Source: Magnetospirillum sp. ME-1 (GTDB lineage: Bacteria; Pseudomonadota; Alphaproteobacteria; Rhodospirillales; Magnetospirillaceae). From it: a stretch of DNA of 64,000 bases. The notes under the pieces were generated by a model. It worked only from the letters and a program-made list of their open reading frames with translations, did not search any database and was not told the origin of the DNA. Location of the stretch: the NCBI RefSeq assembly GCF_002105535.1, contig NZ_CP015848.1:1364907-1428906 (forward strand), in the 5' to 3' direction. The position numbers and the translations under genes are program-made. Below, one piece after another: positions 1-64,000 of this stretch. Position 1 is the first letter of the stretch. Every line of letters starts with the position of its first letter.

Positions 1-145
1 GCTGCCCATCGTCATCTTCTCCAAGGTCCGCCTAGGCGTCAGCCCCGAGATCAACGCCCTGGCGACCATCGTGGTGGCATTGGTGGGAATCGCCATCGCC
101 GTGGCCGGGCGGGTGATGATGACCAGGGAGAACCAGGGCGGGTGA
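1..145 (+). CDS. ABC transporter permease, C-terminal end (partial)
   Basis: Only the last 47 codons lie in the window. The readable tail (LPIVIFSKVRLGVSPEIN followed by a hydrophobic helix) matches the end of PotC/PotI-type inner-membrane permeases of spermidine/putrescine ABC importers, where a VRLGVxPEIN-like loop precedes the last transmembrane helix. The stop codon TGA at 143-145 overlaps the GTG start of the next gene by four bases (GTGA), so the two may be translationally coupled. The exact substrate cannot be told from this fragment. Confidence 0.7.
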   Translation, partial: LPIVIFSKVRLGVSPEINALATIVVALVGIAIAVAGRVMMTRENQGG

Positions 146-1359
146 GCCTTTTCCTCATCCAGACCGCGCTGATCATCGGCTTGCCCTACGGCCTGTGGCG
201 GCTGGGAATCGTCGGCCGCCTGATGCCGCTGGCCGCCGTGCAGATGGCGGCGGGCATCGCGCTGGGGCCCAGCCTGCTGGGCTGGCTGGCGCCCGAGCTG
301 TCCATGCGGCTGTTCCCGCCGGCCTCGCTGGCGGCGCTGGACGGGTTGGTGCGCCTCGCCGTGGTGTTCTTCGCCTTTTCCATCGGCCTGCATTTCGATT
401 TGGCCCAGATCCGGGGGCAGGGGCGGTGCTTTTCCGTCCTCGCCCTGTCCAGCGTGGCCATTCCCACCCTGGCCGGCACCTTCGGCGGCTGGTGGCTGTT
501 CGCCGCCGTACCCGAGTCCGCCGGATTCTTTGCTTCCAGGCCCATCTTCGCCGCCGCCATGGGCATCGCGGCGGGGGTAACGGCGCTGCCGGTGCTGGGC
601 GCCGTGGTGCGCGAGATGGGGCTGGAGAATCACAAGGTGGGCGTCATGGCCCTGGGGGCGGCGGCCTTCAACGATGCCGCCCTGTGGGTGGCGGTGGCGC
701 TGCTGCTGGCGGTGGCCCAGGGGGGTGATCCCTGGTCGGCGGGCTGGGCGGCGGCCGGGGCCCAGCTGTTCGTCGGCTTCATGGTGGTGGTGGTCCGGCC
801 GCTGCTGTCGCGGGTGTTCGCCGGGGTCGAGGCCAGCGGCCGGGTGTCGCCCGGCGACGTGGTGCTGCTGACCATCGGCCTGTCGGTTTCGGCGCTGGCC
901 ACCGAGTCCATGGGCCTGCACGCGGTGATCGGCGCCTTCGTCTTCGGGGCGGTGATGCCGCGCCCCCTGGCCCAGGCCATCGTCGGCAGCTTCGAGACCT
1001 TCGTGCAGGTGGTGCTGCTGCCGTTCTTCTTCATTTCGGTGGGGCTGAAGACCCGCATCGATCTGGGCGGCGGCGCCATGACCATCTTTCTGGTGATGAG
1101 CGCGGCGGCGGTCCTGGGCAAGCTGGTCTCGGCGCTGCCCGCCTGGATGGGCGGCTGTTCGGCGCGCGAGGCCTGGATGCTGGGCGGCCTTTTGACCTGC
1201 AAGGGGCTGATGGAACTGGTGGTCCTCACCCTGCTGGCCGATGCCGGGCTGATCTCGGAGACCACCTTCGGGGCCATGGTCCTGATGGCCCTGTTCGCCA
1301 CCCTGCTGACCAAGCCGCTGGCGTCACTGGGCGGCAAGGCTCTTTTTACTCAGAGATGA
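142..1359 (+). CDS. Cation:proton antiporter, CPA2 family
   Basis: A 405-residue polytopic inner-membrane protein with about 12 hydrophobic segments spread over the whole length and no C-terminal cytosolic TrkA domain. The order of glycine-rich helices, including HAVIGAFVFGAVMPRPLA in the middle and GLMELVVLTLLADAGLIS near the end, is typical of the Na+/H+ exchanger domain of the CPA2 family, which swaps Na+ or K+ for protons. The start is GTG at 142, overlapping the stop of the permease upstream. The gene is followed by a palindrome and hairpin and is convergent with the end of the rnf operon. The ion specificity is not readable. Confidence 0.9.
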   Translation: MSLFLIQTALIIGLPYGLWRLGIVGRLMPLAAVQMAAGIALGPSLLGWLAPELSMRLFPPASLAALDGLVRLAVVFFAFSIGLHFDLAQIRGQGRCFSVLALSSVAIPTLAGTFGGWWLFAAVPESAGFFASRPIFAAAMGIAAGVTALPVLGAVVREMGLENHKVGVMALGAAAFNDAALWVAVALLLAVAQGGDPWSAGWAAAGAQLFVGFMVVVVRPLLSRVFAGVEASGRVSPGDVVLLTIGLSVSALATESMGLHAVIGAFVFGAVMPRPLAQAIVGSFETFVQVVLLPFFFISVGLKTRIDLGGGAMTIFLVMSAAAVLGKLVSALPAWMGGCSAREAWMLGGLLTCKGLMELVVLTLLADAGLISETTFGAMVLMALFATLLTKPLASLGGKALFTQR

Positions 1360-1369
1360 AAAGAGGGTT

Positions 1370-1415
1370 CGGGAGGCATGCCTCCCGATCGGGGACCGGG
1401 GCGGAAGCCCCGTTT
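1370..1415. terminator. Palindrome plus GC hairpin between convergent genes
   Basis: A perfect 18-bp palindrome, CGGGAGGCATGCCTCCCG, spans 1370-1387. It is followed by a hairpin CGGGGC-GGAA-GCCCCG at 1397-1412 and TTT. The structure lies in the 64-bp gap between the plus-strand antiporter and the last gene of the minus-strand rnf operon, so it probably ends transcription in one or both directions. There is no long T-tract, so the strength is uncertain. Confidence 0.55.
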
Positions 1416-1423
1416 GCGCCCGA

Positions 1424-1837
1424 TTAGAACTCCTTCTGCACCTTGGCCCGCAATTCCGCCGAGCGGGGGCTTTGGGTGTCCAGCGTGCCGTCGCTGCTGC
1501 CCATGCGGATGGATTCGGCCACCGCGCCCAGGCATTGCTCGTTTCGGAGCTCGTACTGGTCCAGTTGCCAGCTGGCGTTGCGGTTTTCGCTCATCAGCAT
1601 GGCCGCCTCGGTCTGCAACTGGGTCGCCTCGGCCAGCAGGCGGGCGGCGTTGGAGGCGGACTTGGCCGAAGGGGTCGAAGCCCCCGCCGCCGCCATCTGG
1701 GCCGAGGCCGCGGTGCGGTCGTCGCCCTTCAGCCAGATATGGGCCCAGGCCTTCCAGGGGGCGCCGGCCTCGATGTCCAGGGCGTAGAGGACGGAATAGG
1801 CCACCGCCTGGGTGACGGTCAGATCCTCGGTGCTCAT
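1424..1837 (-). CDS. Unknown protein, last gene of the rnf operon
   Basis: A 137-residue soluble protein that I do not recognise. It has no signal peptide or membrane segment. The first 40 residues contain aromatic helices (YSVLYALDIEAG, WKAWAHIWLKG); the middle is Ala/Ser-rich and probably helical (SAKSASNAARLLAEATQLQ). One Cys lies in ELRNEQCLGAVAES. Its ATG overlaps the rnfH stop codon (ATGA at 1834-1837), so it is probably translated with rnfH and belongs to the operon. It may be an accessory factor of the Rnf module, but only its position supports this. Confidence 0.75.
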   Translation of the reverse strand: MSTEDLTVTQAVAYSVLYALDIEAGAPWKAWAHIWLKGDDRTAASAQMAAAGASTPSAKSASNAARLLAEATQLQTEAAMLMSENRNASWQLDQYELRNEQCLGAVAESIRMGSSDGTLDTQSPRSAELRAKVQKEF

Positions 1838-2127
1838 GACTCGGCTCCTCCCGCCGCCGGGGCCTCGGAGGCGGCGCGGCGTTTGACGGTCTTGGGATCG
1901 ACGGTGATGGGGCGGTAGATCTCGATGCGCGCCCCTTCCTCGACCACGGTGTCCAGGGTTGTGGCCTTGCCGAAGATGCCGACCTTCTGGGTTTCCAGGT
2001 CGATTTCGGGGAACTGGTGCAGGATGCCCGATTTCTCGATGGCGGCCCGCACCGTGGTTCCTTCCGGCACGTCGATGGACAGCCAGGACTGACGCGACGG
2101 CAGGGCGTAGACGACTCCGACTTTCAT
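1834..2127 (-). CDS. rnfH: RnfH, ubiquitin-fold accessory protein
   Basis: A 97-residue protein of the RnfH family (beta-grasp fold, MoaD/ThiS-like). It is seen next to rnfE in nitrogen-fixing bacteria, and its role in the Rnf complex is not settled. The body MKVGVVYALPSRQSWLSIDV, the short helix TTVRAAIEKSGIL and the ending GARIEIYRPITVDPKTVKRR are characteristic. The frame stays open upstream to 2193, but the ATG at 2127 begins the conserved domain and lies 19 bp after the rnfE stop codon. The tail beyond residue 80 is Ala/Glu-rich. Confidence 0.88.
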   Translation of the reverse strand: MKVGVVYALPSRQSWLSIDVPEGTTVRAAIEKSGILHQFPEIDLETQKVGIFGKATTLDTVVEEGARIEIYRPITVDPKTVKRRAASEAPAAGGAES

Positions 2128-2146
2128 GATTCTTCTGCCCTTTCCG

Positions 2147-2818
2147 TTACACGCTGTGGGCGCCGGCCATCTTGATCTCCTTGCCCGAGGCAAGGTCGAT
2201 CATGCGCTTGGCCACCACCATCAGTCCGGCGATCAGGAAGCCGCCCGGCGGCAGGATCAGCACCAGGATGCCCCAATCGGCGGGCATGATGCGCATCTCC
2301 AGCACCTTGGCCCAGGGGCCGAGCAGCAGGGCGGCGTCGGCGAACAGGGTGCCCTGGCCGATGGCTTCGCGCACCAGGCCGATGGCGGTCAGCGCGAAGG
2401 TGAAGCCCAGGCCCATGAACAACCCGTCAAGGAACGAGGGCAGCACCGGCTCCTTGGCGGCGAAGGCCTCGAGCCGGGCCAGCGGCAGGCAGTTGGACAC
2501 GATCAGCGGAATGAACAGGCCCAGCACCTTGTACAACTCGTGCATCCAGGCGTTCATGGCCAGGTCCACGAAGGTGACGTTGGCCGCCACGATCAGGATG
2601 TAGACCGGGATGCGCACCTCGTGGGTGACGTAGTTGCGGAACATGGCGACCATCAGGTTCGACGCCGCCATCACCACCGCGGTGGCGATGCCCATGCCGA
2701 AGCCGTTGGTGCCGGTGCCGGTCATGGCCATGGTCGGGCACATGCCGAGCAGCATGCACAGCACGCCGTTGTTTTCCCACAATCCGTCCTTGACGATCCG
2801 TCCGTAGCTGGCAGACAT
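2147..2818 (-). CDS. rnfE: Rnf electron transport complex subunit E
   Basis: A 223-residue inner-membrane protein with about six helices, homologous to RnfA (RnfA/RnfE and NqrD/NqrE family). It is part of the ion- or proton-motive-force-coupled complex that moves electrons between NADH and ferredoxin. The motif LCMLLGMCPTMAMT near residues 20-35 carries the conserved Cys that, with its RnfA counterpart, holds the intramembrane iron centre in Nqr/Rnf. LIVSNCLPLARLEAFA is the second Cys region. ATG 2818 shares its first base with the rnfG stop (TGATG). A GTG one codon upstream (2821) is an alternative start. Confidence 0.95.
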   Translation of the reverse strand: MSASYGRIVKDGLWENNGVLCMLLGMCPTMAMTGTGTNGFGMGIATAVVMAASNLMVAMFRNYVTHEVRIPVYILIVAANVTFVDLAMNAWMHELYKVLGLFIPLIVSNCLPLARLEAFAAKEPVLPSFLDGLFMGLGFTFALTAIGLVREAIGQGTLFADAALLLGPWAKVLEMRIMPADWGILVLILPPGGFLIAGLMVVAKRMIDLASGKEIKMAGAHSV

Positions 2819-3447
2819 CACTTCTTCTCCATCATGCGAGACGAATTGGCGGCGAAGAACTCAAGCCCCTGGCGGATGCCGCCCACCACGGCGCGCGGCG
2901 TGATGGTGGCGCCCGAGAACTGGTCGAACTGGCCGCCGTCCTTCTTGACCTTCCACTTCTCCACCGGCGGATTGCCCAGCGACAACCCGCTGAAGCGGGT
3001 GATCCAGTCGGTCTTGGCGGCTTCGATCTTGTCGCCCAGGCCGGGGGTTTCCTTGTGGGAGATGACGCGCACGCCCAGCAGCTTGCCGTCGGGCGCGATG
3101 CCCATCATCAGCTTGATGGGGCCGCCATAGCCGCCCGAGGCGTTGTATTCATAGGCGATGGCGACGACCTTGCCGTCCTTGGTGGCGCGGTAGACCTCGG
3201 TCTCGGCCGCGCCGCCGTGGCCGCCGGCGGCGGGGTTGGCGATCTTGACCGTATCGGTCACCGGATTGTTGTCGTGGATGGCGCGCGGAATCACTTGCCC
3301 CAGCGAGTTCATCTTGTCTTCCAGGGCGCGCTCCTTGATGGGCGCCTTGGTGATGTCGTCGGTGAGCGCGAGCGCCACGCCGAATCCGGCGCAGAAGACG
3401 CCCAGGATGGTGGCGTGGACCCAGGTGGGCCGGATGGCGTGGCTCAT
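2818..3447 (-). CDS. rnfG: Rnf complex subunit G, covalent flavoprotein
   Basis: A 209-residue protein with one N-terminal membrane anchor (residues 8-28) and a periplasmic FMN-binding domain. The motif DQFSGATITPRAV contains the ApbE target signature DxxSGAT, and Thr181 is the expected attachment site of covalent FMN. SHKETPGLGDKI (130-141) is the other family hallmark. Its start overlaps the rnfD stop (ATGA), as is usual in this operon. ApbE, the transferase that installs the FMN, is encoded first in the same operon. Confidence 0.96.
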   Translation of the reverse strand: MSHAIRPTWVHATILGVFCAGFGVALALTDDITKAPIKERALEDKMNSLGQVIPRAIHDNNPVTDTVKIANPAAGGHGGAAETEVYRATKDGKVVAIAYEYNASGGYGGPIKLMMGIAPDGKLLGVRVISHKETPGLGDKIEAAKTDWITRFSGLSLGNPPVEKWKVKKDGGQFDQFSGATITPRAVVGGIRQGLEFFAANSSRMMEKK

Positions 3448-4520
3448 TTGTCCCCCCTGACCGGCAGAGGCTCGCCCTTGCGGGTGCGCCCGAAGACGCG
3501 CGGCCGGAAATGTTGATCGAGAATGGGCGTCAGCGCGTTCATCAGCAGCACGGCGAAGGCCACGCCCTCGGGATAGCCGGCATAGGTGCGGATGATCCAG
3601 GTGAGCAGCCCGATTCCGATGCCGAAGGCGATCTGCGCCGACTTGGACACCGGCGAGGTGACGTAGTCGGTGGCGATGAAGAAGGCGCCCAGGAACGACG
3701 CGCCCGACAGCAGGTGGACCATGCCGCCGGCATGGCGCGCAGGATCAAGGGCGTTGAAGACGGCGCCCATCAGGAACAGGGTGCCCAGCATGGACACCGG
3801 AATGTGCCACGAGATGATCTTGCGCCACATGAGGAACAGGCCGCCCAGAAGGATCAGCGGCACCGCCGTCTCGCCCATGGAGCCGGGATGGAAGCCGATC
3901 ATCATCTCGCCGATGGTGGGAAGCGAGTCCAGCGACTGGACGACCGGGACGCCCTTGGACAGTTCGGTCTTGATGTGGCCCAGGGGCGAGGCGGTGCTGA
4001 TGCCGTCCAGGGTGAAGCCGCGCCCGAAGGTGATGGTCAGCGCCTCGGAGAAGGACGGCGAGCCCGGGGTGAACAGCGGCTTGGGCGCGACGAACGAGGT
4101 CATCTGCAGCGGGAAGGAGACCAGCACCACCACGCGGCCGACCATGGCCGGGTTGAAGACGTTCTGGCCCAGGCCGCCGAAGGCGTGCTTGGCCAGGCAG
4201 ACGGCGAAGACCGAGGCCACCACGGCCACCCACCAGGGCGCCCACGGCGGCAGCGACAGGGCCAGCAGCCAGCCGGTGATGGCCACCGACCCGTCGCCCA
4301 GCGCCCGGTCGGCATTGCCGCCGCTGATGCGCACGCACAACGCCTCGCAGGCCAGGCAGGCCAGCATGGTGACGATGAACAGGAAGATGGCGGGAAGGCC
4401 GAACAGCCACAGATTGTACAGCGTCGCCGGCACCAGGGCCGCCAGGACCGTGAACATGGTCCGGGAAACGTTGTTGGGGCCGTGGGTAAACGGTCCGCTC
4501 TTGTCGATCACGATGCTCAT
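3444..4520 (-). CDS. rnfD: Rnf complex subunit D, membrane flavoprotein
   Basis: A 358-residue polytopic inner-membrane protein related to NqrB, with about nine helices and the motif GGLGQNVFNPAMVGR (115-129). The flavinylation site reads DGISTASPL (172-180). It fits the loose ApbE consensus Dxx(S/T)xA(T/S) but has Ser178 where Thr is usual, and Thr176 replaces the Gly. The gene overlaps rnfC upstream and rnfG downstream by four bases each. It should carry covalent FMN and form part of the ion-translocating core. Confidence 0.95.
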   Translation of the reverse strand: MSIVIDKSGPFTHGPNNVSRTMFTVLAALVPATLYNLWLFGLPAIFLFIVTMLACLACEALCVRISGGNADRALGDGSVAITGWLLALSLPPWAPWWVAVVASVFAVCLAKHAFGGLGQNVFNPAMVGRVVVLVSFPLQMTSFVAPKPLFTPGSPSFSEALTITFGRGFTLDGISTASPLGHIKTELSKGVPVVQSLDSLPTIGEMMIGFHPGSMGETAVPLILLGGLFLMWRKIISWHIPVSMLGTLFLMGAVFNALDPARHAGGMVHLLSGASFLGAFFIATDYVTSPVSKSAQIAFGIGIGLLTWIIRTYAGYPEGVAFAVLLMNALTPILDQHFRPRVFGRTRKGEPLPVRGDK

Positions 4521-6019
4521 GCTTGGGCCCCGCCTTCGGTGGTGGGTTGCGCCTGGGCGGCAGCGGCGGCAGCCGCTTCGGCGGCCTCCTTGGCGGCCTT
4601 GGCCTTGGCGGCGGCTTCCCGCTTGGCCTGGGCCTGGCGTTCGAGACGCGCGTTATGAGCCTCGACCAGCGCCTTGGTCTGCTCGTTCTTGCGCCGCTCG
4701 CGGTCCAGCGCCGCGATCTTGCCCTTGGCATAGTTGAAATAGTGGACCAGCGGAATGTGCGACGGGCAGATGTAGGAGCACGACCCGCACGACACGCAAT
4801 CCTGCACGCCGATCTTGGCGGCCAGGTCCAGCTTGTCGTTCCTGATGTAGCTGGCCATCTCCACCGGCACCAGGCCGCAGGGGCAATAGGTGACGCAGGA
4901 GCCGCAGCGGATGCAGGGGCTGGGGGCATGTTCGTTGGTTTCGGCTTGCGTCAGCGCCAGGATACCGGACGTGCCCTTGACCACCGCCACGTCCAGCGAC
5001 GGCAGGGGCTGGCCCATCATGGGGCCGCCCGAGATGACGCGCTTGGCCGCCTTGGAGACGCCGCCGCAGAAATCCAGCAGCTCCGAAACCTTTGTGCCCA
5101 GCGGCACCTCGATGTTCTTCGGCTCGGACACCGCGCCGCCGCTCACCGTGACGACGCGCGACACCAGCGGACGGCCCAGGCGCACCGCCTGATGCACGGC
5201 CCGCGCGGTGGCGACGTTGTGCACCACCACGCCGACGTCGGCGGTCAGCTTGCGGGCCGGGGTCTCGCGTCCCGTCACCGCCTGGGTCAGGTGGCGCTCG
5301 GCGCCCATGGGATACTGCACCGGGACGCCCACCACCTCGACGTTCGGCTGCTTGGCCGCTTCGTCCTTGAGCGAGGCGATGGCGTGGGGCTTGTTGTCCT
5401 CGACGGCGATGATCACCTTGGGGGCACCCAGGGCATGGGCCATGATGCGGGCGCCGTCCACCACCTCTGCCGCGTATTCGCGCATGACGCGGTCGTCGCA
5501 GGTGAGGTAGGGCTCGCACTCGGCGCCGTTCAAGAGCAGGATTTCCAGCTTGTGCTGGCCGCCCAGGCCCAGTTTCACCGCCGAGGGGAAGGTGGCGCCG
5601 CCCATGCCGACGATGCCGGCTTCGGCGACGCGGGCCTTGATCTCGTTGGCCGAAGCGGCGAAGGGATCATTGATGGGGGCCATGGGCTCGGCCCATTCGT
5701 CCTTGCCGTCGGAATCCAGCATGATGGTCAGCGTCGGCAGGCCCGAGGGGTGCGGCGCGGTCATCTCGGTGATGGCGGCGATGCGGCCCGAGGTGGGGGC
5801 GTGCACGGCGGCCGAGATGGCGCCTTGGGCCTTGGCCAGCAACTGACCCTTCTTGACCGTGTCGCCGACATTGACCGTGGTGTTGGCCGGCGCGCCCATG
5901 TGCTGCTGCAGGGGCAGGTAGAGGGTCTTGGGCACGGGCAGGGCGACGATGGCCTTCTCGCTCGTCAGCTCCTTGCGGTATTCCGGGTGGATGCCGCCCA
6001 GGATGGGAAACAGTTTCAT
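4517..6019 (-). CDS. rnfC: Rnf complex subunit C, NADH/FMN and Fe-S subunit
   Basis: A 500-residue peripheral subunit where NADH is thought to react. The N-terminal sandwich-hybrid domain (about 25-105) precedes a nucleotide/FMN-binding region with GIVGMGGATFPSAVKL (136-151) and LNGAECEPYLTCDDR (163-177). Two 4Fe-4S clusters are ligated by Cys369/372/375/379 and Cys408/411/414/418. The last 60 residues are a Lys/Ala-rich helical tail, shorter than the long repeat tail of enterobacterial RsxC. It starts 13 bp after rnfB. Confidence 0.97.
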   Translation of the reverse strand: MKLFPILGGIHPEYRKELTSEKAIVALPVPKTLYLPLQQHMGAPANTTVNVGDTVKKGQLLAKAQGAISAAVHAPTSGRIAAITEMTAPHPSGLPTLTIMLDSDGKDEWAEPMAPINDPFAASANEIKARVAEAGIVGMGGATFPSAVKLGLGGQHKLEILLLNGAECEPYLTCDDRVMREYAAEVVDGARIMAHALGAPKVIIAVEDNKPHAIASLKDEAAKQPNVEVVGVPVQYPMGAERHLTQAVTGRETPARKLTADVGVVVHNVATARAVHQAVRLGRPLVSRVVTVSGGAVSEPKNIEVPLGTKVSELLDFCGGVSKAAKRVISGGPMMGQPLPSLDVAVVKGTSGILALTQAETNEHAPSPCIRCGSCVTYCPCGLVPVEMASYIRNDKLDLAAKIGVQDCVSCGSCSYICPSHIPLVHYFNYAKGKIAALDRERRKNEQTKALVEAHNARLERQAQAKREAAAKAKAAKEAAEAAAAAAAQAQPTTEGGAQA

Positions 6020-6032
6020 CGACCGTCTCTCC

Positions 6033-6578
6033 TCAATGCGCCGAATGCTCGCCCGGCTTATGCCAGTGCCAGCCTGCGATGGTTTGCGGAATGGGGCGCA
6101 TCTCGATGGCCTCGGTGGGGCAGATCTTGAAGCACTTGGAACAGGCGTGGCAGGCGTCGGCGATCACCGTGTGCAGCTGCTTGGGCGCGCCGACGATGGC
6201 GTCGGAGCCGCACTCGCCGATGCAGCGCAGGCAGCCGATGCACAGATCCTCGTTGATGAAGGCGACGCGGGGGCCGACCTCTTCATGAGCATCGGCGTCG
6301 GCATGCACGCCCAGCTTGGCGGCCAGCGCCTCGATGGTGGCCTTGCCGCCCGGGGCGCACAGCGTGATGGGGGTATCGCCCTTGGCGAGCGCGGCGGCGT
6401 ATTGCGAGCAGCCGACGAAGCCGCACTGGCCGCATTGCGAGCCGGGCAGCAGGGCCTGAAGCTCGTCCTCGATGGGATTGGTGGGCACGGCCAACAGCTT
6501 GGCGGCGGTTCCCAGAACCGCGCCCAGCGTCACGCCCATCACCGCCAGACTTCCGACATCCAACAACATGACAGGCAA
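6033..6578 (-). CDS. rnfB: Rnf complex subunit B, ferredoxin-like subunit
   Basis: A 181-residue Fe-S protein. The N-terminal membrane anchor (residues 5-30) is followed by a 4Fe-4S domain with Cys49/52/57/74 (CGQCGFVGC) and then an eight-iron ferredoxin domain with Cys113/116/119/123 and Cys143/146/149/153. It passes electrons between the membrane flavins and soluble ferredoxin. The start at 6578 is four bases after the rnfA stop, and the N-terminal helix fits this start. Confidence 0.96.
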   Translation of the reverse strand: MPVMLLDVGSLAVMGVTLGAVLGTAAKLLAVPTNPIEDELQALLPGSQCGQCGFVGCSQYAAALAKGDTPITLCAPGGKATIEALAAKLGVHADADAHEEVGPRVAFINEDLCIGCLRCIGECGSDAIVGAPKQLHTVIADACHACSKCFKICPTEAIEMRPIPQTIAGWHWHKPGEHSAH

Positions 6579-6582
6579 CCTC

Positions 6583-7164
6583 CTAATTGGTGCTCATACC
6601 GGAAAAGCCCATGAAGGCCAGCGCCAGCAGGCTGGCGGTGATGAAGCCGATGGGCGGGCCGGCGAACAGGCGCGGCACGGCGTTCAAGGCGATGCGTTCT
6701 CTGAGGCCGGCGAACAGCACCATGACCAGCGAGTAGCCCAGCGACGAGGCCAGGGCGAACACGGTGCTCTCGATGAAGTTCATCTTGCCTTCCACCAGCA
6801 GCAGATTGACGCCCAGAACGGCGCAGTTGGTGGTGATCAGCGGCAGGTAGATGCCCAGCATCTGGAACATGGCGGGCGAGACCTTGCGCACCACGGCTTC
6901 GGTGAACTGCACGGCCGCCGCGATGACCAGGATGAAGGTCACGGTGCGCAGGTAGCCCAGGTCGTAGGGTTCCAGCAGCGCCTTCTCCACCCCCCAGTCG
7001 ATCATGGCCGAGACCGTGATGCAGAAGGTGGTGGCGGCGCCCATGCCGATGGCGGTGTCCACCCGGGTGGTGACGCCCATGAAGGAGCACAGGCCCAGGA
7101 ACCGCATCAGGACGACGTTGCTGACCAGAGCGGCGCTGATGATCAGCAGAAGGTAATGTTCCAT
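6583..7164 (-). CDS. rnfA: Rnf electron transport complex subunit A
   Basis: A 193-residue inner-membrane protein of six helices, sister of RnfE in inverted topology. MRFLGLCSFMGVT (about 20-32) and LITTNCAVLGVNLL (about 107-120) contain the two Cys residues of the half-channels that, with RnfE, hold the intramembrane iron site. The length matches family members (about 193). It begins 15 bp after the rseC-like gene and opens the structural rnfABCDGE order. Confidence 0.97.
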   Translation of the reverse strand: MEHYLLLIISAALVSNVVLMRFLGLCSFMGVTTRVDTAIGMGAATTFCITVSAMIDWGVEKALLEPYDLGYLRTVTFILVIAAAVQFTEAVVRKVSPAMFQMLGIYLPLITTNCAVLGVNLLLVEGKMNFIESTVFALASSLGYSLVMVLFAGLRERIALNAVPRLFAGPPIGFITASLLALAFMGFSGMSTN

Positions 7165-7179
7165 CGGGTGCTTCCCCCT

Positions 7180-7701
7180 TTACCCATGTTCCGTGTGGCA
7201 TGACCCGTCGACCGGCGCCTCGAAGGCGCGGCGCAGGTAGCGGGGGGTCAGCACCCCCCGTGCCGAAAGATAGCCGGAGATGATCCGGGCCCCGAGCAGA
7301 CCGACCAGCATTCCGCCGACGGCGCCCATGGCCGCCATGGAATCGCTGTGGCCCATTTCCTGTCCGGCGATGCCGCCCGCCAGCAAGGTGAGCAGCGGCA
7401 GGCCGTAGGCCGTGAGCGCCCCCTTGGTGAGCGTATCCTCGCGCACGCCCACCACCACCCGCTCGCCGACCGCAAGGCCGAGATCGCCCGGCAGGGCGAA
7501 GCGCTTGGCCAGCTGGCGCGCGGACGGGTCGCCCATCTGCTTGCCGATGCTGCACAGCCCGGCCGAGTGGCAGGTGCCGCAGCCGGCGACCGGCTCGGGC
7601 TCGGCCCAGGCCTTGCCGCCGCTGATGGCGACCACGCGGGCGAAGCCTTCGACCATGTCGCGGTCATTGGCGTCGGGGAAAGTGGACAGGGGATCGCTCA
7701 T
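7180..7701 (-). CDS. RseC/MucC family protein of the Rnf operon
   Basis: A 173-residue protein with a short cytoplasmic domain, two transmembrane helices (about 98-115 and 120-145) and a tail. The N-terminal GGKAWAEPEPVAGCGTCHSAGLC contains Cys41, Cys44 and Cys50, the usual Cys cluster of the RseC/MucC family. Some members belong to the SoxR-reducing (Rsx/Rnf) system. It sits between apbE and rnfA, seven bases after apbE. A role in assembly or maturation of Rnf clusters is an inference from this position. Confidence 0.87.
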   Translation of the reverse strand: MSDPLSTFPDANDRDMVEGFARVVAISGGKAWAEPEPVAGCGTCHSAGLCSIGKQMGDPSARQLAKRFALPGDLGLAVGERVVVGVREDTLTKGALTAYGLPLLTLLAGGIAGQEMGHSDSMAAMGAVGGMLVGLLGARIISGYLSARGVLTPRYLRRAFEAPVDGSCHTEHG

Positions 7702-7708
7702 CGTTGGA

Positions 7709-8707
7709 TCAGGCCGTCACCGTCGCGACGACGCCCTGGGGCGTGACGAAGAAGGCCTGATGCGCCCCGGCGGCGCGCAGGATGTGCTGGCGGTCGGCTT
7801 CGGGCGCCAGGATCAGGGCGGTGGCCAGGCCGTCGGCGATGGTGGCGTTGTCGGCGATCACCGTGACGCCCAGATCGGCGGGTGCGGTCCTGCCGGTCTT
7901 GGGGTCGATGATGTGGGTGAACTTGCCGGCCTCGTCGAAGATGGTGCCGTAGCCGCCCGAGGTGGACACGCACTTGTTGACCACGTCCACCGAGGTGACG
8001 GCCTTGGAATTGTCCGCCGGGTTGGCGATGCCGATGCGCCAGGCCGAGCCGTCGGGCTTGGCGTCCAGGGCGCGGGGCTCGCCCATGTCCACCAGCATCT
8101 GGGTGAAACCGTGGGCCTTGAGCACGTCGGACACCTTATCGGTGATGTAGCCTTGGGCGCGGGCGTTGAGCGTCAGCGCCATGCCGGGCTTGGCCAGCCG
8201 GACGCTGCGGCCGGCGGCGTCGATCTCGATGCCCTTCCAGTCCACCAGGGCCAGGGCGGCCGCGATGTCCTTGGCCGCCGGGCCGGCTGCGTCGGGGCTG
8301 GCGGCGGTGAAGTGGCTGAAATACAGCTGCCACACCGGCTGGATGGTGGGGTCGAAGGCTCCGCCGCTGATCTCGGCCAGGGACTTGGCGTGGGCGACCA
8401 GTTCGATGAATTCGGCCGGCGCGTTGTCCAGCTTGCCGTCGCGGTTCAAGGCCGACAGGGCCGAATCGGCGCGGTAGACGCTGAACATGGCTTCCAGACG
8501 GGCCAGCTCGGCTTGGGCGGCGGCCAGGGCCGCCTTGGCCTTGGCCTCGTCGGCGGCGTAGAGCTGGATGGAGGACGGCGCGCCGAGCGTCGTTCCTTCC
8601 CAGCGCACCAGGCGGGCCTGGGCGGCATTGGCCTTCATCAGCAGCGGCAGTCCGGCGGCGGCGGCCAGAATGGTGATGGCGCGACGGCGGGTGATACGAA
8701 CGGTCAT
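7709..8707 (-). CDS. apbE: ApbE/RnfF, FAD:protein FMN transferase
   Basis: A 332-residue protein that uses FAD and Mg2+ to attach FMN covalently to Thr/Ser in RnfG and RnfD. The start at 8707 gives a Tat-like signal (ITRRRAITILAAAAGLP) and has GGAGGG about 10 bases upstream. The frame is open to 8872 but lacks family similarity there. Recognisable blocks are GGAFDPTIQPVWQLY, LTLNARAQGYITDKV, LVDMGEPRALD and HIIDPKTGRTAPAD. No lipobox Cys follows the signal, so export is probably by Tat. Rhodobacter RnfF is the same family. It is the first gene after the sigma-54-like promoter. Confidence 0.95.
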   Translation of the reverse strand: MTVRITRRRAITILAAAAGLPLLMKANAAQARLVRWEGTTLGAPSSIQLYAADEAKAKAALAAAQAELARLEAMFSVYRADSALSALNRDGKLDNAPAEFIELVAHAKSLAEISGGAFDPTIQPVWQLYFSHFTAASPDAAGPAAKDIAAALALVDWKGIEIDAAGRSVRLAKPGMALTLNARAQGYITDKVSDVLKAHGFTQMLVDMGEPRALDAKPDGSAWRIGIANPADNSKAVTSVDVVNKCVSTSGGYGTIFDEAGKFTHIIDPKTGRTAPADLGVTVIADNATIADGLATALILAPEADRQHILRAAGAHQAFFVTPQGVVATVTA

Positions 8708-8798
8708 CGAGCCTGAGCCCTCCTTCGGGTGAAACTTCCGGGCGCCCAAGGGTCGGCCCTGACTGGGGCCTGATCCCGTGGTCCTGCCGAACTCTCCT

Positions 8799-8814
8799 AG
8801 CAAGACCCGCGCCA
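8799..8814 (-). promoter_or_regulatory. Sigma-54-type -24/-12 promoter for the apbE-rnf operon
   Basis: Read on the minus strand the site is TGGCGCG-GGTC-TTGCT. It differs at one position from the consensus TGGCACG-N4-TTGCW and keeps the required GG-N10-GC spacing (GG at 8813-8812, GC at 8801-8800). The predicted transcription start is near 8788, leaving a leader of about 80 bases before the apbE ATG at 8707. Found by eye; no experiment is implied. Confidence 0.65.
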
Positions 8815-9036
8815 CAAAAGTATAATTGCTCAAAAAAACGTCACATAGATGGTATGCGAGGACAACGCCCACATCAAGAGTGCGTGTTTTGAAATGCGCA
8901 TTGCAATACCAATTTTACAAAATGGCGGAAATGAGCCGAATTTTAAGCGATACGGAGCAAAATGCCCGGGTGTAACAGGATCGCTATGGCCTTTGGGCAG
9001 CAGAAAAAATTCCGTGCCCTGTGGTCTCGCTCCCTG
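8815..9036. other. AT-richer spacer between promoter and upstream activator
   Basis: This gene-free stretch, clearly lower in GC than its surroundings, separates the sigma-54-like promoter from the TGT-N10-ACA site. Such DNA often bends or binds IHF between an enhancer and a sigma-54 promoter, but I could not find a convincing IHF consensus. No small ORF with a ribosome-binding site was seen. Confidence 0.4.
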
Positions 9037-9052
9037 TGTCGCAAGTGCGACA
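9037..9052. promoter_or_regulatory. NifA-type upstream activator sequence (TGT-N10-ACA)
   Basis: TGTCGCAAGTGCGACA is a perfect palindrome (7-bp arms, AG centre) and fits TGT-N10-ACA, the NifA binding site. It lies about 225-250 bp upstream of the sigma-54-like promoter, at the far end of the usual enhancer range. A second TGTCGCA half-site occurs at 9076-9082. Confidence 0.6.
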
Positions 9053-9068
9053 GAGCGGGGCGATGTCG

Positions 9069-9096
9069 TACCAAATGTCGCACATGACCTTTGGTA
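9069..9096. promoter_or_regulatory. Inverted repeat TACCAAA/TTTGGTA
   Basis: Seven-base arms TACCAAA (9069-9075) and TTTGGTA (9090-9096) flank 14 bases that include a TGTCGCA half-site. It could be an operator or a cruciform; no known regulator consensus is matched. A smaller hairpin, CACCGT-TAA-ACGGTG, follows at about 9128-9142, and a T8 run lies near 9187. The rest up to the TPR gene holds nothing recognisable. Confidence 0.3.
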
Positions 9097-9251
9097 TGGG
9101 ATGTTTTTAGTCTTTTGCGCTTGGCGGCACCGTTAAACGGTGATAAGTAGAAACCCGCAAGGACCTGCGCCCATTGGGCCGGGTCATTTTTTTTGGCGAG
9201 ACGATCGCCGTCGACGCGCTCTTCGACCCGGGGGGGGTAGGGGAGAGCGGT

Positions 9252-9285
9252 AAAGGGGGAGGCCCGATTTCAGGCCTCCCCCTTT
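9252..9285. terminator. 13-bp stem terminator at the end of the TPR/OGT gene
   Basis: A perfect inverted repeat (arms 9252-9264 and 9273-9285, AAAGGGGGAGGCC and complement) with an 8-base loop. The stem overlaps the final codons and the TGA of the minus-strand glycosyltransferase gene. A short T-run follows on each strand, so it may work in both directions and insulate the rnf regulatory region. Confidence 0.7.
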
Positions 9286-11240
9286 ATCTTTGCGCACCAG
9301 CCTTTCCAGGCCGTCCGGAAGAAGTCCTCCACCGCCGCCACATGGGCGGCGGCGTCGCCCACCCCCTGGCGCATGGCCGGGCGCAGGCGGCGGCGCAGAT
9401 CCGACAGCCGCACGGAATCGGCGGCCAGGGCGACGGCCAGGTCCTCGTAGCCCTCAAGATCCGGGCGGGCCAGTTCCTCCTCCATCCCCATGGCGTCAAG
9501 CAGGGCCAGGGTCTGGCGCGAGAAGGGGCGTGGTCCCGGCAGGGTCACCACCGGCACCCCCATCCACAGCGCCTCGCACGAGGTGAAGGCGCCGCAATAG
9601 GGGAAGGGGTCGAGGCCGATATCCACGTCGGCGTATTCGGCCAGCAACTGCTCGGGCGGCGAATTGCCGCGCAGTTCCAGCCGCTCGGGCGCGATGCCAT
9701 GGGCGGCGAAGGCGTCGCGCAGGCGCCCGGCCACCTCCGCATGGGCGAGGTGGGGCCATTTCAGCAGCAGACGCGAGCCCGGCACTCGGGCCAGGATGCG
9801 CGACCAGGACTGGATCACCCGGTCGTTCAGCTTGGCGATGTTGTTGAAGCTGCCGAAGGTGACATGGCTCCGCGCCAGCATGGGCGGGGCGGCGGGGGCC
9901 GGCGAATCCGGCCCCTGGTAGCACAGGCGCGAGCCGGGCAGGAACGCCACCTTTTCCCGGAACCAGCCTTCCGCCTCGGGCGGAACCGTGGCGCGGTCCA
10001 TCAGGACGTAATCCATGGCCGCCAGCCCGGTGGTGAAGGGATAGCCCAGCCAGCTCACCTGCACCGGGGCGGGCTTGGCGGCGAACAGGCCCAGCCGGTT
10101 GCCCGCCGTATGGCCGTCCAGGTCCATCAGGATGTCGATGCCGTCCTCTCGGATCAGCTGGGCCAGGGCTTCGTCGTCCTGGTCCGCCACATCGCGCCAC
10201 AGATCGGCGCTGCTTTGTAATTGGCGGGCGATGTCGTCGTCGCCCGGCCGGGTGGCGTAGCAGACGGCGAAAACCTTTGCGCGGTCGTGGCGCTCCAGCA
10301 CCGGGCGCATCAGCAGGCCCAGGGGATGGCGGCGGAAATCGGCGGAGACGTAGCCGATGCGCAGCACCCGCTCGGGCTCGGGCGGATTGGCGTAGCGCGC
10401 CGGAACGGTGGCGCGGCGGCGGTCCATGATCCGCCGGTGGGCCAGCCCGATCTCCTTGCCGCTTTGGTCGGGAAGGTAATGCAGGCAGTTGAGGTGGTTG
10501 GAAGCCGCCATGGTCAGGCGGGGATCCATGGTCCAGGCGGCGTGGTAGCAGGCGGCGGCCTCGGTGGCGCGTCCTTCGCCATAAAAGGCGTTGCCCAGGT
10601 TGTAATGGGCGGCGGAATGGCTGGGGCGCAGCGCAATGGCGGTGCGAAGGCTGTCCTGGGCCGCCTTCATCCGCCCGGCCTGCTGTTGCAACGCGCCGAG
10701 ATCGGTGAGCATCCGCCAGTCGCCGGGGGCGAGGCGGGCGGCCGTCTCCATGGCATCGGCGGCTTCGGGCGCCCGGCCCAGCGCATCCAGGCAGCGGGCC
10801 AACTGGGCGTGGACCACCGGCAGATGGGGCAGAAGCTCGGCGGCGCGGCGGTAGCAGGGCTCGGCCTCCGCCGCTTGCCCCAGGCGCATTCGGACATTGC
10901 CCAGGTTGAACCAGGCCGGAGCGAGGCCGGGGGAAAGGTCGGCGGCGCGGGCGAAATCGGCTTCGGCCTCGTCCAGGCGTCCGAGATCGGAGAAAAGGTC
11001 GCCGCGGTTGCACCAGGCTTCGGCCAGATCGGGGGCCAGCTCCAGGGCGCGGCCGTGGAGCGTCAGGGCGTCGTCGGCCTGTCCGCGCTGCTGGGCGATC
11101 ACGCCGCGGTTGGTCAGGGCCTTGGCCGCCAGGGACGGGGGAGCGACGATCCGCCGATAAAGGGAATCGGCTTCATCCAGGCGGCCCTGGTTGTGTAGCG
11201 ATTCGGCCTGTCGGAGCGCTTGGGCGGGATCGGAGGTCAT
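9270..11240 (-). CDS. TPR protein with SPINDLY/OGT-type glycosyltransferase domain
   Basis: A 656-residue soluble protein. Residues of about 5-300 form tandem 34-residue TPR repeats (for example AWFNLGNVRMRLGQAAEAEP). Residues of about 320-645 form a GT41 O-GlcNAc transferase-like domain with GYVSADFRRHPLG, VSWLGYPFTTG, FGSFNNIAKLNDR and LDPFPYCGAFTSCEALWMG. It probably transfers a sugar from a nucleotide sugar onto protein Ser/Thr; flagellin or other surface proteins are possible targets. The start is ATG 11240, where the TPR region begins, 37 bp after the CoA-transferase stop. It is last in its operon and ends in a terminator. Confidence 0.9.
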   Translation of the reverse strand: MTSDPAQALRQAESLHNQGRLDEADSLYRRIVAPPSLAAKALTNRGVIAQQRGQADDALTLHGRALELAPDLAEAWCNRGDLFSDLGRLDEAEADFARAADLSPGLAPAWFNLGNVRMRLGQAAEAEPCYRRAAELLPHLPVVHAQLARCLDALGRAPEAADAMETAARLAPGDWRMLTDLGALQQQAGRMKAAQDSLRTAIALRPSHSAAHYNLGNAFYGEGRATEAAACYHAAWTMDPRLTMAASNHLNCLHYLPDQSGKEIGLAHRRIMDRRRATVPARYANPPEPERVLRIGYVSADFRRHPLGLLMRPVLERHDRAKVFAVCYATRPGDDDIARQLQSSADLWRDVADQDDEALAQLIREDGIDILMDLDGHTAGNRLGLFAAKPAPVQVSWLGYPFTTGLAAMDYVLMDRATVPPEAEGWFREKVAFLPGSRLCYQGPDSPAPAAPPMLARSHVTFGSFNNIAKLNDRVIQSWSRILARVPGSRLLLKWPHLAHAEVAGRLRDAFAAHGIAPERLELRGNSPPEQLLAEYADVDIGLDPFPYCGAFTSCEALWMGVPVVTLPGPRPFSRQTLALLDAMGMEEELARPDLEGYEDLAVALAADSVRLSDLRRRLRPAMRQGVGDAAAHVAAVEDFFRTAWKGWCAKIKGEA

Positions 11241-11277
11241 TTCCGATTTATCGGGGGCGGCTGCCGCTCCGTCAAGG

Positions 11278-12498
11278 CTACACCACGCCTTTGGCGCGCA
11301 AGGCGGCCAGCGCGTCTTCGTCCAGCCCCAGCACTTCGGCCAGCACCGCATCGGTATGCTCGCCCAGCAGCGGCGGCCCCCGGTCGTAGGCCACTTCGGA
11401 GTCCGACAGGCGCAGCGGGCTGGCCACGGTGGGAATGCTTCCGGCCGCGGCGTGGGGAACCTCGCGGCGCAGGCGTCGCGCCTGGGCCTGGGGATCGGCG
11501 AACACCTTGTCCATGGTGTTGATGGGGCCCGAGGGAATCTGGCGGCGCTCGAGCGCCGCCAGCAGGGCCGTCGAGGTGTAGCGCCGCGTTTCGGCCTCGA
11601 TCAGCGGAATCAGCACGTCGCGGTGTTGGACCCTGGCGCGGTTCAGGGTGAAACGCTCGTCCACCGCCCATTCGGGATGGCCCAGCTCGTCGGCCAGCTT
11701 GGCGAACTGCCCGTCATTGCCCACCGCGATGATCAGGTGGCCATCGGCGGTGGGGAAGGCCTGATAGGGCACGATGGCGGCGTGGCCGTTGCCCGCCCGG
11801 GTCGGGGCGTCGCCGCTGACCAGATAGGTCATGGCCTGGTTGGTCATCATGGACACCTGCACGTCCAGCAGGCCCAGGTCGATATGCTGGCCGCGCCCGG
11901 TACGGTGGCGCTGGTTGAGCGCCGCCAGCACGGCGATCACCGCGTGCAGGCCGGTGGACAGGTCGGCGATGGCGATGCCGGCCTTCTGCGGCCCGCCGCC
12001 GGGAAGCGTATCCTTTTCCCCCGTCACGCTCATCAGCCCGCCCATGGCCTGGATCATGAAGTCGTAGCCGGCCCTGGGCGCATAGGGCCCGTCCTGGCCG
12101 AAGCCGGTGATGGAGCAATAGACCAGCCGGGGATTGAGCTCCTTCAGGGAATCGTAGTCCAGGCCGTACTTCTTCAATCCGCCCAGCTTGTAGTTCTCCA
12201 CCAGCACGTCGGCCCGGGCGGCCAGCGAACGGACCAGCTCCTGGCCCTCGGGCGTCGCCATGTCGATGGTCACCGAATGCTTGCCCCGGTTGGCCGCCAG
12301 GTAATAGGCGGCGTCGCCCTTCTCGCCCGTCTTGGGATGGTTGAGGAAGGGCGGGCCCCAGCCCCTGGTGTCGTCGCCGGAGCCGGGCTTTTCCACCTTG
12401 ATCACCCGGGCGCCCAAATCGGCCAGCATCTGGGTGCAGAAGGGACCGGCCAGCACGCGCGAAAGGTCGAGGACCAGAATGTCGTCAAGGGCCCGCAT
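11278..12498 (-). CDS. CaiB/BaiF family (class III) CoA-transferase
   Basis: A 406-residue enzyme that moves CoA from one carboxylic acid to another. The N-terminal LDLSRVLAGPFCTQMLADLGARVIKVEKPGSG is split here as LSRVLAGPFCTQML and GARVIKVEKPGSGDDTRGWG; it and LVENYKLGGLKKYGLDY are family signatures (the latter spans the usual catalytic Asp region, where this protein reads VLVENYK). GYDFMIQAMGGLMSVTG is also conserved. The start ATG 12498 has AGGA about eight bases upstream and lies 11 bases after the stop of the membrane protein gene. It could activate the substrate of the surrounding acyl-CoA pathway with succinyl-CoA or acetyl-CoA. Confidence 0.92.
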   Translation of the reverse strand: MRALDDILVLDLSRVLAGPFCTQMLADLGARVIKVEKPGSGDDTRGWGPPFLNHPKTGEKGDAAYYLAANRGKHSVTIDMATPEGQELVRSLAARADVLVENYKLGGLKKYGLDYDSLKELNPRLVYCSITGFGQDGPYAPRAGYDFMIQAMGGLMSVTGEKDTLPGGGPQKAGIAIADLSTGLHAVIAVLAALNQRHRTGRGQHIDLGLLDVQVSMMTNQAMTYLVSGDAPTRAGNGHAAIVPYQAFPTADGHLIIAVGNDGQFAKLADELGHPEWAVDERFTLNRARVQHRDVLIPLIEAETRRYTSTALLAALERRQIPSGPINTMDKVFADPQAQARRLRREVPHAAAGSIPTVASPLRLSDSEVAYDRGPPLLGEHTDAVLAEVLGLDEDALAALRAKGVV

Positions 12499-12509
12499 CT
12501 CGTCATTCC

Positions 12510-13919
12510 TTATTGTGTCAAACGCGACAGAACGGTCAGCCACAGGGTCAGCACCGCGAAGGCCGCCAGGGTGAACAAGCCGTTCCAGCCCAGCACGATG
12601 GTCTTGGACGGCTTGCCCACCAGTTCGCCCAGCAGCATGGCGGACGCGGTCATGGCCGAGGAATTGATGGCCAGGCACCAGCCGCCGATCAGACCCAGCG
12701 CCAGGGATTCGGTGGACAGCGGCAGCGACGGCGCGGCGCTGAGCGCCGAGGCGATGATGGTGACGGAAACGATGGGATTGATGCCGATCAGCGCCGGGCC
12801 CATCACCGCCAGGATGGCCAGGGCCGGCAGGGCGGCGGGTGGAGCCAACGGCGAGGCGATCAGGGTGCCCAGGGTCTCGGGCGGGATCATGGCCGAGAAC
12901 AGGGTGCCGATGAAGCCGGCCGAGGACAGGATGGCGATCTCGGTGCGGTAGGCGGGGAAGGTCTGGGCCGCCTGGGTCACCACCCGGCGGCCGGTCTCGG
13001 CGCAGCCCTTGGCGATGCCGCCGCCCAAATACTGGCGGGCCAGCCAGCCCAGGCCCACCAGCGGGGTGGAGACCAGCATGGCGCGGCTGAGCGGCACGCC
13101 CAGCAGGACCTCGAAGGCGAGCGCCATGACGAAGACCAGCAGCACCAGCCCCGTCACCCCCATCAGGGCGGCCATGTCGCGGGTGGGTTCGGTGGGGGGC
13201 AGCAGATGCCGGAGATGGGCGGGGGCCTGGATGCGGTCCTGCACCCAGCCCAGGCCCAGCACCAGGGTGCCGGTCGCCATGCCCAGCGGCAGCATGGAGC
13301 TCCAGTGCAGGCTGGGCAGGGCGGTGAGCAGCACCGCCAGCGAGATGGACAGCGGCGAGGCCAGGGGCGTGATGGAAAAGCCGCGCAACAGCGCCAGGAT
13401 CATGCGGCGCTCGCGGATGTCCCTGATCTGCTCGTTTCCGCCCGCCGCCTCCAGCGAGTTCCTCTGCTTGATCATGATGCCCAGCAGGCTCAGCACCCCG
13501 ATGTTGAGGATGATGCCGAACAGATAGCCGCCCAGCGTCAGCAGGGCATAACGCCGCCCCGGGGTCTGGTTGACGAAGAAGGTGGAGCAGCGGCTGACCA
13601 GGGGCGAGGTGCGCGCCGCTTCCCGCAGGAAGAACTGGTTGGCGAAGAAGGTGGCGAAGAAGGCGCCGGTGTCGAGCGACGAGGCGATGACCCGGCCGGG
13701 CTCGGCGGTTCCGGTCACGGCCGCGCCCATGGTCAGGCCCAGCGCCAGGCCGATCATCACCTTGGCGTTGACCGCCATGCGCCGCCATTCCGCCGCCAGG
13801 AAGGCCACCAGCAGGACGCGCGCCCCCATGCGAAGCGCTTCGGCCGGCGCGATCACGTCGCCCAGCACGCAGGCGATCATGCCGAGCAGGAGGAGGGCGG
13901 ACGGGCGCCCGCCGCTCAT
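12510..13919 (-). CDS. Polytopic membrane protein of unknown function
   Basis: A 469-residue integral membrane protein with roughly 11-12 hydrophobic helices. I do not recognise the family with confidence. FFATFFANQFFLREAARTSP and SRCSTFFVNQTPGRRYALL (about 90-125) and LIGINPIVSVTIIASAL with WCLAINSSAMTASAMLLGE near the end look like the two re-entrant regions of ion-transporter-superfamily carriers, so it may be a secondary transporter for an organic acid. ATG 13919 overlaps the stop of the nitronate monooxygenase gene (ATGA). It lies between acyl-CoA genes, which fits export or import of a pathway acid. Confidence 0.8.
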   Translation of the reverse strand: MSGGRPSALLLLGMIACVLGDVIAPAEALRMGARVLLVAFLAAEWRRMAVNAKVMIGLALGLTMGAAVTGTAEPGRVIASSLDTGAFFATFFANQFFLREAARTSPLVSRCSTFFVNQTPGRRYALLTLGGYLFGIILNIGVLSLLGIMIKQRNSLEAAGGNEQIRDIRERRMILALLRGFSITPLASPLSISLAVLLTALPSLHWSSMLPLGMATGTLVLGLGWVQDRIQAPAHLRHLLPPTEPTRDMAALMGVTGLVLLVFVMALAFEVLLGVPLSRAMLVSTPLVGLGWLARQYLGGGIAKGCAETGRRVVTQAAQTFPAYRTEIAILSSAGFIGTLFSAMIPPETLGTLIASPLAPPAALPALAILAVMGPALIGINPIVSVTIIASALSAAPSLPLSTESLALGLIGGWCLAINSSAMTASAMLLGELVGKPSKTIVLGWNGLFTLAAFAVLTLWLTVLSRLTQ

Positions 13920-14902
13920 GACGCGGTCAACCCTTTCAGGCGGCCCAGCGCCGCCCGCGCCTCGTCCTCGAAGCGGCGGACGATGGCGGCCAGGGGCTCG
14001 ATGCGGTCGGCGAAGGCCACCGACTGGCCCACCGACAGCGCCGCCTTGGTCCAGTCGCCGGTGCGGTAGGCCTCGCGCCCCACCTTGCCGGAAATGTGGG
14101 GCATCAGCGCCTCGATGCCGGCCCCCTCCTTCTCCAGGGTCTGTACCGTGGCGGTGGCCTCGTTGCGCAGCACGCGCGCCGTGTTGCGCAAGGACGACAG
14201 GATCAGGGTGGTCTCGGTCTCGTCGGCCTCGATCAGGCGGCGCTTGTAATCGGCATGGGCCCAGATCTCCTCGGCCACCAGAAAGCGGGTGCCCACCACC
14301 ACGCCGTCGGCGCCCAAGCCCAGGGCGGCCACCAGATGGGCGCCGGTGCCGATGCCGCCGCCCACCAGCAGGGGGATCGACAGCTTGGACGCCGCCACGT
14401 TGGCCTGAACAAAGGTGCCCACCATGTCCATGCCGGGGTGGCCGCCGCATTCGGCGCCGACCACCGCCACGGCATCGACGCCCTCGGCCTGGGCTTTCAG
14501 CGCGTATTTCACCGCCGGCACCTTGTGCACCACCTTGATTCCGGCCGCCTTCAGCGCCGGCAGGTAGGGGGCGGGATTGCGGCCCGAGGTTTCGACGAAG
14601 CGCACCCCTTCCTCGACGATCAGGTCGAAGACGGCTTGGGTGCGCTCGCCCTGGACCAGTTTGGGCAGCATGGAGACGTTGACGCCGAACGGCTTGCCCT
14701 CCGACAGATCACGGCACTTTCGGATGGCGGATCTGAGATCGCCCAACTCCTCGTAGCTGGCCGCCGTGATGAAGCCGCAGATGCCGGCATGGGCCGCGGC
14801 GGCGACGTAATCGGGCGTCGCCAGCCATTGGAGCCCACCGGCCAGCACCGGCAAGTGAATGCCGAACAGTTCGGTGACGCGGGTGTGGAAGAGGGCGGTC
14901 AT
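13916..14902 (-). CDS. Nitronate monooxygenase family flavoprotein (NPD)
   Basis: A 328-residue TIM-barrel FMN enzyme of the 2-nitropropane dioxygenase/nitronate monooxygenase family. Seen blocks are PVLAGGLQWLATPDYVAAAA (9-28), VVGAECGGHPGMD (about 147-159), IPLLVGGGIGTGAHLVAAL and GADGVVVGTRFLVAEE (FMN phosphate site). Family members oxidise nitronates, but many in catabolic operons act as enoyl reductases or have unknown substrates. The start lies only five bases from a palindromic repeat, whose end may supply part of its ribosome-binding region. Confidence 0.9.
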   Translation of the reverse strand: MTALFHTRVTELFGIHLPVLAGGLQWLATPDYVAAAAHAGICGFITAASYEELGDLRSAIRKCRDLSEGKPFGVNVSMLPKLVQGERTQAVFDLIVEEGVRFVETSGRNPAPYLPALKAAGIKVVHKVPAVKYALKAQAEGVDAVAVVGAECGGHPGMDMVGTFVQANVAASKLSIPLLVGGGIGTGAHLVAALGLGADGVVVGTRFLVAEEIWAHADYKRRLIEADETETTLILSSLRNTARVLRNEATATVQTLEKEGAGIEALMPHISGKVGREAYRTGDWTKAALSVGQSVAFADRIEPLAAIVRRFEDEARAALGRLKGLTAS

Positions 14903-14907
14903 TTCCT

Positions 14908-15013
14908 TGTCATCCCGAGCGAAGTCGAGGGATCTCCGCCTGGAAGGGCGGTGCCGATGCTGAAAAACCGTGCCAGGACGAGATCCCTCCTCCCGATGGT
15001 CGTCGGGATGACA
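14908..15013. repeat. Dispersed palindromic repeat, family A copy 1
   Basis: A 106-bp element with terminal inverted repeats TGTCATCCCGA / TCGGGATGACA and internal complementary arms GAGGGATCTC / GAGATCCCTC and CCTGG / CCAGG, so the whole unit can fold into one long hairpin. It fills the gap between the thioesterase and nitronate monooxygenase genes. Related copies are at 37991-38092, 61517-61619 and, more diverged, 30373-30460. Confidence 0.9.
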
Positions 15014-15023
15014 ATCACACGAT

Positions 15024-15455
15024 TCACAGCGCCACGCCTTCGGGCGATTCGCTGCCGGTGCGGTAGCGGAAGGTGCCTTCGCCCATGGCGATCAGCTTGC
15101 CGTTCTCGTCCAGGATTTCCGACGAGCAGAACACGATGCGGCTGCCGCCCGCCTTCTTGCGGCCGATGGCGCGGATCAGGCCGTGGCGGACCTGGCCGGT
15201 GAAGCTGGTGGTCAGCTGCAGGGTGACGCAGCGCCGCACCCGGCCGGGATGGGGACAGTAGGTGGCGGCGAAGCCGCACGAGGTGTCGATCAGGGTGGCG
15301 AGAACGCCGCCATGGACCAGTCCGGCGCGGTTGCAGTGCTTACGGTCGACGGTCAGTTCCAGCACGGCGTGATCCTCGGCCCATTCGGCCAGATGGTAGC
15401 CCAACAGGTCCTGGAAGCCCGATGCGGGCTCGCCGTCCAGCAGATCAGTGCTCAT
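15024..15455 (-). CDS. PaaI-type hotdog acyl-CoA thioesterase
   Basis: A 143-residue hotdog-fold protein. NRAGLVHGGVLATLIDTSCG (about 42-61) carries the HGG motif and the downstream Asp of the PaaI/4HBT-II group, which hydrolyses aryl- or acyl-CoA thioesters. ATG 15455 was chosen because the hotdog domain begins just after it and it overlaps the end of livF by 11 bases. Within a catabolic operon it probably rescues CoA from dead-end thioesters. Confidence 0.88.
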   Translation of the reverse strand: MSTDLLDGEPASGFQDLLGYHLAEWAEDHAVLELTVDRKHCNRAGLVHGGVLATLIDTSCGFAATYCPHPGRVRRCVTLQLTTSFTGQVRHGLIRAIGRKKAGGSRIVFCSSEILDENGKLIAMGEGTFRYRTGSESPEGVAL

Positions 15456-16173
15456 GAAGGGTGTCCCTGGCGAAGTAAAGGTCGTGGAGGTGGGCAAGAT
15501 CCACCGAATCGGCGCTTTCCGACAGCACAACCTTGCCGCCCCTGACCAGATAGACGTGGTCGGCGATCTTCAAGGCCTTGTTGGTGTTCTGCTCCACCAG
15601 CACGATGGTGCGCCCCTCTTGCCGCAGACGGTCGAGGATGCCCATCACCTCGTCCACCACCACCGGCGCAAGGCCCAGCGACGGCTCGTCCACCAAGATC
15701 AGCTTGGGCTCCTCCATCAGGCCGCGCCCCATGGCCAGCATCTGCGCCTCGCCGCCCGACAGGGCGCCGGCCAGCTGGTCGCGGCGCTCAAAGAGGCGGG
15801 GGAACATGTCGTAGACCATCTTCAGGTTTTTCGGCGCATTGGCCCGGCACTTCCTGGGAAACGCCCCCATCATCAGGTTGTCGGCCACACTCATGTCGCG
15901 GAACACCATGCGGCCTTCGGGGATCATGGCGATACCGTCCGCCACCATGTCCCAGGTGGGCGCGTTGGTGCGGTCCATGCCCTGGTAGAGGATGCGTCCG
16001 GCTCCGGTCTTCACCAGTCCCATGATGGCGCGCAAAAGCGTGGTCTTGCCGCCGCCGTTGGGGCCGAGGATGCAGGTGAGCTTGCCTTCCTCGATGGTGA
16101 GCGACAGGTCCCACAGCACGTTGATGGAGCCGTAGCCGGCCCGCAAGGCTTCGATTTCAAGCAGCTTCGCCAC
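15445..16173 (-). CDS. livF: Branched-chain-type ABC importer ATPase LivF
   Basis: A 242-residue ABC ATPase with Walker A GPNGGGKTTLLRAI, signature LSGGEAQMLAMGRGLM, Walker B PKLILVDEPSLGLAP and the switch His in VLVEQNTNKALK (a Gln/Asn variant typical of LivF). It pairs with LivG to power import through LivHM. It overlaps livG by 17 bases and the thioesterase gene by 11, so the set is one operon. Confidence 0.95.
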   Translation of the reverse strand: MAKLLEIEALRAGYGSINVLWDLSLTIEEGKLTCILGPNGGGKTTLLRAIMGLVKTGAGRILYQGMDRTNAPTWDMVADGIAMIPEGRMVFRDMSVADNLMMGAFPRKCRANAPKNLKMVYDMFPRLFERRDQLAGALSGGEAQMLAMGRGLMEEPKLILVDEPSLGLAPVVVDEVMGILDRLRQEGRTIVLVEQNTNKALKIADHVYLVRGGKVVLSESADSVDLAHLHDLYFARDTLHEH

Positions 16174-16873
16174 CGGTATAGCTCCTGATGACTTCGGGGT
16201 CGTTGAATACGTGCTCGGGGCTGCCCTCGGCGATCAGTCGGCCGAAATTCAGCACCACCACGCGGGGGCACAGCCGGGTGATGGTCTCGATGTCGTGCTC
16301 GATGATCAAGAGGGCGAGGCCATAGCGGCTCCGCACCTCCGACAGGGTGTGCATGAAGGCGCGCTTGCCCGCCGTCTCCAGCCCGGCCAGCACCTCGTCG
16401 AGCATCAGCAGCTTCGGGTTGGTGGCCAGCGCCTTGCCCACCTCCAAGGCCTTCTGCTCGGTCAGCGCCAGCGAGGTGGCGGCATCCGAGTCCGCCTTGT
16501 GGCCCAGCTTCAGCAGGTCGAGGATTTCCTCGATGCGCTGCTTGTCCACCCGGCCGGTGGCGAAGCGCGATGCCACCATCAGGTTTTCGCGCACCGTCAG
16601 CTCGTGCATGGGCTGGGGCACCTGGAAGGCGCGGCCGATACCGGCCCGCGCCCTGGTGTGGATGGGCATGGCCACCAGATCGCGGCCCAGGAAGCGGGCC
16701 TTGCCCCGGGTGGGGCGCACCAGCCCCGACACGGCGTTGAACAGGGTGGTCTTGCCCGCCCCGTTGGGGCCGACCAGCCCCAGCACGTCGCCCTCATTCA
16801 TGGAAAAGCTGACGTCTCCCACGGCGATCAGGCCGCCGAAGGCCACGGTGATGCCGTCAAGCTCAAGCAGCAT
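16157..16873 (-). CDS. livG: Branched-chain-type ABC importer ATPase LivG
   Basis: A 238-residue ABC ATPase with Walker A GPNGAGKTTLFNAVSG, Walker B PKLLMLDEVLAGLE and LLIIEHDIETI for the switch His. Its signature region reads SLALTEQKALEVGKAL rather than the usual LSxGQ, as is common for LivG proteins. It overlaps livM by 11 bases. The substrate is not fixed by sequence; the gene is surrounded by acyl-CoA enzymes rather than amino acid genes. Confidence 0.95.
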   Translation of the reverse strand: MLLELDGITVAFGGLIAVGDVSFSMNEGDVLGLVGPNGAGKTTLFNAVSGLVRPTRGKARFLGRDLVAMPIHTRARAGIGRAFQVPQPMHELTVRENLMVASRFATGRVDKQRIEEILDLLKLGHKADSDAATSLALTEQKALEVGKALATNPKLLMLDEVLAGLETAGKRAFMHTLSEVRSRYGLALLIIEHDIETITRLCPRVVVLNFGRLIAEGSPEHVFNDPEVIRSYTGGEAA

Positions 16874-17825
16874 GGGCGTGGCCCTCCTTAGCGGACAGTT
16901 TGGCCGCCAGCATGGGGATCAGGCCGCCGGGGCTGAACAGGATCATGGCGCCCAGCAGCGCGCCCAGCACGATCTGGTGGCCCTGGGGCAGGATGGGCTT
17001 GAACACCAGCTGGTCCACCAGATAGACCGCCAGCGCGCCCACCAGCGGGCCGCTCACCGTGCGGTAGCCGCCGAAGATGGCCGAGACGATGGCCAGCGTC
17101 GTCCACTGCCCGGCGAAGGCGTAGTCGGGCTCGAGGAAGTTGATGTAATGGGCGTTGAAGGCGCCGACCATGCCGGTGATGAAGGCGGACACCACCAGCA
17201 TCCAGGCCTTCAGCAGCGTCGAGTTGACGCCGACGACGCGGGTGGCGTCCTCGCTGTCGTGCATGGCTTTGAGCGCCAGGCCGTAGGTGGAGCGGCGGAT
17301 CAGGTGATAGGCCGCCATGGACGCCACCACGATGGTCAGGATGACGAAATAGCCGCCCAGCTTGGAGCCGAAATCCATCCCCAGCAGGGTGGGCAGGCGG
17401 GGAATGGACAGCAATCCCGCCGCGCCGCCGGTGATGGGCTTGGCCTCGGTGGCCAGGATGCGGAATATCTCGGCATAGGCCAGGATGGCCAGGGCGAAAT
17501 AGGGGCCGCGCAGCCGCAGCGCCGGCATGGTCGCCACCGAGGCGATGGCCGCGCCGATGCCGGCCATCAGCATGGCCGGAAACACCGGCCAGCCTCCTTT
17601 CAGCGTCAGCAGGGCTGAGACGTAACCGCCTACCCCGAAGAAGGCGGCGTGGCCGAAGCTCACCATGCCGCCCAGATTGCCCAACAGCGCCCAGGCGATA
17701 GCGATGCCGCCGATGGTCAGCGCCGCGACGATCAGGCCGATGACATAGGCGTTGGAGCCCAAGGCCAGCGGCACGGCGATGTAGGCGAGGACCAGGAACA
17801 GGCCGATCTTGAGGGTGTTGCCCAT
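16863..17825 (-). CDS. livM: Branched-chain-type ABC importer permease LivM
   Basis: A 320-residue inner-membrane permease with about ten helices. GNLGGMVSFGHAAFFGVGGY (48-67) and the EAA-like loop around KAMHDSEDATRVVGVNSTLLK (split by residues near 195-215) are family signatures; AIFGGYRTVSGPLVGAL follows. It starts four bases after livH stops. Confidence 0.95.
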   Translation of the reverse strand: MGNTLKIGLFLVLAYIAVPLALGSNAYVIGLIVAALTIGGIAIAWALLGNLGGMVSFGHAAFFGVGGYVSALLTLKGGWPVFPAMLMAGIGAAIASVATMPALRLRGPYFALAILAYAEIFRILATEAKPITGGAAGLLSIPRLPTLLGMDFGSKLGGYFVILTIVVASMAAYHLIRRSTYGLALKAMHDSEDATRVVGVNSTLLKAWMLVVSAFITGMVGAFNAHYINFLEPDYAFAGQWTTLAIVSAIFGGYRTVSGPLVGALAVYLVDQLVFKPILPQGHQIVLGALLGAMILFSPGGLIPMLAAKLSAKEGHAHAA

Positions 17826-17829
17826 GGTC

Positions 17830-18705
17830 TCAGCCCCTCCGCTTGGCGCGGCCGAACAGGCCGGACGGCATCAGGAGCAGCACCACCAGGAACAGCACCA
17901 TGCCGGCCAGTTCCTGCAGCGCCGACGACGCCATGGTGACGGTCAGGCTTTCCACCACGCCCAGCAGCACCGCGCCCAGCAGCACGCCGGGCACCGAGCC
18001 CATGCCGGCCAGCACGGTGATGATGAAGGCCTTCACCGTCAGGTGATGGCCCAGCGACGGCTGGATCACCTTGGCGGTGTAGATGGCGATGCCCGCCACC
18101 GTGGCCAGCAGGCCCGACACCGCGAAGGACAGCACCTCGGTCAATTGCGGATTGACGCCCATCAGCTTGGCGGCGTCGCGGTTGGAAGCAACGGCCCGCA
18201 ACGCCCTGCCGTACCAGCTTTTTTCCAGCCACCACCACACGGCAGCCACCAGGATGATGCCGATTCCGGCGAACACCAGTTCGGCCTGCATGGCGAACAG
18301 GATGTCGAAGGGGATGACGGCGTCGTGGTACCAGGGCGTGGTGGCGGAGTGGATGTCCGCCGACCAGATCATCAGCACCGCGTTGGTCAGGATTACCCCG
18401 ATGCCGAAGGTGAGGATCAGCGAGTTCAGCTCGCGATCCTTCTTGATCAGGCTGACCAGGTAATAGACCGCCATGGCGGTGGCCACCACCACGGCCAGGG
18501 CCAGGGGCAGCGAGGCCAGGGGATCGAGGCCCAGCTTCTCCTCGGCTGTGTAGCTGATATAGGCGCCCAGCAGCACCAGCTCGCCATGGGCGAGGTTGAT
18601 GACCCGCATGGTGCCGAACACCAGCGCCAGACCCAGCGCGATCAGGGCGTAGTACGCTCCCGACAGCAGGCCGGAGAACAGGGATTGAAGGGTTAGCTCA
18701 AGCAT
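17830..18705 (-). CDS. livH: Branched-chain-type ABC importer permease LivH
   Basis: A 291-residue inner-membrane permease. LLSGAYYALIALGLALVFG (14-32) and VINLAHGELVLLGAY (35-49) are the LivH N-terminal hallmarks; GRALRAVASNRDAAKLMG is the ATPase-contact loop and AGMGSVPGVLLGAVLLGVVE follows. It forms the channel with LivM. A palindromic repeat separates it from the binding-protein gene upstream. Confidence 0.95.
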   Translation of the reverse strand: MLELTLQSLFSGLLSGAYYALIALGLALVFGTMRVINLAHGELVLLGAYISYTAEEKLGLDPLASLPLALAVVVATAMAVYYLVSLIKKDRELNSLILTFGIGVILTNAVLMIWSADIHSATTPWYHDAVIPFDILFAMQAELVFAGIGIILVAAVWWWLEKSWYGRALRAVASNRDAAKLMGVNPQLTEVLSFAVSGLLATVAGIAIYTAKVIQPSLGHHLTVKAFIITVLAGMGSVPGVLLGAVLLGVVESLTVTMASSALQELAGMVLFLVVLLLMPSGLFGRAKRRG

Positions 18706-18745
18706 GGGCGGAGAACCTGGGATAGGAAAAGGGCAATCCTTTTCC

Positions 18746-18846
18746 CGTCATCACCGGGCTTGACCCGGTGATCCACGTGGAGCCGCCATTCCCATGGCAT
18801 CGGGAGCGGCGGGGCGTGGATGCCCGGAACAAGTCCGGGCATGACG
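18746..18846. repeat. Palindromic intergenic repeat, family B
   Basis: A 101-bp element bounded by CGTCAT / ATGACG, with inner arms ATCCACG (18771-18777) / CGTGGAT (18815-18821). Each end forms its own hairpin: CACCGGGCTTGACCCGGTG, and GCCCGGAACAAGTCCGGGC. It lies inside the livK-livH gap. Such structures can trim or stabilise mRNA and give more binding protein than permease, but that is inference here. Confidence 0.85.
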
Positions 18847-18864
18847 AGAAAAATTCGGCGTTTC

Positions 18865-20031
18865 TTACCAAGGCACGGCCGGATACTTGACCTTGCCGGT
18901 GGCGGCGTCGCTGGGCCAGACCAGGACCACCTTGCCGCCCTGGTGCTGGCCCATGCGGTGGGTGAATTCCGGATTGTCGCCGGCCTCGTCGAAGCGGACC
19001 TTGCCGATCACCGTGTCGGCCTGGGTCTTGCGCATCTCGGTGGCGATGCCGCCCTTGTCGATGGTGCCGGCATCGGCGGCGCGCGCCACCGCCTCGAACA
19101 GCAGCTTGGACTGCACATAGCCGAAGATGCCCAGGTAATCGGGGGCTTTGTTGAACATCTTCTGGTAGGTTTCGGCGAATTCCTTGGCTTCCGGCGTGGT
19201 GAACTCGGCCGGGTAGGACAGTGTGGAGGTCCCGGACACGTTCTCCATCAGGTCGGGGAACTCGGCGGCCATCTTGGAGGTGGCCAGCGACCACACCCCG
19301 GCGATGGTCTTGATCTCGGGCTTCAACACCTTGGCGGCGCGCAGGATGCCCACATAGTCGTTCTCGTAGCCGATCATGGCGATGGCGTCGGGGCGGTCCT
19401 GCAGCTTGATCTTGTGGATGATGGGCTTGAAGTCGTTGGTGGCCGGATCGAAGGCGTGCATGGTGACCTTGACGCCCTTGGGCCCCAAGCCGGTCTGCAG
19501 CATCTTGGCCACTTCCTCGGTGGCTTCCTTGGTGGAATAAACCACCGCCACCGATTTCACCCCCACCTCGTTGAACATGCCCATCAGGGCGCGGGCATAG
19601 CCTTCCGAGCTGTTGATGCGGAAGAAGGTCTTGAGGTTGCGCCTGGTCAGTTCGGTGGCGACGCCGCCCGAGGTGATGTAGACCTTGCCCAGCTTTTCGG
19701 CGGCTTCCGAGGCCGGGCCGATGATGTTGGAGCCGTAGCCGCCGGTATAGGCCACCACCCCGTCGGCGGCCAGCTTCTCGACGGCACCCACCGCCTTGGC
19801 CGGCGAGGATTCGTCGTCGACGGTGAGGATCTTGACCGTGTGCTTGCCGTTCTTCTTGTTGAACAGCTCGGCGGCCACCTGGATGCCCTCGTTCATGGCG
19901 GTGCCGACCCGGGCCAGATTGCCCGACAGCGGAATTTCGGCGCCGATCTTGAATTCCGCCGCCTCGGCCGGGGCAAAGCCCAGCATCACGGACAGGGCCA
20001 GGGCCGAAACACAAAGCTTGGTCTTGGACAT
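18865..20031 (-). CDS. livK: Liv-type periplasmic substrate-binding protein
   Basis: A 388-residue periplasmic receptor of the Peripla_BP_6 class. The signal peptide is residues 1-23 (KTKLCVSALALSVMLGFAP, then AEA cut site) and the mature part opens EFKIGAEIPLSGNLARVG. ATG 20031 has GGGAGGAAG just upstream; a TTG at 20046 in the same frame would overlap that site. It lies 21 bp after the acyl-CoA ligase gene. Receptors of this class in purple bacteria also bind aromatic and other organic acids, so a substrate of the local pathway is likely. Confidence 0.93.
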   Translation of the reverse strand: MSKTKLCVSALALSVMLGFAPAEAAEFKIGAEIPLSGNLARVGTAMNEGIQVAAELFNKKNGKHTVKILTVDDESSPAKAVGAVEKLAADGVVAYTGGYGSNIIGPASEAAEKLGKVYITSGGVATELTRRNLKTFFRINSSEGYARALMGMFNEVGVKSVAVVYSTKEATEEVAKMLQTGLGPKGVKVTMHAFDPATNDFKPIIHKIKLQDRPDAIAMIGYENDYVGILRAAKVLKPEIKTIAGVWSLATSKMAAEFPDLMENVSGTSTLSYPAEFTTPEAKEFAETYQKMFNKAPDYLGIFGYVQSKLLFEAVARAADAGTIDKGGIATEMRKTQADTVIGKVRFDEAGDNPEFTHRMGQHQGGKVVLVWPSDAATGKVKYPAVPW

Positions 20032-20052
20032 GTTGCTTCCTCCCAACGTTTT

Positions 20053-21606
20053 TTACAGATTGTCGTAGGCGTGGTTTCTTGCCGCCTCGGCGAGGCGGTT
20101 CTTCAGGATTTTCCCCGTGGCGCCGGCGGGCAGGTGGCCGACCACCACCACCTCGCCGGGGCGCTTGTAGGGTGCCAGGCGGGACGCGGCCCATTCGCCG
20201 AGCTGGGCGGCGTCGATTTGAGTGCCGGGCGCCACCTGGACGAAGGCCACCACCTCCTCGTTGCCGTCGGCGGCCGGGCGGCCGACCACGGCGGAATGGG
20301 TGACCAGGGGATGGGCGTTGAACACCGCCTCCACCTCGGCCGGATAGACGTTGAAGCCCGAACGGATGATCAGTTCCTTGGCGCGGCCGACGATGAACAG
20401 CGCCCCGTCCGCATCACGCCGGGCGAAGTCGCCGGTGTTGAGCCAGCCCTCTGCATCGATCACCTCGGCGGTCATTTCGGGCGCGCGGTAATAGCCCTTC
20501 ATGGTGCCGGGACCCCGGCTCCACAGCTCGCCCACCTGGCCGTCGGGGATGTCCTTGCCGTCAGGTCCGACGATGCGCACCTCGACGCCCGGCAGGGCAT
20601 GGCCCACCGAGCAATCGGCGCGTGGCGCGTCCAGGCGGGTCTGGCAGATGGTGGGCGCCGATTCGGTCAGGCCGTAGCCGTTGTTCAGCACCCGGCCGAA
20701 CACCGCTTCGGTCTCCGCCTTGATGGCGGGGTCGAGCGGCGAGCCGCCGGCCGACAGGAAGCGTAAACAGGGGGCCTCGACCTTTGCGCCGGTAAGACGG
20801 AGATGCTCCAGGAACTTGGCGAACATGGCCGGCACGCCGTTCCACATGGTGAGCCCCGCCTTCAAGTCGGCCAGCACCTGGGCGGGGGCGAAGCGCGGCG
20901 CCACGTGCAGGCAGGCGCCGCCGTAAAGGCTTCCCACCAGCACCGAGGCCAGTCCGAACACATGGGACATGGGCAGCACGCCATAGGCCACGTCGCCGGG
21001 GCCGATGTCCCGAAGTCCGCCCGAGACCGCGCCGACGAACATGATGTTGCGGTGGGTGAGCATGACGCCCTTGGGCGTGCCGGTGGTGCCCGAGGTATAG
21101 ATCAGCGCCGCCACCTGGCCGTTGCCGGGCTCGACCGGCTCCGAACCGCATTCGTGGTTGAGCGGTCCCACGGCGAAGCTGCCGAGGCGGGGCAGGGCGC
21201 GCATCTGGGCGCCGTGCTGCCTCGCGTGCAAGGTGGCCTCGGCCGAGACGTCGGTGGTGTAGATCACCCGGCGCGCGCCGCAATGATCGCGGATGGTGTC
21301 GATCTCGCGCTCCGACAGCCGGGCGTTGATGATCGCCGCCCAGGCATCCATCTCGCCCGCCGCCAGGATCAGGGCCACCAGCGGCAGACAGTTCTCGCCC
21401 ACCAGCATCAGCCGGTCGCCGGGGCGCACCTCCAGCTCCTTCAGCAGCACTCCGGCCTCGTCCATGGCCTCGCCCAACTGGGCGTAGGTCCAGCGGATAT
21501 CGCCCTGGATCATGGCGAGGGCGTCGGGGGTGCGCCGCTGCCAGTGCCGCGCCAGTTGCGACAGGCGCGGCGGCAGGTCGGCCAGGATGTCGGCGACAGC
21601 CCGCAT
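20053..21606 (-). CDS. AMP-forming acyl-CoA ligase (ANL superfamily)
   Basis: A 517-residue enzyme that activates a carboxylic acid to its CoA thioester via an acyl-AMP. Motifs are YTSGTTGTPKGVMLTH (P-loop), NNGYGLTESAPT, GWLNTGDFARRDADG and GRAKELIIRSGFNVYPAEVE, with the C-terminal catalytic Lys in GATGKILKNRL. The start ATG 21606 shares a base with the stop of the acyl-CoA dehydrogenase gene (TGATG). The acid is unknown; the liv-type importer follows directly. Confidence 0.93.
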   Translation of the reverse strand: MRAVADILADLPPRLSQLARHWQRRTPDALAMIQGDIRWTYAQLGEAMDEAGVLLKELEVRPGDRLMLVGENCLPLVALILAAGEMDAWAAIINARLSEREIDTIRDHCGARRVIYTTDVSAEATLHARQHGAQMRALPRLGSFAVGPLNHECGSEPVEPGNGQVAALIYTSGTTGTPKGVMLTHRNIMFVGAVSGGLRDIGPGDVAYGVLPMSHVFGLASVLVGSLYGGACLHVAPRFAPAQVLADLKAGLTMWNGVPAMFAKFLEHLRLTGAKVEAPCLRFLSAGGSPLDPAIKAETEAVFGRVLNNGYGLTESAPTICQTRLDAPRADCSVGHALPGVEVRIVGPDGKDIPDGQVGELWSRGPGTMKGYYRAPEMTAEVIDAEGWLNTGDFARRDADGALFIVGRAKELIIRSGFNVYPAEVEAVFNAHPLVTHSAVVGRPAADGNEEVVAFVQVAPGTQIDAAQLGEWAASRLAPYKRPGEVVVVGHLPAGATGKILKNRLAEAARNHAYDNL

Positions 21607-22757
21607 CAGGCGATGTCCTTCAGCATGTTGCGCGCGATGACCAATTGCTGGATCTGGGTGGTGCCCTCGTAGATGCGGAACAGGCGGACGTCGCGGTAGA
21701 AGCGTTCGATGCCGTAATCGGCGATGTATCCGGCCCCACCATGGACCTGCACGGCGCGGTCGGCGATGCGGCCCACCGCTTCCGAGGCGAACATCTTGCA
21801 GCAGGCGGCTTCCGTGGAGACGTTCCGGCCCTCGTCCTTCTTGCGGGCCGCGTCCAGCACCATGCAGCGGGCGGCATAGGCCTCGGTCTTCGAATCGGCC
21901 AGCATGGCCTGGACCAGCTGGAACTCGCCGATGGGCTTGCCGAACTGGACGCGCTCGGCGGCGTATTTGACGGTGTCGCGGATCAGGCGTTCGGCGACGC
22001 CGACGCAGGTGGCCGAGATGTGCAGCCGTCCCCGGTCCAGCACCTTCATGGCGGTCTTGAAGCCCTGGCCCTCCTTGCCGCCGATGATGTTGGCGGCGGG
22101 CACGCGCACGTCTTCCAGGATCACGTCGCAGGTATGCGCGCCCTTCTGGCCCATCTTCTTGTCGATCTTGCCCAAGGACAGGCCGGGGGAATCGGCGTCG
22201 ACGATGAAGGCGGTGATGCCGCCGGCGCCCTTGTCGGCCGGATCGGTCCGGGCCATCAGGGTGAAGATCGAGGCTTCGGGGGCGTTGGTGATGAAGCGCT
22301 TGGTGCCGTTGATGACGTAATGGTCGCCGTCCCTGCGCGCCGTGGTGCGAAGGGAGGCGGCGTCGGAGCCGGCATTGGGCTCGGTGAGCGCGAAGGAGGC
22401 GATCATCTCGCCGGTGGCGAGAAGGGGCAGGTACTTGCGCTTCTGCTCCTCGGTGCCGTCGATGATGATGCCTTGCGAGCCGATGCCGTTGTTGGTGCCG
22501 AAGATGGAGCGGAAGGCCGGGCTGGTCTGGCCGATCTCGAAGGCGCACAGCACCTCCTCCTCCATGGAGAGGCCCAGGCCGCCGTATTCCTCGGGAATGG
22601 ACAGGCCGAACAGGCCCAGTTCCTTCATCTCGGCGACGATCTCGGCGGGAAGGGCGTCGTCCTCGGCGATGCGCTCCTCGTTGGGAACCAGACGCTCGCG
22701 CACGAAGCGCGACAGGGTGTCGAGGAGCTGGTTGAGGATTTCCTGGTCACGGATCAT
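21606..22757 (-). CDS. Acyl-CoA dehydrogenase
   Basis: A 383-residue FAD enzyme that introduces an alpha-beta double bond in acyl-CoA and passes electrons to ETF. SFALTEPNAGSDAASL (FAD/substrate signature), RITNAP-like FITNAPEASIF, and the C-terminal RIYEGTTQIQQLVIAR with catalytic base Glu364 are seen. The gene is 37 bp after the IclR gene and coupled to the ligase gene. Confidence 0.94.
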   Translation of the reverse strand: MIRDQEILNQLLDTLSRFVRERLVPNEERIAEDDALPAEIVAEMKELGLFGLSIPEEYGGLGLSMEEEVLCAFEIGQTSPAFRSIFGTNNGIGSQGIIIDGTEEQKRKYLPLLATGEMIASFALTEPNAGSDAASLRTTARRDGDHYVINGTKRFITNAPEASIFTLMARTDPADKGAGGITAFIVDADSPGLSLGKIDKKMGQKGAHTCDVILEDVRVPAANIIGGKEGQGFKTAMKVLDRGRLHISATCVGVAERLIRDTVKYAAERVQFGKPIGEFQLVQAMLADSKTEAYAARCMVLDAARKKDEGRNVSTEAACCKMFASEAVGRIADRAVQVHGGAGYIADYGIERFYRDVRLFRIYEGTTQIQQLVIARNMLKDIA

Positions 22758-22794
22758 GTGGGTCTCGTCCCGTCTCTCTTGAAAGGGTAAGGGT

Positions 22795-23592
22795 TCAGCG
22801 GCGTCCCAGCGCCGCCTCGATCTTGCGGGCCACCGCCACCAGGCGGGGGCCGAGGTCGTCTTCCAGGCGCTCGCGCGGCAATAAAAATGCCGCGCCGCCG
22901 CAATTCAGCGCCATCACCGCGCCGGTGGCGGGGTTGGTCAGCGCCACGCCCACCGCGTGGACGTCCGATTGCCAGTCGCCCACCGACATGGTGAAGCCGC
23001 GTTGGGCGTATTCGCGCAGTGCCCGTTCCAGGCCCAGCTTGATGCGGGGCCAGTCGTCGGGATGGCGCTTCCTCACCTGGTCGAGGATGGCGTTGCGTTC
23101 GCCCTCGGGCAGGGCGGCCAGATAGGCGCGGCCCATGGCGGTGGTGGCCACCGGAATGCGCGATCCCACCGAGAGCCTGATGGTCAGCGCCCCTTTGCCC
23201 CGGCAGGATTCGATGTAGATCATGCTGGTCTGGTCGCCGCTGCCCAAGGACACCGCCACGTCGGAATAATCGGCCAGCTCCTGCATCAGCGGGCGGGCCA
23301 CGTGGCGGATGTCCATGCTGGCCAGGGCGGTGTAGCCCAAGGACAGCACGGCGGTGCCCAACTGGTACTTGGCGTAGCGCTCGATATAGGTGAGGTAGCC
23401 CAGCCTGGTCAGCGTGTAGGTCAGGCGCGACACCGTCGGCTTGGGCAGCCCGGTGCGGGAAGCGATCTCCTGGTTGCCCAGCATGGCGTCGTTGGCGCGG
23501 AAGCAGCGCAGCACGTCCAGGCCGCGCGACAGCGCCACCACGAACTGACGGTCATGGCCTTCTGTACCGCTGTTTTCCTCGGATTCCGTCAC
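22795..23592 (-). CDS. IclR-family transcriptional regulator
   Basis: A 265-residue regulator: winged helix from about residue 20 (VALSRGLDVLRCFRAND, TGLPKPTVSRLTYTLTRLG) and a GAF-like ligand domain with VGSRIPVATTAMGRAYLAAL. GTG 23592 was chosen because it has GAGG upstream and gives the usual family length; ATG 23661 (288 residues) is possible. It is divergent from the crotonase-dehydrogenase-thiolase operon and upstream of the acyl-CoA dehydrogenase operon, so it probably controls both, with a pathway acid or CoA ester as effector. Confidence 0.9.
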   Translation of the reverse strand: MTESEENSGTEGHDRQFVVALSRGLDVLRCFRANDAMLGNQEIASRTGLPKPTVSRLTYTLTRLGYLTYIERYAKYQLGTAVLSLGYTALASMDIRHVARPLMQELADYSDVAVSLGSGDQTSMIYIESCRGKGALTIRLSVGSRIPVATTAMGRAYLAALPEGERNAILDQVRKRHPDDWPRIKLGLERALREYAQRGFTMSVGDWQSDVHAVGVALTNPATGAVMALNCGGAAFLLPRERLEDDLGPRLVAVARKIEAALGRR

Positions 23593-23725
23593 GGCCTCAT
23601 CTCCCGGACCCCTCCATTGCGATTGGGGGGCATGATTTTGTTTGCCAAGGGACCAAATCACGACTTAGGCTCTGGCGTCAACAAAATGTGAAATCGAATT
23701 CCGCACAGCGAAATTGAGGGACGTC
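23593..23725. promoter_or_regulatory. Divergent control region between IclR and crotonase genes
   Basis: The gap must hold both promoters. An imperfect inverted repeat TGATTTTG (23633-23640) / CCAAATCA (23653-23660) and a weaker TGTG-N13-CACA (23687-23707) are candidate IclR sites. Neither matches a published box exactly. If the ATG at 23661 is the real iclR start, the first repeat would lie inside the coding region. Confidence 0.35.
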
Positions 23726-24496
23726 ATGACCGAAGTGCTCCTGGAAAAACCCTTTGATTCCGTGGCGTTGCTGCGAATCAACCGGCCCGAGGCCAAGAAC
23801 GCGCTCAACGGCGAAGTGCGGCGTCTTTTGTCCGGGCACATGACGGAGCTGGGTGCCGACCCGTCCATCCGGGCCATCGTGATGACCGGCAACCAGGAGG
23901 CCTTCGCCGCCGGGGCCGACATCAAGGACATGGCCGAGGTGGGCGCCATCGAACTGATGCAGAGGAACAACCACCTGCTGTGGCGGGCCATCGCCAATTG
24001 CCCCAAGCCGGTGATCGCCGCGGTGAACGGCTATGCCTGGGGCGGCGGCTGCGAGCTGGTGATGCATGCCGACATCATCGTGGCGGGCGAGAATGCCAGC
24101 TTCTCCCAGCCCGAGGTCAAGGTGGGGATCATGCCGGGCGCCGGCGGGACCCAGCGCCTGACCCGCGCGGTGGGCAAGTTCAAGGCCATGCTGATGGTGA
24201 TGACCGGTCAGGCCATCAGCGGCGTGGAGGCGGGGCAGATGGGCCTCGCCAGTCTGGTGGTCCCCGATACCGAGGTTCTGGACAAGGCGCTGGAGATCGC
24301 CAAAACCATCTCGCGCATGCCGCCCGTCGCCATCGCCCAGATCAAGGAAGTGCTGCTGGCCGGCCAGGACGCCTCGCTCGATACCGCCCTGATGCTGGAG
24401 CGCAAGGCCTTCCAATTGCTGTTCGCCAGCCGTGACCAGAAGGAAGGCATGAAGGCCTTCATCGAGAAGCGCAAACCCACCTATGAGGGGAAGTGA
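23726..24496 (+). CDS. Enoyl-CoA hydratase (crotonase), PaaF/PaaG type
   Basis: A 256-residue crotonase. The oxyanion-hole loop is AFAAGADIKDMAE, and both catalytic glutamates are present (GGGCELVMHADI and FSQPEVKVGIMPGAGGTQRL). It hydrates 2-enoyl-CoA. ATG 23726 with GAGGG five bases upstream is preferred over the TTG at 23714. It starts the crotonase-dehydrogenase-thiolase operon. Confidence 0.93.
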   Translation: MTEVLLEKPFDSVALLRINRPEAKNALNGEVRRLLSGHMTELGADPSIRAIVMTGNQEAFAAGADIKDMAEVGAIELMQRNNHLLWRAIANCPKPVIAAVNGYAWGGGCELVMHADIIVAGENASFSQPEVKVGIMPGAGGTQRLTRAVGKFKAMLMVMTGQAISGVEAGQMGLASLVVPDTEVLDKALEIAKTISRMPPVAIAQIKEVLLAGQDASLDTALMLERKAFQLLFASRDQKEGMKAFIEKRKPTYEGK

Positions 24497-24498
24497 CC

Positions 24499-26019
24499 AT
24501 GAGCCTCGACGCCAATCGTTCCGACCTCATCCTCGGTCTTGTCGGCACCGGCACCATGGGCCGGGGCATCGCCCAGATCGCCGTGGCTTCCGGGGTGACC
24601 GTCATTCTGGTTGATGCGCAGCCCGGCGCCAGCGCCAAGGCCCGCGACGCCGTCGCCGCCATGCTGGCCAAGCTGGCCGAGAAGGGCAAGCTCTCGCCCG
24701 AAGCCTGCGCCGCCGCCACCGGCCGTTTGAAGCTGGGTGAAAGCCTCGCCGATCTGGCCCCCGCCCATGTGGTGGTCGAGGCCATCATCGAAGACATCAA
24801 GGTCAAGCAGTCGCTGATGAACGAGCTGGAGGCCATCGTCTCCGCCGACTGCCTGATCGCCAGCAATACCTCGTCGCTGTCGGTGACCTCCATCGCGGCC
24901 GCCTGCAAGCACCCGGAGCGGGTGGGCGGCTTCCATTTCTTCAATCCCGTTCCACTGATGAAAGTGGTGGAGGTCATCGATGGCGTCATGACGGCGCCTT
25001 GGGTGGTCGAGGCGCTGACCACTCTGGCCAGGCGTATGGGGCATGCGCCCGTCAAGGCCAAGGACACCCCCGGCTTCATCGTCAACCACGCCGGTCGCGG
25101 CTATGGCACCGAGGCGCTGAAGCTGGTGGGCGAGGGGGTGACCGACGTGTTTGCCGCCGACCGTATCCTGAAGGGCGCCGCCGGCTTCCGCATGGGGCCG
25201 TTCGAGCTGCTGGACCTTACCGCGCTGGACGTCTCCCATCCGGTGATGGAAAGCATCTACGACCAGTATTACCAGGAGCCGCGTTACCGTCCGTCGCCCA
25301 TCACCCGCTCGCGCCTTGCCGCCGGGCTGCTGGGCCGCAAGGTGGGACGGGGCTTCTACGCCTATGAGGGCGACAAGCAGGTGGTGCCGCCCGCGCCGGC
25401 CGTGCCCGCCGCCTGGGAGGGGCCGGTCTGGGTGGCCCCGGGCGAAGGCTCGCTGGCCGTTGCCGCCCTGGTGACCAGGCTGGGGGCCAAGCTGGAGCAG
25501 GGCAACAAGCCGACCAAGTCGGCCCTGGTTCTGATCCCCGTGCTGGGTGAGGACTGCACCACGGCTTGCGTCCGGCTCGGCCTGGACGCCACCCGCACTG
25601 TCGCCATCGATCCGCTGTTCGGGCTGGACAGCCACCGCACCATCATGACCAACCCGGTGACGGCGGCCGATATGCGCAATGGCGCCCACGGCCTGCTGGC
25701 CGGCGACAATGTCGCCGTCTCGGTGATCAGCGACAGCCCCGGCCTGGTGGCGCAGCGGGTGGTGGCGACCATCGTCAATATCGGCTGCGACATCGCCCAG
25801 CAGCGCATCGCCACGCCGGAGGACATCGACAAGGCGGTGACGCTGGGCCTCGGCTATCCCGCCGGGCCGCTGTCCTGGGGCGACCGCATCGGCGCCGACA
25901 AGGTGGTGGCCATCCTCGACACCATGCTGGCCATTACCGGCGACCCCCGTTACCGCGCGTCTCTTTGGCTGAAGCGCCGCGCCGCCCTGGGCGTTTCCCT
26001 TTTGACTTCGGAGTCCTGA
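24499..26019 (+). CDS. 3-hydroxyacyl-CoA dehydrogenase, PaaH/PaaC type
   Basis: A 506-residue NAD+ enzyme oxidising 3-hydroxyacyl-CoA. The N-terminal Rossmann fold has GLVGTGTMGRGIAQIA, the active-site region is HFFNPVPLMKVVEVI, and two C-terminal 3HCDH domains follow (DTPGFIVNHAGRGYGTEAL and GLGYPAGPLSWGDRIG). Two C-terminal domains and the length of about 505 are typical of the phenylacetate-pathway type. ATG 24499 follows the previous stop by two bases; a GTG at 24493 is possible but less well placed for the ribosome site. Confidence 0.93.
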   Translation: MSLDANRSDLILGLVGTGTMGRGIAQIAVASGVTVILVDAQPGASAKARDAVAAMLAKLAEKGKLSPEACAAATGRLKLGESLADLAPAHVVVEAIIEDIKVKQSLMNELEAIVSADCLIASNTSSLSVTSIAAACKHPERVGGFHFFNPVPLMKVVEVIDGVMTAPWVVEALTTLARRMGHAPVKAKDTPGFIVNHAGRGYGTEALKLVGEGVTDVFAADRILKGAAGFRMGPFELLDLTALDVSHPVMESIYDQYYQEPRYRPSPITRSRLAAGLLGRKVGRGFYAYEGDKQVVPPAPAVPAAWEGPVWVAPGEGSLAVAALVTRLGAKLEQGNKPTKSALVLIPVLGEDCTTACVRLGLDATRTVAIDPLFGLDSHRTIMTNPVTAADMRNGAHGLLAGDNVAVSVISDSPGLVAQRVVATIVNIGCDIAQQRIATPEDIDKAVTLGLGYPAGPLSWGDRIGADKVVAILDTMLAITGDPRYRASLWLKRRAALGVSLLTSES

Positions 26020-26022
26020 TCC

Positions 26023-27219
26023 ATGCTCGACGCCTATATCTATGACGGCCTGCGCTCCCCCATTGGCCGCCATGCCGGCGGTCTTGCCCCGGTGCGTCCC
26101 GACGATCTGGCCGCCGAGGTGATTCGCGCCCTGGTGGCCCGCTCGGCCTTCAAGCCGGAAGATGTGGAGGACGTGATCCTCGGCTGCACCAATCAGGCGG
26201 GCGAGGACAGCCGCAACGTGGCCCGCCACGCCGCCCTGCTGTCGGGTCTGCCCGTCGAGGTGGCGGGCCAGACCGTCAACCGGCTGTGCGCCTCGGGCTT
26301 GGCCGCCGTACTGGACGCGGCCCGCTCGGTGACCTGCGGCGAGGGCGACCTGTTCATCGCCGGCGGGGTGGAAAGCATGAGCCGCGCCCCCTTCGTGCTG
26401 GCCAAGGCCGAAAGCGCCTGGTCGCGTGACGCCAGGATCTTCGACACCACCATCGGGGCGCGCTTCGCCAATCCCAAGGTGGTGAAGGGCTTCGGCAACC
26501 ATTCCATGCCCGAGACCGCCGACAACATCGCCCACGATCTGGGTCTGACGCGCGAAGCCTCCGACGCCTTCGCCGCCGCCTCCCAGGCCAAGTACGCGCG
26601 TGCCAAGGCCGACGGGTTCTACGAGGGCGAGATTCACCCCATCACCATACCGGGCCGCAAGGGCGACACCGTGGTGGCCGAGGACGAGCATCCGCGTCCC
26701 CAGACCGATCTGGCGGCGCTGACCAAGCTGAAGCCTCTGTTCGAGGGCGGCGTGGTCACCGCCGGCAATGCGTCCGGCATCAACGACGGCGCTTGCTCCC
26801 TGTTCATCGGCTCGCGCGCGGCGGGCGAAAAGGCCGGTATCAAGCCCATCGCCCGCATCGTCGCCGGGGCGGCGGCCGGCGTGCCGCCCCGCGTCATGGG
26901 ACTGGGACCGGTTCCGGCCATCACCAAGGCCCTGGCGCGGGCCAAGCTGTCGCTCAAGGACCTCGACCTCATCGAGATCAACGAGGCCTTCGCCGTGCAG
27001 GTGCTGGGCTGCGTCACCCAACTGGGCGTGGCCGCCGACGATTCGCGGCTCAACCCCAATGGCGGGGCCATTGCCATCGGTCATCCGCTGGGCTGCTCCG
27101 GCGCCCGTCTGGCGCTCACCGCCGCCCGGCAATTGCAGCGGACCGGCGGGCGCTACGCCGTGGTGTCTTTGTGCATCGGCGTCGGCCATGGGCTGGCCGC
27201 CGTGATCGAGAGGGTCTAA
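26023..27219 (+). CDS. Acetyl-CoA acyltransferase, 3-oxoadipyl-CoA thiolase type
   Basis: A 398-residue thiolase. Nucleophile Cys89 lies in NRLCASGLAA, and His354 and Cys384 lie in GGAIAIGHPLGCSGAR and VVSLCIGVGHGLA. YIYDGLRSPIGRHAGGLAPV at the N-terminus resembles PcaF/PaaJ enzymes that cleave 3-oxoadipyl-CoA to succinyl-CoA and acetyl-CoA. The substrate is inferred only. It is three bases after the dehydrogenase gene. Confidence 0.93.
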   Translation: MLDAYIYDGLRSPIGRHAGGLAPVRPDDLAAEVIRALVARSAFKPEDVEDVILGCTNQAGEDSRNVARHAALLSGLPVEVAGQTVNRLCASGLAAVLDAARSVTCGEGDLFIAGGVESMSRAPFVLAKAESAWSRDARIFDTTIGARFANPKVVKGFGNHSMPETADNIAHDLGLTREASDAFAAASQAKYARAKADGFYEGEIHPITIPGRKGDTVVAEDEHPRPQTDLAALTKLKPLFEGGVVTAGNASGINDGACSLFIGSRAAGEKAGIKPIARIVAGAAAGVPPRVMGLGPVPAITKALARAKLSLKDLDLIEINEAFAVQVLGCVTQLGVAADDSRLNPNGGAIAIGHPLGCSGARLALTAARQLQRTGGRYAVVSLCIGVGHGLAAVIERV

Positions 27220-27223
27220 AGCC

Positions 27224-27907
27224 ATGGCCATCCGGGAAATCGTCGTCCATGTGGAGCCCGATGCGGCGGGGGCGGGACGTCTCGACCTCGCCCGCGCCCT
27301 GGCGGACCAGCACAAGGCCCGGCTGGTGGGGGTGGGCAAGGGCGACGCGGCGCCCGAGGGCGTCGACGAGTGGCGCTCCATCGGCGGGCCCAAGGAATTG
27401 GCGCTGCACGCCCGCTATGCCGACCTCACCATCGTCGGTCAGGCTTCGCCCGGCGCTTCCGACCATGTCACCGAGACGCTGATGAGTGTCGGCCGCCCCA
27501 TTCTGGCGGTGCCGCGTCACGGGCGCTATCCCAAGGTCGGCCAGCGGGTGCTGGTCGCCTGGAACGCCTCGCGCGAGGCGACGCGGGCGGTGTTCGATTC
27601 CCTGCCGCTGCTGGCGGGCGCGGCCAACGTCACGGTGATGACCATGGATGCCAAGGATGACGACCGGGTGCCCGGGGCCGATATCGGCCTCGCCTTGGCC
27701 CGCCACGGCATCAAGGTGGAGGTGGTGCATTCGACGCTGGGCGACATCGACGCCGGCAACGCCCTGCTGTCGCGGGCCGCCGACCAGGGGGCCGACCTGC
27801 TGGTCATGGGGGCGTTCGGTCATTCGCCCCTGCGCGAGAAGATGCTGGGCGGCGCCACCCGTCACATCCTTGACCACATGACCGTACCGGTTCTGCTCTC
27901 ACATTGA
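27224..27907 (+). CDS. Universal stress protein, two-domain
   Basis: A 227-residue UspA-family protein. The C-terminal half (about 110-227) has the ATP-binding signature GAFGHSPLREKMLGGATRHI (G-x2-G-x9-G-G/A-T). The N-terminal half is a degenerate repeat of the fold. It starts four bases after the thiolase stop, so it is co-transcribed, and a strong terminator follows. Confidence 0.9.
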   Translation: MAIREIVVHVEPDAAGAGRLDLARALADQHKARLVGVGKGDAAPEGVDEWRSIGGPKELALHARYADLTIVGQASPGASDHVTETLMSVGRPILAVPRHGRYPKVGQRVLVAWNASREATRAVFDSLPLLAGAANVTVMTMDAKDDDRVPGADIGLALARHGIKVEVVHSTLGDIDAGNALLSRAADQGADLLVMGAFGHSPLREKMLGGATRHILDHMTVPVLLSH

Positions 27908-27924
27908 GGATGTTTCATTCGACG

Positions 27925-27964
27925 GGGGGCGGCGGATGGGGCAACAATCCGCCGCCCCCTTTTT
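27925..27964 (+). terminator. Strong intrinsic terminator
   Basis: Perfect 13-bp stem (27925-27937 with 27947-27959, arm GGGGGCGGCGGAT), 9-base loop and T5 run at 27960-27964. It ends the crotonase-dehydrogenase-thiolase-usp operon. Confidence 0.9.
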
Positions 27965-27979
27965 GCTTGGAGAACAGTC

Positions 27980-29419
27980 ATGGGTGATTGCCTGGATTTC
28001 TACATCGACGGCGCCTGGGTGAAGCCCGCCAAGGGATCGCGTCTGCTCGACGTGATCAACCCCGCCACCGAACAGGCTTCCGGCCGGGTGGCGCTGGGCA
28101 GTGCCGACGATGCCGTTCTTGCCATCCAGGCCGCCGCCCGTGCCTTTCCCGCCTGGGCGGCGACGCCGTTGGCCGAACGCCTGGAAATCCTCGCTCGTGT
28201 GACCGCCCTTTACGAGGCGCGTATCGACGAGATCGCCGAGGCCATCAGCCTGGAGATGGGCGCGCCCTTGGAGCGCCTGGCCAAGCCGGCCCAGGCCCGC
28301 GCCGGGCTGGGGCATTTCAAGACTGCCCTTAGCATCGCCAAGACCTATGCCTTCGAGCGCAGGCAGGGCACCACCCTGGTGGTCAAGGAGCCGGTGGGGG
28401 TGGTCTCGCTGATCACGCCCTGGAACTGGCCCATGAACCAGATCGCCTGCAAGGTGGCCCCTGCTCTGGCGGCGGGCTGCGCCATGGTGTTGAAGCCCAG
28501 CGAGTTCGCGCCCCTGTCCGCCCGCATCCTGGCCGAAATCGTCCACGAGGCCGGCGTGCCGGCCGGCGTGTTCAACATGGTGTTCGGCGACGGCGCCGAG
28601 ATCGGCCCGGTGCTGTCGTCGCACCCGCTGGTGGACATGGTGTCGCTGACCGGCTCCAACGCCGCCGGGTCCTCGGTGATGCGCGAAGGGGCGGCGACCA
28701 TCAAGAAGGTGTCGCTGGAACTGGGCGGCAAGTCGGCCAACATCATCTGCGACAGCGCCGATTTCAAAAAGGCCATGGGCCACGCGGTCAAGGCCATGAT
28801 GGGCAATTCGGGACAAAGCTGCAACGCGCCGTCGCGGCTGTTCGTTCCCGCCCATCGGCTCGACGAGGCGGAAGCCCTGGCCGCCGAATTGTGCGCCCAG
28901 ATCAAGGTGGGCGCCCCCTCCGATCCTGAAACGGTGATGGGTCCCATCGCCAACGCCCGCCAGTTCGACAAGGTGCGGCGCATGATCCGCACCGGAATCG
29001 AGGAGGGGGCCAAACTGGTGTGCGGCGGTCCCGATCTGCCCGAGGGCCTGGACAAGGGCTTCTTCGTCCGTCCCACCGTGTTCAGCCGGGTGACCGACCA
29101 AATGACCATCATGCGGGAAGAAATCTTCGGCCCGGTGCTCGCCATGCGCGGCTACAAGGATCTGGACGACGCGGTGGCGGGCGCCAACGACTGCATCTAC
29201 GGCCTGTCGGGGTATGTCTATGCCGCCGATCTGGACGAAGCACGGTCGGTGGCGCGCCGCTTGCGCACCGGCATGGTGCATCTGAACGGCGCCCTGTTCC
29301 ATCCCGGCGGCCCGTTCGGCGGCATCCGCCAGTCCGGCGTGGGCCGCGAATGGGGCGAGGCGGGGTTCGAGGAATTCCTGGAATCCAAGACTCTGTTCGG
29401 CTCGGAGCCCAAGGAGTGA
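27980..29419 (+). CDS. NAD(P)+-dependent aldehyde dehydrogenase
   Basis: A 479-residue ALDH-superfamily enzyme oxidising an aldehyde to its acid. TPWNWPMNQIACKVAPALAA (substrate/cofactor fold), LELGGKSANIICD with the general-base Glu, and GNSGQSCNAPSRL with catalytic Cys281 are all present, as is EEIFGPVLAMRGY. It follows a terminator and is the first gene of a pair with the esterase two bases downstream. The aldehyde is unknown; semialdehydes from ring breakdown are plausible. Confidence 0.94.
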   Translation: MGDCLDFYIDGAWVKPAKGSRLLDVINPATEQASGRVALGSADDAVLAIQAAARAFPAWAATPLAERLEILARVTALYEARIDEIAEAISLEMGAPLERLAKPAQARAGLGHFKTALSIAKTYAFERRQGTTLVVKEPVGVVSLITPWNWPMNQIACKVAPALAAGCAMVLKPSEFAPLSARILAEIVHEAGVPAGVFNMVFGDGAEIGPVLSSHPLVDMVSLTGSNAAGSSVMREGAATIKKVSLELGGKSANIICDSADFKKAMGHAVKAMMGNSGQSCNAPSRLFVPAHRLDEAEALAAELCAQIKVGAPSDPETVMGPIANARQFDKVRRMIRTGIEEGAKLVCGGPDLPEGLDKGFFVRPTVFSRVTDQMTIMREEIFGPVLAMRGYKDLDDAVAGANDCIYGLSGYVYAADLDEARSVARRLRTGMVHLNGALFHPGGPFGGIRQSGVGREWGEAGFEEFLESKTLFGSEPKE

Positions 29420-29421
29420 TC

Positions 29422-30363
29422 ATGCTGGAGACCGGAACCGTTTCCATCGGCACGGCGGGAAAACTGGACGACGACGTCGCCTTCATCCTGGCCAAGGCCG
29501 CCGAGTTGAACCTGCCCAAGATCACCACGCTGGGGCACGAAGGCGCCCGCGACGAGTTCGCCCGGCGCCTGTCGCGCACCAATCCCCCAGCCCCCGATGG
29601 GGTCGAGGCGGAGGATATCCTGGTCGCCGGCATTCCCGCCCGGCGCTACGGTCCCGCCGGTGGGCCGAAGGTGAAGGCGGCATTGCTTTATGCCCATGGC
29701 GGCGGCTTCGTGGTGGGGGATCTGGAGACCCATGACCCCCATTGCCGCGCCCTGGCCGCCGAAAGCGGTTCGGTGGTGATTTCGCTGCATTATCGCCGGG
29801 CACCCGAGCACATGTATCCGGCCGCGATCCATGACGCCAAGGCGGCGCTGGCCTGGCTGGCGGCGGAATATCCCGGCTGGCGCCTCGGCGTGGCCGGTGA
29901 CAGTGCCGGGGGCACCATCGCCGCCGTTCTGGCCCTTCATGCCCGCGACCTGGGGCTTCCCCTTGCGCTTCAGATCCTGATCTATCCGGCGGTGGACCAG
30001 ATGGGCGACTTCCCGTCGCGGCAACGGCTGGGCGAGGGCTATATCCTGACCCGCGACGACATCGCCTGGTTCAACGCCCAGTATTTCGGAGAGGGCAGGG
30101 CGCCGTTGCGCGATACCGAGGCGGCGCCGCTTTATGCCGCCTCCCATGCGGGCCTTGCGCCGGCGCTGGTGGTGACTTGTGGTTTCGATCCTCTGGTGGA
30201 CGAAGGCGAGGCCTATGTGGAGAAGCTGCGGGGGGCGGGCGTGCCTGTGCGCCATGTGCGCCTCGAAGGCTCGGTCCACGGCTGCCTGGGACTGGCGGGC
30301 TATGTGGCCTCGGGCAAGGCGGCGCTGGCCGAGGCCAGCCGGGCGTGGAGTTCCGTGTGCTAG
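29422..30363 (+). CDS. Alpha/beta hydrolase, HSL/fold-3 esterase
   Basis: A 313-residue esterase/lactonase-type hydrolase. HGGGFVVGDLETHD is the HGGG oxyanion motif, GVAGDSAGGTIAAV holds the nucleophile Ser, and FDPLVDEGEAYVEKL and GSVHGCLGL supply the Asp and His. No signal peptide is seen. The start ATG 29422 lies two bases after the aldehyde dehydrogenase stop, with AAGGAG just upstream. Confidence 0.92.
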   Translation: MLETGTVSIGTAGKLDDDVAFILAKAAELNLPKITTLGHEGARDEFARRLSRTNPPAPDGVEAEDILVAGIPARRYGPAGGPKVKAALLYAHGGGFVVGDLETHDPHCRALAAESGSVVISLHYRRAPEHMYPAAIHDAKAALAWLAAEYPGWRLGVAGDSAGGTIAAVLALHARDLGLPLALQILIYPAVDQMGDFPSRQRLGEGYILTRDDIAWFNAQYFGEGRAPLRDTEAAPLYAASHAGLAPALVVTCGFDPLVDEGEAYVEKLRGAGVPVRHVRLEGSVHGCLGLAGYVASGKAALAEASRAWSSVC

Positions 30364-30372
30364 GGGCACGTC

Positions 30373-30460
30373 TGTCATCCTGAGCTTGGCGATGGATCTT
30401 TCAGGCAGAGCGGCAACCGGTTCGGATTGAAAGGCCCTTCGGCTACGCCTCAGGGCGACA
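30373..30460. repeat. Dispersed palindromic repeat, family A-like diverged copy
   Basis: An 88-bp element with ends TGTCATCCTGAG and CTCAGGGCGACA and inner arms GGATCTTTCA / TTGAAAGG. It has the same architecture as family A but a different spacer. It lies between the esterase gene and the operator boxes of the next operon. Confidence 0.7.
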
Positions 30461-30468
30461 AAAGAGAC

Positions 30469-30542
30469 TGAATGGCCGTTCAATCGCCCTTGACTCTTGC
30501 TGTCGAATGAATGAACATTCAGTCAGATTGAATGGTCAGTCA
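30469..30542. promoter_or_regulatory. Three TGAATG-N2-CATTCA-like operator boxes
   Basis: TGAATG-GC-CGTTCA at 30469-30482, the perfect palindrome TGAATG-AA-CATTCA at 30508-30521 and TGAATG-GT-CAGTCA at 30529-30542. A TTGACT -35-like hexamer lies at 30490-30495, so a protein on the central box would cover the -10 region. The core resembles the FadR-type TetR-family box of Bacillus (TGAATGA...TCATTCA). The TetR gene at 35029 is the likely regulator. Confidence 0.6.
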
Positions 30543-30555
30543 GTTCGAGGCGTCA

Positions 30556-31323
30556 ATGTCCTTTTCCGTGCTGAATACCGCCCGCCGGGGCGCCGTCTTC
30601 GTGGTCACCCTGGCCAGCCCGCCGGTCAATGCCCTGTCGCGCGCCCTGATCAAGGACCTGCATGCCGTCATGGATGTGGTGGAGGAGGACAAGACCATCC
30701 GGGTGCTGCATGTGCGGTCCGAGCAAAAGGCGTTCTGCGCCGGGGCCGATCTGGCCGAGATGCGGGAGAACCTGGCCAATCCCGATCTGGTGGACGCCCA
30801 GATCGCCTTCGTCCGCGACCTGCAGAACGTGTTGAAGCGCATCGAGACCTTAGCCCTGGCCACCATCGCCGAGGTGGGGGGAGCCGCCATGGGCGGCGGT
30901 CTGGAGCTGGCGCTGGCCTGTGATTTCCGCATCGCGGCGAACGAGGCCAAGCTGGCCCTGCCCGAGGTCAATCTGGGCCTGATCCCCGGCGCGGGCGGCA
31001 CCCAGCGCCTGACCCGGCTGTGCGGCCCGGCCATCGCCAAGCGCCTGATCCTGGGCGCCGAGATTCTGGACGGCCAGAGCGCCGCCGAGATGGGCATCGT
31101 TCACTGGTCGGCGCCCCGCGTCGAGCTGGCCGACAAGGCGGCGACGCTGGCCGACCGCATCGCCACCCTGCCGCGCGCCGCCGTGGCGGCGTCGAAAACC
31201 TGCATCGAGGCCTCCCTCGACCCCAGCCGCGACGGTTACGAGGAAGAGCTTCTCGCCACCCGCGATCTGCTGTTGCACGAGCCCGAGACCCGCCACCGGG
31301 TCGAGGCGTTCCTGTCCAAGTAA
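30556..31323 (+). CDS. Enoyl-CoA hydratase (crotonase)
   Basis: A 255-residue crotonase with both catalytic glutamates (GGGLELALACDF and LALPEVNLGLIPGAGGTQRL) and the oxyanion loop AFCAGADLAEMRE. ATG 30556 has GAGG six bases upstream; an in-frame ATG at 30532 would lie inside the third operator box and is less likely. It is the first gene of an operon with two SDRs, a second crotonase-fold protein, an acyl-CoA dehydrogenase and probably the TetR gene. Confidence 0.92.
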   Translation: MSFSVLNTARRGAVFVVTLASPPVNALSRALIKDLHAVMDVVEEDKTIRVLHVRSEQKAFCAGADLAEMRENLANPDLVDAQIAFVRDLQNVLKRIETLALATIAEVGGAAMGGGLELALACDFRIAANEAKLALPEVNLGLIPGAGGTQRLTRLCGPAIAKRLILGAEILDGQSAAEMGIVHWSAPRVELADKAATLADRIATLPRAAVAASKTCIEASLDPSRDGYEEELLATRDLLLHEPETRHRVEAFLSK

Positions 31324-31344
31324 TTTCATCCAAGGAGCAAGACA

Positions 31345-32091
31345 ATGAAGTTCGAGGATAAAGTCGCCCTGATCACCGGCGGTGCGTCCGGTATCGGCTA
31401 TTGCACCGTCAAGTCCATGGCCGAACTGGGCGCCGACGTCCTGATCGCCGACATCAACGCCGAAGCCGGCGAGAAGGCGGCGGCCGAACTGAAGGCCAAG
31501 GGCTTCAAGGCCGAGTTCGTGCGCCTCGACGTCACCGACAAGGCCAATATCGCCAAGGTCAAGGAGCATGTGGTCGCCACCCGCGGCCGCCTCGACATCC
31601 TGTGCAACGTGGCGGGCTGGGGCCACATCCAGCCCTTCGTGGACAACGACGACGCCTTCATCGCCAAGGTGATGGCCCTGAATCTCACCGGCCCCATCGA
31701 GCTGATCCGCGCCTTCTTCCCCCTCATGATCGAGAAGAAGACCGGCAAGATCGTCAACGTCGCTTCCGACGCCGGCCGCGTCGGGTCCTTGGGCGAAAGC
31801 GTCTACTCGGCGGCCAAGGGCGGCCTGATCGCCTTTTCCAAGGCCCTGGCCCGCGAGGGGGCGCGCTTCAACATCAACGTCAACGCCATCTGCCCCGGCC
31901 CGACCGACACGCCCCTGTTGAAGTCCGAGCCCGAGAAGTTCCTGGAAGCCTTCTTGAAGGTCATTCCCATGCGCCGCTTCGGCCAGCCGCAGGAAGTGGC
32001 CGATTCCATCGTCTTCATGGCGTCGAACCGGGCCGACTACATCACCGGCCAGGTTCTGTCGGTCAACGGCGGCATCACCATGGTGGGCTAA
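31345..32091 (+). CDS. SDR dehydrogenase, BadH-like
   Basis: A 248-residue classical SDR. Cofactor loop ITGGASGIG (10-18) with Asp36 favours NAD(H); catalytic Ser141, Tyr154 and Lys158 (YSAAK) are present. [17 protein letters not shown] and [13 protein letters not shown] closely recall BadH, the 2-hydroxycyclohexanecarboxyl-CoA dehydrogenase of Rhodopseudomonas (from memory, not a search). It would oxidise a 3-hydroxyacyl-CoA, possibly alicyclic. RBS AAGGAG lies upstream and the spacing to the previous gene is 21 bp. Confidence 0.92.
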
Positions 32092-32129
32092 GAGCCCCCG
32101 TTCCAACATCGAGACAAGAGGACAATCCC

Positions 32130-32948
32130 ATGCGCAAGTTCAAGGCGGCCGAATACAAGGCCAAGCATTTCGACTGGACGGTGGACGGCAAGGTGGCGAC
32201 GCTGACGCTGAACCGCCCCGACAAGAAGAACCCGCTGACCTTCGACTCCTATGGCGAACTGCGTGACCTGTTCGAGAATCTGGTCTATGCCGACGACGTC
32301 AAGGCGGTGATCGTCACCGGCTCGGGCGGCAATTTCTGCTCGGGCGGCGACGTGCACGAGATCATCGGTCCGCTGACCAAGATGGACATGCCGGAATTGC
32401 TGGAGTTCACCCGCATGACCGGCGACGCCGTGCGCGCCATGCGCAACGCGCCCCAGCCGATCATCGCCGCCATCGACGGCGTGTGCGCCGGCGCCGGCAC
32501 CATGCTGGGCTGCGCCGCCGACATCCGTCTGGGCACCGCGCGGTCCAAGGTGGCCTTCCTGTTCGTGCGCGTCGGCCTGGCCGGTGCCGACATGGGCGCC
32601 TGCACCCTGCTGCCCCGCCTGATCGGGTTGAGCCGTGCCGCCGAGCTGCTCTACACCGGCCGCGCCATGGGCGGCGAGGAATCCGAGCGCGTCGGCTACT
32701 ACAACTCGCTGCACGCCCCGGAAGAGCTGCTGGACGCCGCCAACAAGCTGGCCCACTCTTTGGCCAATGGCCCGACCTTCGGTCATGCCATGACCAAGAA
32801 GATGCTGTGGCAGGAATGGAACCACGGCCTGGGCGAGTGCATCGAGGCCGAGGCCCAGGCCCAGGCCATCTGCATGCAGACCAAGGACTTCGAGCGCGCC
32901 TACATCGCGTTTGCCAACAAGCAGGCGCCGGTGTTCGAAGGCAACTGA
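32130..32948 (+). CDS. Crotonase-fold protein lacking both catalytic glutamates
   Basis: A 272-residue crotonase-superfamily protein. The CoA/oxyanion loops are kept ([11 protein letters not shown], 68-78; [15 protein letters not shown], 118-132), but the two Glu positions of hydratases are Met125 and Phe145. Asp154 in [12 protein letters not shown] is a candidate acid/base instead. From memory the sequence resembles enoyl-CoA hydratase-like proteins beside 2-aminobenzoyl-CoA or salicylyl-CoA pathway genes. The reaction is unknown: isomerase, hydrolase or ring hydrolase are all possible. RBS AGAGGA precedes ATG 32130. Confidence 0.9.
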
Positions 32949-32960
32949 TCCCGTTTTTCC

Positions 32961-32986
32961 CCCCTCTCCCGCATGCGGGGGAGGGG
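32961..32986. repeat. Short intergenic palindrome CCCCTC...GAGGGG
   Basis: A nearly perfect 26-base hairpin: arms CCCCTC-T-CCCGC and GCGGG-G-GAGGGG around AT. It lacks a T-tract, so it is more like a short repetitive palindrome or mRNA-stabilising hairpin than a terminator. It lies in the 57-bp gap before the acyl-CoA dehydrogenase gene. Confidence 0.6.
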
Positions 32987-33005
32987 ATTGCCAAGGATAA
33001 GAACA

Positions 33006-34190
33006 ATGAGTGACGCCACGTTCCTCGACTGGCCCTTTCTCGACGAGTCCCACCGCGCGTTCGCCGCGTCGCTCGAGGCCTGGGCCGACACCACCCTCCC
33101 AGCGGTGTGTCCCGAGGACGAGGCGCACGGCCCCGCCATGGACCAGACCGCCCGACGCCTGGTAACGGCTCTGGGACAGGCGGGGTTCCTGAAGGCGGCC
33201 ATTCCGGCCGCCCACGGCGGGCGGGCAAAGGATTTCGATGTCCGGGCGCTGTGCCTGGGCCGCGAGATCCTGGCCCGCCATGCCGGTCTTGCCGATTTCG
33301 CCTTCGCCATGCAGGGGCTTGGCAGCGCCGCCATCACCCTGTTCGGCAATCAGGAACAACAAGCACGCTACCTGCCCAAGGTGGGCACCGGTGAATACAT
33401 CGCCGCCTTCGCCATCTCCGAGGCCGATGCCGGTTCCGACGTGGGCGCCATGACCACCAGGGCGGTGCTGGACGGCGACCACTACGTCATCAATGGTGCC
33501 AAGACCTGGATCTCCAATGCCGGCCTGGCCGATTTCTACACCGTCTTCGCCCGCATCGGCGACGAGCCGGGGGCCAAGACTCTGGCGGCCTTCGTGGTGG
33601 ATGCCGCGACGCCGGGCCTTTCCGTGTCCGAGCGCATCGACGTCATCGCCCCCCATCCACTGGGCTCGCTGAAATTCGACAACATGCGGGTGCCCGCCGC
33701 CAACATGCTGGGTAAGCCCGGCGACGGCTTCAAGGTGGCCATGAGCGTGCTGGACGTGTTCCGCACCACGGTGGGCGCCGCCGCCCTGGGCTTTGCCCGG
33801 CGCGCCATGGACGAGGCGCTGGCCCGCTCGGTCAAACGCAAGGCCTTCGGTTCGCGCTTGGCCGATTTCCAGCTGATCCAGGCCAAGATCGCCGACATGG
33901 CGGTGGCCGTCGATACCTCGGCCCTGCTGATCTACCGCTCGGCGTGGACCAAGGACACCAAGGGCGGGCGTGTGACGCGGGAAGCTTCCATGGCCAAGCT
34001 GTGGGCCACCGAGCAGGCCCAGATGGTCATCGACCAGGCGGTTCAGATCTTCGGCGGCCTGGGCGTGATCAGCGGCATGATGGTGGAACAGCTCTATCGC
34101 GAAATCCGCGCGCTTCGTATCTATGAAGGCACCAGCGAGATCCAGAAACTGGTGATCGCCTCCAAGGTCTATGAAGGGTTGACCCTATGA
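33006..34190 (+). CDS. Acyl-CoA dehydrogenase
   Basis: A 394-residue FAD enzyme. [16 protein letters not shown] and [18 protein letters not shown] are the FAD-binding signatures and [13 protein letters not shown] holds catalytic Glu374. The N-terminal [14 protein letters not shown] resembles, from memory, dehydrogenases of 2-aminobenzoyl-CoA-type clusters. ATG 33006 has AAGGA upstream. Its stop overlaps the next SDR start (ATGA). Confidence 0.93.
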
Positions 34191-34960
34191 TGGGTGATTC
34201 CAGGCCGCTTGCCGGCCGTCATGCCCTGGTCACCGGCGGCGGGCGCGGCATCGGCGCCGCCATCGCGCGGCAATTGCTGGTGCTGGGCGCATCCGTCACC
34301 ATAACGGGGCGCGACCAAAGGCGCCTGGACGAGGCGGCCGCCGCCACGGGCTGCCAGGGGCTGGCCGTGGACGTCACCGACCCGGCTGCCATCCGGAACG
34401 GCTTCGTCAAGGCCTCCGAGGCGCTGGGCCCCATCGCCATCCTGGTCAACAATGCCGGCATCGCCAAGGCGGCCCCCTTCGCCCGGACCGACCTCGCCCT
34501 GTGGAACGACATCCTGAACACCGATCTGACCGGCGCTTTCCTCTGCACCCAGGCGGCGCTGCCCCACATGCTGACGGCCGGATGGGGCAGGGTGGTCAAC
34601 GTGGCCTCCACCGCCGGCCTGACCGGCATGGCCTATTGCGCCGCCTATTGCGCCGCCAAGCATGGGCTGGTGGGTATGACCCGCGCCCTGGCGGTTGAAC
34701 TGGCCGCCAAGCCGGTGACGGTCAACGCCGTCTGCCCCGGCTATACCGAGACCGATATCGTCGAGGAGACCATCGCCAACATCGTCGCCAAGACGGGCCG
34801 CACGCGGGACGAGGCTTTGGCCCAGCTGGTCGCCTCCAACCCGCAGAAGCGCCTGATCAAGCCGGAAGAGGTGGCCGAGGCGGTGGCCTGGCTGTGCCTG
34901 CCCGGCTCGGCCTCCATCACCGGCCAAAGCATCGCGGTGGCGGGCGGAGAGTTGATGTAG
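34187..34960 (+). CDS. SDR-family dehydrogenase
   Basis: A 257-residue classical SDR with cofactor loop VTGGGRGIG (15-23), NNAG (88-91), catalytic Ser141, Tyr154 and Lys158, and [13 protein letters not shown]. It would oxidise a second hydroxyl intermediate in the pathway. It is translationally coupled to the dehydrogenase gene. A second in-frame ATG directly follows the first, so the start may be 34190. Confidence 0.92.
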
Positions 34961-35028
34961 AGGTTGACGGGCTTACCCGGTCGGGGTAGTCCGACTTTCA
35001 AATTCCTCCAACCGGGGCGGGACGCCGA

Positions 35029-35706
35029 ATGGATAACAAGCCGGGTGCGGTTCACGACGTCAAGGCCCAGGTCAGCGACGAGGCGCTGGTCGCGAGACGG
35101 CGCGGCCAGATCATCGCCGCGGCGGTGGAGCTGTTCTCGCACCAGGGCTTCTACCGCACCACCATTCAGGACGTGGCCAAGAAGGCGGGCGTCTCGGCCG
35201 GGCTGATCTATCAGTATGTCAGCGACAAGGAGGACGTGCTGCTGCTCGCCCTGCTGTCGGTGCTGGAATCCTACAAGCACGAGATCCCGGCGGCGCTGGA
35301 AGGACTGTCGGACCCGCTCGAGCGCTTCCAGGCGGCCATCCGCGCCTATTGCCGGGTGGTGGACCAGCGGCGCGAGGCCACCGTGCTGGCCTACCGCTCC
35401 ACCAAGTCGCTGCCCGACGACCGCCGGCAATTGATCAAGGATTGCGAGATCGAGACCAACGGCATGATCGCCGCCTGCCTCGCCGATTGCATCCGGTGCG
35501 GGCTGATGCGCGACGTCAACGTGGAACTGGTGACCTACAAGCTGGTCACCTTCGCCCATTCCTGGGCCTTGAAGCACTGGCGGCTCAAGGAACAGTGCGG
35601 GTTGGAGGAATACGTGGCCGAGGGTCTGGACTTCTTCGCCCACGCCCTGCTGACGCCAAAGGGCTGGAAAGCCTGGGAGAAGCTTGTCGGCCCCACGACT
35701 GGTTGA
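35029..35706 (+). CDS. TetR-family regulator, FadR-like
   Basis: A 225-residue repressor. The HTH is residues 23-70 (RRGQIIAAAVELFSHQGFY, TTIQDVAKKAGVSAGLIYQY). The C-terminal helical domain (LERFQAAIRAYCRVVDQRRE) probably binds an acyl-CoA effector. It follows the catabolic operon by 68 bp on the same strand. The three TGAATG boxes at 30469-30542 are its probable targets; no copy was found in front of its own gene. Confidence 0.9.
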   Translation: MDNKPGAVHDVKAQVSDEALVARRRGQIIAAAVELFSHQGFYRTTIQDVAKKAGVSAGLIYQYVSDKEDVLLLALLSVLESYKHEIPAALEGLSDPLERFQAAIRAYCRVVDQRREATVLAYRSTKSLPDDRRQLIKDCEIETNGMIAACLADCIRCGLMRDVNVELVTYKLVTFAHSWALKHWRLKEQCGLEEYVAEGLDFFAHALLTPKGWKAWEKLVGPTTG

Positions 35707-35730
35707 CGCCTTCGGCTCATCGGGTACTAT
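35703..35730 (+). promoter_or_regulatory. Putative sigma-70 promoter of parC
   Basis: TTGACG (35703-35708), 16-bp spacer, TACTAT (35725-35730). The -35 hexamer overlaps the tetR stop codon. A GGGGAG ribosome site and ATG 35758 follow. Confidence 0.5.
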
Positions 35731-35757
35731 ATCTGGCTCAAAATCCAGGGGAGTCCC

Positions 35758-37980
35758 ATGACCCAGCCCGCCGTGACCGGCGAAATCCGCGAGACGCCGC
35801 TTGCCGAGGCATTGGGCGAGCGCTATCTCGCCTACGCCATGTCCACCATCGTGTCGCGCTCGCTGCCCGATGTGCGCGACGGGCTGAAGCCGGTGCATCG
35901 CCGTCTGCTGTTCGCCATGCGCCAGCTGAAGCTGGACCCCGGCGGCGGCTTCAAGAAGTGCGCCCGCGTGGTCGGCGACGTCATCGGTAAGTACCATCCC
36001 CATGGCGACGTGGCCGTCTATGACACCCTGGTGCGTCTGGCCCAGGATTTCGCCGTGCGCTATCCCCTGGTGGAAGGCCAGGGCAATTTCGGCAATATCG
36101 ACGGCGATAACGCGGCGGCCATGCGGTACACCGAGGCCAAGCTGACCGAGGTGGCCGCCGCCCTGATGGAAGGGCTCGACGAGGATTGCGTCGATTACCG
36201 CCCCACCTATGACGGCACCGAGGAAGAGCCGGTGGTCATGCCGGCGGCCTTTCCCAACCTGCTGGCCAACGGCGCGGCGGGCATCGCGGTGGGCATGGCG
36301 ACCAGTATTCCGCCCCACAATGTGGGCGAGATCTGCGACGCGCTGGACCATCTGATCGCCAGGCCGGAATGCGACGTGGACGAGCTGATCGCCCATATGC
36401 CCGGCCCGGATTTCCCCACCGGCGGCGTGCTGGTGGAAACCAGCGCCGCCATCACCGAGGCCTACCGCACCGGCAAGGGCGGTTTCCGGGTACGGGCCAA
36501 ATGGGCGGTGGAAAAGCTGTCCCACGGCCTCTACCAGATCGTCATCACCGAGATCCCCTATCAGGTGCAGAAGTCGAAGCTGATCGAGAAGATCGCCGAG
36601 CTTCTGTCCGAGAAGAAGCTGCCGCTGCTGGCCGACATCAGGGACGAATCCGCCGAGGACATCCGGCTGGTGCTGGAGCCCAGGAACCGCACGGTCGAGG
36701 CCGAGCTGGTGATGGAGCAGCTGTTCCGCCAGACCGACCTGGAATCGCGCTTCTCCCTCAACATGAACGTGCTGGACGCGCAGGCGGTGCCGCGCGTCAT
36801 GAATCTCAAGGAGGTGCTGCGCGCCTTCCTCGACCACCGCATGGTGGTGCTGGAACGCCGCGCCCGGCATCGGCTGGAAAAGATCGCCAAGCGCCTGGAG
36901 GTGCTGGAAGGCTTCCTCAAGGTCTATGCCGATCTGGACAAGGTCATCAAGATCATCCGCTTCGCCGACGAGCCCAAGGCCGAGCTGATCAAGACCTTCA
37001 AGCTGTCCGAGGTGCAGGCCGAGGCCATCCTCAACATGCGCCTGCGGAGCTTGAACAAGCTGCAGGAACTGGAGATCAAGACCGAGCACGCCGAATTGTC
37101 GGCGGAAAAGGCCGATCTCGAGGCCCTTCTGGCCGACGAGTCGCGCCGCTGGGCCGCCATCGCCGCCCAGAACGCCGAGACCCGCAAGGCCTTCGGCGCC
37201 ACCACCAAGCTGGGCAAGCGCCGGACCGAGCTGGGCGACGCCCCTTCCGCCGTGGTGGTGCCCATCGAGGCCTATGTGGAGCGCGAGGCCATCACCATGG
37301 TCCTGTCCGAGAAGGGCTGGATCAGGGCGCTGAAAGGCCATTCCGACAACCCGGAAGCGCTGAAGTTCAAGGAAGGCGACCAGCTGGGATTCCTGCTCAA
37401 GGCCTGGACCACCGACAAGATCCTGGTCTTCGCCACCGATGGTCGCTTCTACACCATCGGCGGCGACAAACTGCCGTCGGGACGCGGCCATGGCGAGCCC
37501 CTGCGCCTGATGATCGATCTGGCCGGCGACGTGGACATCGCCGCCGTGCTGGTCCACAAGCCCGGGCGCAAGCTGCTGGTGGCCACCAATTCCGATCGCG
37601 GCTTCGTGGTCGAGGAGAACGAGGTCCTGGCCCAGACCCGGGCCGGCAAGATGGTCCTCAACTGCGCCGATGGCGAGAAGGCCAAATTCTGCCTGCCCAT
37701 GGAGGGTGACGCCGTCGCCGTCATCGGCGAGAACCGCAAGCTGCTGGTGTTCATGGCCGAGGAAATTCCGGTGATGAGCCGGGGCAGGGGCGTCATCTTG
37801 CAGAAGTACCGCGACGGCGGCATCTCCGACATCAAGGTCTTCACCCTGGCCGAGGGCTTGAGCTGGCCGCTGGGCGAACGTACCCGCACGGAAGCGGACC
37901 TCACCCCCTGGCTGGGCAAGCGCGCCTCGGTCGGCCGCCTGCCGCCCACCGGATTCCCCCGGAACAATAAATTCTCCTGA
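35758..37980 (+). CDS. parC: DNA topoisomerase IV subunit A
   Basis: A 740-residue type IIA topoisomerase subunit that cuts and rejoins DNA to separate daughter chromosomes. Catalytic Tyr124 lies in [11 protein letters not shown] and the winged helix precedes it ([26 protein letters not shown]). The C-terminal beta-pinwheel begins near residue 500. The length fits ParC better than GyrA (about 900). At the quinolone-resistance positions Val85 and Asp89 stand where E. coli ParC has Ser80 and Glu84. Confidence 0.95.
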
Positions 37981-37990
37981 TCCGATGGCA

Positions 37991-38092
37991 TGTCATCCCG
38001 AGGCGTAGCCGAGGGATCTCCGCCTGGAACGATGGAGCCGATTCGGAAAAGCCGTGCCAGGATGAGATCCCTCACATTCGTTCGGGATGACA
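37991..38092. repeat. Dispersed palindromic repeat, family A copy 2
   Basis: A 102-bp copy with TGTCATCCCGA / TCGGGATGACA ends and GAGGGATCTC / GAGATCCCTC inner arms. It lies just after parC, between it and the TRAP receptor gene. Confidence 0.9.
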
Positions 38093-38100
38093 GTGACCGC

Positions 38101-38118
38101 ATTACGGTTTTCCGTAAT
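38101..38118. promoter_or_regulatory. Palindrome ATTACGG-TTTT-CCGTAAT before the TRAP receptor
   Basis: Seven-base perfect arms around TTTT. It lies about 90 bp before the receptor gene, upstream of a TTGCGT / TAGGAT promoter-like pair (about 38129-38156). It may be the operator of an unlinked regulator. Confidence 0.4.
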
Positions 38119-38186
38119 GGCCGTCGCGTTGCGTCCCCCTTGCATTGGTGTAGGATAATTTCCACCTGATCCGGATCAACCGGTAA

Positions 38187-39305
<1,119 letters not shown>

Positions 39306-39327
39306 TCTCGGGCACGCCCGCAAAAGG

Positions 39328-39359
39328 AAAGCCCCGCACCTTTCGGTGCGGGGCTTTTT
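39328..39359. terminator. Bidirectional terminator between TRAP genes
   Basis: AAA-GCCCCGCACC, loop TTTC, GGTGCGGGGC-TTTTT. It is a 10-bp GC stem extended by A/T pairs and works on paper in both directions. It lies between the stops of dctP (39305) and dctM (39379). Confidence 0.92.
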
Positions 39360-39378
39360 CGTTGCTCCCGGGTCGGGG

Positions 39379-40839
39379 TTACTTGCTGTCGGGACCGCCA
39401 TACATGCCGCCGCCGAATTCGCCCTGCGGTACCTCGATCTGGATTTTCGAGGTATCGACGGCGCTGGCCTTGTCGATGCCGCCGGTGACCAGGTCGGGGA
39501 AGGCGATGACGAGGCCGACCATGATGATCTGGATGACCACGAACGGAACGGCGCCCCAGTAGATCTGGCCGGTGGTGATCTTGGGCGTCAGCTTGCCGGT
39601 GATCTTGTCCACGTAATCGGTCTTGGGCGCCACGGAGCGCAGGTAGAACAGCGCGAAGCCGAAGGGCGGGTGCATGAACGAGGTCTGCATGTTGACGCCC
39701 AGCAGCACGCCGAACCAGATCAGGTCGATGCCCAGCTTTTCGGCCACCGGCCCCAGCAGGGGGACCAGGATGAAGGCCAGCTCGAAGAAATCGAGGAAGA
39801 AGGCCAGCACGAACATCAAGACGTTGACGAAGATCAGGAACCCCAGCTTGCCGCCCGGCAGGCCGGTCAGCAGGTGCTCGACCCACAGATCGCCGTTGAC
39901 GCCGCGGAACACCAGGCCGAACACGGTGGAGCCCACCAGGATGAACACCACGAAGCACGACAGCTTGGCGGTGGTGTCCATGGCCTGGCGCATCAGGCTC
40001 CAGTCCAGCTTGCGCTTCATCAGGGCCAGGATCATGGCGCCCGCCGCCCCCATGGCGCCGCCCTCGGTGGGAGTGGCGACGCCGATGAAGATGGTGCCCA
40101 GGACCAGGAAGATCAGGATCAGCGGCGGCACCAGGCAGGTCACGGTGCGCACCAGCAGGGCCATGCCGCGCAGGGAGCGCGCCTCAGGCGGCAGGGCAGG
40201 GGCGAAGTCCGGCTTGATCATGGTGACCAGGAAGATGAAGCCGGCGTAAAGGCCGGTCAGCACGAAGCCGGGGAGGAAGGCGCCCTGGTACATGTCGCCC
40301 ACCGAACGGCCCAACTGGTCGGCCATGATGATGAGGACCAGGGACGGCGGGATGATCTGGGCCAATGTGCCGGATGCGGCGATGACGCCCGACGCGATGC
40401 GGCGGTCATAGCCGTAGCGCAGCATGATGGGCAGCGAGATCAGGCCCATGGAAATCACCGAGGCGGCCACCACGCCGGTGGTCGCCGCCAGCAGGGCGCC
40501 GACGAAGACCACCGCATAGGCCAGACCGCCGCGGATGGGGCCGAACAGCTGGCCGATGGTGTCCAGCAGGTCTTCCGCCATGCCTGATCGTTCGAGGATC
40601 AGGCCCATGAAGGTGAAGAACGGAATGGCCAGCAGGGTGTCGTTGCGCATGATGCCGAAGATGCGCTCGGGCAACGCCTGGAACAGGCTGGCGTTCAAGA
40701 GGCCCAGCTCGATCCCCACCAGGCCGAAGACGATGCCGTTGGCCGCCAGCGCGAAGGCCACCGGATAGCCGACCAGCAGGAAGAACACCAGCGCCGCGAA
40801 CATCAGCGGCGCCATGTTGGCGATCAGGAATTGGGTCAT
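39379..40839 (-). CDS. dctM: TRAP transporter large permease
   Basis: A 486-residue membrane subunit with about 12-13 helices that carries the transport path, coupled to the Na+ or H+ gradient. PFFTFMGLILERSGMAEDLL, AASGTLAQIIPPSLVLI and ATPTEGGAMGAAGAM are the DctM signatures. The start overlaps the dctQ stop (ATGA). The C-terminal 60 residues run past the last helix and are unusually long and charged (KASAVDTSKIQIEVPQGEFG). Confidence 0.94.
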   Translation of the reverse strand: MTQFLIANMAPLMFAALVFFLLVGYPVAFALAANGIVFGLVGIELGLLNASLFQALPERIFGIMRNDTLLAIPFFTFMGLILERSGMAEDLLDTIGQLFGPIRGGLAYAVVFVGALLAATTGVVAASVISMGLISLPIMLRYGYDRRIASGVIAASGTLAQIIPPSLVLIIMADQLGRSVGDMYQGAFLPGFVLTGLYAGFIFLVTMIKPDFAPALPPEARSLRGMALLVRTVTCLVPPLILIFLVLGTIFIGVATPTEGGAMGAAGAMILALMKRKLDWSLMRQAMDTTAKLSCFVVFILVGSTVFGLVFRGVNGDLWVEHLLTGLPGGKLGFLIFVNVLMFVLAFFLDFFELAFILVPLLGPVAEKLGIDLIWFGVLLGVNMQTSFMHPPFGFALFYLRSVAPKTDYVDKITGKLTPKITTGQIYWGAVPFVVIQIIMVGLVIAFPDLVTGGIDKASAVDTSKIQIEVPQGEFGGGMYGGPDSK

Positions 40840-41399
40840 ACCGCTTCTCCGTCCGCCGAGGTGTGGTGGTGGTGTCCATGGTCGCCGGGATCGGCGAGAT
40901 CACCGGTGAGGATGGCGACCTTCTTGATCAGCTCGGACACGCCTTGCAGCATCAGGAGTGAGAAACCCAACGGAATCATAATCTTGACCGGCCAGCGGAT
41001 CAGGCCGCCGGCGTCCGACGACATCTCCATCGTGGTGAAGGACTGCATGAACATGGGCCAGGACAGGGTCAGGATCAGCAGGGCCATGGGGAACAGGAAG
41101 ACCAGGGTCCCGGCGACGTCGATCCAGATCTGGGTCCGGCGCGACAGGCGGCCGCAGACCACGTCGATGCGGATATGCTCGTTCTTCAGCAGGGTATAGC
41201 CCGAGCACAGCAGGAACACCGTGGCGAACAGGTACCACTGGACCTCGAGCCAGGCGTTGGAACTGTTGGAGAAGATGTAGCGGTAGGTGGCGTTGCCCGA
41301 ACTGACGATCACCATGACGAGGATCAGCCAGTATACGCTCCGCCCGACCCGCTCATTGATCGCGTCAATGAACGAGCTGAGTGCCAGAAGTGGTTTCAA
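40836..41399 (-). CDS. dctQ: TRAP transporter small permease
   Basis: A 187-residue four-helix membrane subunit. FSNSSNAWLEVQWYLFATVF and LKNEHIRIDVVCGRLSRRTQ are the DctQ signatures. The cytoplasmic tail ends in a His-rich run (GDHGHHHHTS) that could bind metal. It is the first gene of a dctQ-dctM operon convergent to the receptor gene. Confidence 0.92.
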   Translation of the reverse strand: MKPLLALSSFIDAINERVGRSVYWLILVMVIVSSGNATYRYIFSNSSNAWLEVQWYLFATVFLLCSGYTLLKNEHIRIDVVCGRLSRRTQIWIDVAGTLVFLFPMALLILTLSWPMFMQSFTTMEMSSDAGGLIRWPVKIMIPLGFSLLMLQGVSELIKKVAILTGDLADPGDHGHHHHTSADGEAV

Positions 41400-41512
41400 C
41401 GCGGAATCCTCCCGATATCCCTGTCGATTCTTTCGGAGCCCGGCTTATGTCGCCGATTCCCCCTGAAATGATGGCATGGCCTCGGACAAGGGCCAATTGT
41501 GGACTTCCGAAC

Positions 41513-42241
41513 TCAGTCATCCACATCCAGCCGCTTCCATCCGTCGGGACCGAAGGCTTCCAGCGGCTGGTAGCGGGTCTTGTACGACATCTTGCGGCTT
41601 TCGGCGATCCAGTAGCCGAGATAGACATAGGGCAGTCCGAGGCGGCGCGCTTCCTCCACCAGCCACAGCACCATGTAGGTGCCCAGGCTGCGGGCCGACA
41701 GATCGGGATCGAAGAAGGAATACACCGCCGACAGGCCGTCGCTCATGCGGTCGGCCAGGCAGGCGGCCGCCAGGTTGCCGTCGGCGTCGCGGAACTCGAC
41801 GATGAAGGTGTCGATGGGGCTGTCCTCGACCATGGAGCGGTAGTCGTAAAAGCCCATCAGGGCCATGTCGCCGCCCGAATGCCGGGATTCCTGGTAGCGG
41901 GCGAACAGGCGGAACTGGTCGGCGGTGGCCCGGGCCGGCACGATGCGCGCCACCAGGCCGCCATTGGCGCGCACGACCTTGCGCATGGTGCGGTCGGGGT
42001 GAAAGCCCTCGGCCACGATGCGCACCGGGACGCAGGCGCTGCAACCGGGGCAGGCCGGGGTATAGGCGATGGAATGGCTGCGGCGGAAGCCGGCGCGCGA
42101 CAGCGCCTCGTGCAAGGTGTCGGCGTCGCTGCCGTTCAGTTCGGTGACGATCTTGCGCTCGAGGCGGCCGGACACGTACGGACAGGGCAGGGGCGCCGTC
42201 GTGAAGAAAAAGTGTGGCCGCTTGAGGGGGAAATGATCCAT
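41513..42241 (-). CDS. bpt: Leucyl/arginyl-tRNA-protein transferase (Bpt/Ate)
   Basis: A 242-residue aminoacyl-tRNA-protein transferase that adds an N-terminal residue (Leu in the bacterial Bpt type) to proteins starting with Asp or Glu, marking them for ClpAP. The N-terminal domain has the CPGCSACVPVRI Cys motif (48-59) and the GNAT-like C-domain has YLGYWIAESRKMSYKTRYQP. It lies downstream of the RDD gene. Confidence 0.93.
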   Translation of the reverse strand: MDHFPLKRPHFFFTTAPLPCPYVSGRLERKIVTELNGSDADTLHEALSRAGFRRSHSIAYTPACPGCSACVPVRIVAEGFHPDRTMRKVVRANGGLVARIVPARATADQFRLFARYQESRHSGGDMALMGFYDYRSMVEDSPIDTFIVEFRDADGNLAAACLADRMSDGLSAVYSFFDPDLSARSLGTYMVLWLVEEARRLGLPYVYLGYWIAESRKMSYKTRYQPLEAFGPDGWKRLDVDD

Positions 42242-42327
42242 GGAAATCCGCTACCCGTCACTGTCCGGCCGAGCCGTCCGGCATATCACATATAGGGGGC
42301 GGCAATCGCCGCCGCCAGACCCCCGAT

Positions 42328-42849
42328 TCAGCCACCCCATTGCGCCGGATCGTTGACCACCACGGTACCGGCCAGCATGTCGTGCACGGTGCGCCGCCGG
42401 GGATTGAACAGCGCCACCAGCAGAATCAGCGAGCCGGTCAGCGCCACCGAACCGTAGAAGCATGCCGTCTGGATGGCGGCCTGCAGCAGGCTGGGGCGGC
42501 CATGGTCGTCGAAGGCGTTGGCGCCCACCGACATCACCCGGATATTGGCCGCCCGCATGCCCAGCGTCGCGGCCCGCTTTCCGCCGATGGTCAGGGTATG
42601 GTAGGCGATGGGGGTCAGCGCCAGGACCAGCATCATCACCGGCCACAGCAGGCCCAGCGTCAGCGCGCCCAGGATGATGGCGGCCATCCACATCATGCCG
42701 ACCAGCAGGCCGACCACCACCAGATCGATGCAATAGGCATAGATGCGCCGGAGGGTGATGCCCATGTAGTAGCGCGGCTGGCCCCAGGGGTCGTTCCATT
42801 CCGGAGCGTGGTCGATGATGCGGGAAAACGGGGTGGGCGGGTTCGCCAT
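42328..42849 (-). CDS. RDD-family membrane protein
   Basis: A 173-residue protein with about three or four helices. RIYAYCIDLVVVGLLVGMMW (38-57) holds the R-x-x-x-x-D pattern of the RDD domain, and GGKRAATLGMRAANIRV follows. Function is unknown in most members; some transport Na+ or organic solutes. It starts nine bases after motB stops, so it may be in the motA-motB operon. Confidence 0.88.
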   Translation of the reverse strand: MANPPTPFSRIIDHAPEWNDPWGQPRYYMGITLRRIYAYCIDLVVVGLLVGMMWMAAIILGALTLGLLWPVMMLVLALTPIAYHTLTIGGKRAATLGMRAANIRVMSVGANAFDDHGRPSLLQAAIQTACFYGSVALTGSLILLVALFNPRRRTVHDMLAGTVVVNDPAQWGG

Positions 42850-42858
42850 GGCGGCGCC

Positions 42859-43893
42859 CTAGCGCCGGGCCGGCGATGCGGCGCCCTTCATGGGAACCGA
42901 CAGGGACTGGGAATCCACCGGTCCCAGATCGTTCTCGCGCAGCAGGATGATGCTGATCCGGCGGTTGCGCAGGCCCTTGGGGTCGTTCTTGTCCAGCGGT
43001 TCCTGGTCGGCCCGTCCGACGATGCGGTCGATGCGCCCTTCCGGCACGCCCGAGGCGATCAGCGCCCGGCGGCTGGCCAGGGCGCGATCGGCCGACAATT
43101 CCCAATTGGTATAGCCCGAGGGGTCGCGGAAGGGGACGGAATCGGTGTGGCCGGAAATGGCGATGCGGTTGTCCGGCAACTGGCGCACCACGCGCGACAC
43201 CAGATCGAGCATGGCCCTGGTGTGGCCGTAGGGTGCGCTGGAGCCCGACGGGAACATGGCCAGTCCCTCCTGATCGGTGATCTGGATGCGCAGGCCTTCC
43301 GGCGTGTTGTCCACCAGCATGGAGCCCTGGAACTGCTTCATTTCCGGAATGCCCTTCATGGCGCCTTCCAGAATTTCCTTGGCCTTGTCGAATTTCTGCT
43401 GCTCGCGTTGGGCCTGGGCCTCCTTGAACTCCTGCTCGGACATGCCGGCGCGGTCCTTGCCCTGGCCCGGTCCCTGGCCTTCGCCCTGGCCGGCGCCCTG
43501 GCCCGGTCCCTGATTGCTCTCGCCGGGATTCTCGGGTTCGAATTCCTTGGAGCCGGTCAGGTCCTCGCCGCCGGGGCCGACGGAGGCGGGGGGCAGGTGC
43601 TGCACCAGGGTGGGCGACGATGTGTTGGAGACCTGGGCGCCTTCGCCGATCACCTTGCCGCCCAGCAGGCCGCCGGCCCCCGACGCGCTCTTGGACGCCA
43701 TGGTGGGGGCGAAATAGTTGGACACGCCGGTCAACTGCTCCTCGGTGACGGCGTTCAACAGCCACAGCAGCAGGAAGAAGGCCATCATGGCGGTCACGAA
43801 GTCGGCATAGGCCACCTTCCAGGCGCCGCCATGGGCACCGCCGGCCACCTTCTTGACCCGTTTGATGATGATCTGCTGACCGCCCTCCGCCAT
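42859..43893 (-). CDS. motB: Flagellar motor stator protein MotB
   Basis: A 344-residue stator subunit. One transmembrane helix (AYADFVTAMMAFFLLLWLLN) carries proton-channel Asp31. The C-terminal OmpA-like peptidoglycan domain has RIAISGHTDSVPFRD and LSADRALASRRALI. Between them is a linker of roughly 130 residues rich in Gly, Gln and Pro (GPGQGAGQGEGQGPGQG). It starts 19 bp after motA. Confidence 0.95.
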   Translation of the reverse strand: MAEGGQQIIIKRVKKVAGGAHGGAWKVAYADFVTAMMAFFLLLWLLNAVTEEQLTGVSNYFAPTMASKSASGAGGLLGGKVIGEGAQVSNTSSPTLVQHLPPASVGPGGEDLTGSKEFEPENPGESNQGPGQGAGQGEGQGPGQGKDRAGMSEQEFKEAQAQREQQKFDKAKEILEGAMKGIPEMKQFQGSMLVDNTPEGLRIQITDQEGLAMFPSGSSAPYGHTRAMLDLVSRVVRQLPDNRIAISGHTDSVPFRDPSGYTNWELSADRALASRRALIASGVPEGRIDRIVGRADQEPLDKNDPKGLRNRRISIILLRENDLGPVDSQSLSVPMKGAASPARR

Positions 43894-43912
43894 GTCCAGC
43901 TGCTCCTACGGA

Positions 43913-44773
43913 TCAGTCGGGCGGCAGGTTGGTGACGGTCTCTTCCAGTTCCTGGAAGGTCGGGCGCAGTTCGTCGGGCAGGATCTTGCGGGCGAACTCG
44001 ATGGACACCTGGGGGGCGTAGCCCTGCATGTGCCCCAGCAGCCCGGCCTTGATGGCCATGAAATAATAATGGTCGGAATCGAAGCACATCTGCATGTTGC
44101 GGGCGATGGGCGCGATGAAGGCGTAGGAGATCAGCACGCCCGAGAAGGTGCCCACCAGCGCCGCGCCGATCAGATGGCCCAGCACTTCCGGCGGCTCGGT
44201 GATGGAGCCCATGGTGTGAATGACGCCCAGCACCGCCGCCACGATGCCGAGCGCCGGCATGGCGTCGCCCATCAGGTTCACCGCGTGGGCGATCTCGTGA
44301 TAGTGCTTGTGGTGGGCTTCCAACTCGCCGTCGATGATGGATTCCAGCTCGTGGGCATTGCTGGTGCCGAGAGTCAGCAGCCGCAGATAGTCACAGAAGA
44401 AGGTTCGGGTGTGGTGGTCCGAACTGAACTTGGGGAACTTGCCGAACAGCGGGCTTTCATCGGGCTTTTCCACGTGGCTTTCCAGCGCCAGATCGCCCTT
44501 GGTCTTGGCCAGCTTGAACACCGCGTACAGCACCGACAGCAATTCGATGTAATCGTCCTTGCCGTGATGGGCGCCCTTGAACACCAGGCCGATATTCTTG
44601 CCGATGCCGATGATGGTGGATTTGGGGTTGCCGAGCAGCAGCGAGCCCACGGCCGCGCCGATGATGATCAACCATTCGAAAGGCTGGAACAGAACGCTGA
44701 GATGGCCGCCGGGTGCGGCATATCCGCCGATGACGCTGACGAATGTCACGACGATGCCGATGATTGCGAACAT
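43913..44773 (-). CDS. motA: Flagellar motor stator protein MotA
   Basis: A 286-residue inner-membrane protein with four helices. It forms the proton channel with MotB and drives FliG. FAIIGIVVTFVSVIGGYAAP begins the first helix; GDAMPALGIVAAVLGVIHTM and LVGTFSGVLISYAFIAPIA are helices 3 and 4 with the conserved Pro residues. The gene is divergent from the flavin reductase gene. Confidence 0.96.
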   Translation of the reverse strand: MFAIIGIVVTFVSVIGGYAAPGGHLSVLFQPFEWLIIIGAAVGSLLLGNPKSTIIGIGKNIGLVFKGAHHGKDDYIELLSVLYAVFKLAKTKGDLALESHVEKPDESPLFGKFPKFSSDHHTRTFFCDYLRLLTLGTSNAHELESIIDGELEAHHKHYHEIAHAVNLMGDAMPALGIVAAVLGVIHTMGSITEPPEVLGHLIGAALVGTFSGVLISYAFIAPIARNMQMCFDSDHYYFMAIKAGLLGHMQGYAPQVSIEFARKILPDELRPTFQELEETVTNLPPD

Positions 44774-44837
44774 TCACTTCCCCTGGACGCCATCCCGAGG
44801 GGGGATGGGCAGATCATCTCCTTACCACGGAGAATGC

Positions 44838-44843
44838 TATAAT
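44838..44843 (+). promoter_or_regulatory. Extended -10 promoter for the flavin reductase
   Basis: TATAAT with TGC directly upstream gives an extended -10 (TGCTATAAT). No good -35 is seen. It lies in the motA-flavin reductase divergent gap, 140 bp before the chosen start. Confidence 0.4.
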
Positions 44844-44983
44844 TCCTCCTCCATGTCTTGAGTCAACTGCCTTCTCGTGATCAAAAGCGTCTCTTTTTCC
44901 GCGAGAAGGGCAATGGCGCATTTGACCTGGACGGTGGAAGGCTTTTAAATTCGAATCCCGCCCCCAGTGATGCCGAGCTGTCC

Positions 44984-45487
44984 ATGTCCCTTGACCCCCG
45001 TTCCTTTCGCAAGACTTTGGGCTGCTTCGCCTCCGGCGTCACGGTGGTCACCACGCTGACCCCCGGAGCCAGGGAGCCGGTGGGGGTCACGGTCAGCGCG
45101 TTCTCGTCCCTGTCGCTGGATCCGCCGCTGGTGCTGTTCTGTCTGGGGAACTCCACCTCCAGCATGGAGGCGTTCAAGACGTTCGGCCACTTCGCCATCA
45201 ACATCCTGTCCGAGCGTCAGCGCGACCTGTCCATCCGCTTCGCCAGCCGGTCAGAGGACAAGTGGCAGGGCGTGCCCAGCACCACCTGGAACAGCGGCGT
45301 GCCCATCCTGTCGGGGTGTTTGGCCAATCTGGAATGCTCGCTGGTCAACGTCGTCGATGGCGGCGACCACCAGATCTTCATCGGCAAGGTGGAGAAGCTG
45401 AAGCACCAGGAAGGGGGCAACCCGCTGGTCTATTTCCGCGGCAGCTACATGGACCCGGCCCCGTCCTCGCTCACCGACGTGGTGTAA
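44984..45487 (+). CDS. Flavin reductase domain protein (HpaC/RutF type)
   Basis: A 167-residue FMN-binding split-barrel protein. FRKTLGCFASGVTVVTT, GVTVSAFSSLSLDPPLVLFC and HFAINILSERQ are the signatures of flavin reductases supplying FMNH2 or FADH2 to two-component monooxygenases. The frame is open from 44858, but residues before ATG 44984 lack family similarity. The ribosome site is weak. No monooxygenase partner is nearby. Its stop is only four bases from the convergent acylase stop. Confidence 0.88.
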   Translation: MSLDPRSFRKTLGCFASGVTVVTTLTPGAREPVGVTVSAFSSLSLDPPLVLFCLGNSTSSMEAFKTFGHFAINILSERQRDLSIRFASRSEDKWQGVPSTTWNSGVPILSGCLANLECSLVNVVDGGDHQIFIGKVEKLKHQEGGNPLVYFRGSYMDPAPSSLTDVV

Positions 45488-45491
45488 GGCT

Positions 45492-47867
45492 CTAGCGTCC
45501 CCGTTCCAGCACCAGCACCGAACGCTTGCTGTCCAGTCCCAGGCGGTAAAGGCGGTTGACGCTCCACGCCGGCAGCATGTCGGCGTAATGGCGCGACAGC
45601 GGGTTGCCCGACTGGCCGGTGGCGATGACGAAGCGGCTGTCGGCCAGGTCCGAGAGGTCGAACACCGCCCGCAGGCCGGCGCCGTGGATCTGGGGAAAGC
45701 GCGTGCCGCCCGCCTCGACGCGATAGGCGGCGCGCGACACGGTGAAATCGTCGCCATCGGCGGGAACCGACAGATCGGCCATGCCGCCCAGCACGGGAAC
45801 CTTGCCCAGGAAAGGATGCTCGAAGCGGGCGGGGTGGGCGGCGCCCCAGCGCCACGTCTTCATGTCCTTGCCCCAGGTGGCCTCCAGATCGGCCAGGGCC
45901 TGGTCCAGGATTCGCTCGATCAGGTCGTCGCAGCTTTCCGCCTCGGGGGTGGTGATATCGTCGCACCAGTGGCGCCGCCGAGTCAGGATGTCCATCAGCA
46001 CCTGGGGGCGCACCCGCTCGAAGGCGGCAAACGAGTCCTTCAGCTCATCGGCCAGGATGGCGCGGTTGAGACGGTTGATCCAGGCGGCGAAGATCAGCGG
46101 CTCGGCCCGGTCGCGGTCGGCCTTGCCGTCCCATTCGGCGAGACGGTGGGCGATGTCGCGGGAACGCTGGGTTTTGAACTCGATGCCGGTCAGCAATTCC
46201 TTGAGCTCGACGGCCTGCAGCGACACGGAATCGGCCTGGATGGCCATCATGTCCTCGATGCCGAGGCCGCGGCGCTCGCCCAGCAGGTCGCGGATGCGCG
46301 CCGCGCGGTAGCCCTCCGACCAAGTGGCGGAAATCAGGTAGGGGTACTTGTCGCCCACCACCTTGTTGTTGGCGTTGACCAGCACGCCGGATTTCGGGTT
46401 GAAGCTCTGGGGCAGCTTGGCCACCGGCACCCAGCCGGTCCAGTCGCCCTCGTTGGTCCAGCCCCGCGCCGGCACGGTGCCGTTGCCCGACTTGCGGACG
46501 GGAATGCGCCCGGCGGTGAAAAAGCCGATATTGCCGGCGGTGTCGGCGTAGGCGATGTTCAGCACCGGCGCCTGCACCTCTTTCACCGCCTTGTTGAAAC
46601 CGGCCCAGTCGCCGGCCTGATTGAGCAGATGGAGCGCCTGGACGCTGGTGTCGCCGTGGCTGAGCGCGGTGGCGGCCAGGGCGACCACCTCGTCCTTGCC
46701 GGCGATTCCCTGGGCCAGCAGGTCGGACACCACCGGGCCGTGGCGGGTCTCGCGCACATTCATCACCACATCCGGCATCCCCTTGACCTTGATGGTCTCG
46801 GTGCGGGTGAGGAAGGGGCGGTTGCCGTCGGGGGTGCGGTACTGGGTCTCGCCGGCCAGCTTTTCCACGAACAGATCGACGGTGTCGGCCTGGGTGGCGG
46901 TGAAGCTCCAGGCGATGCGGCCGTTATGGCCGATCAGGTGGAAGGGCAGGCCGGGCACCGTGGCGCCGGCCAGCTTCAGCTCGGGGGCCTCGAGCTCGGC
47001 CAGGTACCACAGGATGGGGGCGCGGAAGGCCAGATGGGGATCGCCGGCCAGCAGCGGCTTGCCCGAGCGGGTGCGGGCGCCGCTTACCACCCAGACATTG
47101 GAAGCCGGGGTGGGGCGCGCCGCTTCGGGGAAGGATTCGAGCAGCGCCTTGCCGCCCTCGGCCGACAGGGTGACGGGCGCGTCGGCGGGATAGGACGGAA
47201 ACAGCTCGGCCAGGCGCTTGGCGTCCAGGGTGCGGGCCAGCTGGGCGCGCAGGATGTCGTCATGCCAGTTGCCGGTGAGCGTCATGGCCATGATCTTCTG
47301 CCAGACCATGGAATCGGCGGGCTTCCAAGGTTCCGGCTTGAAACCGAGGATGGTGAATTCGGGCGGCAGGCGGTAGATGTTGTGGCTCATCCAGGCGTTG
47401 ATGCCATCGGCATAGGATTGCAGCGCCGAGCGGGTGGGCTCGGACAGCGCTCCCAGCGAGCGTTCGGCGGCCTGATAGAGGCCGAGCGTGCGCATGTAGC
47501 GGTCACTGGCCAGTCCGGCCTCTCCCACCACCTCGGCCAGGCGGCCGGCGCCCAGGCGCCGCTGCGCCTCCATCTGCCACATGCGGTCCTGGGCGTGGAC
47601 CCAGCCCATGGCGAAATAGGCGTCGTGGCGGGTTTCGGCGACGATCTTGGGGATGCCGACGCTGTCGCGGGTGATGGTGGTCTTCAGCTGGATGCCGGTG
47701 ACGGGGTGGCGCCCGTCGATGCGCGGCAGCGAACCCATCACCACCACGAACAGGGCCGACGCGCCGAGGATCAGGACCAAGGCTATGGCGTTGACCAGCT
47801 TGGACCAGCCGGACATGACGTCGCCGATATGCGCATAGTCCTGATCGTCGGATTTATTCCCGGCCAT
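45492..47867 (-). CDS. Penicillin acylase family protein
   Basis: A 791-residue Ntn-hydrolase precursor with an N-terminal membrane anchor (about 22-45) rather than a clear cleavable signal. The protein would cut itself before Ser256 (TPASNVWVVSG), which becomes the nucleophile of the beta chain. GDPHLAFRAPILWYLAEL and LPFHLIGHNGRIAWSFT are family motifs, and the alpha chain has AMGWVHAQDRMWQMEAQRR. Members hydrolyse amides such as beta-lactams or acyl-homoserine lactones. ATG 47867 is preferred; a TTG at 47897 would add ten residues. Confidence 0.92.
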   Translation of the reverse strand: MAGNKSDDQDYAHIGDVMSGWSKLVNAIALVLILGASALFVVVMGSLPRIDGRHPVTGIQLKTTITRDSVGIPKIVAETRHDAYFAMGWVHAQDRMWQMEAQRRLGAGRLAEVVGEAGLASDRYMRTLGLYQAAERSLGALSEPTRSALQSYADGINAWMSHNIYRLPPEFTILGFKPEPWKPADSMVWQKIMAMTLTGNWHDDILRAQLARTLDAKRLAELFPSYPADAPVTLSAEGGKALLESFPEAARPTPASNVWVVSGARTRSGKPLLAGDPHLAFRAPILWYLAELEAPELKLAGATVPGLPFHLIGHNGRIAWSFTATQADTVDLFVEKLAGETQYRTPDGNRPFLTRTETIKVKGMPDVVMNVRETRHGPVVSDLLAQGIAGKDEVVALAATALSHGDTSVQALHLLNQAGDWAGFNKAVKEVQAPVLNIAYADTAGNIGFFTAGRIPVRKSGNGTVPARGWTNEGDWTGWVPVAKLPQSFNPKSGVLVNANNKVVGDKYPYLISATWSEGYRAARIRDLLGERRGLGIEDMMAIQADSVSLQAVELKELLTGIEFKTQRSRDIAHRLAEWDGKADRDRAEPLIFAAWINRLNRAILADELKDSFAAFERVRPQVLMDILTRRRHWCDDITTPEAESCDDLIERILDQALADLEATWGKDMKTWRWGAAHPARFEHPFLGKVPVLGGMADLSVPADGDDFTVSRAAYRVEAGGTRFPQIHGAGLRAVFDLSDLADSRFVIATGQSGNPLSRHYADMLPAWSVNRLYRLGLDSKRSVLVLERGR

Positions 47868-48049
47868 GGGCTCGGTCTTTGCGGCGTGTTCCGGCAAGGC
47901 TCTCAGCCCTCATATCCCGTTTCAGGCGCTCGATCCCCTTCCTAACCCGCACGGGGCGGCAAGTCAAAGGCCGCATCACCTTTGGAAGGGCGCGGCGGAG
48001 CGTGCTATAGGTGGATGACACGTATTATTCATCAAGGACGAGGATTCCG

Positions 48050-48454
48050 ATGATCGGTAAGTTGAACCATGTCGCCATCGCCGTGCCCGATCTGGCCGCC
48101 GCCACCGCGCTTTACCGCGACACGCTGGGCGCCAAGGTGTCCGCCCCGGTGCCGCAGCCGGCCCACGGCGTGACGGTGGTGTTCGTGGAACTGCCCAACA
48201 CCAAGGTGGAACTGCTCCATCCCCTGGGCGAGAAGTCGCCTATCGCCGGTTTCCTCGACAAGAATCCCTCGGGTGGCATTCACCACATCTGCTACGAGGT
48301 CGAGGACATCCTGGCGGCGCGCGACAAGCTGAAGGCCACCGGCGCCCGCGTGCTGGGCGACGGCGAGCCCAAGATCGGCGCCCACGACAAGCCGGTGCTG
48401 TTTCTGCACCCCAAGGATTTCAACGGCACCCTGGTCGAGCTGGAACAGGCTTAA
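48050..48454 (+). CDS. mce: Methylmalonyl-CoA epimerase
   Basis: A 134-residue VOC-fold metalloenzyme interconverting (R)- and (S)-methylmalonyl-CoA in propionyl-CoA metabolism. LNHVAIAVPDL (first metal His), SGGIHHICYEVEDI and LFLHPKDFNGTLVELEQ (second half with Glu) are seen. ATG 48050 has AAGGACGAGG upstream. The first 61-bp tandem repeat starts five bases after its stop. Confidence 0.93.
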   Translation: MIGKLNHVAIAVPDLAAATALYRDTLGAKVSAPVPQPAHGVTVVFVELPNTKVELLHPLGEKSPIAGFLDKNPSGGIHHICYEVEDILAARDKLKATGARVLGDGEPKIGAHDKPVLFLHPKDFNGTLVELEQA

Positions 48455-48459
48455 CACTC

Positions 48460-48642
48460 TTACTCGGCCACGCGGGGTTGGCGGGGCGGCCGCGTGGCCG
48501 AGGAGAAGCAAATGTCTTTCTTACTCGGCCACGCGGGGTTGGCGGGGCGGCCGCGTGGCCGAGGAGAAGCAAATGTCTTTCTTATTCGGCCACGCGGGGT
48601 TGGCGGGGCGGCCGCGTGGCCGAGGAGAAGCAAATGTCTTGG
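48460..48642 (+). repeat. Triplicated 61-bp unit across the tag translation start
   Basis: Three head-to-tail copies at 48460-48520, 48521-48581 and 48582-48642. Copies 1 and 2 are identical; copy 3 has one internal change (C to T) and two at its end where the real gene continues. Each unit contains a hairpin (CTCGGCCACGCGG / CCGCGTGGCCGAG) followed by a GAGGAGAAGCAA ribosome site and ATGTCTT. As 61 is not a multiple of 3, the first two ATGs read out of frame with tag. Confidence 0.95.
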
Positions 48643-49191
48643 TATTGCGACATCGCGCCGGGCCATCCCTTCCACGGTCCCTATCACGACCAGGAATACG
48701 GCTTTCCGCTCACCGACGAGCGGGCGCTGTTCGAGCGCCTGTGCCTGGAGATCTTCCAGGCCGGGCTGTCCTGGCTGATCGTGCTGAAGAAGCGCCCGGC
48801 CATGGTCGCCGCCTTCGACGGCTTCGACGTGGACAAGGTGGCGGCCTATGGCGAGGCCGAGATGACCCGCCTGCTCGCCGATCCCGGCATCATCCGCAAC
48901 CGCCGCAAGCTTGACGCCATCGTCGAGAACGCCCGCCGCCTTCAGGCCCTGCGGGCGCGAGAGGGCGGCTTCGCCGCCTGGATCGAGCGTCACCACCCGC
49001 TGACCAAGGAAAACTGGGTCAAGCTGTTCAAGGCGACTTTCGTCTTCATGGGCGGCGAGGTGGTGGGCGAATTCCTGATGAGCATCGGCTATCTGCCGGG
49101 GTCTCACCGCGAGGATTGCCCGGTGCGGCTCCGCCTGAACGCGTTTGAAGTTCCCTGGGCAAGGGTTGGGGCTGATTTCTATTTGAAATAA
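48634..49191 (+). CDS. tag: DNA-3-methyladenine glycosylase I
   Basis: A 185-residue base-excision repair enzyme removing 3-methyladenine. MSWYCDIAPGHPFHGPYHDQ and EYGFPLTDERALFERLCLE open the family; FQAGLSWLIVLKKRPAM holds the helix-hairpin region and YLPGSHREDCPV provides zinc-binding His and Cys with Cys5. ATG 48634 is in the third repeat copy, with GAGGAGAAG upstream. Two further ribosome-site/ATG pairs lie upstream out of frame. Confidence 0.94.
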   Translation: MSWYCDIAPGHPFHGPYHDQEYGFPLTDERALFERLCLEIFQAGLSWLIVLKKRPAMVAAFDGFDVDKVAAYGEAEMTRLLADPGIIRNRRKLDAIVENARRLQALRAREGGFAAWIERHHPLTKENWVKLFKATFVFMGGEVVGEFLMSIGYLPGSHREDCPVRLRLNAFEVPWARVGADFYLK

Positions 49192-49393
49192 AAGCGAATG
49201 GGTTGTTAACGGATTGTGTCGCGATTGTTATCGAAGATGAATGCGGTTCATTGATTGTGTGCGTTACTGAGCTTTGGTGTTATCTGTTTCCAGTCTGCTG
49301 GTTTGCCGGTATGAGTATTGTTATATATTGAGTTTTTTCTTTGCATCGCTTATGGTCCTGCCAGGGGTGGGCGTCTTTCTGGTGGGATGGACG
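49192..49393. other. AT-rich gap before an unknown gene
   Basis: This 200-bp stretch is much richer in A and T than its neighbours. It contains TTGTTATATATTGAG near 49318 and several TTG/TAT hexamers, probably the promoter region of the following gene. No hairpin terminator for tag is evident. Confidence 0.35.
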
Positions 49394-50197
49394 ATGTCTG
49401 AGAACGACCCAGGGGCGCGATGCCGCAGCACGGCCGGAATCGTCGTCAGGGCTTTTGCCGGCTTGCTGGAGGAACAGGCGGTCGGTGGTCAGGTGTCCGT
49501 GGATGCCATCCGGCGGACCTGCGATGCGGTCGGCGGGGCCGGCGATCTGCTGGATGACCTTTACGCCGGAGCCGAGCGGACCTGCCAGGACCTGTTCGTC
49601 CTGCGGCAGGTGGATTCCCAACGCATCAATTACATTGGCCGGATCGTCACCAAGACCTTTGCCCACGTGCTCGACGACCGTGCCTCGGGGATCACCCGTT
49701 CCCATCTCGGCCGGTTGTTCGCCGCCTTGCGCATGATCCTGGGCGAGGAAGCCTTCGACGAAATTCAGGGTCGCTGCGCCGCCATCGCCGGCAATGTGTC
49801 GTCGGGGAACGGCGGCGTCACCCGCTGGGAGGCCTTCTACCGCCACCCCGAGACCCTGCTGATCCGGGAGCGCATTCTGGTCTCCATCGCCCGGACCTTC
49901 CGGCGTTTCGAGGCGCGGATGGACTGGCTGCTGATCGTCATGAACTCGTCGCCGGGCAGCCGCTCCTTAGGGGGAGGCGCCTTCGTGGCGGCCAAGCCGG
50001 GCAAGCGCTGCTCCGACGATTTCGACGCGGTCAAGTTCCTGAGGATCTTCGAAGCCCTGTTCGCGTCCTGCGATCTTCAGGCCATGGACGAGGGGACCCG
50101 CAGCGACTTCCTGTCACGCTGGCAGGTGACGCCGGAATCGGTGTTCGGTCCGCTGCTGGCGGAACTGGCGAAATTGAGGATTCGCCTGGCGGCGTGA
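49394..50197 (+). CDS. Unknown protein, lineage-specific in appearance
   Basis: A 267-residue soluble, mostly helical protein I do not recognise. It has no signal peptide with this start. Basic and acidic helices include SVDAIRRTCDAVGGAGDLLD and ERILVSIARTFRRFEARMDW, with Cys in TCQDLFVLRQ and FASCDLQAMD. The last 90 residues (DDFDAVKFLRIFEALFASCD) may be a second helical domain. ATG 49394 follows GGGATGG; ATG 49352 in the same frame would add a short hydrophobic leader. The upstream DNA is AT-rich. Confidence 0.7.
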   Translation: MSENDPGARCRSTAGIVVRAFAGLLEEQAVGGQVSVDAIRRTCDAVGGAGDLLDDLYAGAERTCQDLFVLRQVDSQRINYIGRIVTKTFAHVLDDRASGITRSHLGRLFAALRMILGEEAFDEIQGRCAAIAGNVSSGNGGVTRWEAFYRHPETLLIRERILVSIARTFRRFEARMDWLLIVMNSSPGSRSLGGGAFVAAKPGKRCSDDFDAVKFLRIFEALFASCDLQAMDEGTRSDFLSRWQVTPESVFGPLLAELAKLRIRLAA

Positions 50198-50224
50198 TGC
50201 CGGGCGAGGGCCTGAAAACGGAAA

Positions 50225-50252
50225 CGGCAGGACCGCCTTGGCGATCCTGCCG
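50225..50252 (+). terminator. Hairpin after the unknown gene
   Basis: CGGCAGGA-C-CGCC-TT-GGCG-A-TCCTGCCG is a near-perfect 12-13 bp stem 28 bases after the stop at 50197. It lacks a T-run, so it may be Rho-dependent or simply structural. Confidence 0.5.
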
Positions 50253-50510
50253 CATCCTACGTTCCTGGCCTCGGCCTTTCGGCGGACCTGGGACACGTTC
50301 CTCCCGACACTCAAGCCGCTTTGGCGCAACCGTTATCGGATGTCTTGCCCGTTCTCCGAGCTTGGAACCACTTTACGAAATAATCTGACGGCCGTCACCC
50401 CATTTCTTTGTGAACATTTCATAAATGGTGCGGCGTGCGAAAGGGTTGATGCTGGGCCTGGACAGGCGCATCGTGGAGGGCGTCGCCGCCCCGCCGCTCG
50501 GAGTCTGGCC
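50253..50510. other. Gene-free stretch before the secreted protein gene
   Basis: No gene is supported here. The right part is AT-richer and contains the small palindrome CATTTCATAAATG near 50416-50428, within a promoter-like TTGTGA...CATAAA pair. The rest shows nothing recognisable. Confidence 0.35.
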
Positions 50511-51077
50511 ATGCACCGTTTCCTCGTGCTGTCCGTCGTTGCCGGTCTTGCCGTTCCCGCCGCCGCCCTGGCCCAGGGGGCGTCGAGTTCGGCTGGCCCC
50601 ATGGTCATCACCATTTCCAAGCTCGACTGCTCGCGGGTGATCAGCCATACCCCGGCCCCTGACGTTGCCTACAAGCCCGGGGTGGATGTGCGCGGCAAGC
50701 CGGTGGTGTCGGCCGACACCGATCCGGGGCGCGAGGCCTTCGCCAAGCGGGTGTTGCCCGAGACCCTGGAATTTCCGGTGAAGATCAATCCGCTGAACTA
50801 TTCCTCGCGGAAGTCCGCCCTGAAATCCAAGGAAACCACCCAGGCGGCCATCGCCGCCGGTGGCGGCACCGCCACGGCGGCCCAGGCCCAGGCGCTGGCG
50901 GAGGCGGAAAGCAAGCTGGCCAAGATTTCATCGAAGGGCTACGACAACACCACCGCCGACGTGGGAGTGGTGAAGTACGACATCGCCCGCAACACCTTCA
51001 CCTTCAACGGCGAGCCCATGCTGTCCGAGGACCAGCGCGCCCTGGCCGAGGCCTGCGCCCGCCAAGGGGTCCGGTAG
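50511..51077 (+). CDS. Exported protein of unknown function
   Basis: A 188-residue protein with a Sec signal peptide (RFLVLSVVAGLAVPAAALAQ, cleavage after ALA). The mature part begins with a small Ser/Ala stretch, has one Cys (SKLDCSRVISH), an Ala-rich helix (TQAAIAAGGGTATAAQAQAL) and ends ALAEACARQGVR. I do not recognise a domain. ATG 50511 has GGAG upstream; the longer open frame upstream has no signal peptide. Confidence 0.8.
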   Translation: MHRFLVLSVVAGLAVPAAALAQGASSSAGPMVITISKLDCSRVISHTPAPDVAYKPGVDVRGKPVVSADTDPGREAFAKRVLPETLEFPVKINPLNYSSRKSALKSKETTQAAIAAGGGTATAAQAQALAEAESKLAKISSKGYDNTTADVGVVKYDIARNTFTFNGEPMLSEDQRALAEACARQGVR

Positions 51078-51137
51078 CGTTGCCAAGGCGGCCGTCATTG
51101 CCTATTGTCGCCCCCGCAGATTGATCCGCGGGGTTTC

Positions 51138-52382
51138 ATGATCTTCAACTCGTTCGAGCGCATGGTGGCGTTCCGCTATCTGCGGGCCCGGCGCAAGGAA
51201 GGCTTCATCTCGGTCATCGCCGGCTTTTCCCTGGCCGGAATCGGCCTCGGCGTCGCCACCCTGATCGTGGTGATGGCGGTGATGAACGGCTTCCGCCACG
51301 AATTGCTGGGCCGCATCCTGGGCATCAACGGCCATATCGGCGTCTACGGCGCCGGCGCGCCGCTGGCCGGTTATGATCCCCTGGCCGAATCCATCCGCAA
51401 GCTGCCCGGCGTGACTAAGGTGATCCCCACCGCCGAGGGCCAGGTCTTCGCCACCTCTCCCGGTGCTGGAACCGGGGCCATCGTGCGCGGCGTGCGGGCC
51501 TCCGACCTGCTGACCCGGCCCATCTTCCAGAAGAAGTATCGCGGCAATCCGGCCGATTTCGCCGGTGACGACGCGGTGGTGATCGGCAAGCGCCTGGCCG
51601 AGAAGCTGGGGGTGCGCATCGGCGATTCCATCTCGCTGATCTCGGCCAAGGGCAACGTCACCGCCTTCGGCACCGTGCCGCGCGTGCGCGGCTACAAGGT
51701 GGTCGGCACCTTCGACGTGGGCATGTTCGAATACGATTCCGGCTTCGTCTTCATGCCGCTGGAAGCCGCCCAGACCTATTTCCGCCTGCCCGATGCGGTG
51801 ACCCAGATCGAGGTGTTCCTGGACAATCCCGACATGGTGCCCGAAATCCGCAAGGCCATCTGGGACATCACCGGCAACACCGCCAACATCTACGACTGGC
51901 AGCAGGCCAACGCCAACTTCTTCAACGCCATCCAGGTGGAGCGGAACGTCATGTTCCTGATCCTCACCCTGATCATCCTGGTGGCGGCGTTCAACATCAT
52001 CTCCAGCCTGATCATGCTGGTGAAGGACAAGGGGCGCGACATCGCCATCCTGCGCACCATGGGGGCGACGCGCGGCATGATCTTGCGCATCTTCTTCCTG
52101 GCCGGCGCCTCGGTGGGGGTGGTGGGGACGGTGGCGGGCACCATCCTGGGTGTGGCCTTCGCCACCAATATCGAGAACATCCGCCAGTTCATCCAGTCCA
52201 TCATCGGCCGCGAGCTGTTCGCCGCCGAGATCTACTTCCTGACCCAGCTGCCCGCCCGGGTCGAGACGCGGGAAGTGGTCACCGTGGTACTGATGGCGCT
52301 GGGCCTGTCGTTCGCCGCCACCATCTACCCGGCTTGGCGGGCCGCCAAGCTCGATCCGGTGGAGGCTCTGCGTTATGAGTGA
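51138..52382 (+). CDS. lolC: Lipoprotein-releasing ABC permease LolC/LolE
   Basis: A 414-residue inner-membrane protein with four helices: one at 24-46, a large periplasmic MacB-like domain, then three near the C-terminus ([20 protein letters not shown] and after). It extracts outer-membrane lipoproteins with Lol[21 protein letters not shown] and [20 protein letters not shown] (coupling helix) are the family motifs. A single LolCE-type gene is usual in alphaproteobacteria. ATG 51138 starts the family match; the frame is open to 51105. Confidence 0.94.
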
Positions 52383-53055
52383 GCTGGGCCTCAAACTGGA
52401 GAACATCCGCCGCGTCTTCCACCAGGGCAAGGAAGACCTCGAGGTGCTGAAGGGCGCCAATCTGGAGATCCGGGCCGGCGAGATCGTCGCCCTGGTCGGT
52501 CCCTCGGGCGCCGGCAAGTCGACCCTGCTGCACATCGCCGGCCTTCTGGAGCGCCCCGATGGCGGCGAGGTCCATCTGGCCGGCAATCCGGCCGGCGCCC
52601 TGGGGGAAAGGGAGCGCACGCAACTGCGCCGCCTGCATCTGGGCTTCGTCTACCAGTACCACCACCTGCTGCCGGAATTCTCGGCGGCCGAGAACGTCAT
52701 CCTGCCCCAGATGATTGCCGGCGTGCCCCAGGCCCAGGCCCGCGTGCGGGCCATGGAACTGCTGGGCCGCATGAAGCTGGCCGAGCGGGCCGAGCACCGC
52801 CCCGGCCAGCTGTCGGGCGGCGAGCAGCAGCGCGTCGCCATCTGCCGGGCGCTGGCCAACGCCCCCCGCGTCCTGCTGGCCGACGAGCCCACCGGCAATC
52901 TCGACCCCCATACCGCCGAGGGCGTGTTCGACGAACTGATCCGCCTGGTCAAGGGCTCGGGCGTCGCCGCCCTGATCGCCACCCACAACCCCGAGCTGGC
53001 CGCGCGCATGGATCGGGTGGTGAGGATGAGCGAAGGCCTGCTGGTGGAGGGGTGA
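52375..53055 (+). CDS. lolD: Lipoprotein-releasing ABC ATPase LolD
   Basis: A 226-residue ABC ATPase with Walker [16 protein letters not shown], signature [15 protein letters not shown], Walker [14 protein letters not shown] and [27 protein letters not shown] is the LolD Q-loop region. It overlaps lolC by eight bases. Confidence 0.95.
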
Positions 53056-53062
53056 GGGAGTT

Positions 53063-53094
53063 CGTGTGGCGGGAGCCGCAGCCCCCGCCACACG
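53063..53094. terminator. 11-bp stem between convergent genes
   Basis: CGTGTGGCGGG (53063-53073) and CCCGCCACACG (53084-53094) form a perfect stem with a 10-base loop between lolD and the small minus-strand gene. There is no T-tract; it could work for either direction. Confidence 0.6.
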
Positions 53095-53101
53095 GCAATC
53101 C

Positions 53102-53419
53102 TTAGCGGTTGACGGTGACGTTCACCGACTGGTTCCACACCAGACCCAGCTTGCCCGAGCCGTCGGAGAAGGTGTAGGGCGTGCCGTTGAGATTGACCGC
53201 GAAGGCGGCGGGGCCGCCCCAGTTGATGCCCATCATGGTGATGCTGTAGGTACCGCCGGGCACCAGCACCGAACCCAGATTGATGGAATAGTTCACCGGG
53301 TCGTTGTAGCCGGAGCTGATGTGGAGGACTTCCACGGCGGCGGTGCCGCCGTTGGGGCTGACGGGAATTGCGATCACATAGAGCTCGTTGTCGCACTTCG
53401 AAACGGAAAGCTGAGTCAT
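53102..53419 (-). CDS. Small beta-rich protein of unknown function
   Basis: A 105-residue protein without signal peptide or membrane segment. It alternates hydrophobic and small polar residues with repeated Gly turns (YVIAIPVSPNGGTAAVEVLH, GGTYSITMMGINWGGPAAF), which suggests a beta-sandwich. One Cys lies in SVSKCDNEL. No family is recognised. ATG 53419 has AAAGGGG six bases upstream; an ATG two codons earlier is too close to that site. The region upstream is AT-rich and looks unlike its neighbours. Confidence 0.75.
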   Translation of the reverse strand: MTQLSVSKCDNELYVIAIPVSPNGGTAAVEVLHISSGYNDPVNYSINLGSVLVPGGTYSITMMGINWGGPAAFAVNLNGTPYTFSDGSGKLGLVWNQSVNVTVNR

Positions 53420-53675
53420 ATCCATCCCCTTTTGGTCAGGTGTTGCCGCGAACGGCTCCCATGCGAGCTGCGCCCGCACATCCAATAACCTAAAGATGAA
53501 TAAATATCTGTCACGACTCGGAATAATACGGTTATTGCCGATTTTATACATGTAATACGCGCACATGAAATGAGCGCTCCGATGTAATCGCCGGCCCCCC
53601 CCCCGAATACCTCGACTGGCCCAAGAACCGCCGAAGGGAGTAGAATGTACCCGGATGGTGAAGGGGGGAGCGCCC
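53420..53675. promoter_or_regulatory. AT-rich divergent gap
   Basis: The 250-bp gap separates the small protein gene and the HD-GYP gene. On the minus strand several -10-like hexamers occur (TATAAA near 53545, TATTAT near 53523). A run of nine C lies near 53597. No clear operator was found. Confidence 0.35.
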
Positions 53676-54887
53676 ATGGGTGCGATTCCGAGCGTTTTCG
53701 ATCTCGACCGTCTGGTTCTGGCCCTGTCCGACGCCTTTGATCTGGTGGGGGTGGACAAGACCGGCCATTCGCGCCGTGTCGGGCTGGTGGCGGCCCGCAT
53801 CGCCGAGGATCTGGGCTGGGAGAACGGCGAAATCCGCACCTTGTTGCGGGCCGCCCTGCTGCATGATTGCGGCGTCTCCACCACCGGCGAGCACCACGAT
53901 TTGATGGGAGCGCTGCGCTGGGCGGATTCGGTCGAGCATTGCCAGCGGGGCGCCGGATACCTGTCTTCGATCCCGGAACTGGCGGTGCTGGCGCCAATGG
54001 TGGCCGAGCACCACACCGCCTGGACCAATCTGTGCAACCGGGGCGTTGACGAGGGCGTGGCGCTGGCCGCCAACCTGATCTGCCTGGCCGACCGCACCGA
54101 CGCGCTGCTCCAGGGCGGCGCCACTCCCGGGCGCGATCTGGTGGCGGCGCTGAAAAGTCACGGCGGCTATTTCGCGCCCCAATCTCTGGCGGCGCTGGAC
54201 CGTTTGTCCCGCTGCGAGGCTTTCTGGTTCGCGCTGGACGAGCCGGTCCTGTCGGAAGCCCTGGCCCGCCTGACCGCCCTGGGGCCGCCCCAATTGCTGG
54301 AGGCCGGCGCGGTGGTGCGGCTGGCCGCCGTGGTCGGCGGCATCATCGACCGCAAGAGTCCCTATACCGAGTGCCACAGCGGCGGGGTGGCCAAGGTCTC
54401 GGTCTTGCTGGGCCGGGCCATGGGGCTGTGCGAGGCGACCCGGCGGGGGCTCGAGATCGCCGGCTACCTCCACGACATCGGCAAGCTGCGCATTCCCGAC
54501 GAGTTGCTGGACCGCCAGGGCGCGCTCGACGCCGCCGACCGCCTGCGCATGGCCCGGCACGCCTTTGACACGCGGGTGATCCTCACCCACGCCTTCGGTC
54601 CCGGCGCCATCGCCGATTGGGCCGCCTTTCACCACGAATGCCTGTCGGGCAACGGTTATCCCTTCCATCTGAAGGAGGGTGATCTGTGCCTGGAGGCGCG
54701 CATCGTGGCGGTGGCCGACGTGTTCCAGGCTTTGGCCCAGCACCGGCCCTACCGCGCCCCGCTGACGCCCGACGAAATCGCCGCCCTGATGGACGGCATG
54801 GTGTTCGCCGGCAAGCTGGACCCGCAAGTGGTGGCCGCCTGCAAGGAGCATCTGGAGGAATGCTGGGCGGCGGCGACGGGCGGGTGA
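53676..54887 (+). CDS. HD domain / HD-GYP phosphodiesterase-like protein
   Basis: A 403-residue protein with two HD-type domains and no sensor or membrane segment. The N-terminal one (about 20-130) has GHSRRVGLVAARIAEDLG and ALLHDCGVS. The C-terminal HD-GYP domain has AGYLHDIGKLRIPDELL, FHHECLSGNGYPFHL and RIVAVADVFQALAQHRPYR, with the metal and GYP residues intact, so it may hydrolyse cyclic di-GMP. ATG 53676 has an AGGGGGGAG site; ATG 53655 would add seven residues and lacks one. Confidence 0.9.
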   Translation: MGAIPSVFDLDRLVLALSDAFDLVGVDKTGHSRRVGLVAARIAEDLGWENGEIRTLLRAALLHDCGVSTTGEHHDLMGALRWADSVEHCQRGAGYLSSIPELAVLAPMVAEHHTAWTNLCNRGVDEGVALAANLICLADRTDALLQGGATPGRDLVAALKSHGGYFAPQSLAALDRLSRCEAFWFALDEPVLSEALARLTALGPPQLLEAGAVVRLAAVVGGIIDRKSPYTECHSGGVAKVSVLLGRAMGLCEATRRGLEIAGYLHDIGKLRIPDELLDRQGALDAADRLRMARHAFDTRVILTHAFGPGAIADWAAFHHECLSGNGYPFHLKEGDLCLEARIVAVADVFQALAQHRPYRAPLTPDEIAALMDGMVFAGKLDPQVVAACKEHLEECWAAATGG

Positions 54888-54919
54888 CGGGGCGTTCCGA
54901 CTAGGGTAATCTCGCCGCC

Positions 54920-58383
<3,464 letters not shown>

Positions 58384-58384
<1 letters not shown>

Positions 58385-58857
58385 TGGCGTCCAAGTGGCT
58401 GACGGCTTTGGTGGTGTTCCTGGGCCTTGCCGCCTGCACCCCGTCCGAATTCGCCGAACCGCCGGAGGTGGTGCTGCTGTCCATGGTGCCGGTGGACGTG
58501 TCGCTGATGGAGCAGCGCCTCGCGGTGACCCTTCGGGTGCGCAATCCCAACAACACCGCCATGAGCATCGACGGCATGCGCTTTGCCATCGACATCAACG
58601 GCCATAGCTTCGCCAAGGGCACCAGCGACAAGGCGGTCACCGTGCCCCGCCTGGGCGAGACCGAGGTGGCGGGGGTGGCCCATGTCTCCACCACCGATCT
58701 GATGCGCCAGATGCTGGGCGTTCCCGATTCCAAGGGCGTGGAGTACCGGCTGTCCGGTTCCCTGTTCCTGACCCATGGCGGCCGGGCGGCCTTCGACCAG
58801 TCGGGCGATTTTGACTTCGCCTCGGCCCTGGGCGGGGCGGGAGCCAAGAGGCATTGA
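58384..58857 (+). CDS. LEA14-like (WHy domain) lipoprotein
   Basis: A 157-residue predicted lipoprotein. The signal WLTALVVFLGLAACTP has lipobox LAAC with Cys18. The rest matches the LEA_2/WHy fold: LAVTLRVRNPNNTAMSIDGM and FAIDINGHSFAKGTS. Proteins of this fold are linked to desiccation or stress, with no known enzyme activity. The start overlaps the dnaE stop (TGATG), an unusual coupling. Confidence 0.85.
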
Positions 58858-58899
58858 CGAACGCCGTTTCGCCGCCTAACACAATTCTCCGACTTTCAT

Positions 58900-59002
58900 T
58901 CGTCACCCCCGCGAAGGCGGGGGTCCATGTGGATGCTGATCAGGCGCCCGGCTCGATGGCGTTTTCGCGGCCCCATGGATTCCCGCCTTCGCGGGAATGA
59001 CG
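58900..59002. repeat. Palindromic intergenic repeat, family C
   Basis: A 103-bp element whose left end forms CCCCCGCGAAGGCGGGGG, and whose right end forms TCCCGCCTTCGCGGGA. The outer parts (TCGTCA...TCCATG and CATGGA...TGACGG) pair with each other. It resembles repeats common in Rhodospirillales genomes, and its right end is only 17 bp before the GH17 gene. Confidence 0.85.
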
Positions 59003-59019
59003 GCTTTGATGGAAACCCC

Positions 59020-60699
59020 ATGAACCGCTTCATCGTCCTGTTCGCCGTCTTCGTCCTGGCCGTCCTCAACGCCGCCGGCTGGTGGTGGTTCAACCGGCCG
59101 GTGCCGGTGGAGCTGTCGTTCAACGAGCCGTTCCCCTCGGTGTCCTTCGCGCCGTTCCGCCGCGGCCAGGGGCCGATCACCCAGGTCTATCCCACGTCCG
59201 ACCAGATCGCCCAGGACATGAAGAGCCTGGTGGGCGTGGCCAGGGGCGTGCGCACCTACACCTCGCGCGAAGGCCTGGACGTGGTGCCGGAACTGGGGCG
59301 CAAATACGGCATCGAGGTCACCCACTCGGCCTGGCTGGGCAAGAAGTTCGCCATCAACGACGCCGAGGTGGACGCCCTGATCAAGGCGGCCAACGCCTAT
59401 CCCGACGTCATCAAGCGGGTGATCGTCGGCAACGAGGTGCTGCTGCGCCAGGACCTGCCCCCCGAGCAGCTGATCGGCTACATCCGCAAGGTCAAGGCGG
59501 CGGTGAAGCAGCCGGTGTCCTATGCCGACGTCTGGGCCTTCTGGCTGAAATACCCGGAGGTGGCGAGGGAAGTGGACTTCCTCACCATCCACATCCTGCC
59601 CTATTGGGAGGACGAGCCCATCGGCGTGGACGGCGCCGCCAAGCACATCGTCGCCATCTATAAGCGCATGGCCGAGCAGTTCGGCAAGCCCATCCTGATC
59701 GGCGAGGCCGGCTGGCCGACGCGCGGCCGTTCGCGCGGACCGGCGGTGGCCGACATGGAGAACGCGGCGCGCTTCGTGCGCACGCTGGCCCTGGTCTCCA
59801 AGGAGAACGGCTTCGACTACAACGTGGTCGAGGCCTTCGACCAGCCGTGGAAGGCCTTCCTGGAAGGGACCGTGGGGGCCAAGTGGGGCGTGGTGGACGA
59901 GAACCGCCGGGTCAAGTACGCCATGTCCGGCCCGGTCGAGCCCAGCCCCGACTGGCCGCGCCATGCGGCTGCCGCGGTGCTGATCGGTTCGGCCCTGTCC
60001 TTGGCGCTGCTGTGGCGGCGCTGGGAGCGCTACGAGCTGAAGGGGGGGCTGTTCGTGCTGGTCCTGGCCCAGCTGGCCGGGCTGTTCATCACCTGGCAGA
60101 CCGTCAACGCCCTGGCCATGGCCTATGACCGGCTCGAGGATGCCTGGGCCTGGGCCCGCATCTTGCTGCATGCCGCCCTGGCCGTCACCCTGGCCTGGGC
60201 CGCCGCCCGGCAATTCCGCCGCGAACCGGCCAGGCTGACTTGGCCGTGGGCGGAAAAGTTCGTGCCGCTCTACGGCTTTGCCGCCATCGTGGTGGGGGCG
60301 ACCCTGCTGCTGCACGGCCGCTATCGCGATATTCCGCCCGTCGAGTTCCTGGCGCCCTGCATCGGTCTTACCCTTTACGGCCTGGGCCGCATGATGGTCC
60401 TGGGCCAGCCATGGAAGGAGGCCTTCGCCGCCGGAAGGCTGTTCGGCGGCGAGGGGTTCGGCATGGCCCGGCGCTTCACCATCGGGCTGGCCCTGTCCGC
60501 CCTGGCGGCGCCGCTGTCGGAAGCCTGGGCCCTGTCGCGGGGCGACGATTTCATCACGTCCCATCCCCAATGGTCGGACCGCCTTCCCCTGTTGGTCCGC
60601 GCCCTGTGGGAGAACCAGGAGATGTGCGTCTGGGCCGCCATGGTGGTGGTGATGATCCTGCCGTTCTGGGCTGAATGGCGATTGCGCTTGGAAAGGTGA
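59020..60699 (+). CDS. GH17-family glycosidase/transglycosidase with membrane domain
   Basis: A 559-residue protein. After an N-terminal anchor (residues 4-24) comes a GH17 beta-1,3-glucanase domain (about 45-310) with acid/base Glu139 (IVGNEVLLR) and nucleophile Glu229 (LIGEAGWPT). A C-terminal region of about seven or eight helices follows. This architecture is seen in rhizobial NdvC-like proteins that help make beta-1,3/1,6-glucans, so it may branch or trim a periplasmic glucan. ATG 59020 lies just after a repeat; no strong ribosome site is visible. Confidence 0.9.
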   Translation: MNRFIVLFAVFVLAVLNAAGWWWFNRPVPVELSFNEPFPSVSFAPFRRGQGPITQVYPTSDQIAQDMKSLVGVARGVRTYTSREGLDVVPELGRKYGIEVTHSAWLGKKFAINDAEVDALIKAANAYPDVIKRVIVGNEVLLRQDLPPEQLIGYIRKVKAAVKQPVSYADVWAFWLKYPEVAREVDFLTIHILPYWEDEPIGVDGAAKHIVAIYKRMAEQFGKPILIGEAGWPTRGRSRGPAVADMENAARFVRTLALVSKENGFDYNVVEAFDQPWKAFLEGTVGAKWGVVDENRRVKYAMSGPVEPSPDWPRHAAAAVLIGSALSLALLWRRWERYELKGGLFVLVLAQLAGLFITWQTVNALAMAYDRLEDAWAWARILLHAALAVTLAWAAARQFRREPARLTWPWAEKFVPLYGFAAIVVGATLLLHGRYRDIPPVEFLAPCIGLTLYGLGRMMVLGQPWKEAFAAGRLFGGEGFGMARRFTIGLALSALAAPLSEAWALSRGDDFITSHPQWSDRLPLLVRALWENQEMCVWAAMVVVMILPFWAEWRLRLER

Positions 60700-60704
60700 G
60701 TCCG

Positions 60705-61511
60705 ATGAGTCAGTCAGCTCTCTCTCTGCCGCCCTATCTGGGGGTGGCGCCCACCCGTTACGGCACCATGCTGTTTCCGGCGGGCGACATCTGGGTTGGG
60801 CGCTCGATTGCCACCTACGGCGAATATTCAGAGGGCGAGACCGATCTGTTCCGCCACTTCATCCGGGCCGGCGATACCGTGGTGGAAGCGGGCGCCAATA
60901 TCGGCGGCCTGACCCTGCCCCTGGCCGGGCTGGTGGGGGCGCAAGGACGGGTGCTGGCCTTCGAGGCGCAGCGCGCCATTCACGCCATCCTCACCACCAA
61001 CCTGCTGCTCAATGGCTTCAGGCACGTCTGGGCCGAGCGGGTGGCCTTGGGCGCCGAGGCGGGGACCATCAAGGTTCCCGAACTGGATATCTCGCGGGTC
61101 GAGAATTTCGGCGGCGTGTCGTTGGGCGGCGAGGAAGGGGAGGATTGCCCCGTCCGCACCCTGGATTCCTATAACCTGGCGGCCGTGAAGCTGATCAAGA
61201 TCGACGTGGAAGGCGCCGAATCCGAGGTCATCGACGGGGCGCGGGACACCATTCTGCGCACCCGCCCGCTGCTTTATGTGGAGAACGACCGCCGGGACAA
61301 GTCGGCGGCGCTGATCAAGCGCATCCTCGACCTGGGCTATCGGCTGTGGTGGCACGTGGTGCCGCTTTACTCGCCCCACAATCCCCGCGGCAATGCCGAG
61401 AACGTGTTCGGCGGGACCGCTTCGCTCAACATGGCCTGCCTGCCCAAGGAAAGCGGGGCGGCCTTCGGCGGCATCGAGATCCTGTCGCCCGACGCGCCGC
61501 CGCCGTTCTGA
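60705..61511 (+). CDS. FkbM-family methyltransferase
   Basis: A 268-residue SAM-dependent methyltransferase. The SAM loop is DTVVEAGANIGGLTLPLAGL (with EAGANIGG), followed by FEAQRAIHAILTTNLLLNG and LIKIDVEGAESEVIDGARD, the FkbM hallmark. FkbM enzymes methylate hydroxyls of sugars or secondary metabolites. It is five bases after the GH17 gene, so a role in glucan or glycan modification is possible. ATG 60705 has AAAGGTGAG upstream. Confidence 0.9.
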   Translation: MSQSALSLPPYLGVAPTRYGTMLFPAGDIWVGRSIATYGEYSEGETDLFRHFIRAGDTVVEAGANIGGLTLPLAGLVGAQGRVLAFEAQRAIHAILTTNLLLNGFRHVWAERVALGAEAGTIKVPELDISRVENFGGVSLGGEEGEDCPVRTLDSYNLAAVKLIKIDVEGAESEVIDGARDTILRTRPLLYVENDRRDKSAALIKRILDLGYRLWWHVVPLYSPHNPRGNAENVFGGTASLNMACLPKESGAAFGGIEILSPDAPPPF

Positions 61512-61516
61512 CCCGT

Positions 61517-61619
61517 ATTGTCATCCCGAGCGGATGCGAGGGATCTCCGCTTGGTGTGGCGGTACCGGTCCTGAAACGTCGAGCCAGGACGAGATCCCTC
61601 CTCCCGATGGTCGTCGGGA
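61517..61619. repeat. Dispersed palindromic repeat, family A copy 3
   Basis: A copy of about 103 bp with left end TTGTCATCCCGAG, inner arms GAGGGATCTC / GAGATCCCTC and right end CCCGATGGTCGTCGGGATG, whose last bases have decayed. Its right third is identical to that of copy 1. It lies between the FkbM and SUMF1-like genes, which are convergent. Confidence 0.9.
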
Positions 61620-61633
61620 TGGAAAAAAGGATG

Positions 61634-62428
61634 CTACGGCAGGGTTTTGGCCAGCCGGAAGCCCAGATTGGCGTTGTGCAGCGGCTGCTTCAGCGAGGCG
61701 CGGTACCAGCTGGTCACCGCCATGGGCAGGTTCAGCGCCGAGCCGCCCCGCGTCACGCGGTAGCAGCCGGTCTCCCAGTCCTTGGAGAATTTCTGGTCCT
61801 TCAGCCCGGCGATGAACTTTTCCAGATAGCAGTCGGCCGTCCATTCCCAGACATTGCCGTGCATGTCGTACAGGCCGAAGGCGTTGGGCTTGCGGCTGCC
61901 CACCTTGTGGGTGACGTTGCCGGAATTGGCGGCGTACCAGGCGTATTCGCCCAGGGTTTTTTCATCCTCGCCGTGGGAATAGGAAGCCGACGACCCGGCG
62001 CGGGCGGCGTATTCCCACTCCACTTCCGTGGGCAGGCGGTAGGTCTGGCCCGACTTGGCGTTCAGCTTGGCGATGAAGTCCTGGATGATCTTCCAGTCCA
62101 CATGCTCGACCGGGTTGTCGGGGCCTTTGTTCTCGCAGGGGTTCGAGCCCATCACCGCTTCCCATTCGGCCTGGGTCACCTCGTACTTGCCGATGGCGTA
62201 GGGCTTGGCGATGGTGATGGTCGGGCGCTTGGGGGCGTCGGGCTCCGGGTCCTCGTAATCCTTGGGATTGCCGGCAACCACCGAGCCGGGGGGGATCACC
62301 ACCATCTCGGGGCAGAAGGCGCAGTCCTTGAAGCTCTTGCCCGGCGCGGGGGTATCGGCGGCCAGGGCGGCGGGGGCCGCCATGGCCAGGGCCAGCAGGA
62401 ATAGGCCGGTGGTGGAGAGCTTGGTCAT
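61634..62428 (-). CDS. Exported SUMF1/FGE-domain protein without the catalytic Cys
   Basis: A 264-residue protein with a Sec signal (LFLLALAMAAPAALAAD). The formylglycine-generating-enzyme fold spans about 40-262: GKYEVTQAEWEAVMGSNPC, YRLPTEVEWEYAARAG, GLYDMHGNVWEWTADCYL and RVTRGGSALNLPMAV. At the active-site segment (RGGSxxCxxxxxRxxxR in true FGE) no Cys is found, so sulfatase activation is unlikely. Such proteins often act in surface or signalling roles. Confidence 0.88.
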   Translation of the reverse strand: MTKLSTTGLFLLALAMAAPAALAADTPAPGKSFKDCAFCPEMVVIPPGSVVAGNPKDYEDPEPDAPKRPTITIAKPYAIGKYEVTQAEWEAVMGSNPCENKGPDNPVEHVDWKIIQDFIAKLNAKSGQTYRLPTEVEWEYAARAGSSASYSHGEDEKTLGEYAWYAANSGNVTHKVGSRKPNAFGLYDMHGNVWEWTADCYLEKFIAGLKDQKFSKDWETGCYRVTRGGSALNLPMAVTSWYRASLKQPLHNANLGFRLAKTLP

Positions 62429-62609
62429 CGTCTCGATCCTTCCCGCTGTCTGGAAATCCGGATGTTCAACACATGTTAATGTGGTGTTGCTTTTTGATAA
62501 TACGACATCAATCTGCAGATGGTTATTGACTTTGGTTAACTACAAAATATTGCTGTTGTTCTCGCCGAGGCCGCCATCCCTAGGCGCGGCCAAAGGATGA
62601 CGGGAAAGC
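62429..62609. promoter_or_regulatory. AT-rich gap upstream of the SUMF1-like gene
   Basis: The 180-bp gap is AT-rich from about 62460 to 62560. It includes CAACAC...GTGTTG (62467-62489) as an imperfect inverted repeat. On the minus strand TAATACC-like hexamers could be a promoter. No terminator with a T-run was found for hemB. Confidence 0.3.

Positions 62610-64000
<1,391 letters not shown>

Follow-up and report, generated by a model that had tools for sequence, protein, structure and literature searches.

The window analysed here, a stretch of 64,000 nucleotides, corresponds to bases 1364907-1428906 of a 4.55-Mb genome assembled as a single contig (G000). Its minus strand carries an apbE-rnf operon, for which the preliminary description had counted ten genes; this count fits the genes identified, namely apbE, an rseC-like gene, rnfABCDGEH and an ORF of 137 aa (Table 1). 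The genes for the Rnf subunits (rnfA, B, C, D, G and E) all lie in this one operon, which is located about 0.5 Mb away from nifH, and rnfC is single-copy in the genome. The true start of rnfH is probably further inside than the TTG start of the mechanical ORF. The nearest named matches to ApbE include Paramagnetospirillum caucaseum SO-1 (89%), a Phaeospirillum MAG (90%, 325 residues) and P. kuznetsovii (79%).

Table 1. Genes and control elements of the apbE-rnf locus (positions in the window; class A is the long layout described in the text)
Feature	Position	Strand	Basis or remark
137-aa ORF, gene 10 of the run	1424..1837	-	without family match
rnfH	1834..2193	-	NF002490 above cut-off; mechanical ORF, TTG start
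rnfE	2147..2821	-	TIGR01948 above cut-off
rnfG	2818..3447	-	PF04205 (FMN_bind) and place in operon
rnfD	3444..4520	-	PF03116 and place in operon
rnfC	4517..6019	-	TIGR01945 above cut-off
rnfB	6033..6578	-	TIGR01944 above cut-off
rnfA	6583..7164	-	TIGR01943 above cut-off
RseC/MucC-family protein gene	7180..7701	-	PF04246
apbE, FAD:protein FMN transferase family, operon gene 1	7709..8707	-	PF02424, 222 bits; ATG at 8707
Sigma-54 (-24/-12) core promoter TGGCGCGGGTCTTGCT	8799..8814	-	GG-N10-GC; 16 of 16 letters identical in 7/7 class A genomes
T-run leader element TTTTTTTGAGCAATTATA, directly downstream of the sigma-70-like -10	8821..8838	-	one C in the run in locus L056
Sigma-70-like promoter, TTGATG (8872-8877), 17 bp, TACCAT (8849-8854)	8849..8877	-	conservation; 8 of 12 consensus letters
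AATGCGYATT palindrome, upstream of the sigma-70-like -35	8893..8902		conserved
AAAGGCC block, 55-58 bp from the NifA site	8988..8994	-	present in 6/7 class A loci
Predicted NifA upstream activator site, TGTCG-N6-CGACA type, TGTCGCAAGTGCGACA	9037..9052		same 16-mer before nifEN; arms conserved

Two predicted regulatory sites upstream of apbE

The sigma-54 core is as previously described, with GG-N10-GC spacing on the minus strand (8814-8799, reading TGGCGCGGGTCTTGCT) and its 3' edge 92 bp before the apbE ATG; transcription from it would be predicted to start near 8788. It is the sole site in the window within one mismatch of TGGCACG-N4-TTGCW. With up to two mismatches the window contains 10 sites against 12.65 expected, a difference that is not significant, so that the looser matches are regarded as noise. 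Across the 4.55-Mb genome, the rnf core is one of six exact matches to TGGCRCG-N4-TTGCW. When one mismatch is allowed the pattern matches 129 times (72 + 57 by strand) and the reversed pattern 95 times (46 + 49), which indicates that most of the looser matches are due to chance. Thirty of these 129 loci were checked for a TGT-N10-ACA motif up to 500 bp upstream, which was present at the rnf core and at one other. Inspection by eye found no divergent promoter of the sigma-54 type on the plus strand that might use the same activator site.

The activator site had been called a perfect palindrome, which is slightly overstated: the 7-mer arms of TGTCGCAAGTGCGACA are perfect, but the central AG is not self-complementary. 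The bare TGT-N10-ACA motif is found twice in the window (4.72 expected; not significant). The genome has four copies of the stricter form, TGTCG-N6-CGACA (at rnf, at nifEN, at a second place in the nif cluster and at one other), as opposed to one for the reversed-pattern control, and the exact form TGTCGCANNTGCGACA occurs at rnf and nifEN only. The nifEN copy (G000:C1:1893469) is identical to the rnf 16-mer, has the same orientation to its promoter and stands 67 bp before a 1-mismatch sigma-54 core, with nifE and nifN next downstream. The third strict site (1898285), also in the nif cluster, is followed after 67 bp by a 1-mismatch core (the 1898352 promoter). At nifH, where the core (1887733) shows one mismatch, there are two activator sites, located 106 and 136 bp ahead of the core. 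The fourth strict site (G000:C1:4546928-4546943) is followed by a 2-mismatch core (62 bp between the start positions) and is possibly a further NifA target or a chance match.

At rnf, the distance from activator site to core is 238 bp, start to start. The nifEN and 1898352 promoters combine the same kinds of site at 67 bp, and at the three nif promoters of this genome for which activator sites were found the range is 67-136 bp, so the long spacing is indeed unusual, as had been remarked. Activators of the NifA type work over variable distances, and spacing is treated here as a usual rather than a defining property. The accompanying suggestion that the DNA may need to bend was examined solely by a scan for IHF sites (WATCAA-N4-TTR). 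Loci with the long layout gave 2-mismatch matches only, the commonest of which (6/7 loci) abuts the core, and nothing convincing; in two loci of the short layout (L062 and L063) there is a 1-mismatch match, but it lies downstream of the core.

The DNA between the two sites is itself conserved. In class A the block before apbE reads from the AATGCGYATT palindrome through CTTGATG-N16-ATACCATC (8849-8877) and the T-run leader to the sigma-54 core. The sigma-70-like promoter within it is present in all seven class A loci, in the class B loci L059 and L062, in L060 (spacer 17) and, with a spacer of 18, in L061; looser relatives can be seen by eye in L063, L064, L065, L067 and L068. A promoter scan reported no sigma-70 site; the one described here agrees with the consensus in only 8 of 12 letters. 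On the evidence of its conservation, which is the sole evidence, 8849-8877 is probably a housekeeping-type operon promoter giving basal transcription. The sigma-54 core starts exactly 34 bp after the -10 of this promoter in 7/7 class A genomes, a constancy that the conserved leader partly explains and that is therefore no independent proof of interlocking.

The T-run may act as a slippage tract in the first transcribed bases or as a binding site; a similar stretch is seen in several congeners, whether they have the sigma-54 core or not. In locus L058, AATGCGYATT forms part of a near-perfect palindrome of 20 bp. The AAAGGCC block sits about where the class B core stands and may be a remnant of an old sigma-54 core, a suggestion given little weight because GGC is common. 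Further upstream, the plus strand has a hairpin at 9162-9185 with a T run after it (region 9115-9194), ahead of which only a mechanical 95-aa ORF (8849-9136) lies on that strand. The hairpin folds in all six class A loci tried, is omitted by the terminator scan and matches no Rfam family at the gathering score (a scan of 6000-20000 gave 13 matches at E values up to 5, all below that score); it is possibly a small RNA or a terminator.

Control-region layouts among relatives

The 1000 bp before apbE were scanned in 17 congeneric genomes (G000-G016, own genome included). All 17 have nifH, as do 26 of the 29 genomes searched in all, and rnfC gave one match in 16 of the 17 and none in G012, which is 79% complete. 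The preliminary description had proposed a comparison of the region across related genomes. The pair of sites is present in 10 of the 17 congeners, seven with a long and three with a short layout, and absent from the other seven and from all 11 usable loci of other genera. In the long layout (class A: G000, G016, G005, G013, G010, G009 and G012) site and core are 235-246 bp apart, and both 5-letter arms of the activator site are kept in all seven genomes while the six central letters and the flanks vary. In the short layout (class B: G011, G014 and G003) the core is TGGCACG-N4-TTGCT, the site lies 56-57 bp before it, and the pair is found 307-375 bp before apbE, upstream of the sigma-70-like promoter. 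Wherever an activator site occurs before apbE in the congeners, a sigma-54 core accompanies it (10/10).

The seven congeners with neither site (G008, G002, G006, G015, G001, G007 and G004) all have nifH; G001 contains a single bare TGT-N10-ACA but no core, and G002 a core with two mismatches, 486 bp upstream. Judged by these sequences, the pair is conserved within the window's clade, not genus-wide, and the link that it suggests is lineage-specific. Seven named loci with ApbE matches of at least 68% fall into class A (L044, L045, L046), class B (L048) and neither (L047, L049, L050), but are not independent, because most of them are probably duplicates of genomes in the set. The P. caucaseum SO-1 locus belongs to class A and the P. 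kuznetsovii locus to class B. No activator site was seen in the scanned stretch of the 11 loci from other genera (L069-L079), although L069 contains an exact core (-402) and L074 a core with one mismatch (-89). Three further loci were left out of the counts: L080, where the apbE start lies beyond the locus end, L051, a 23% match, and L081.

In contrast to apbE-rnf, the spacing at nifH hardly moves across the congeners. Among 16 of them, the nearer activator site lies 106 bp from the core in 13, 95 bp in one and 128 bp in two. The nifH start was recognised in 26 of the 30 loci examined, G006 being among those missed; outside the genus, three of the ten recognised nifH loci have no TGT-N10-ACA in the scanned stretch. 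The FixABCX system was also examined, since another route for electrons might account for the genomes that lack the sites. The FixX model PF05187 matched only long frames (544-594 aa) in all 17 genomes and gave no match in the control, E. coli, which has fixX; the model therefore cannot show an absence of fixX. PF01012 had no match in 7 of the 17 genomes, an implausible result that was left unused.

Regulation of the operon

NifA/sigma-54 control of apbE-rnf is the best reading of the locus and is well supported by sequence, because the same 16-mer stands before nifEN, nifA and rpoN are present, and both sites are kept in all seven genomes of the clade. The genome has one RpoN gene and one NifA gene above the cut-off (G000:C1:217313-218947), the latter far from nifH. 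The control region is very probably a composite one, in which a basal promoter of the sigma-70-like type is combined with a NifA/sigma-54 switch for nitrogen fixation. The earlier proposal, induction of the entire module for nitrogen fixation, is supported as far as the predicted NifA/sigma-54 input is concerned, and is narrowed by the sigma-70-like promoter between the sites and by the absence of the pair from 7/17 congeners. Since that promoter also occurs in congeners without the sites (L060 and L061), expression of rnf probably does not depend on nitrogen fixation alone, and some basal expression is likely; and since the seven congeners without the pair all have nifH, the NifA link appears to be lineage-specific.

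In the proposed mechanism, the sigma-70-like promoter, common to near relatives, would give basal transcription of apbE-rnf. NifA would bind at 9037-9052 and, by looping about 240 bp of DNA, activate the sigma-54 RNA polymerase at 8799-8814, which would then start near 8788 on top of the basal transcription. By analogy with R. capsulatus and Azoarcus, and from general knowledge, the raised level of Rnf may supply low-potential electrons to nitrogenase. A polymerase waiting at the sigma-54 core, 34 bp past the -10, might in addition interfere with initiation at the basal promoter. For nitrogenase, Rnf is a candidate electron donor, and the way in which a general-purpose electron pump is coupled to nitrogen fixation is of practical interest for engineering the process.

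Three other readings were weighed. It is scarcely credible that both sites are chance matches and that rnf is driven by the sigma-70-like promoter alone. Bare TGT-N10-ACA motifs are common and 7/17 congeners have neither site, but the strict forms of both motifs are rare genome-wide and nevertheless co-occur in ten congeners (own included). In addition, 20,000 dinucleotide shuffles of the 400 bp before apbE (2,000 for each of ten congeneric loci, own included) yielded TGTCG-N6-CGACA in 7 cases and an exact sigma-54 core in 5. A second reading makes the upstream palindrome a site for a CRP/FNR-family protein, such as CooA, acting elsewhere than on the sigma-54 core. CooA sites are of the TGTC-N8-GACA kind, TGTCG-N6-CGACA has the symmetry of the CRP family, and a gene of the nif region (L042:13539-14285) has matches to CRP/FNR-family models below the cut-off. 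We consider this very improbable, given that the identical 16-mer stands 67 bp before the nifEN core, that a sigma-54 core lies alongside the site in all ten congeners having the site before apbE, and that a search of the genome for the CO dehydrogenase gene cooS (cooS, not cooA, being the gene searched for) gave no match.

The remaining alternative accepts the sigma-54 core but has it served by NtrC or another NifA-like protein, the far palindrome being a relic. Five more matches to the NifA model, below the cut-off but with E values of 5.4e-79 or better, could supply such a protein, and the long spacing would suit it, as would a sigma-54-like core before a PII-like gene (named by eye, L029) that has no TGT-N10-ACA upstream. 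A relic, on the other hand, would hardly keep both 5-letter arms in 7/7 class A genomes amid variable flanks and a variable centre, and in class B a site of this kind stands at an ordinary distance from its sigma-54 core; we regard this reading as improbable. NifA/sigma-54 control remains the preferred interpretation.

Control of this kind has precedents. An rnfA-lacZ fusion of R. capsulatus is NifA-dependent, its expression being strongly reduced in a nifA double mutant (PMC6925177). The R. capsulatus rnfABCDGEH genes, under NifA/RpoN, lie within nif cluster A, whereas here rnf is remote from nifH, apbE and an RseC-family gene head the operon, and the two sites have a sigma-70-like promoter between them. 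In Azoarcus sp. BH72, an RpoN site and tandem NifA sites are predicted upstream of rnfA1, and NifA is a positive regulator of rnf1 (PMC3916325). That strain has a second operon, rnf2, which is not induced (PMC3916325); with rnfC single-copy here, a single operon may cover the basal demand as well as that of nitrogen fixation.

NifA control of rnfABCDGEH in Rhodospirillales has already been predicted in a regulon study of 2016 that gives the consensus sites TGT-N10-ACA and TGGCACG-N4-TTGCW (PMC4999443). Nothing was found in the text of that study on the spacing, an intervening promoter or gain, loss and relocation within a genus. Neither the layout difference nor the embedded promoter was found in that text or in the titles and abstract openings of other papers, although the supplementary tables may list the site. 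The same study states, in ambiguous wording, that nifA genes are always co-localised with nifHDK in the genome (PMC4999443), while the sole nifA above the cut-off here is far from nifH. No literature was found on Magnetospirillum start sites with rpoN.

Evolution of the layout and other loci

A FastTree phylogeny of apbE and the downstream DNA of the rnf locus (20 sequences: 17 congeners and three from other genera) places class A in one clade (support 1.0), nested among class B and none-type genomes. The clade joins L059, L060 and L061 (0.976), and L062 attaches next (0.985); the branch for L063 is weaker (0.770), and the one uniting L066 with L067 (0.036) has no support. All seven class A loci have the window's TPR glycosyltransferase gene as the upstream gene, while all three class B loci and L060 have an alpha/beta-hydrolase-like ORF (named by eye), which indicates that an upstream rearrangement accompanied the change of layout. 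The upstream gene of L061, L064, L066 and L067 matches neither type, and L065 and L068 are outside the comparison.

L060 probably lost the pair of sites. In a hand count by unordered parsimony, a class B ancestor ties with four gains at four changes; we favour the former for its common layout and common upstream gene. We tentatively suggest an enhancer-promoter turnover within one genus, a scenario that is possible but rather unlikely, in which the NifA input to rnf was retained and the sigma-54 core was relocated, giving rise to an interlocked pair. The core would have moved from 57 bp below the NifA site, above the housekeeping promoter, to 34 bp below the -10 of that promoter. If so, an add-on upstream promoter became part of an interlocked pair, and the sigma-54 polymerase, for as long as it waits to be fired by NifA, could hold basal transcription in check. 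The genus offers a natural series before the same gene: genomes without the link, genomes with a NifA promoter of ordinary layout, and genomes in which that promoter would be long-range and interlocked. How NifA control evolves, and how it depends on distance, can thus be tested directly.

Two other loci in the genome were also noted. At G000:C1:123671-123686 (L020), a 1-mismatch sigma-54-like core has a TGT-N10-ACA motif 187 bp before it and lies 54 bp before a 487-aa ORF; it is possibly a second long-spaced NifA target, or a chance match. The nif cluster, in addition, adjoins a set of benzoyl-CoA reductase and dearomatisation genes (G000:C1:1872001-1890000, L041).
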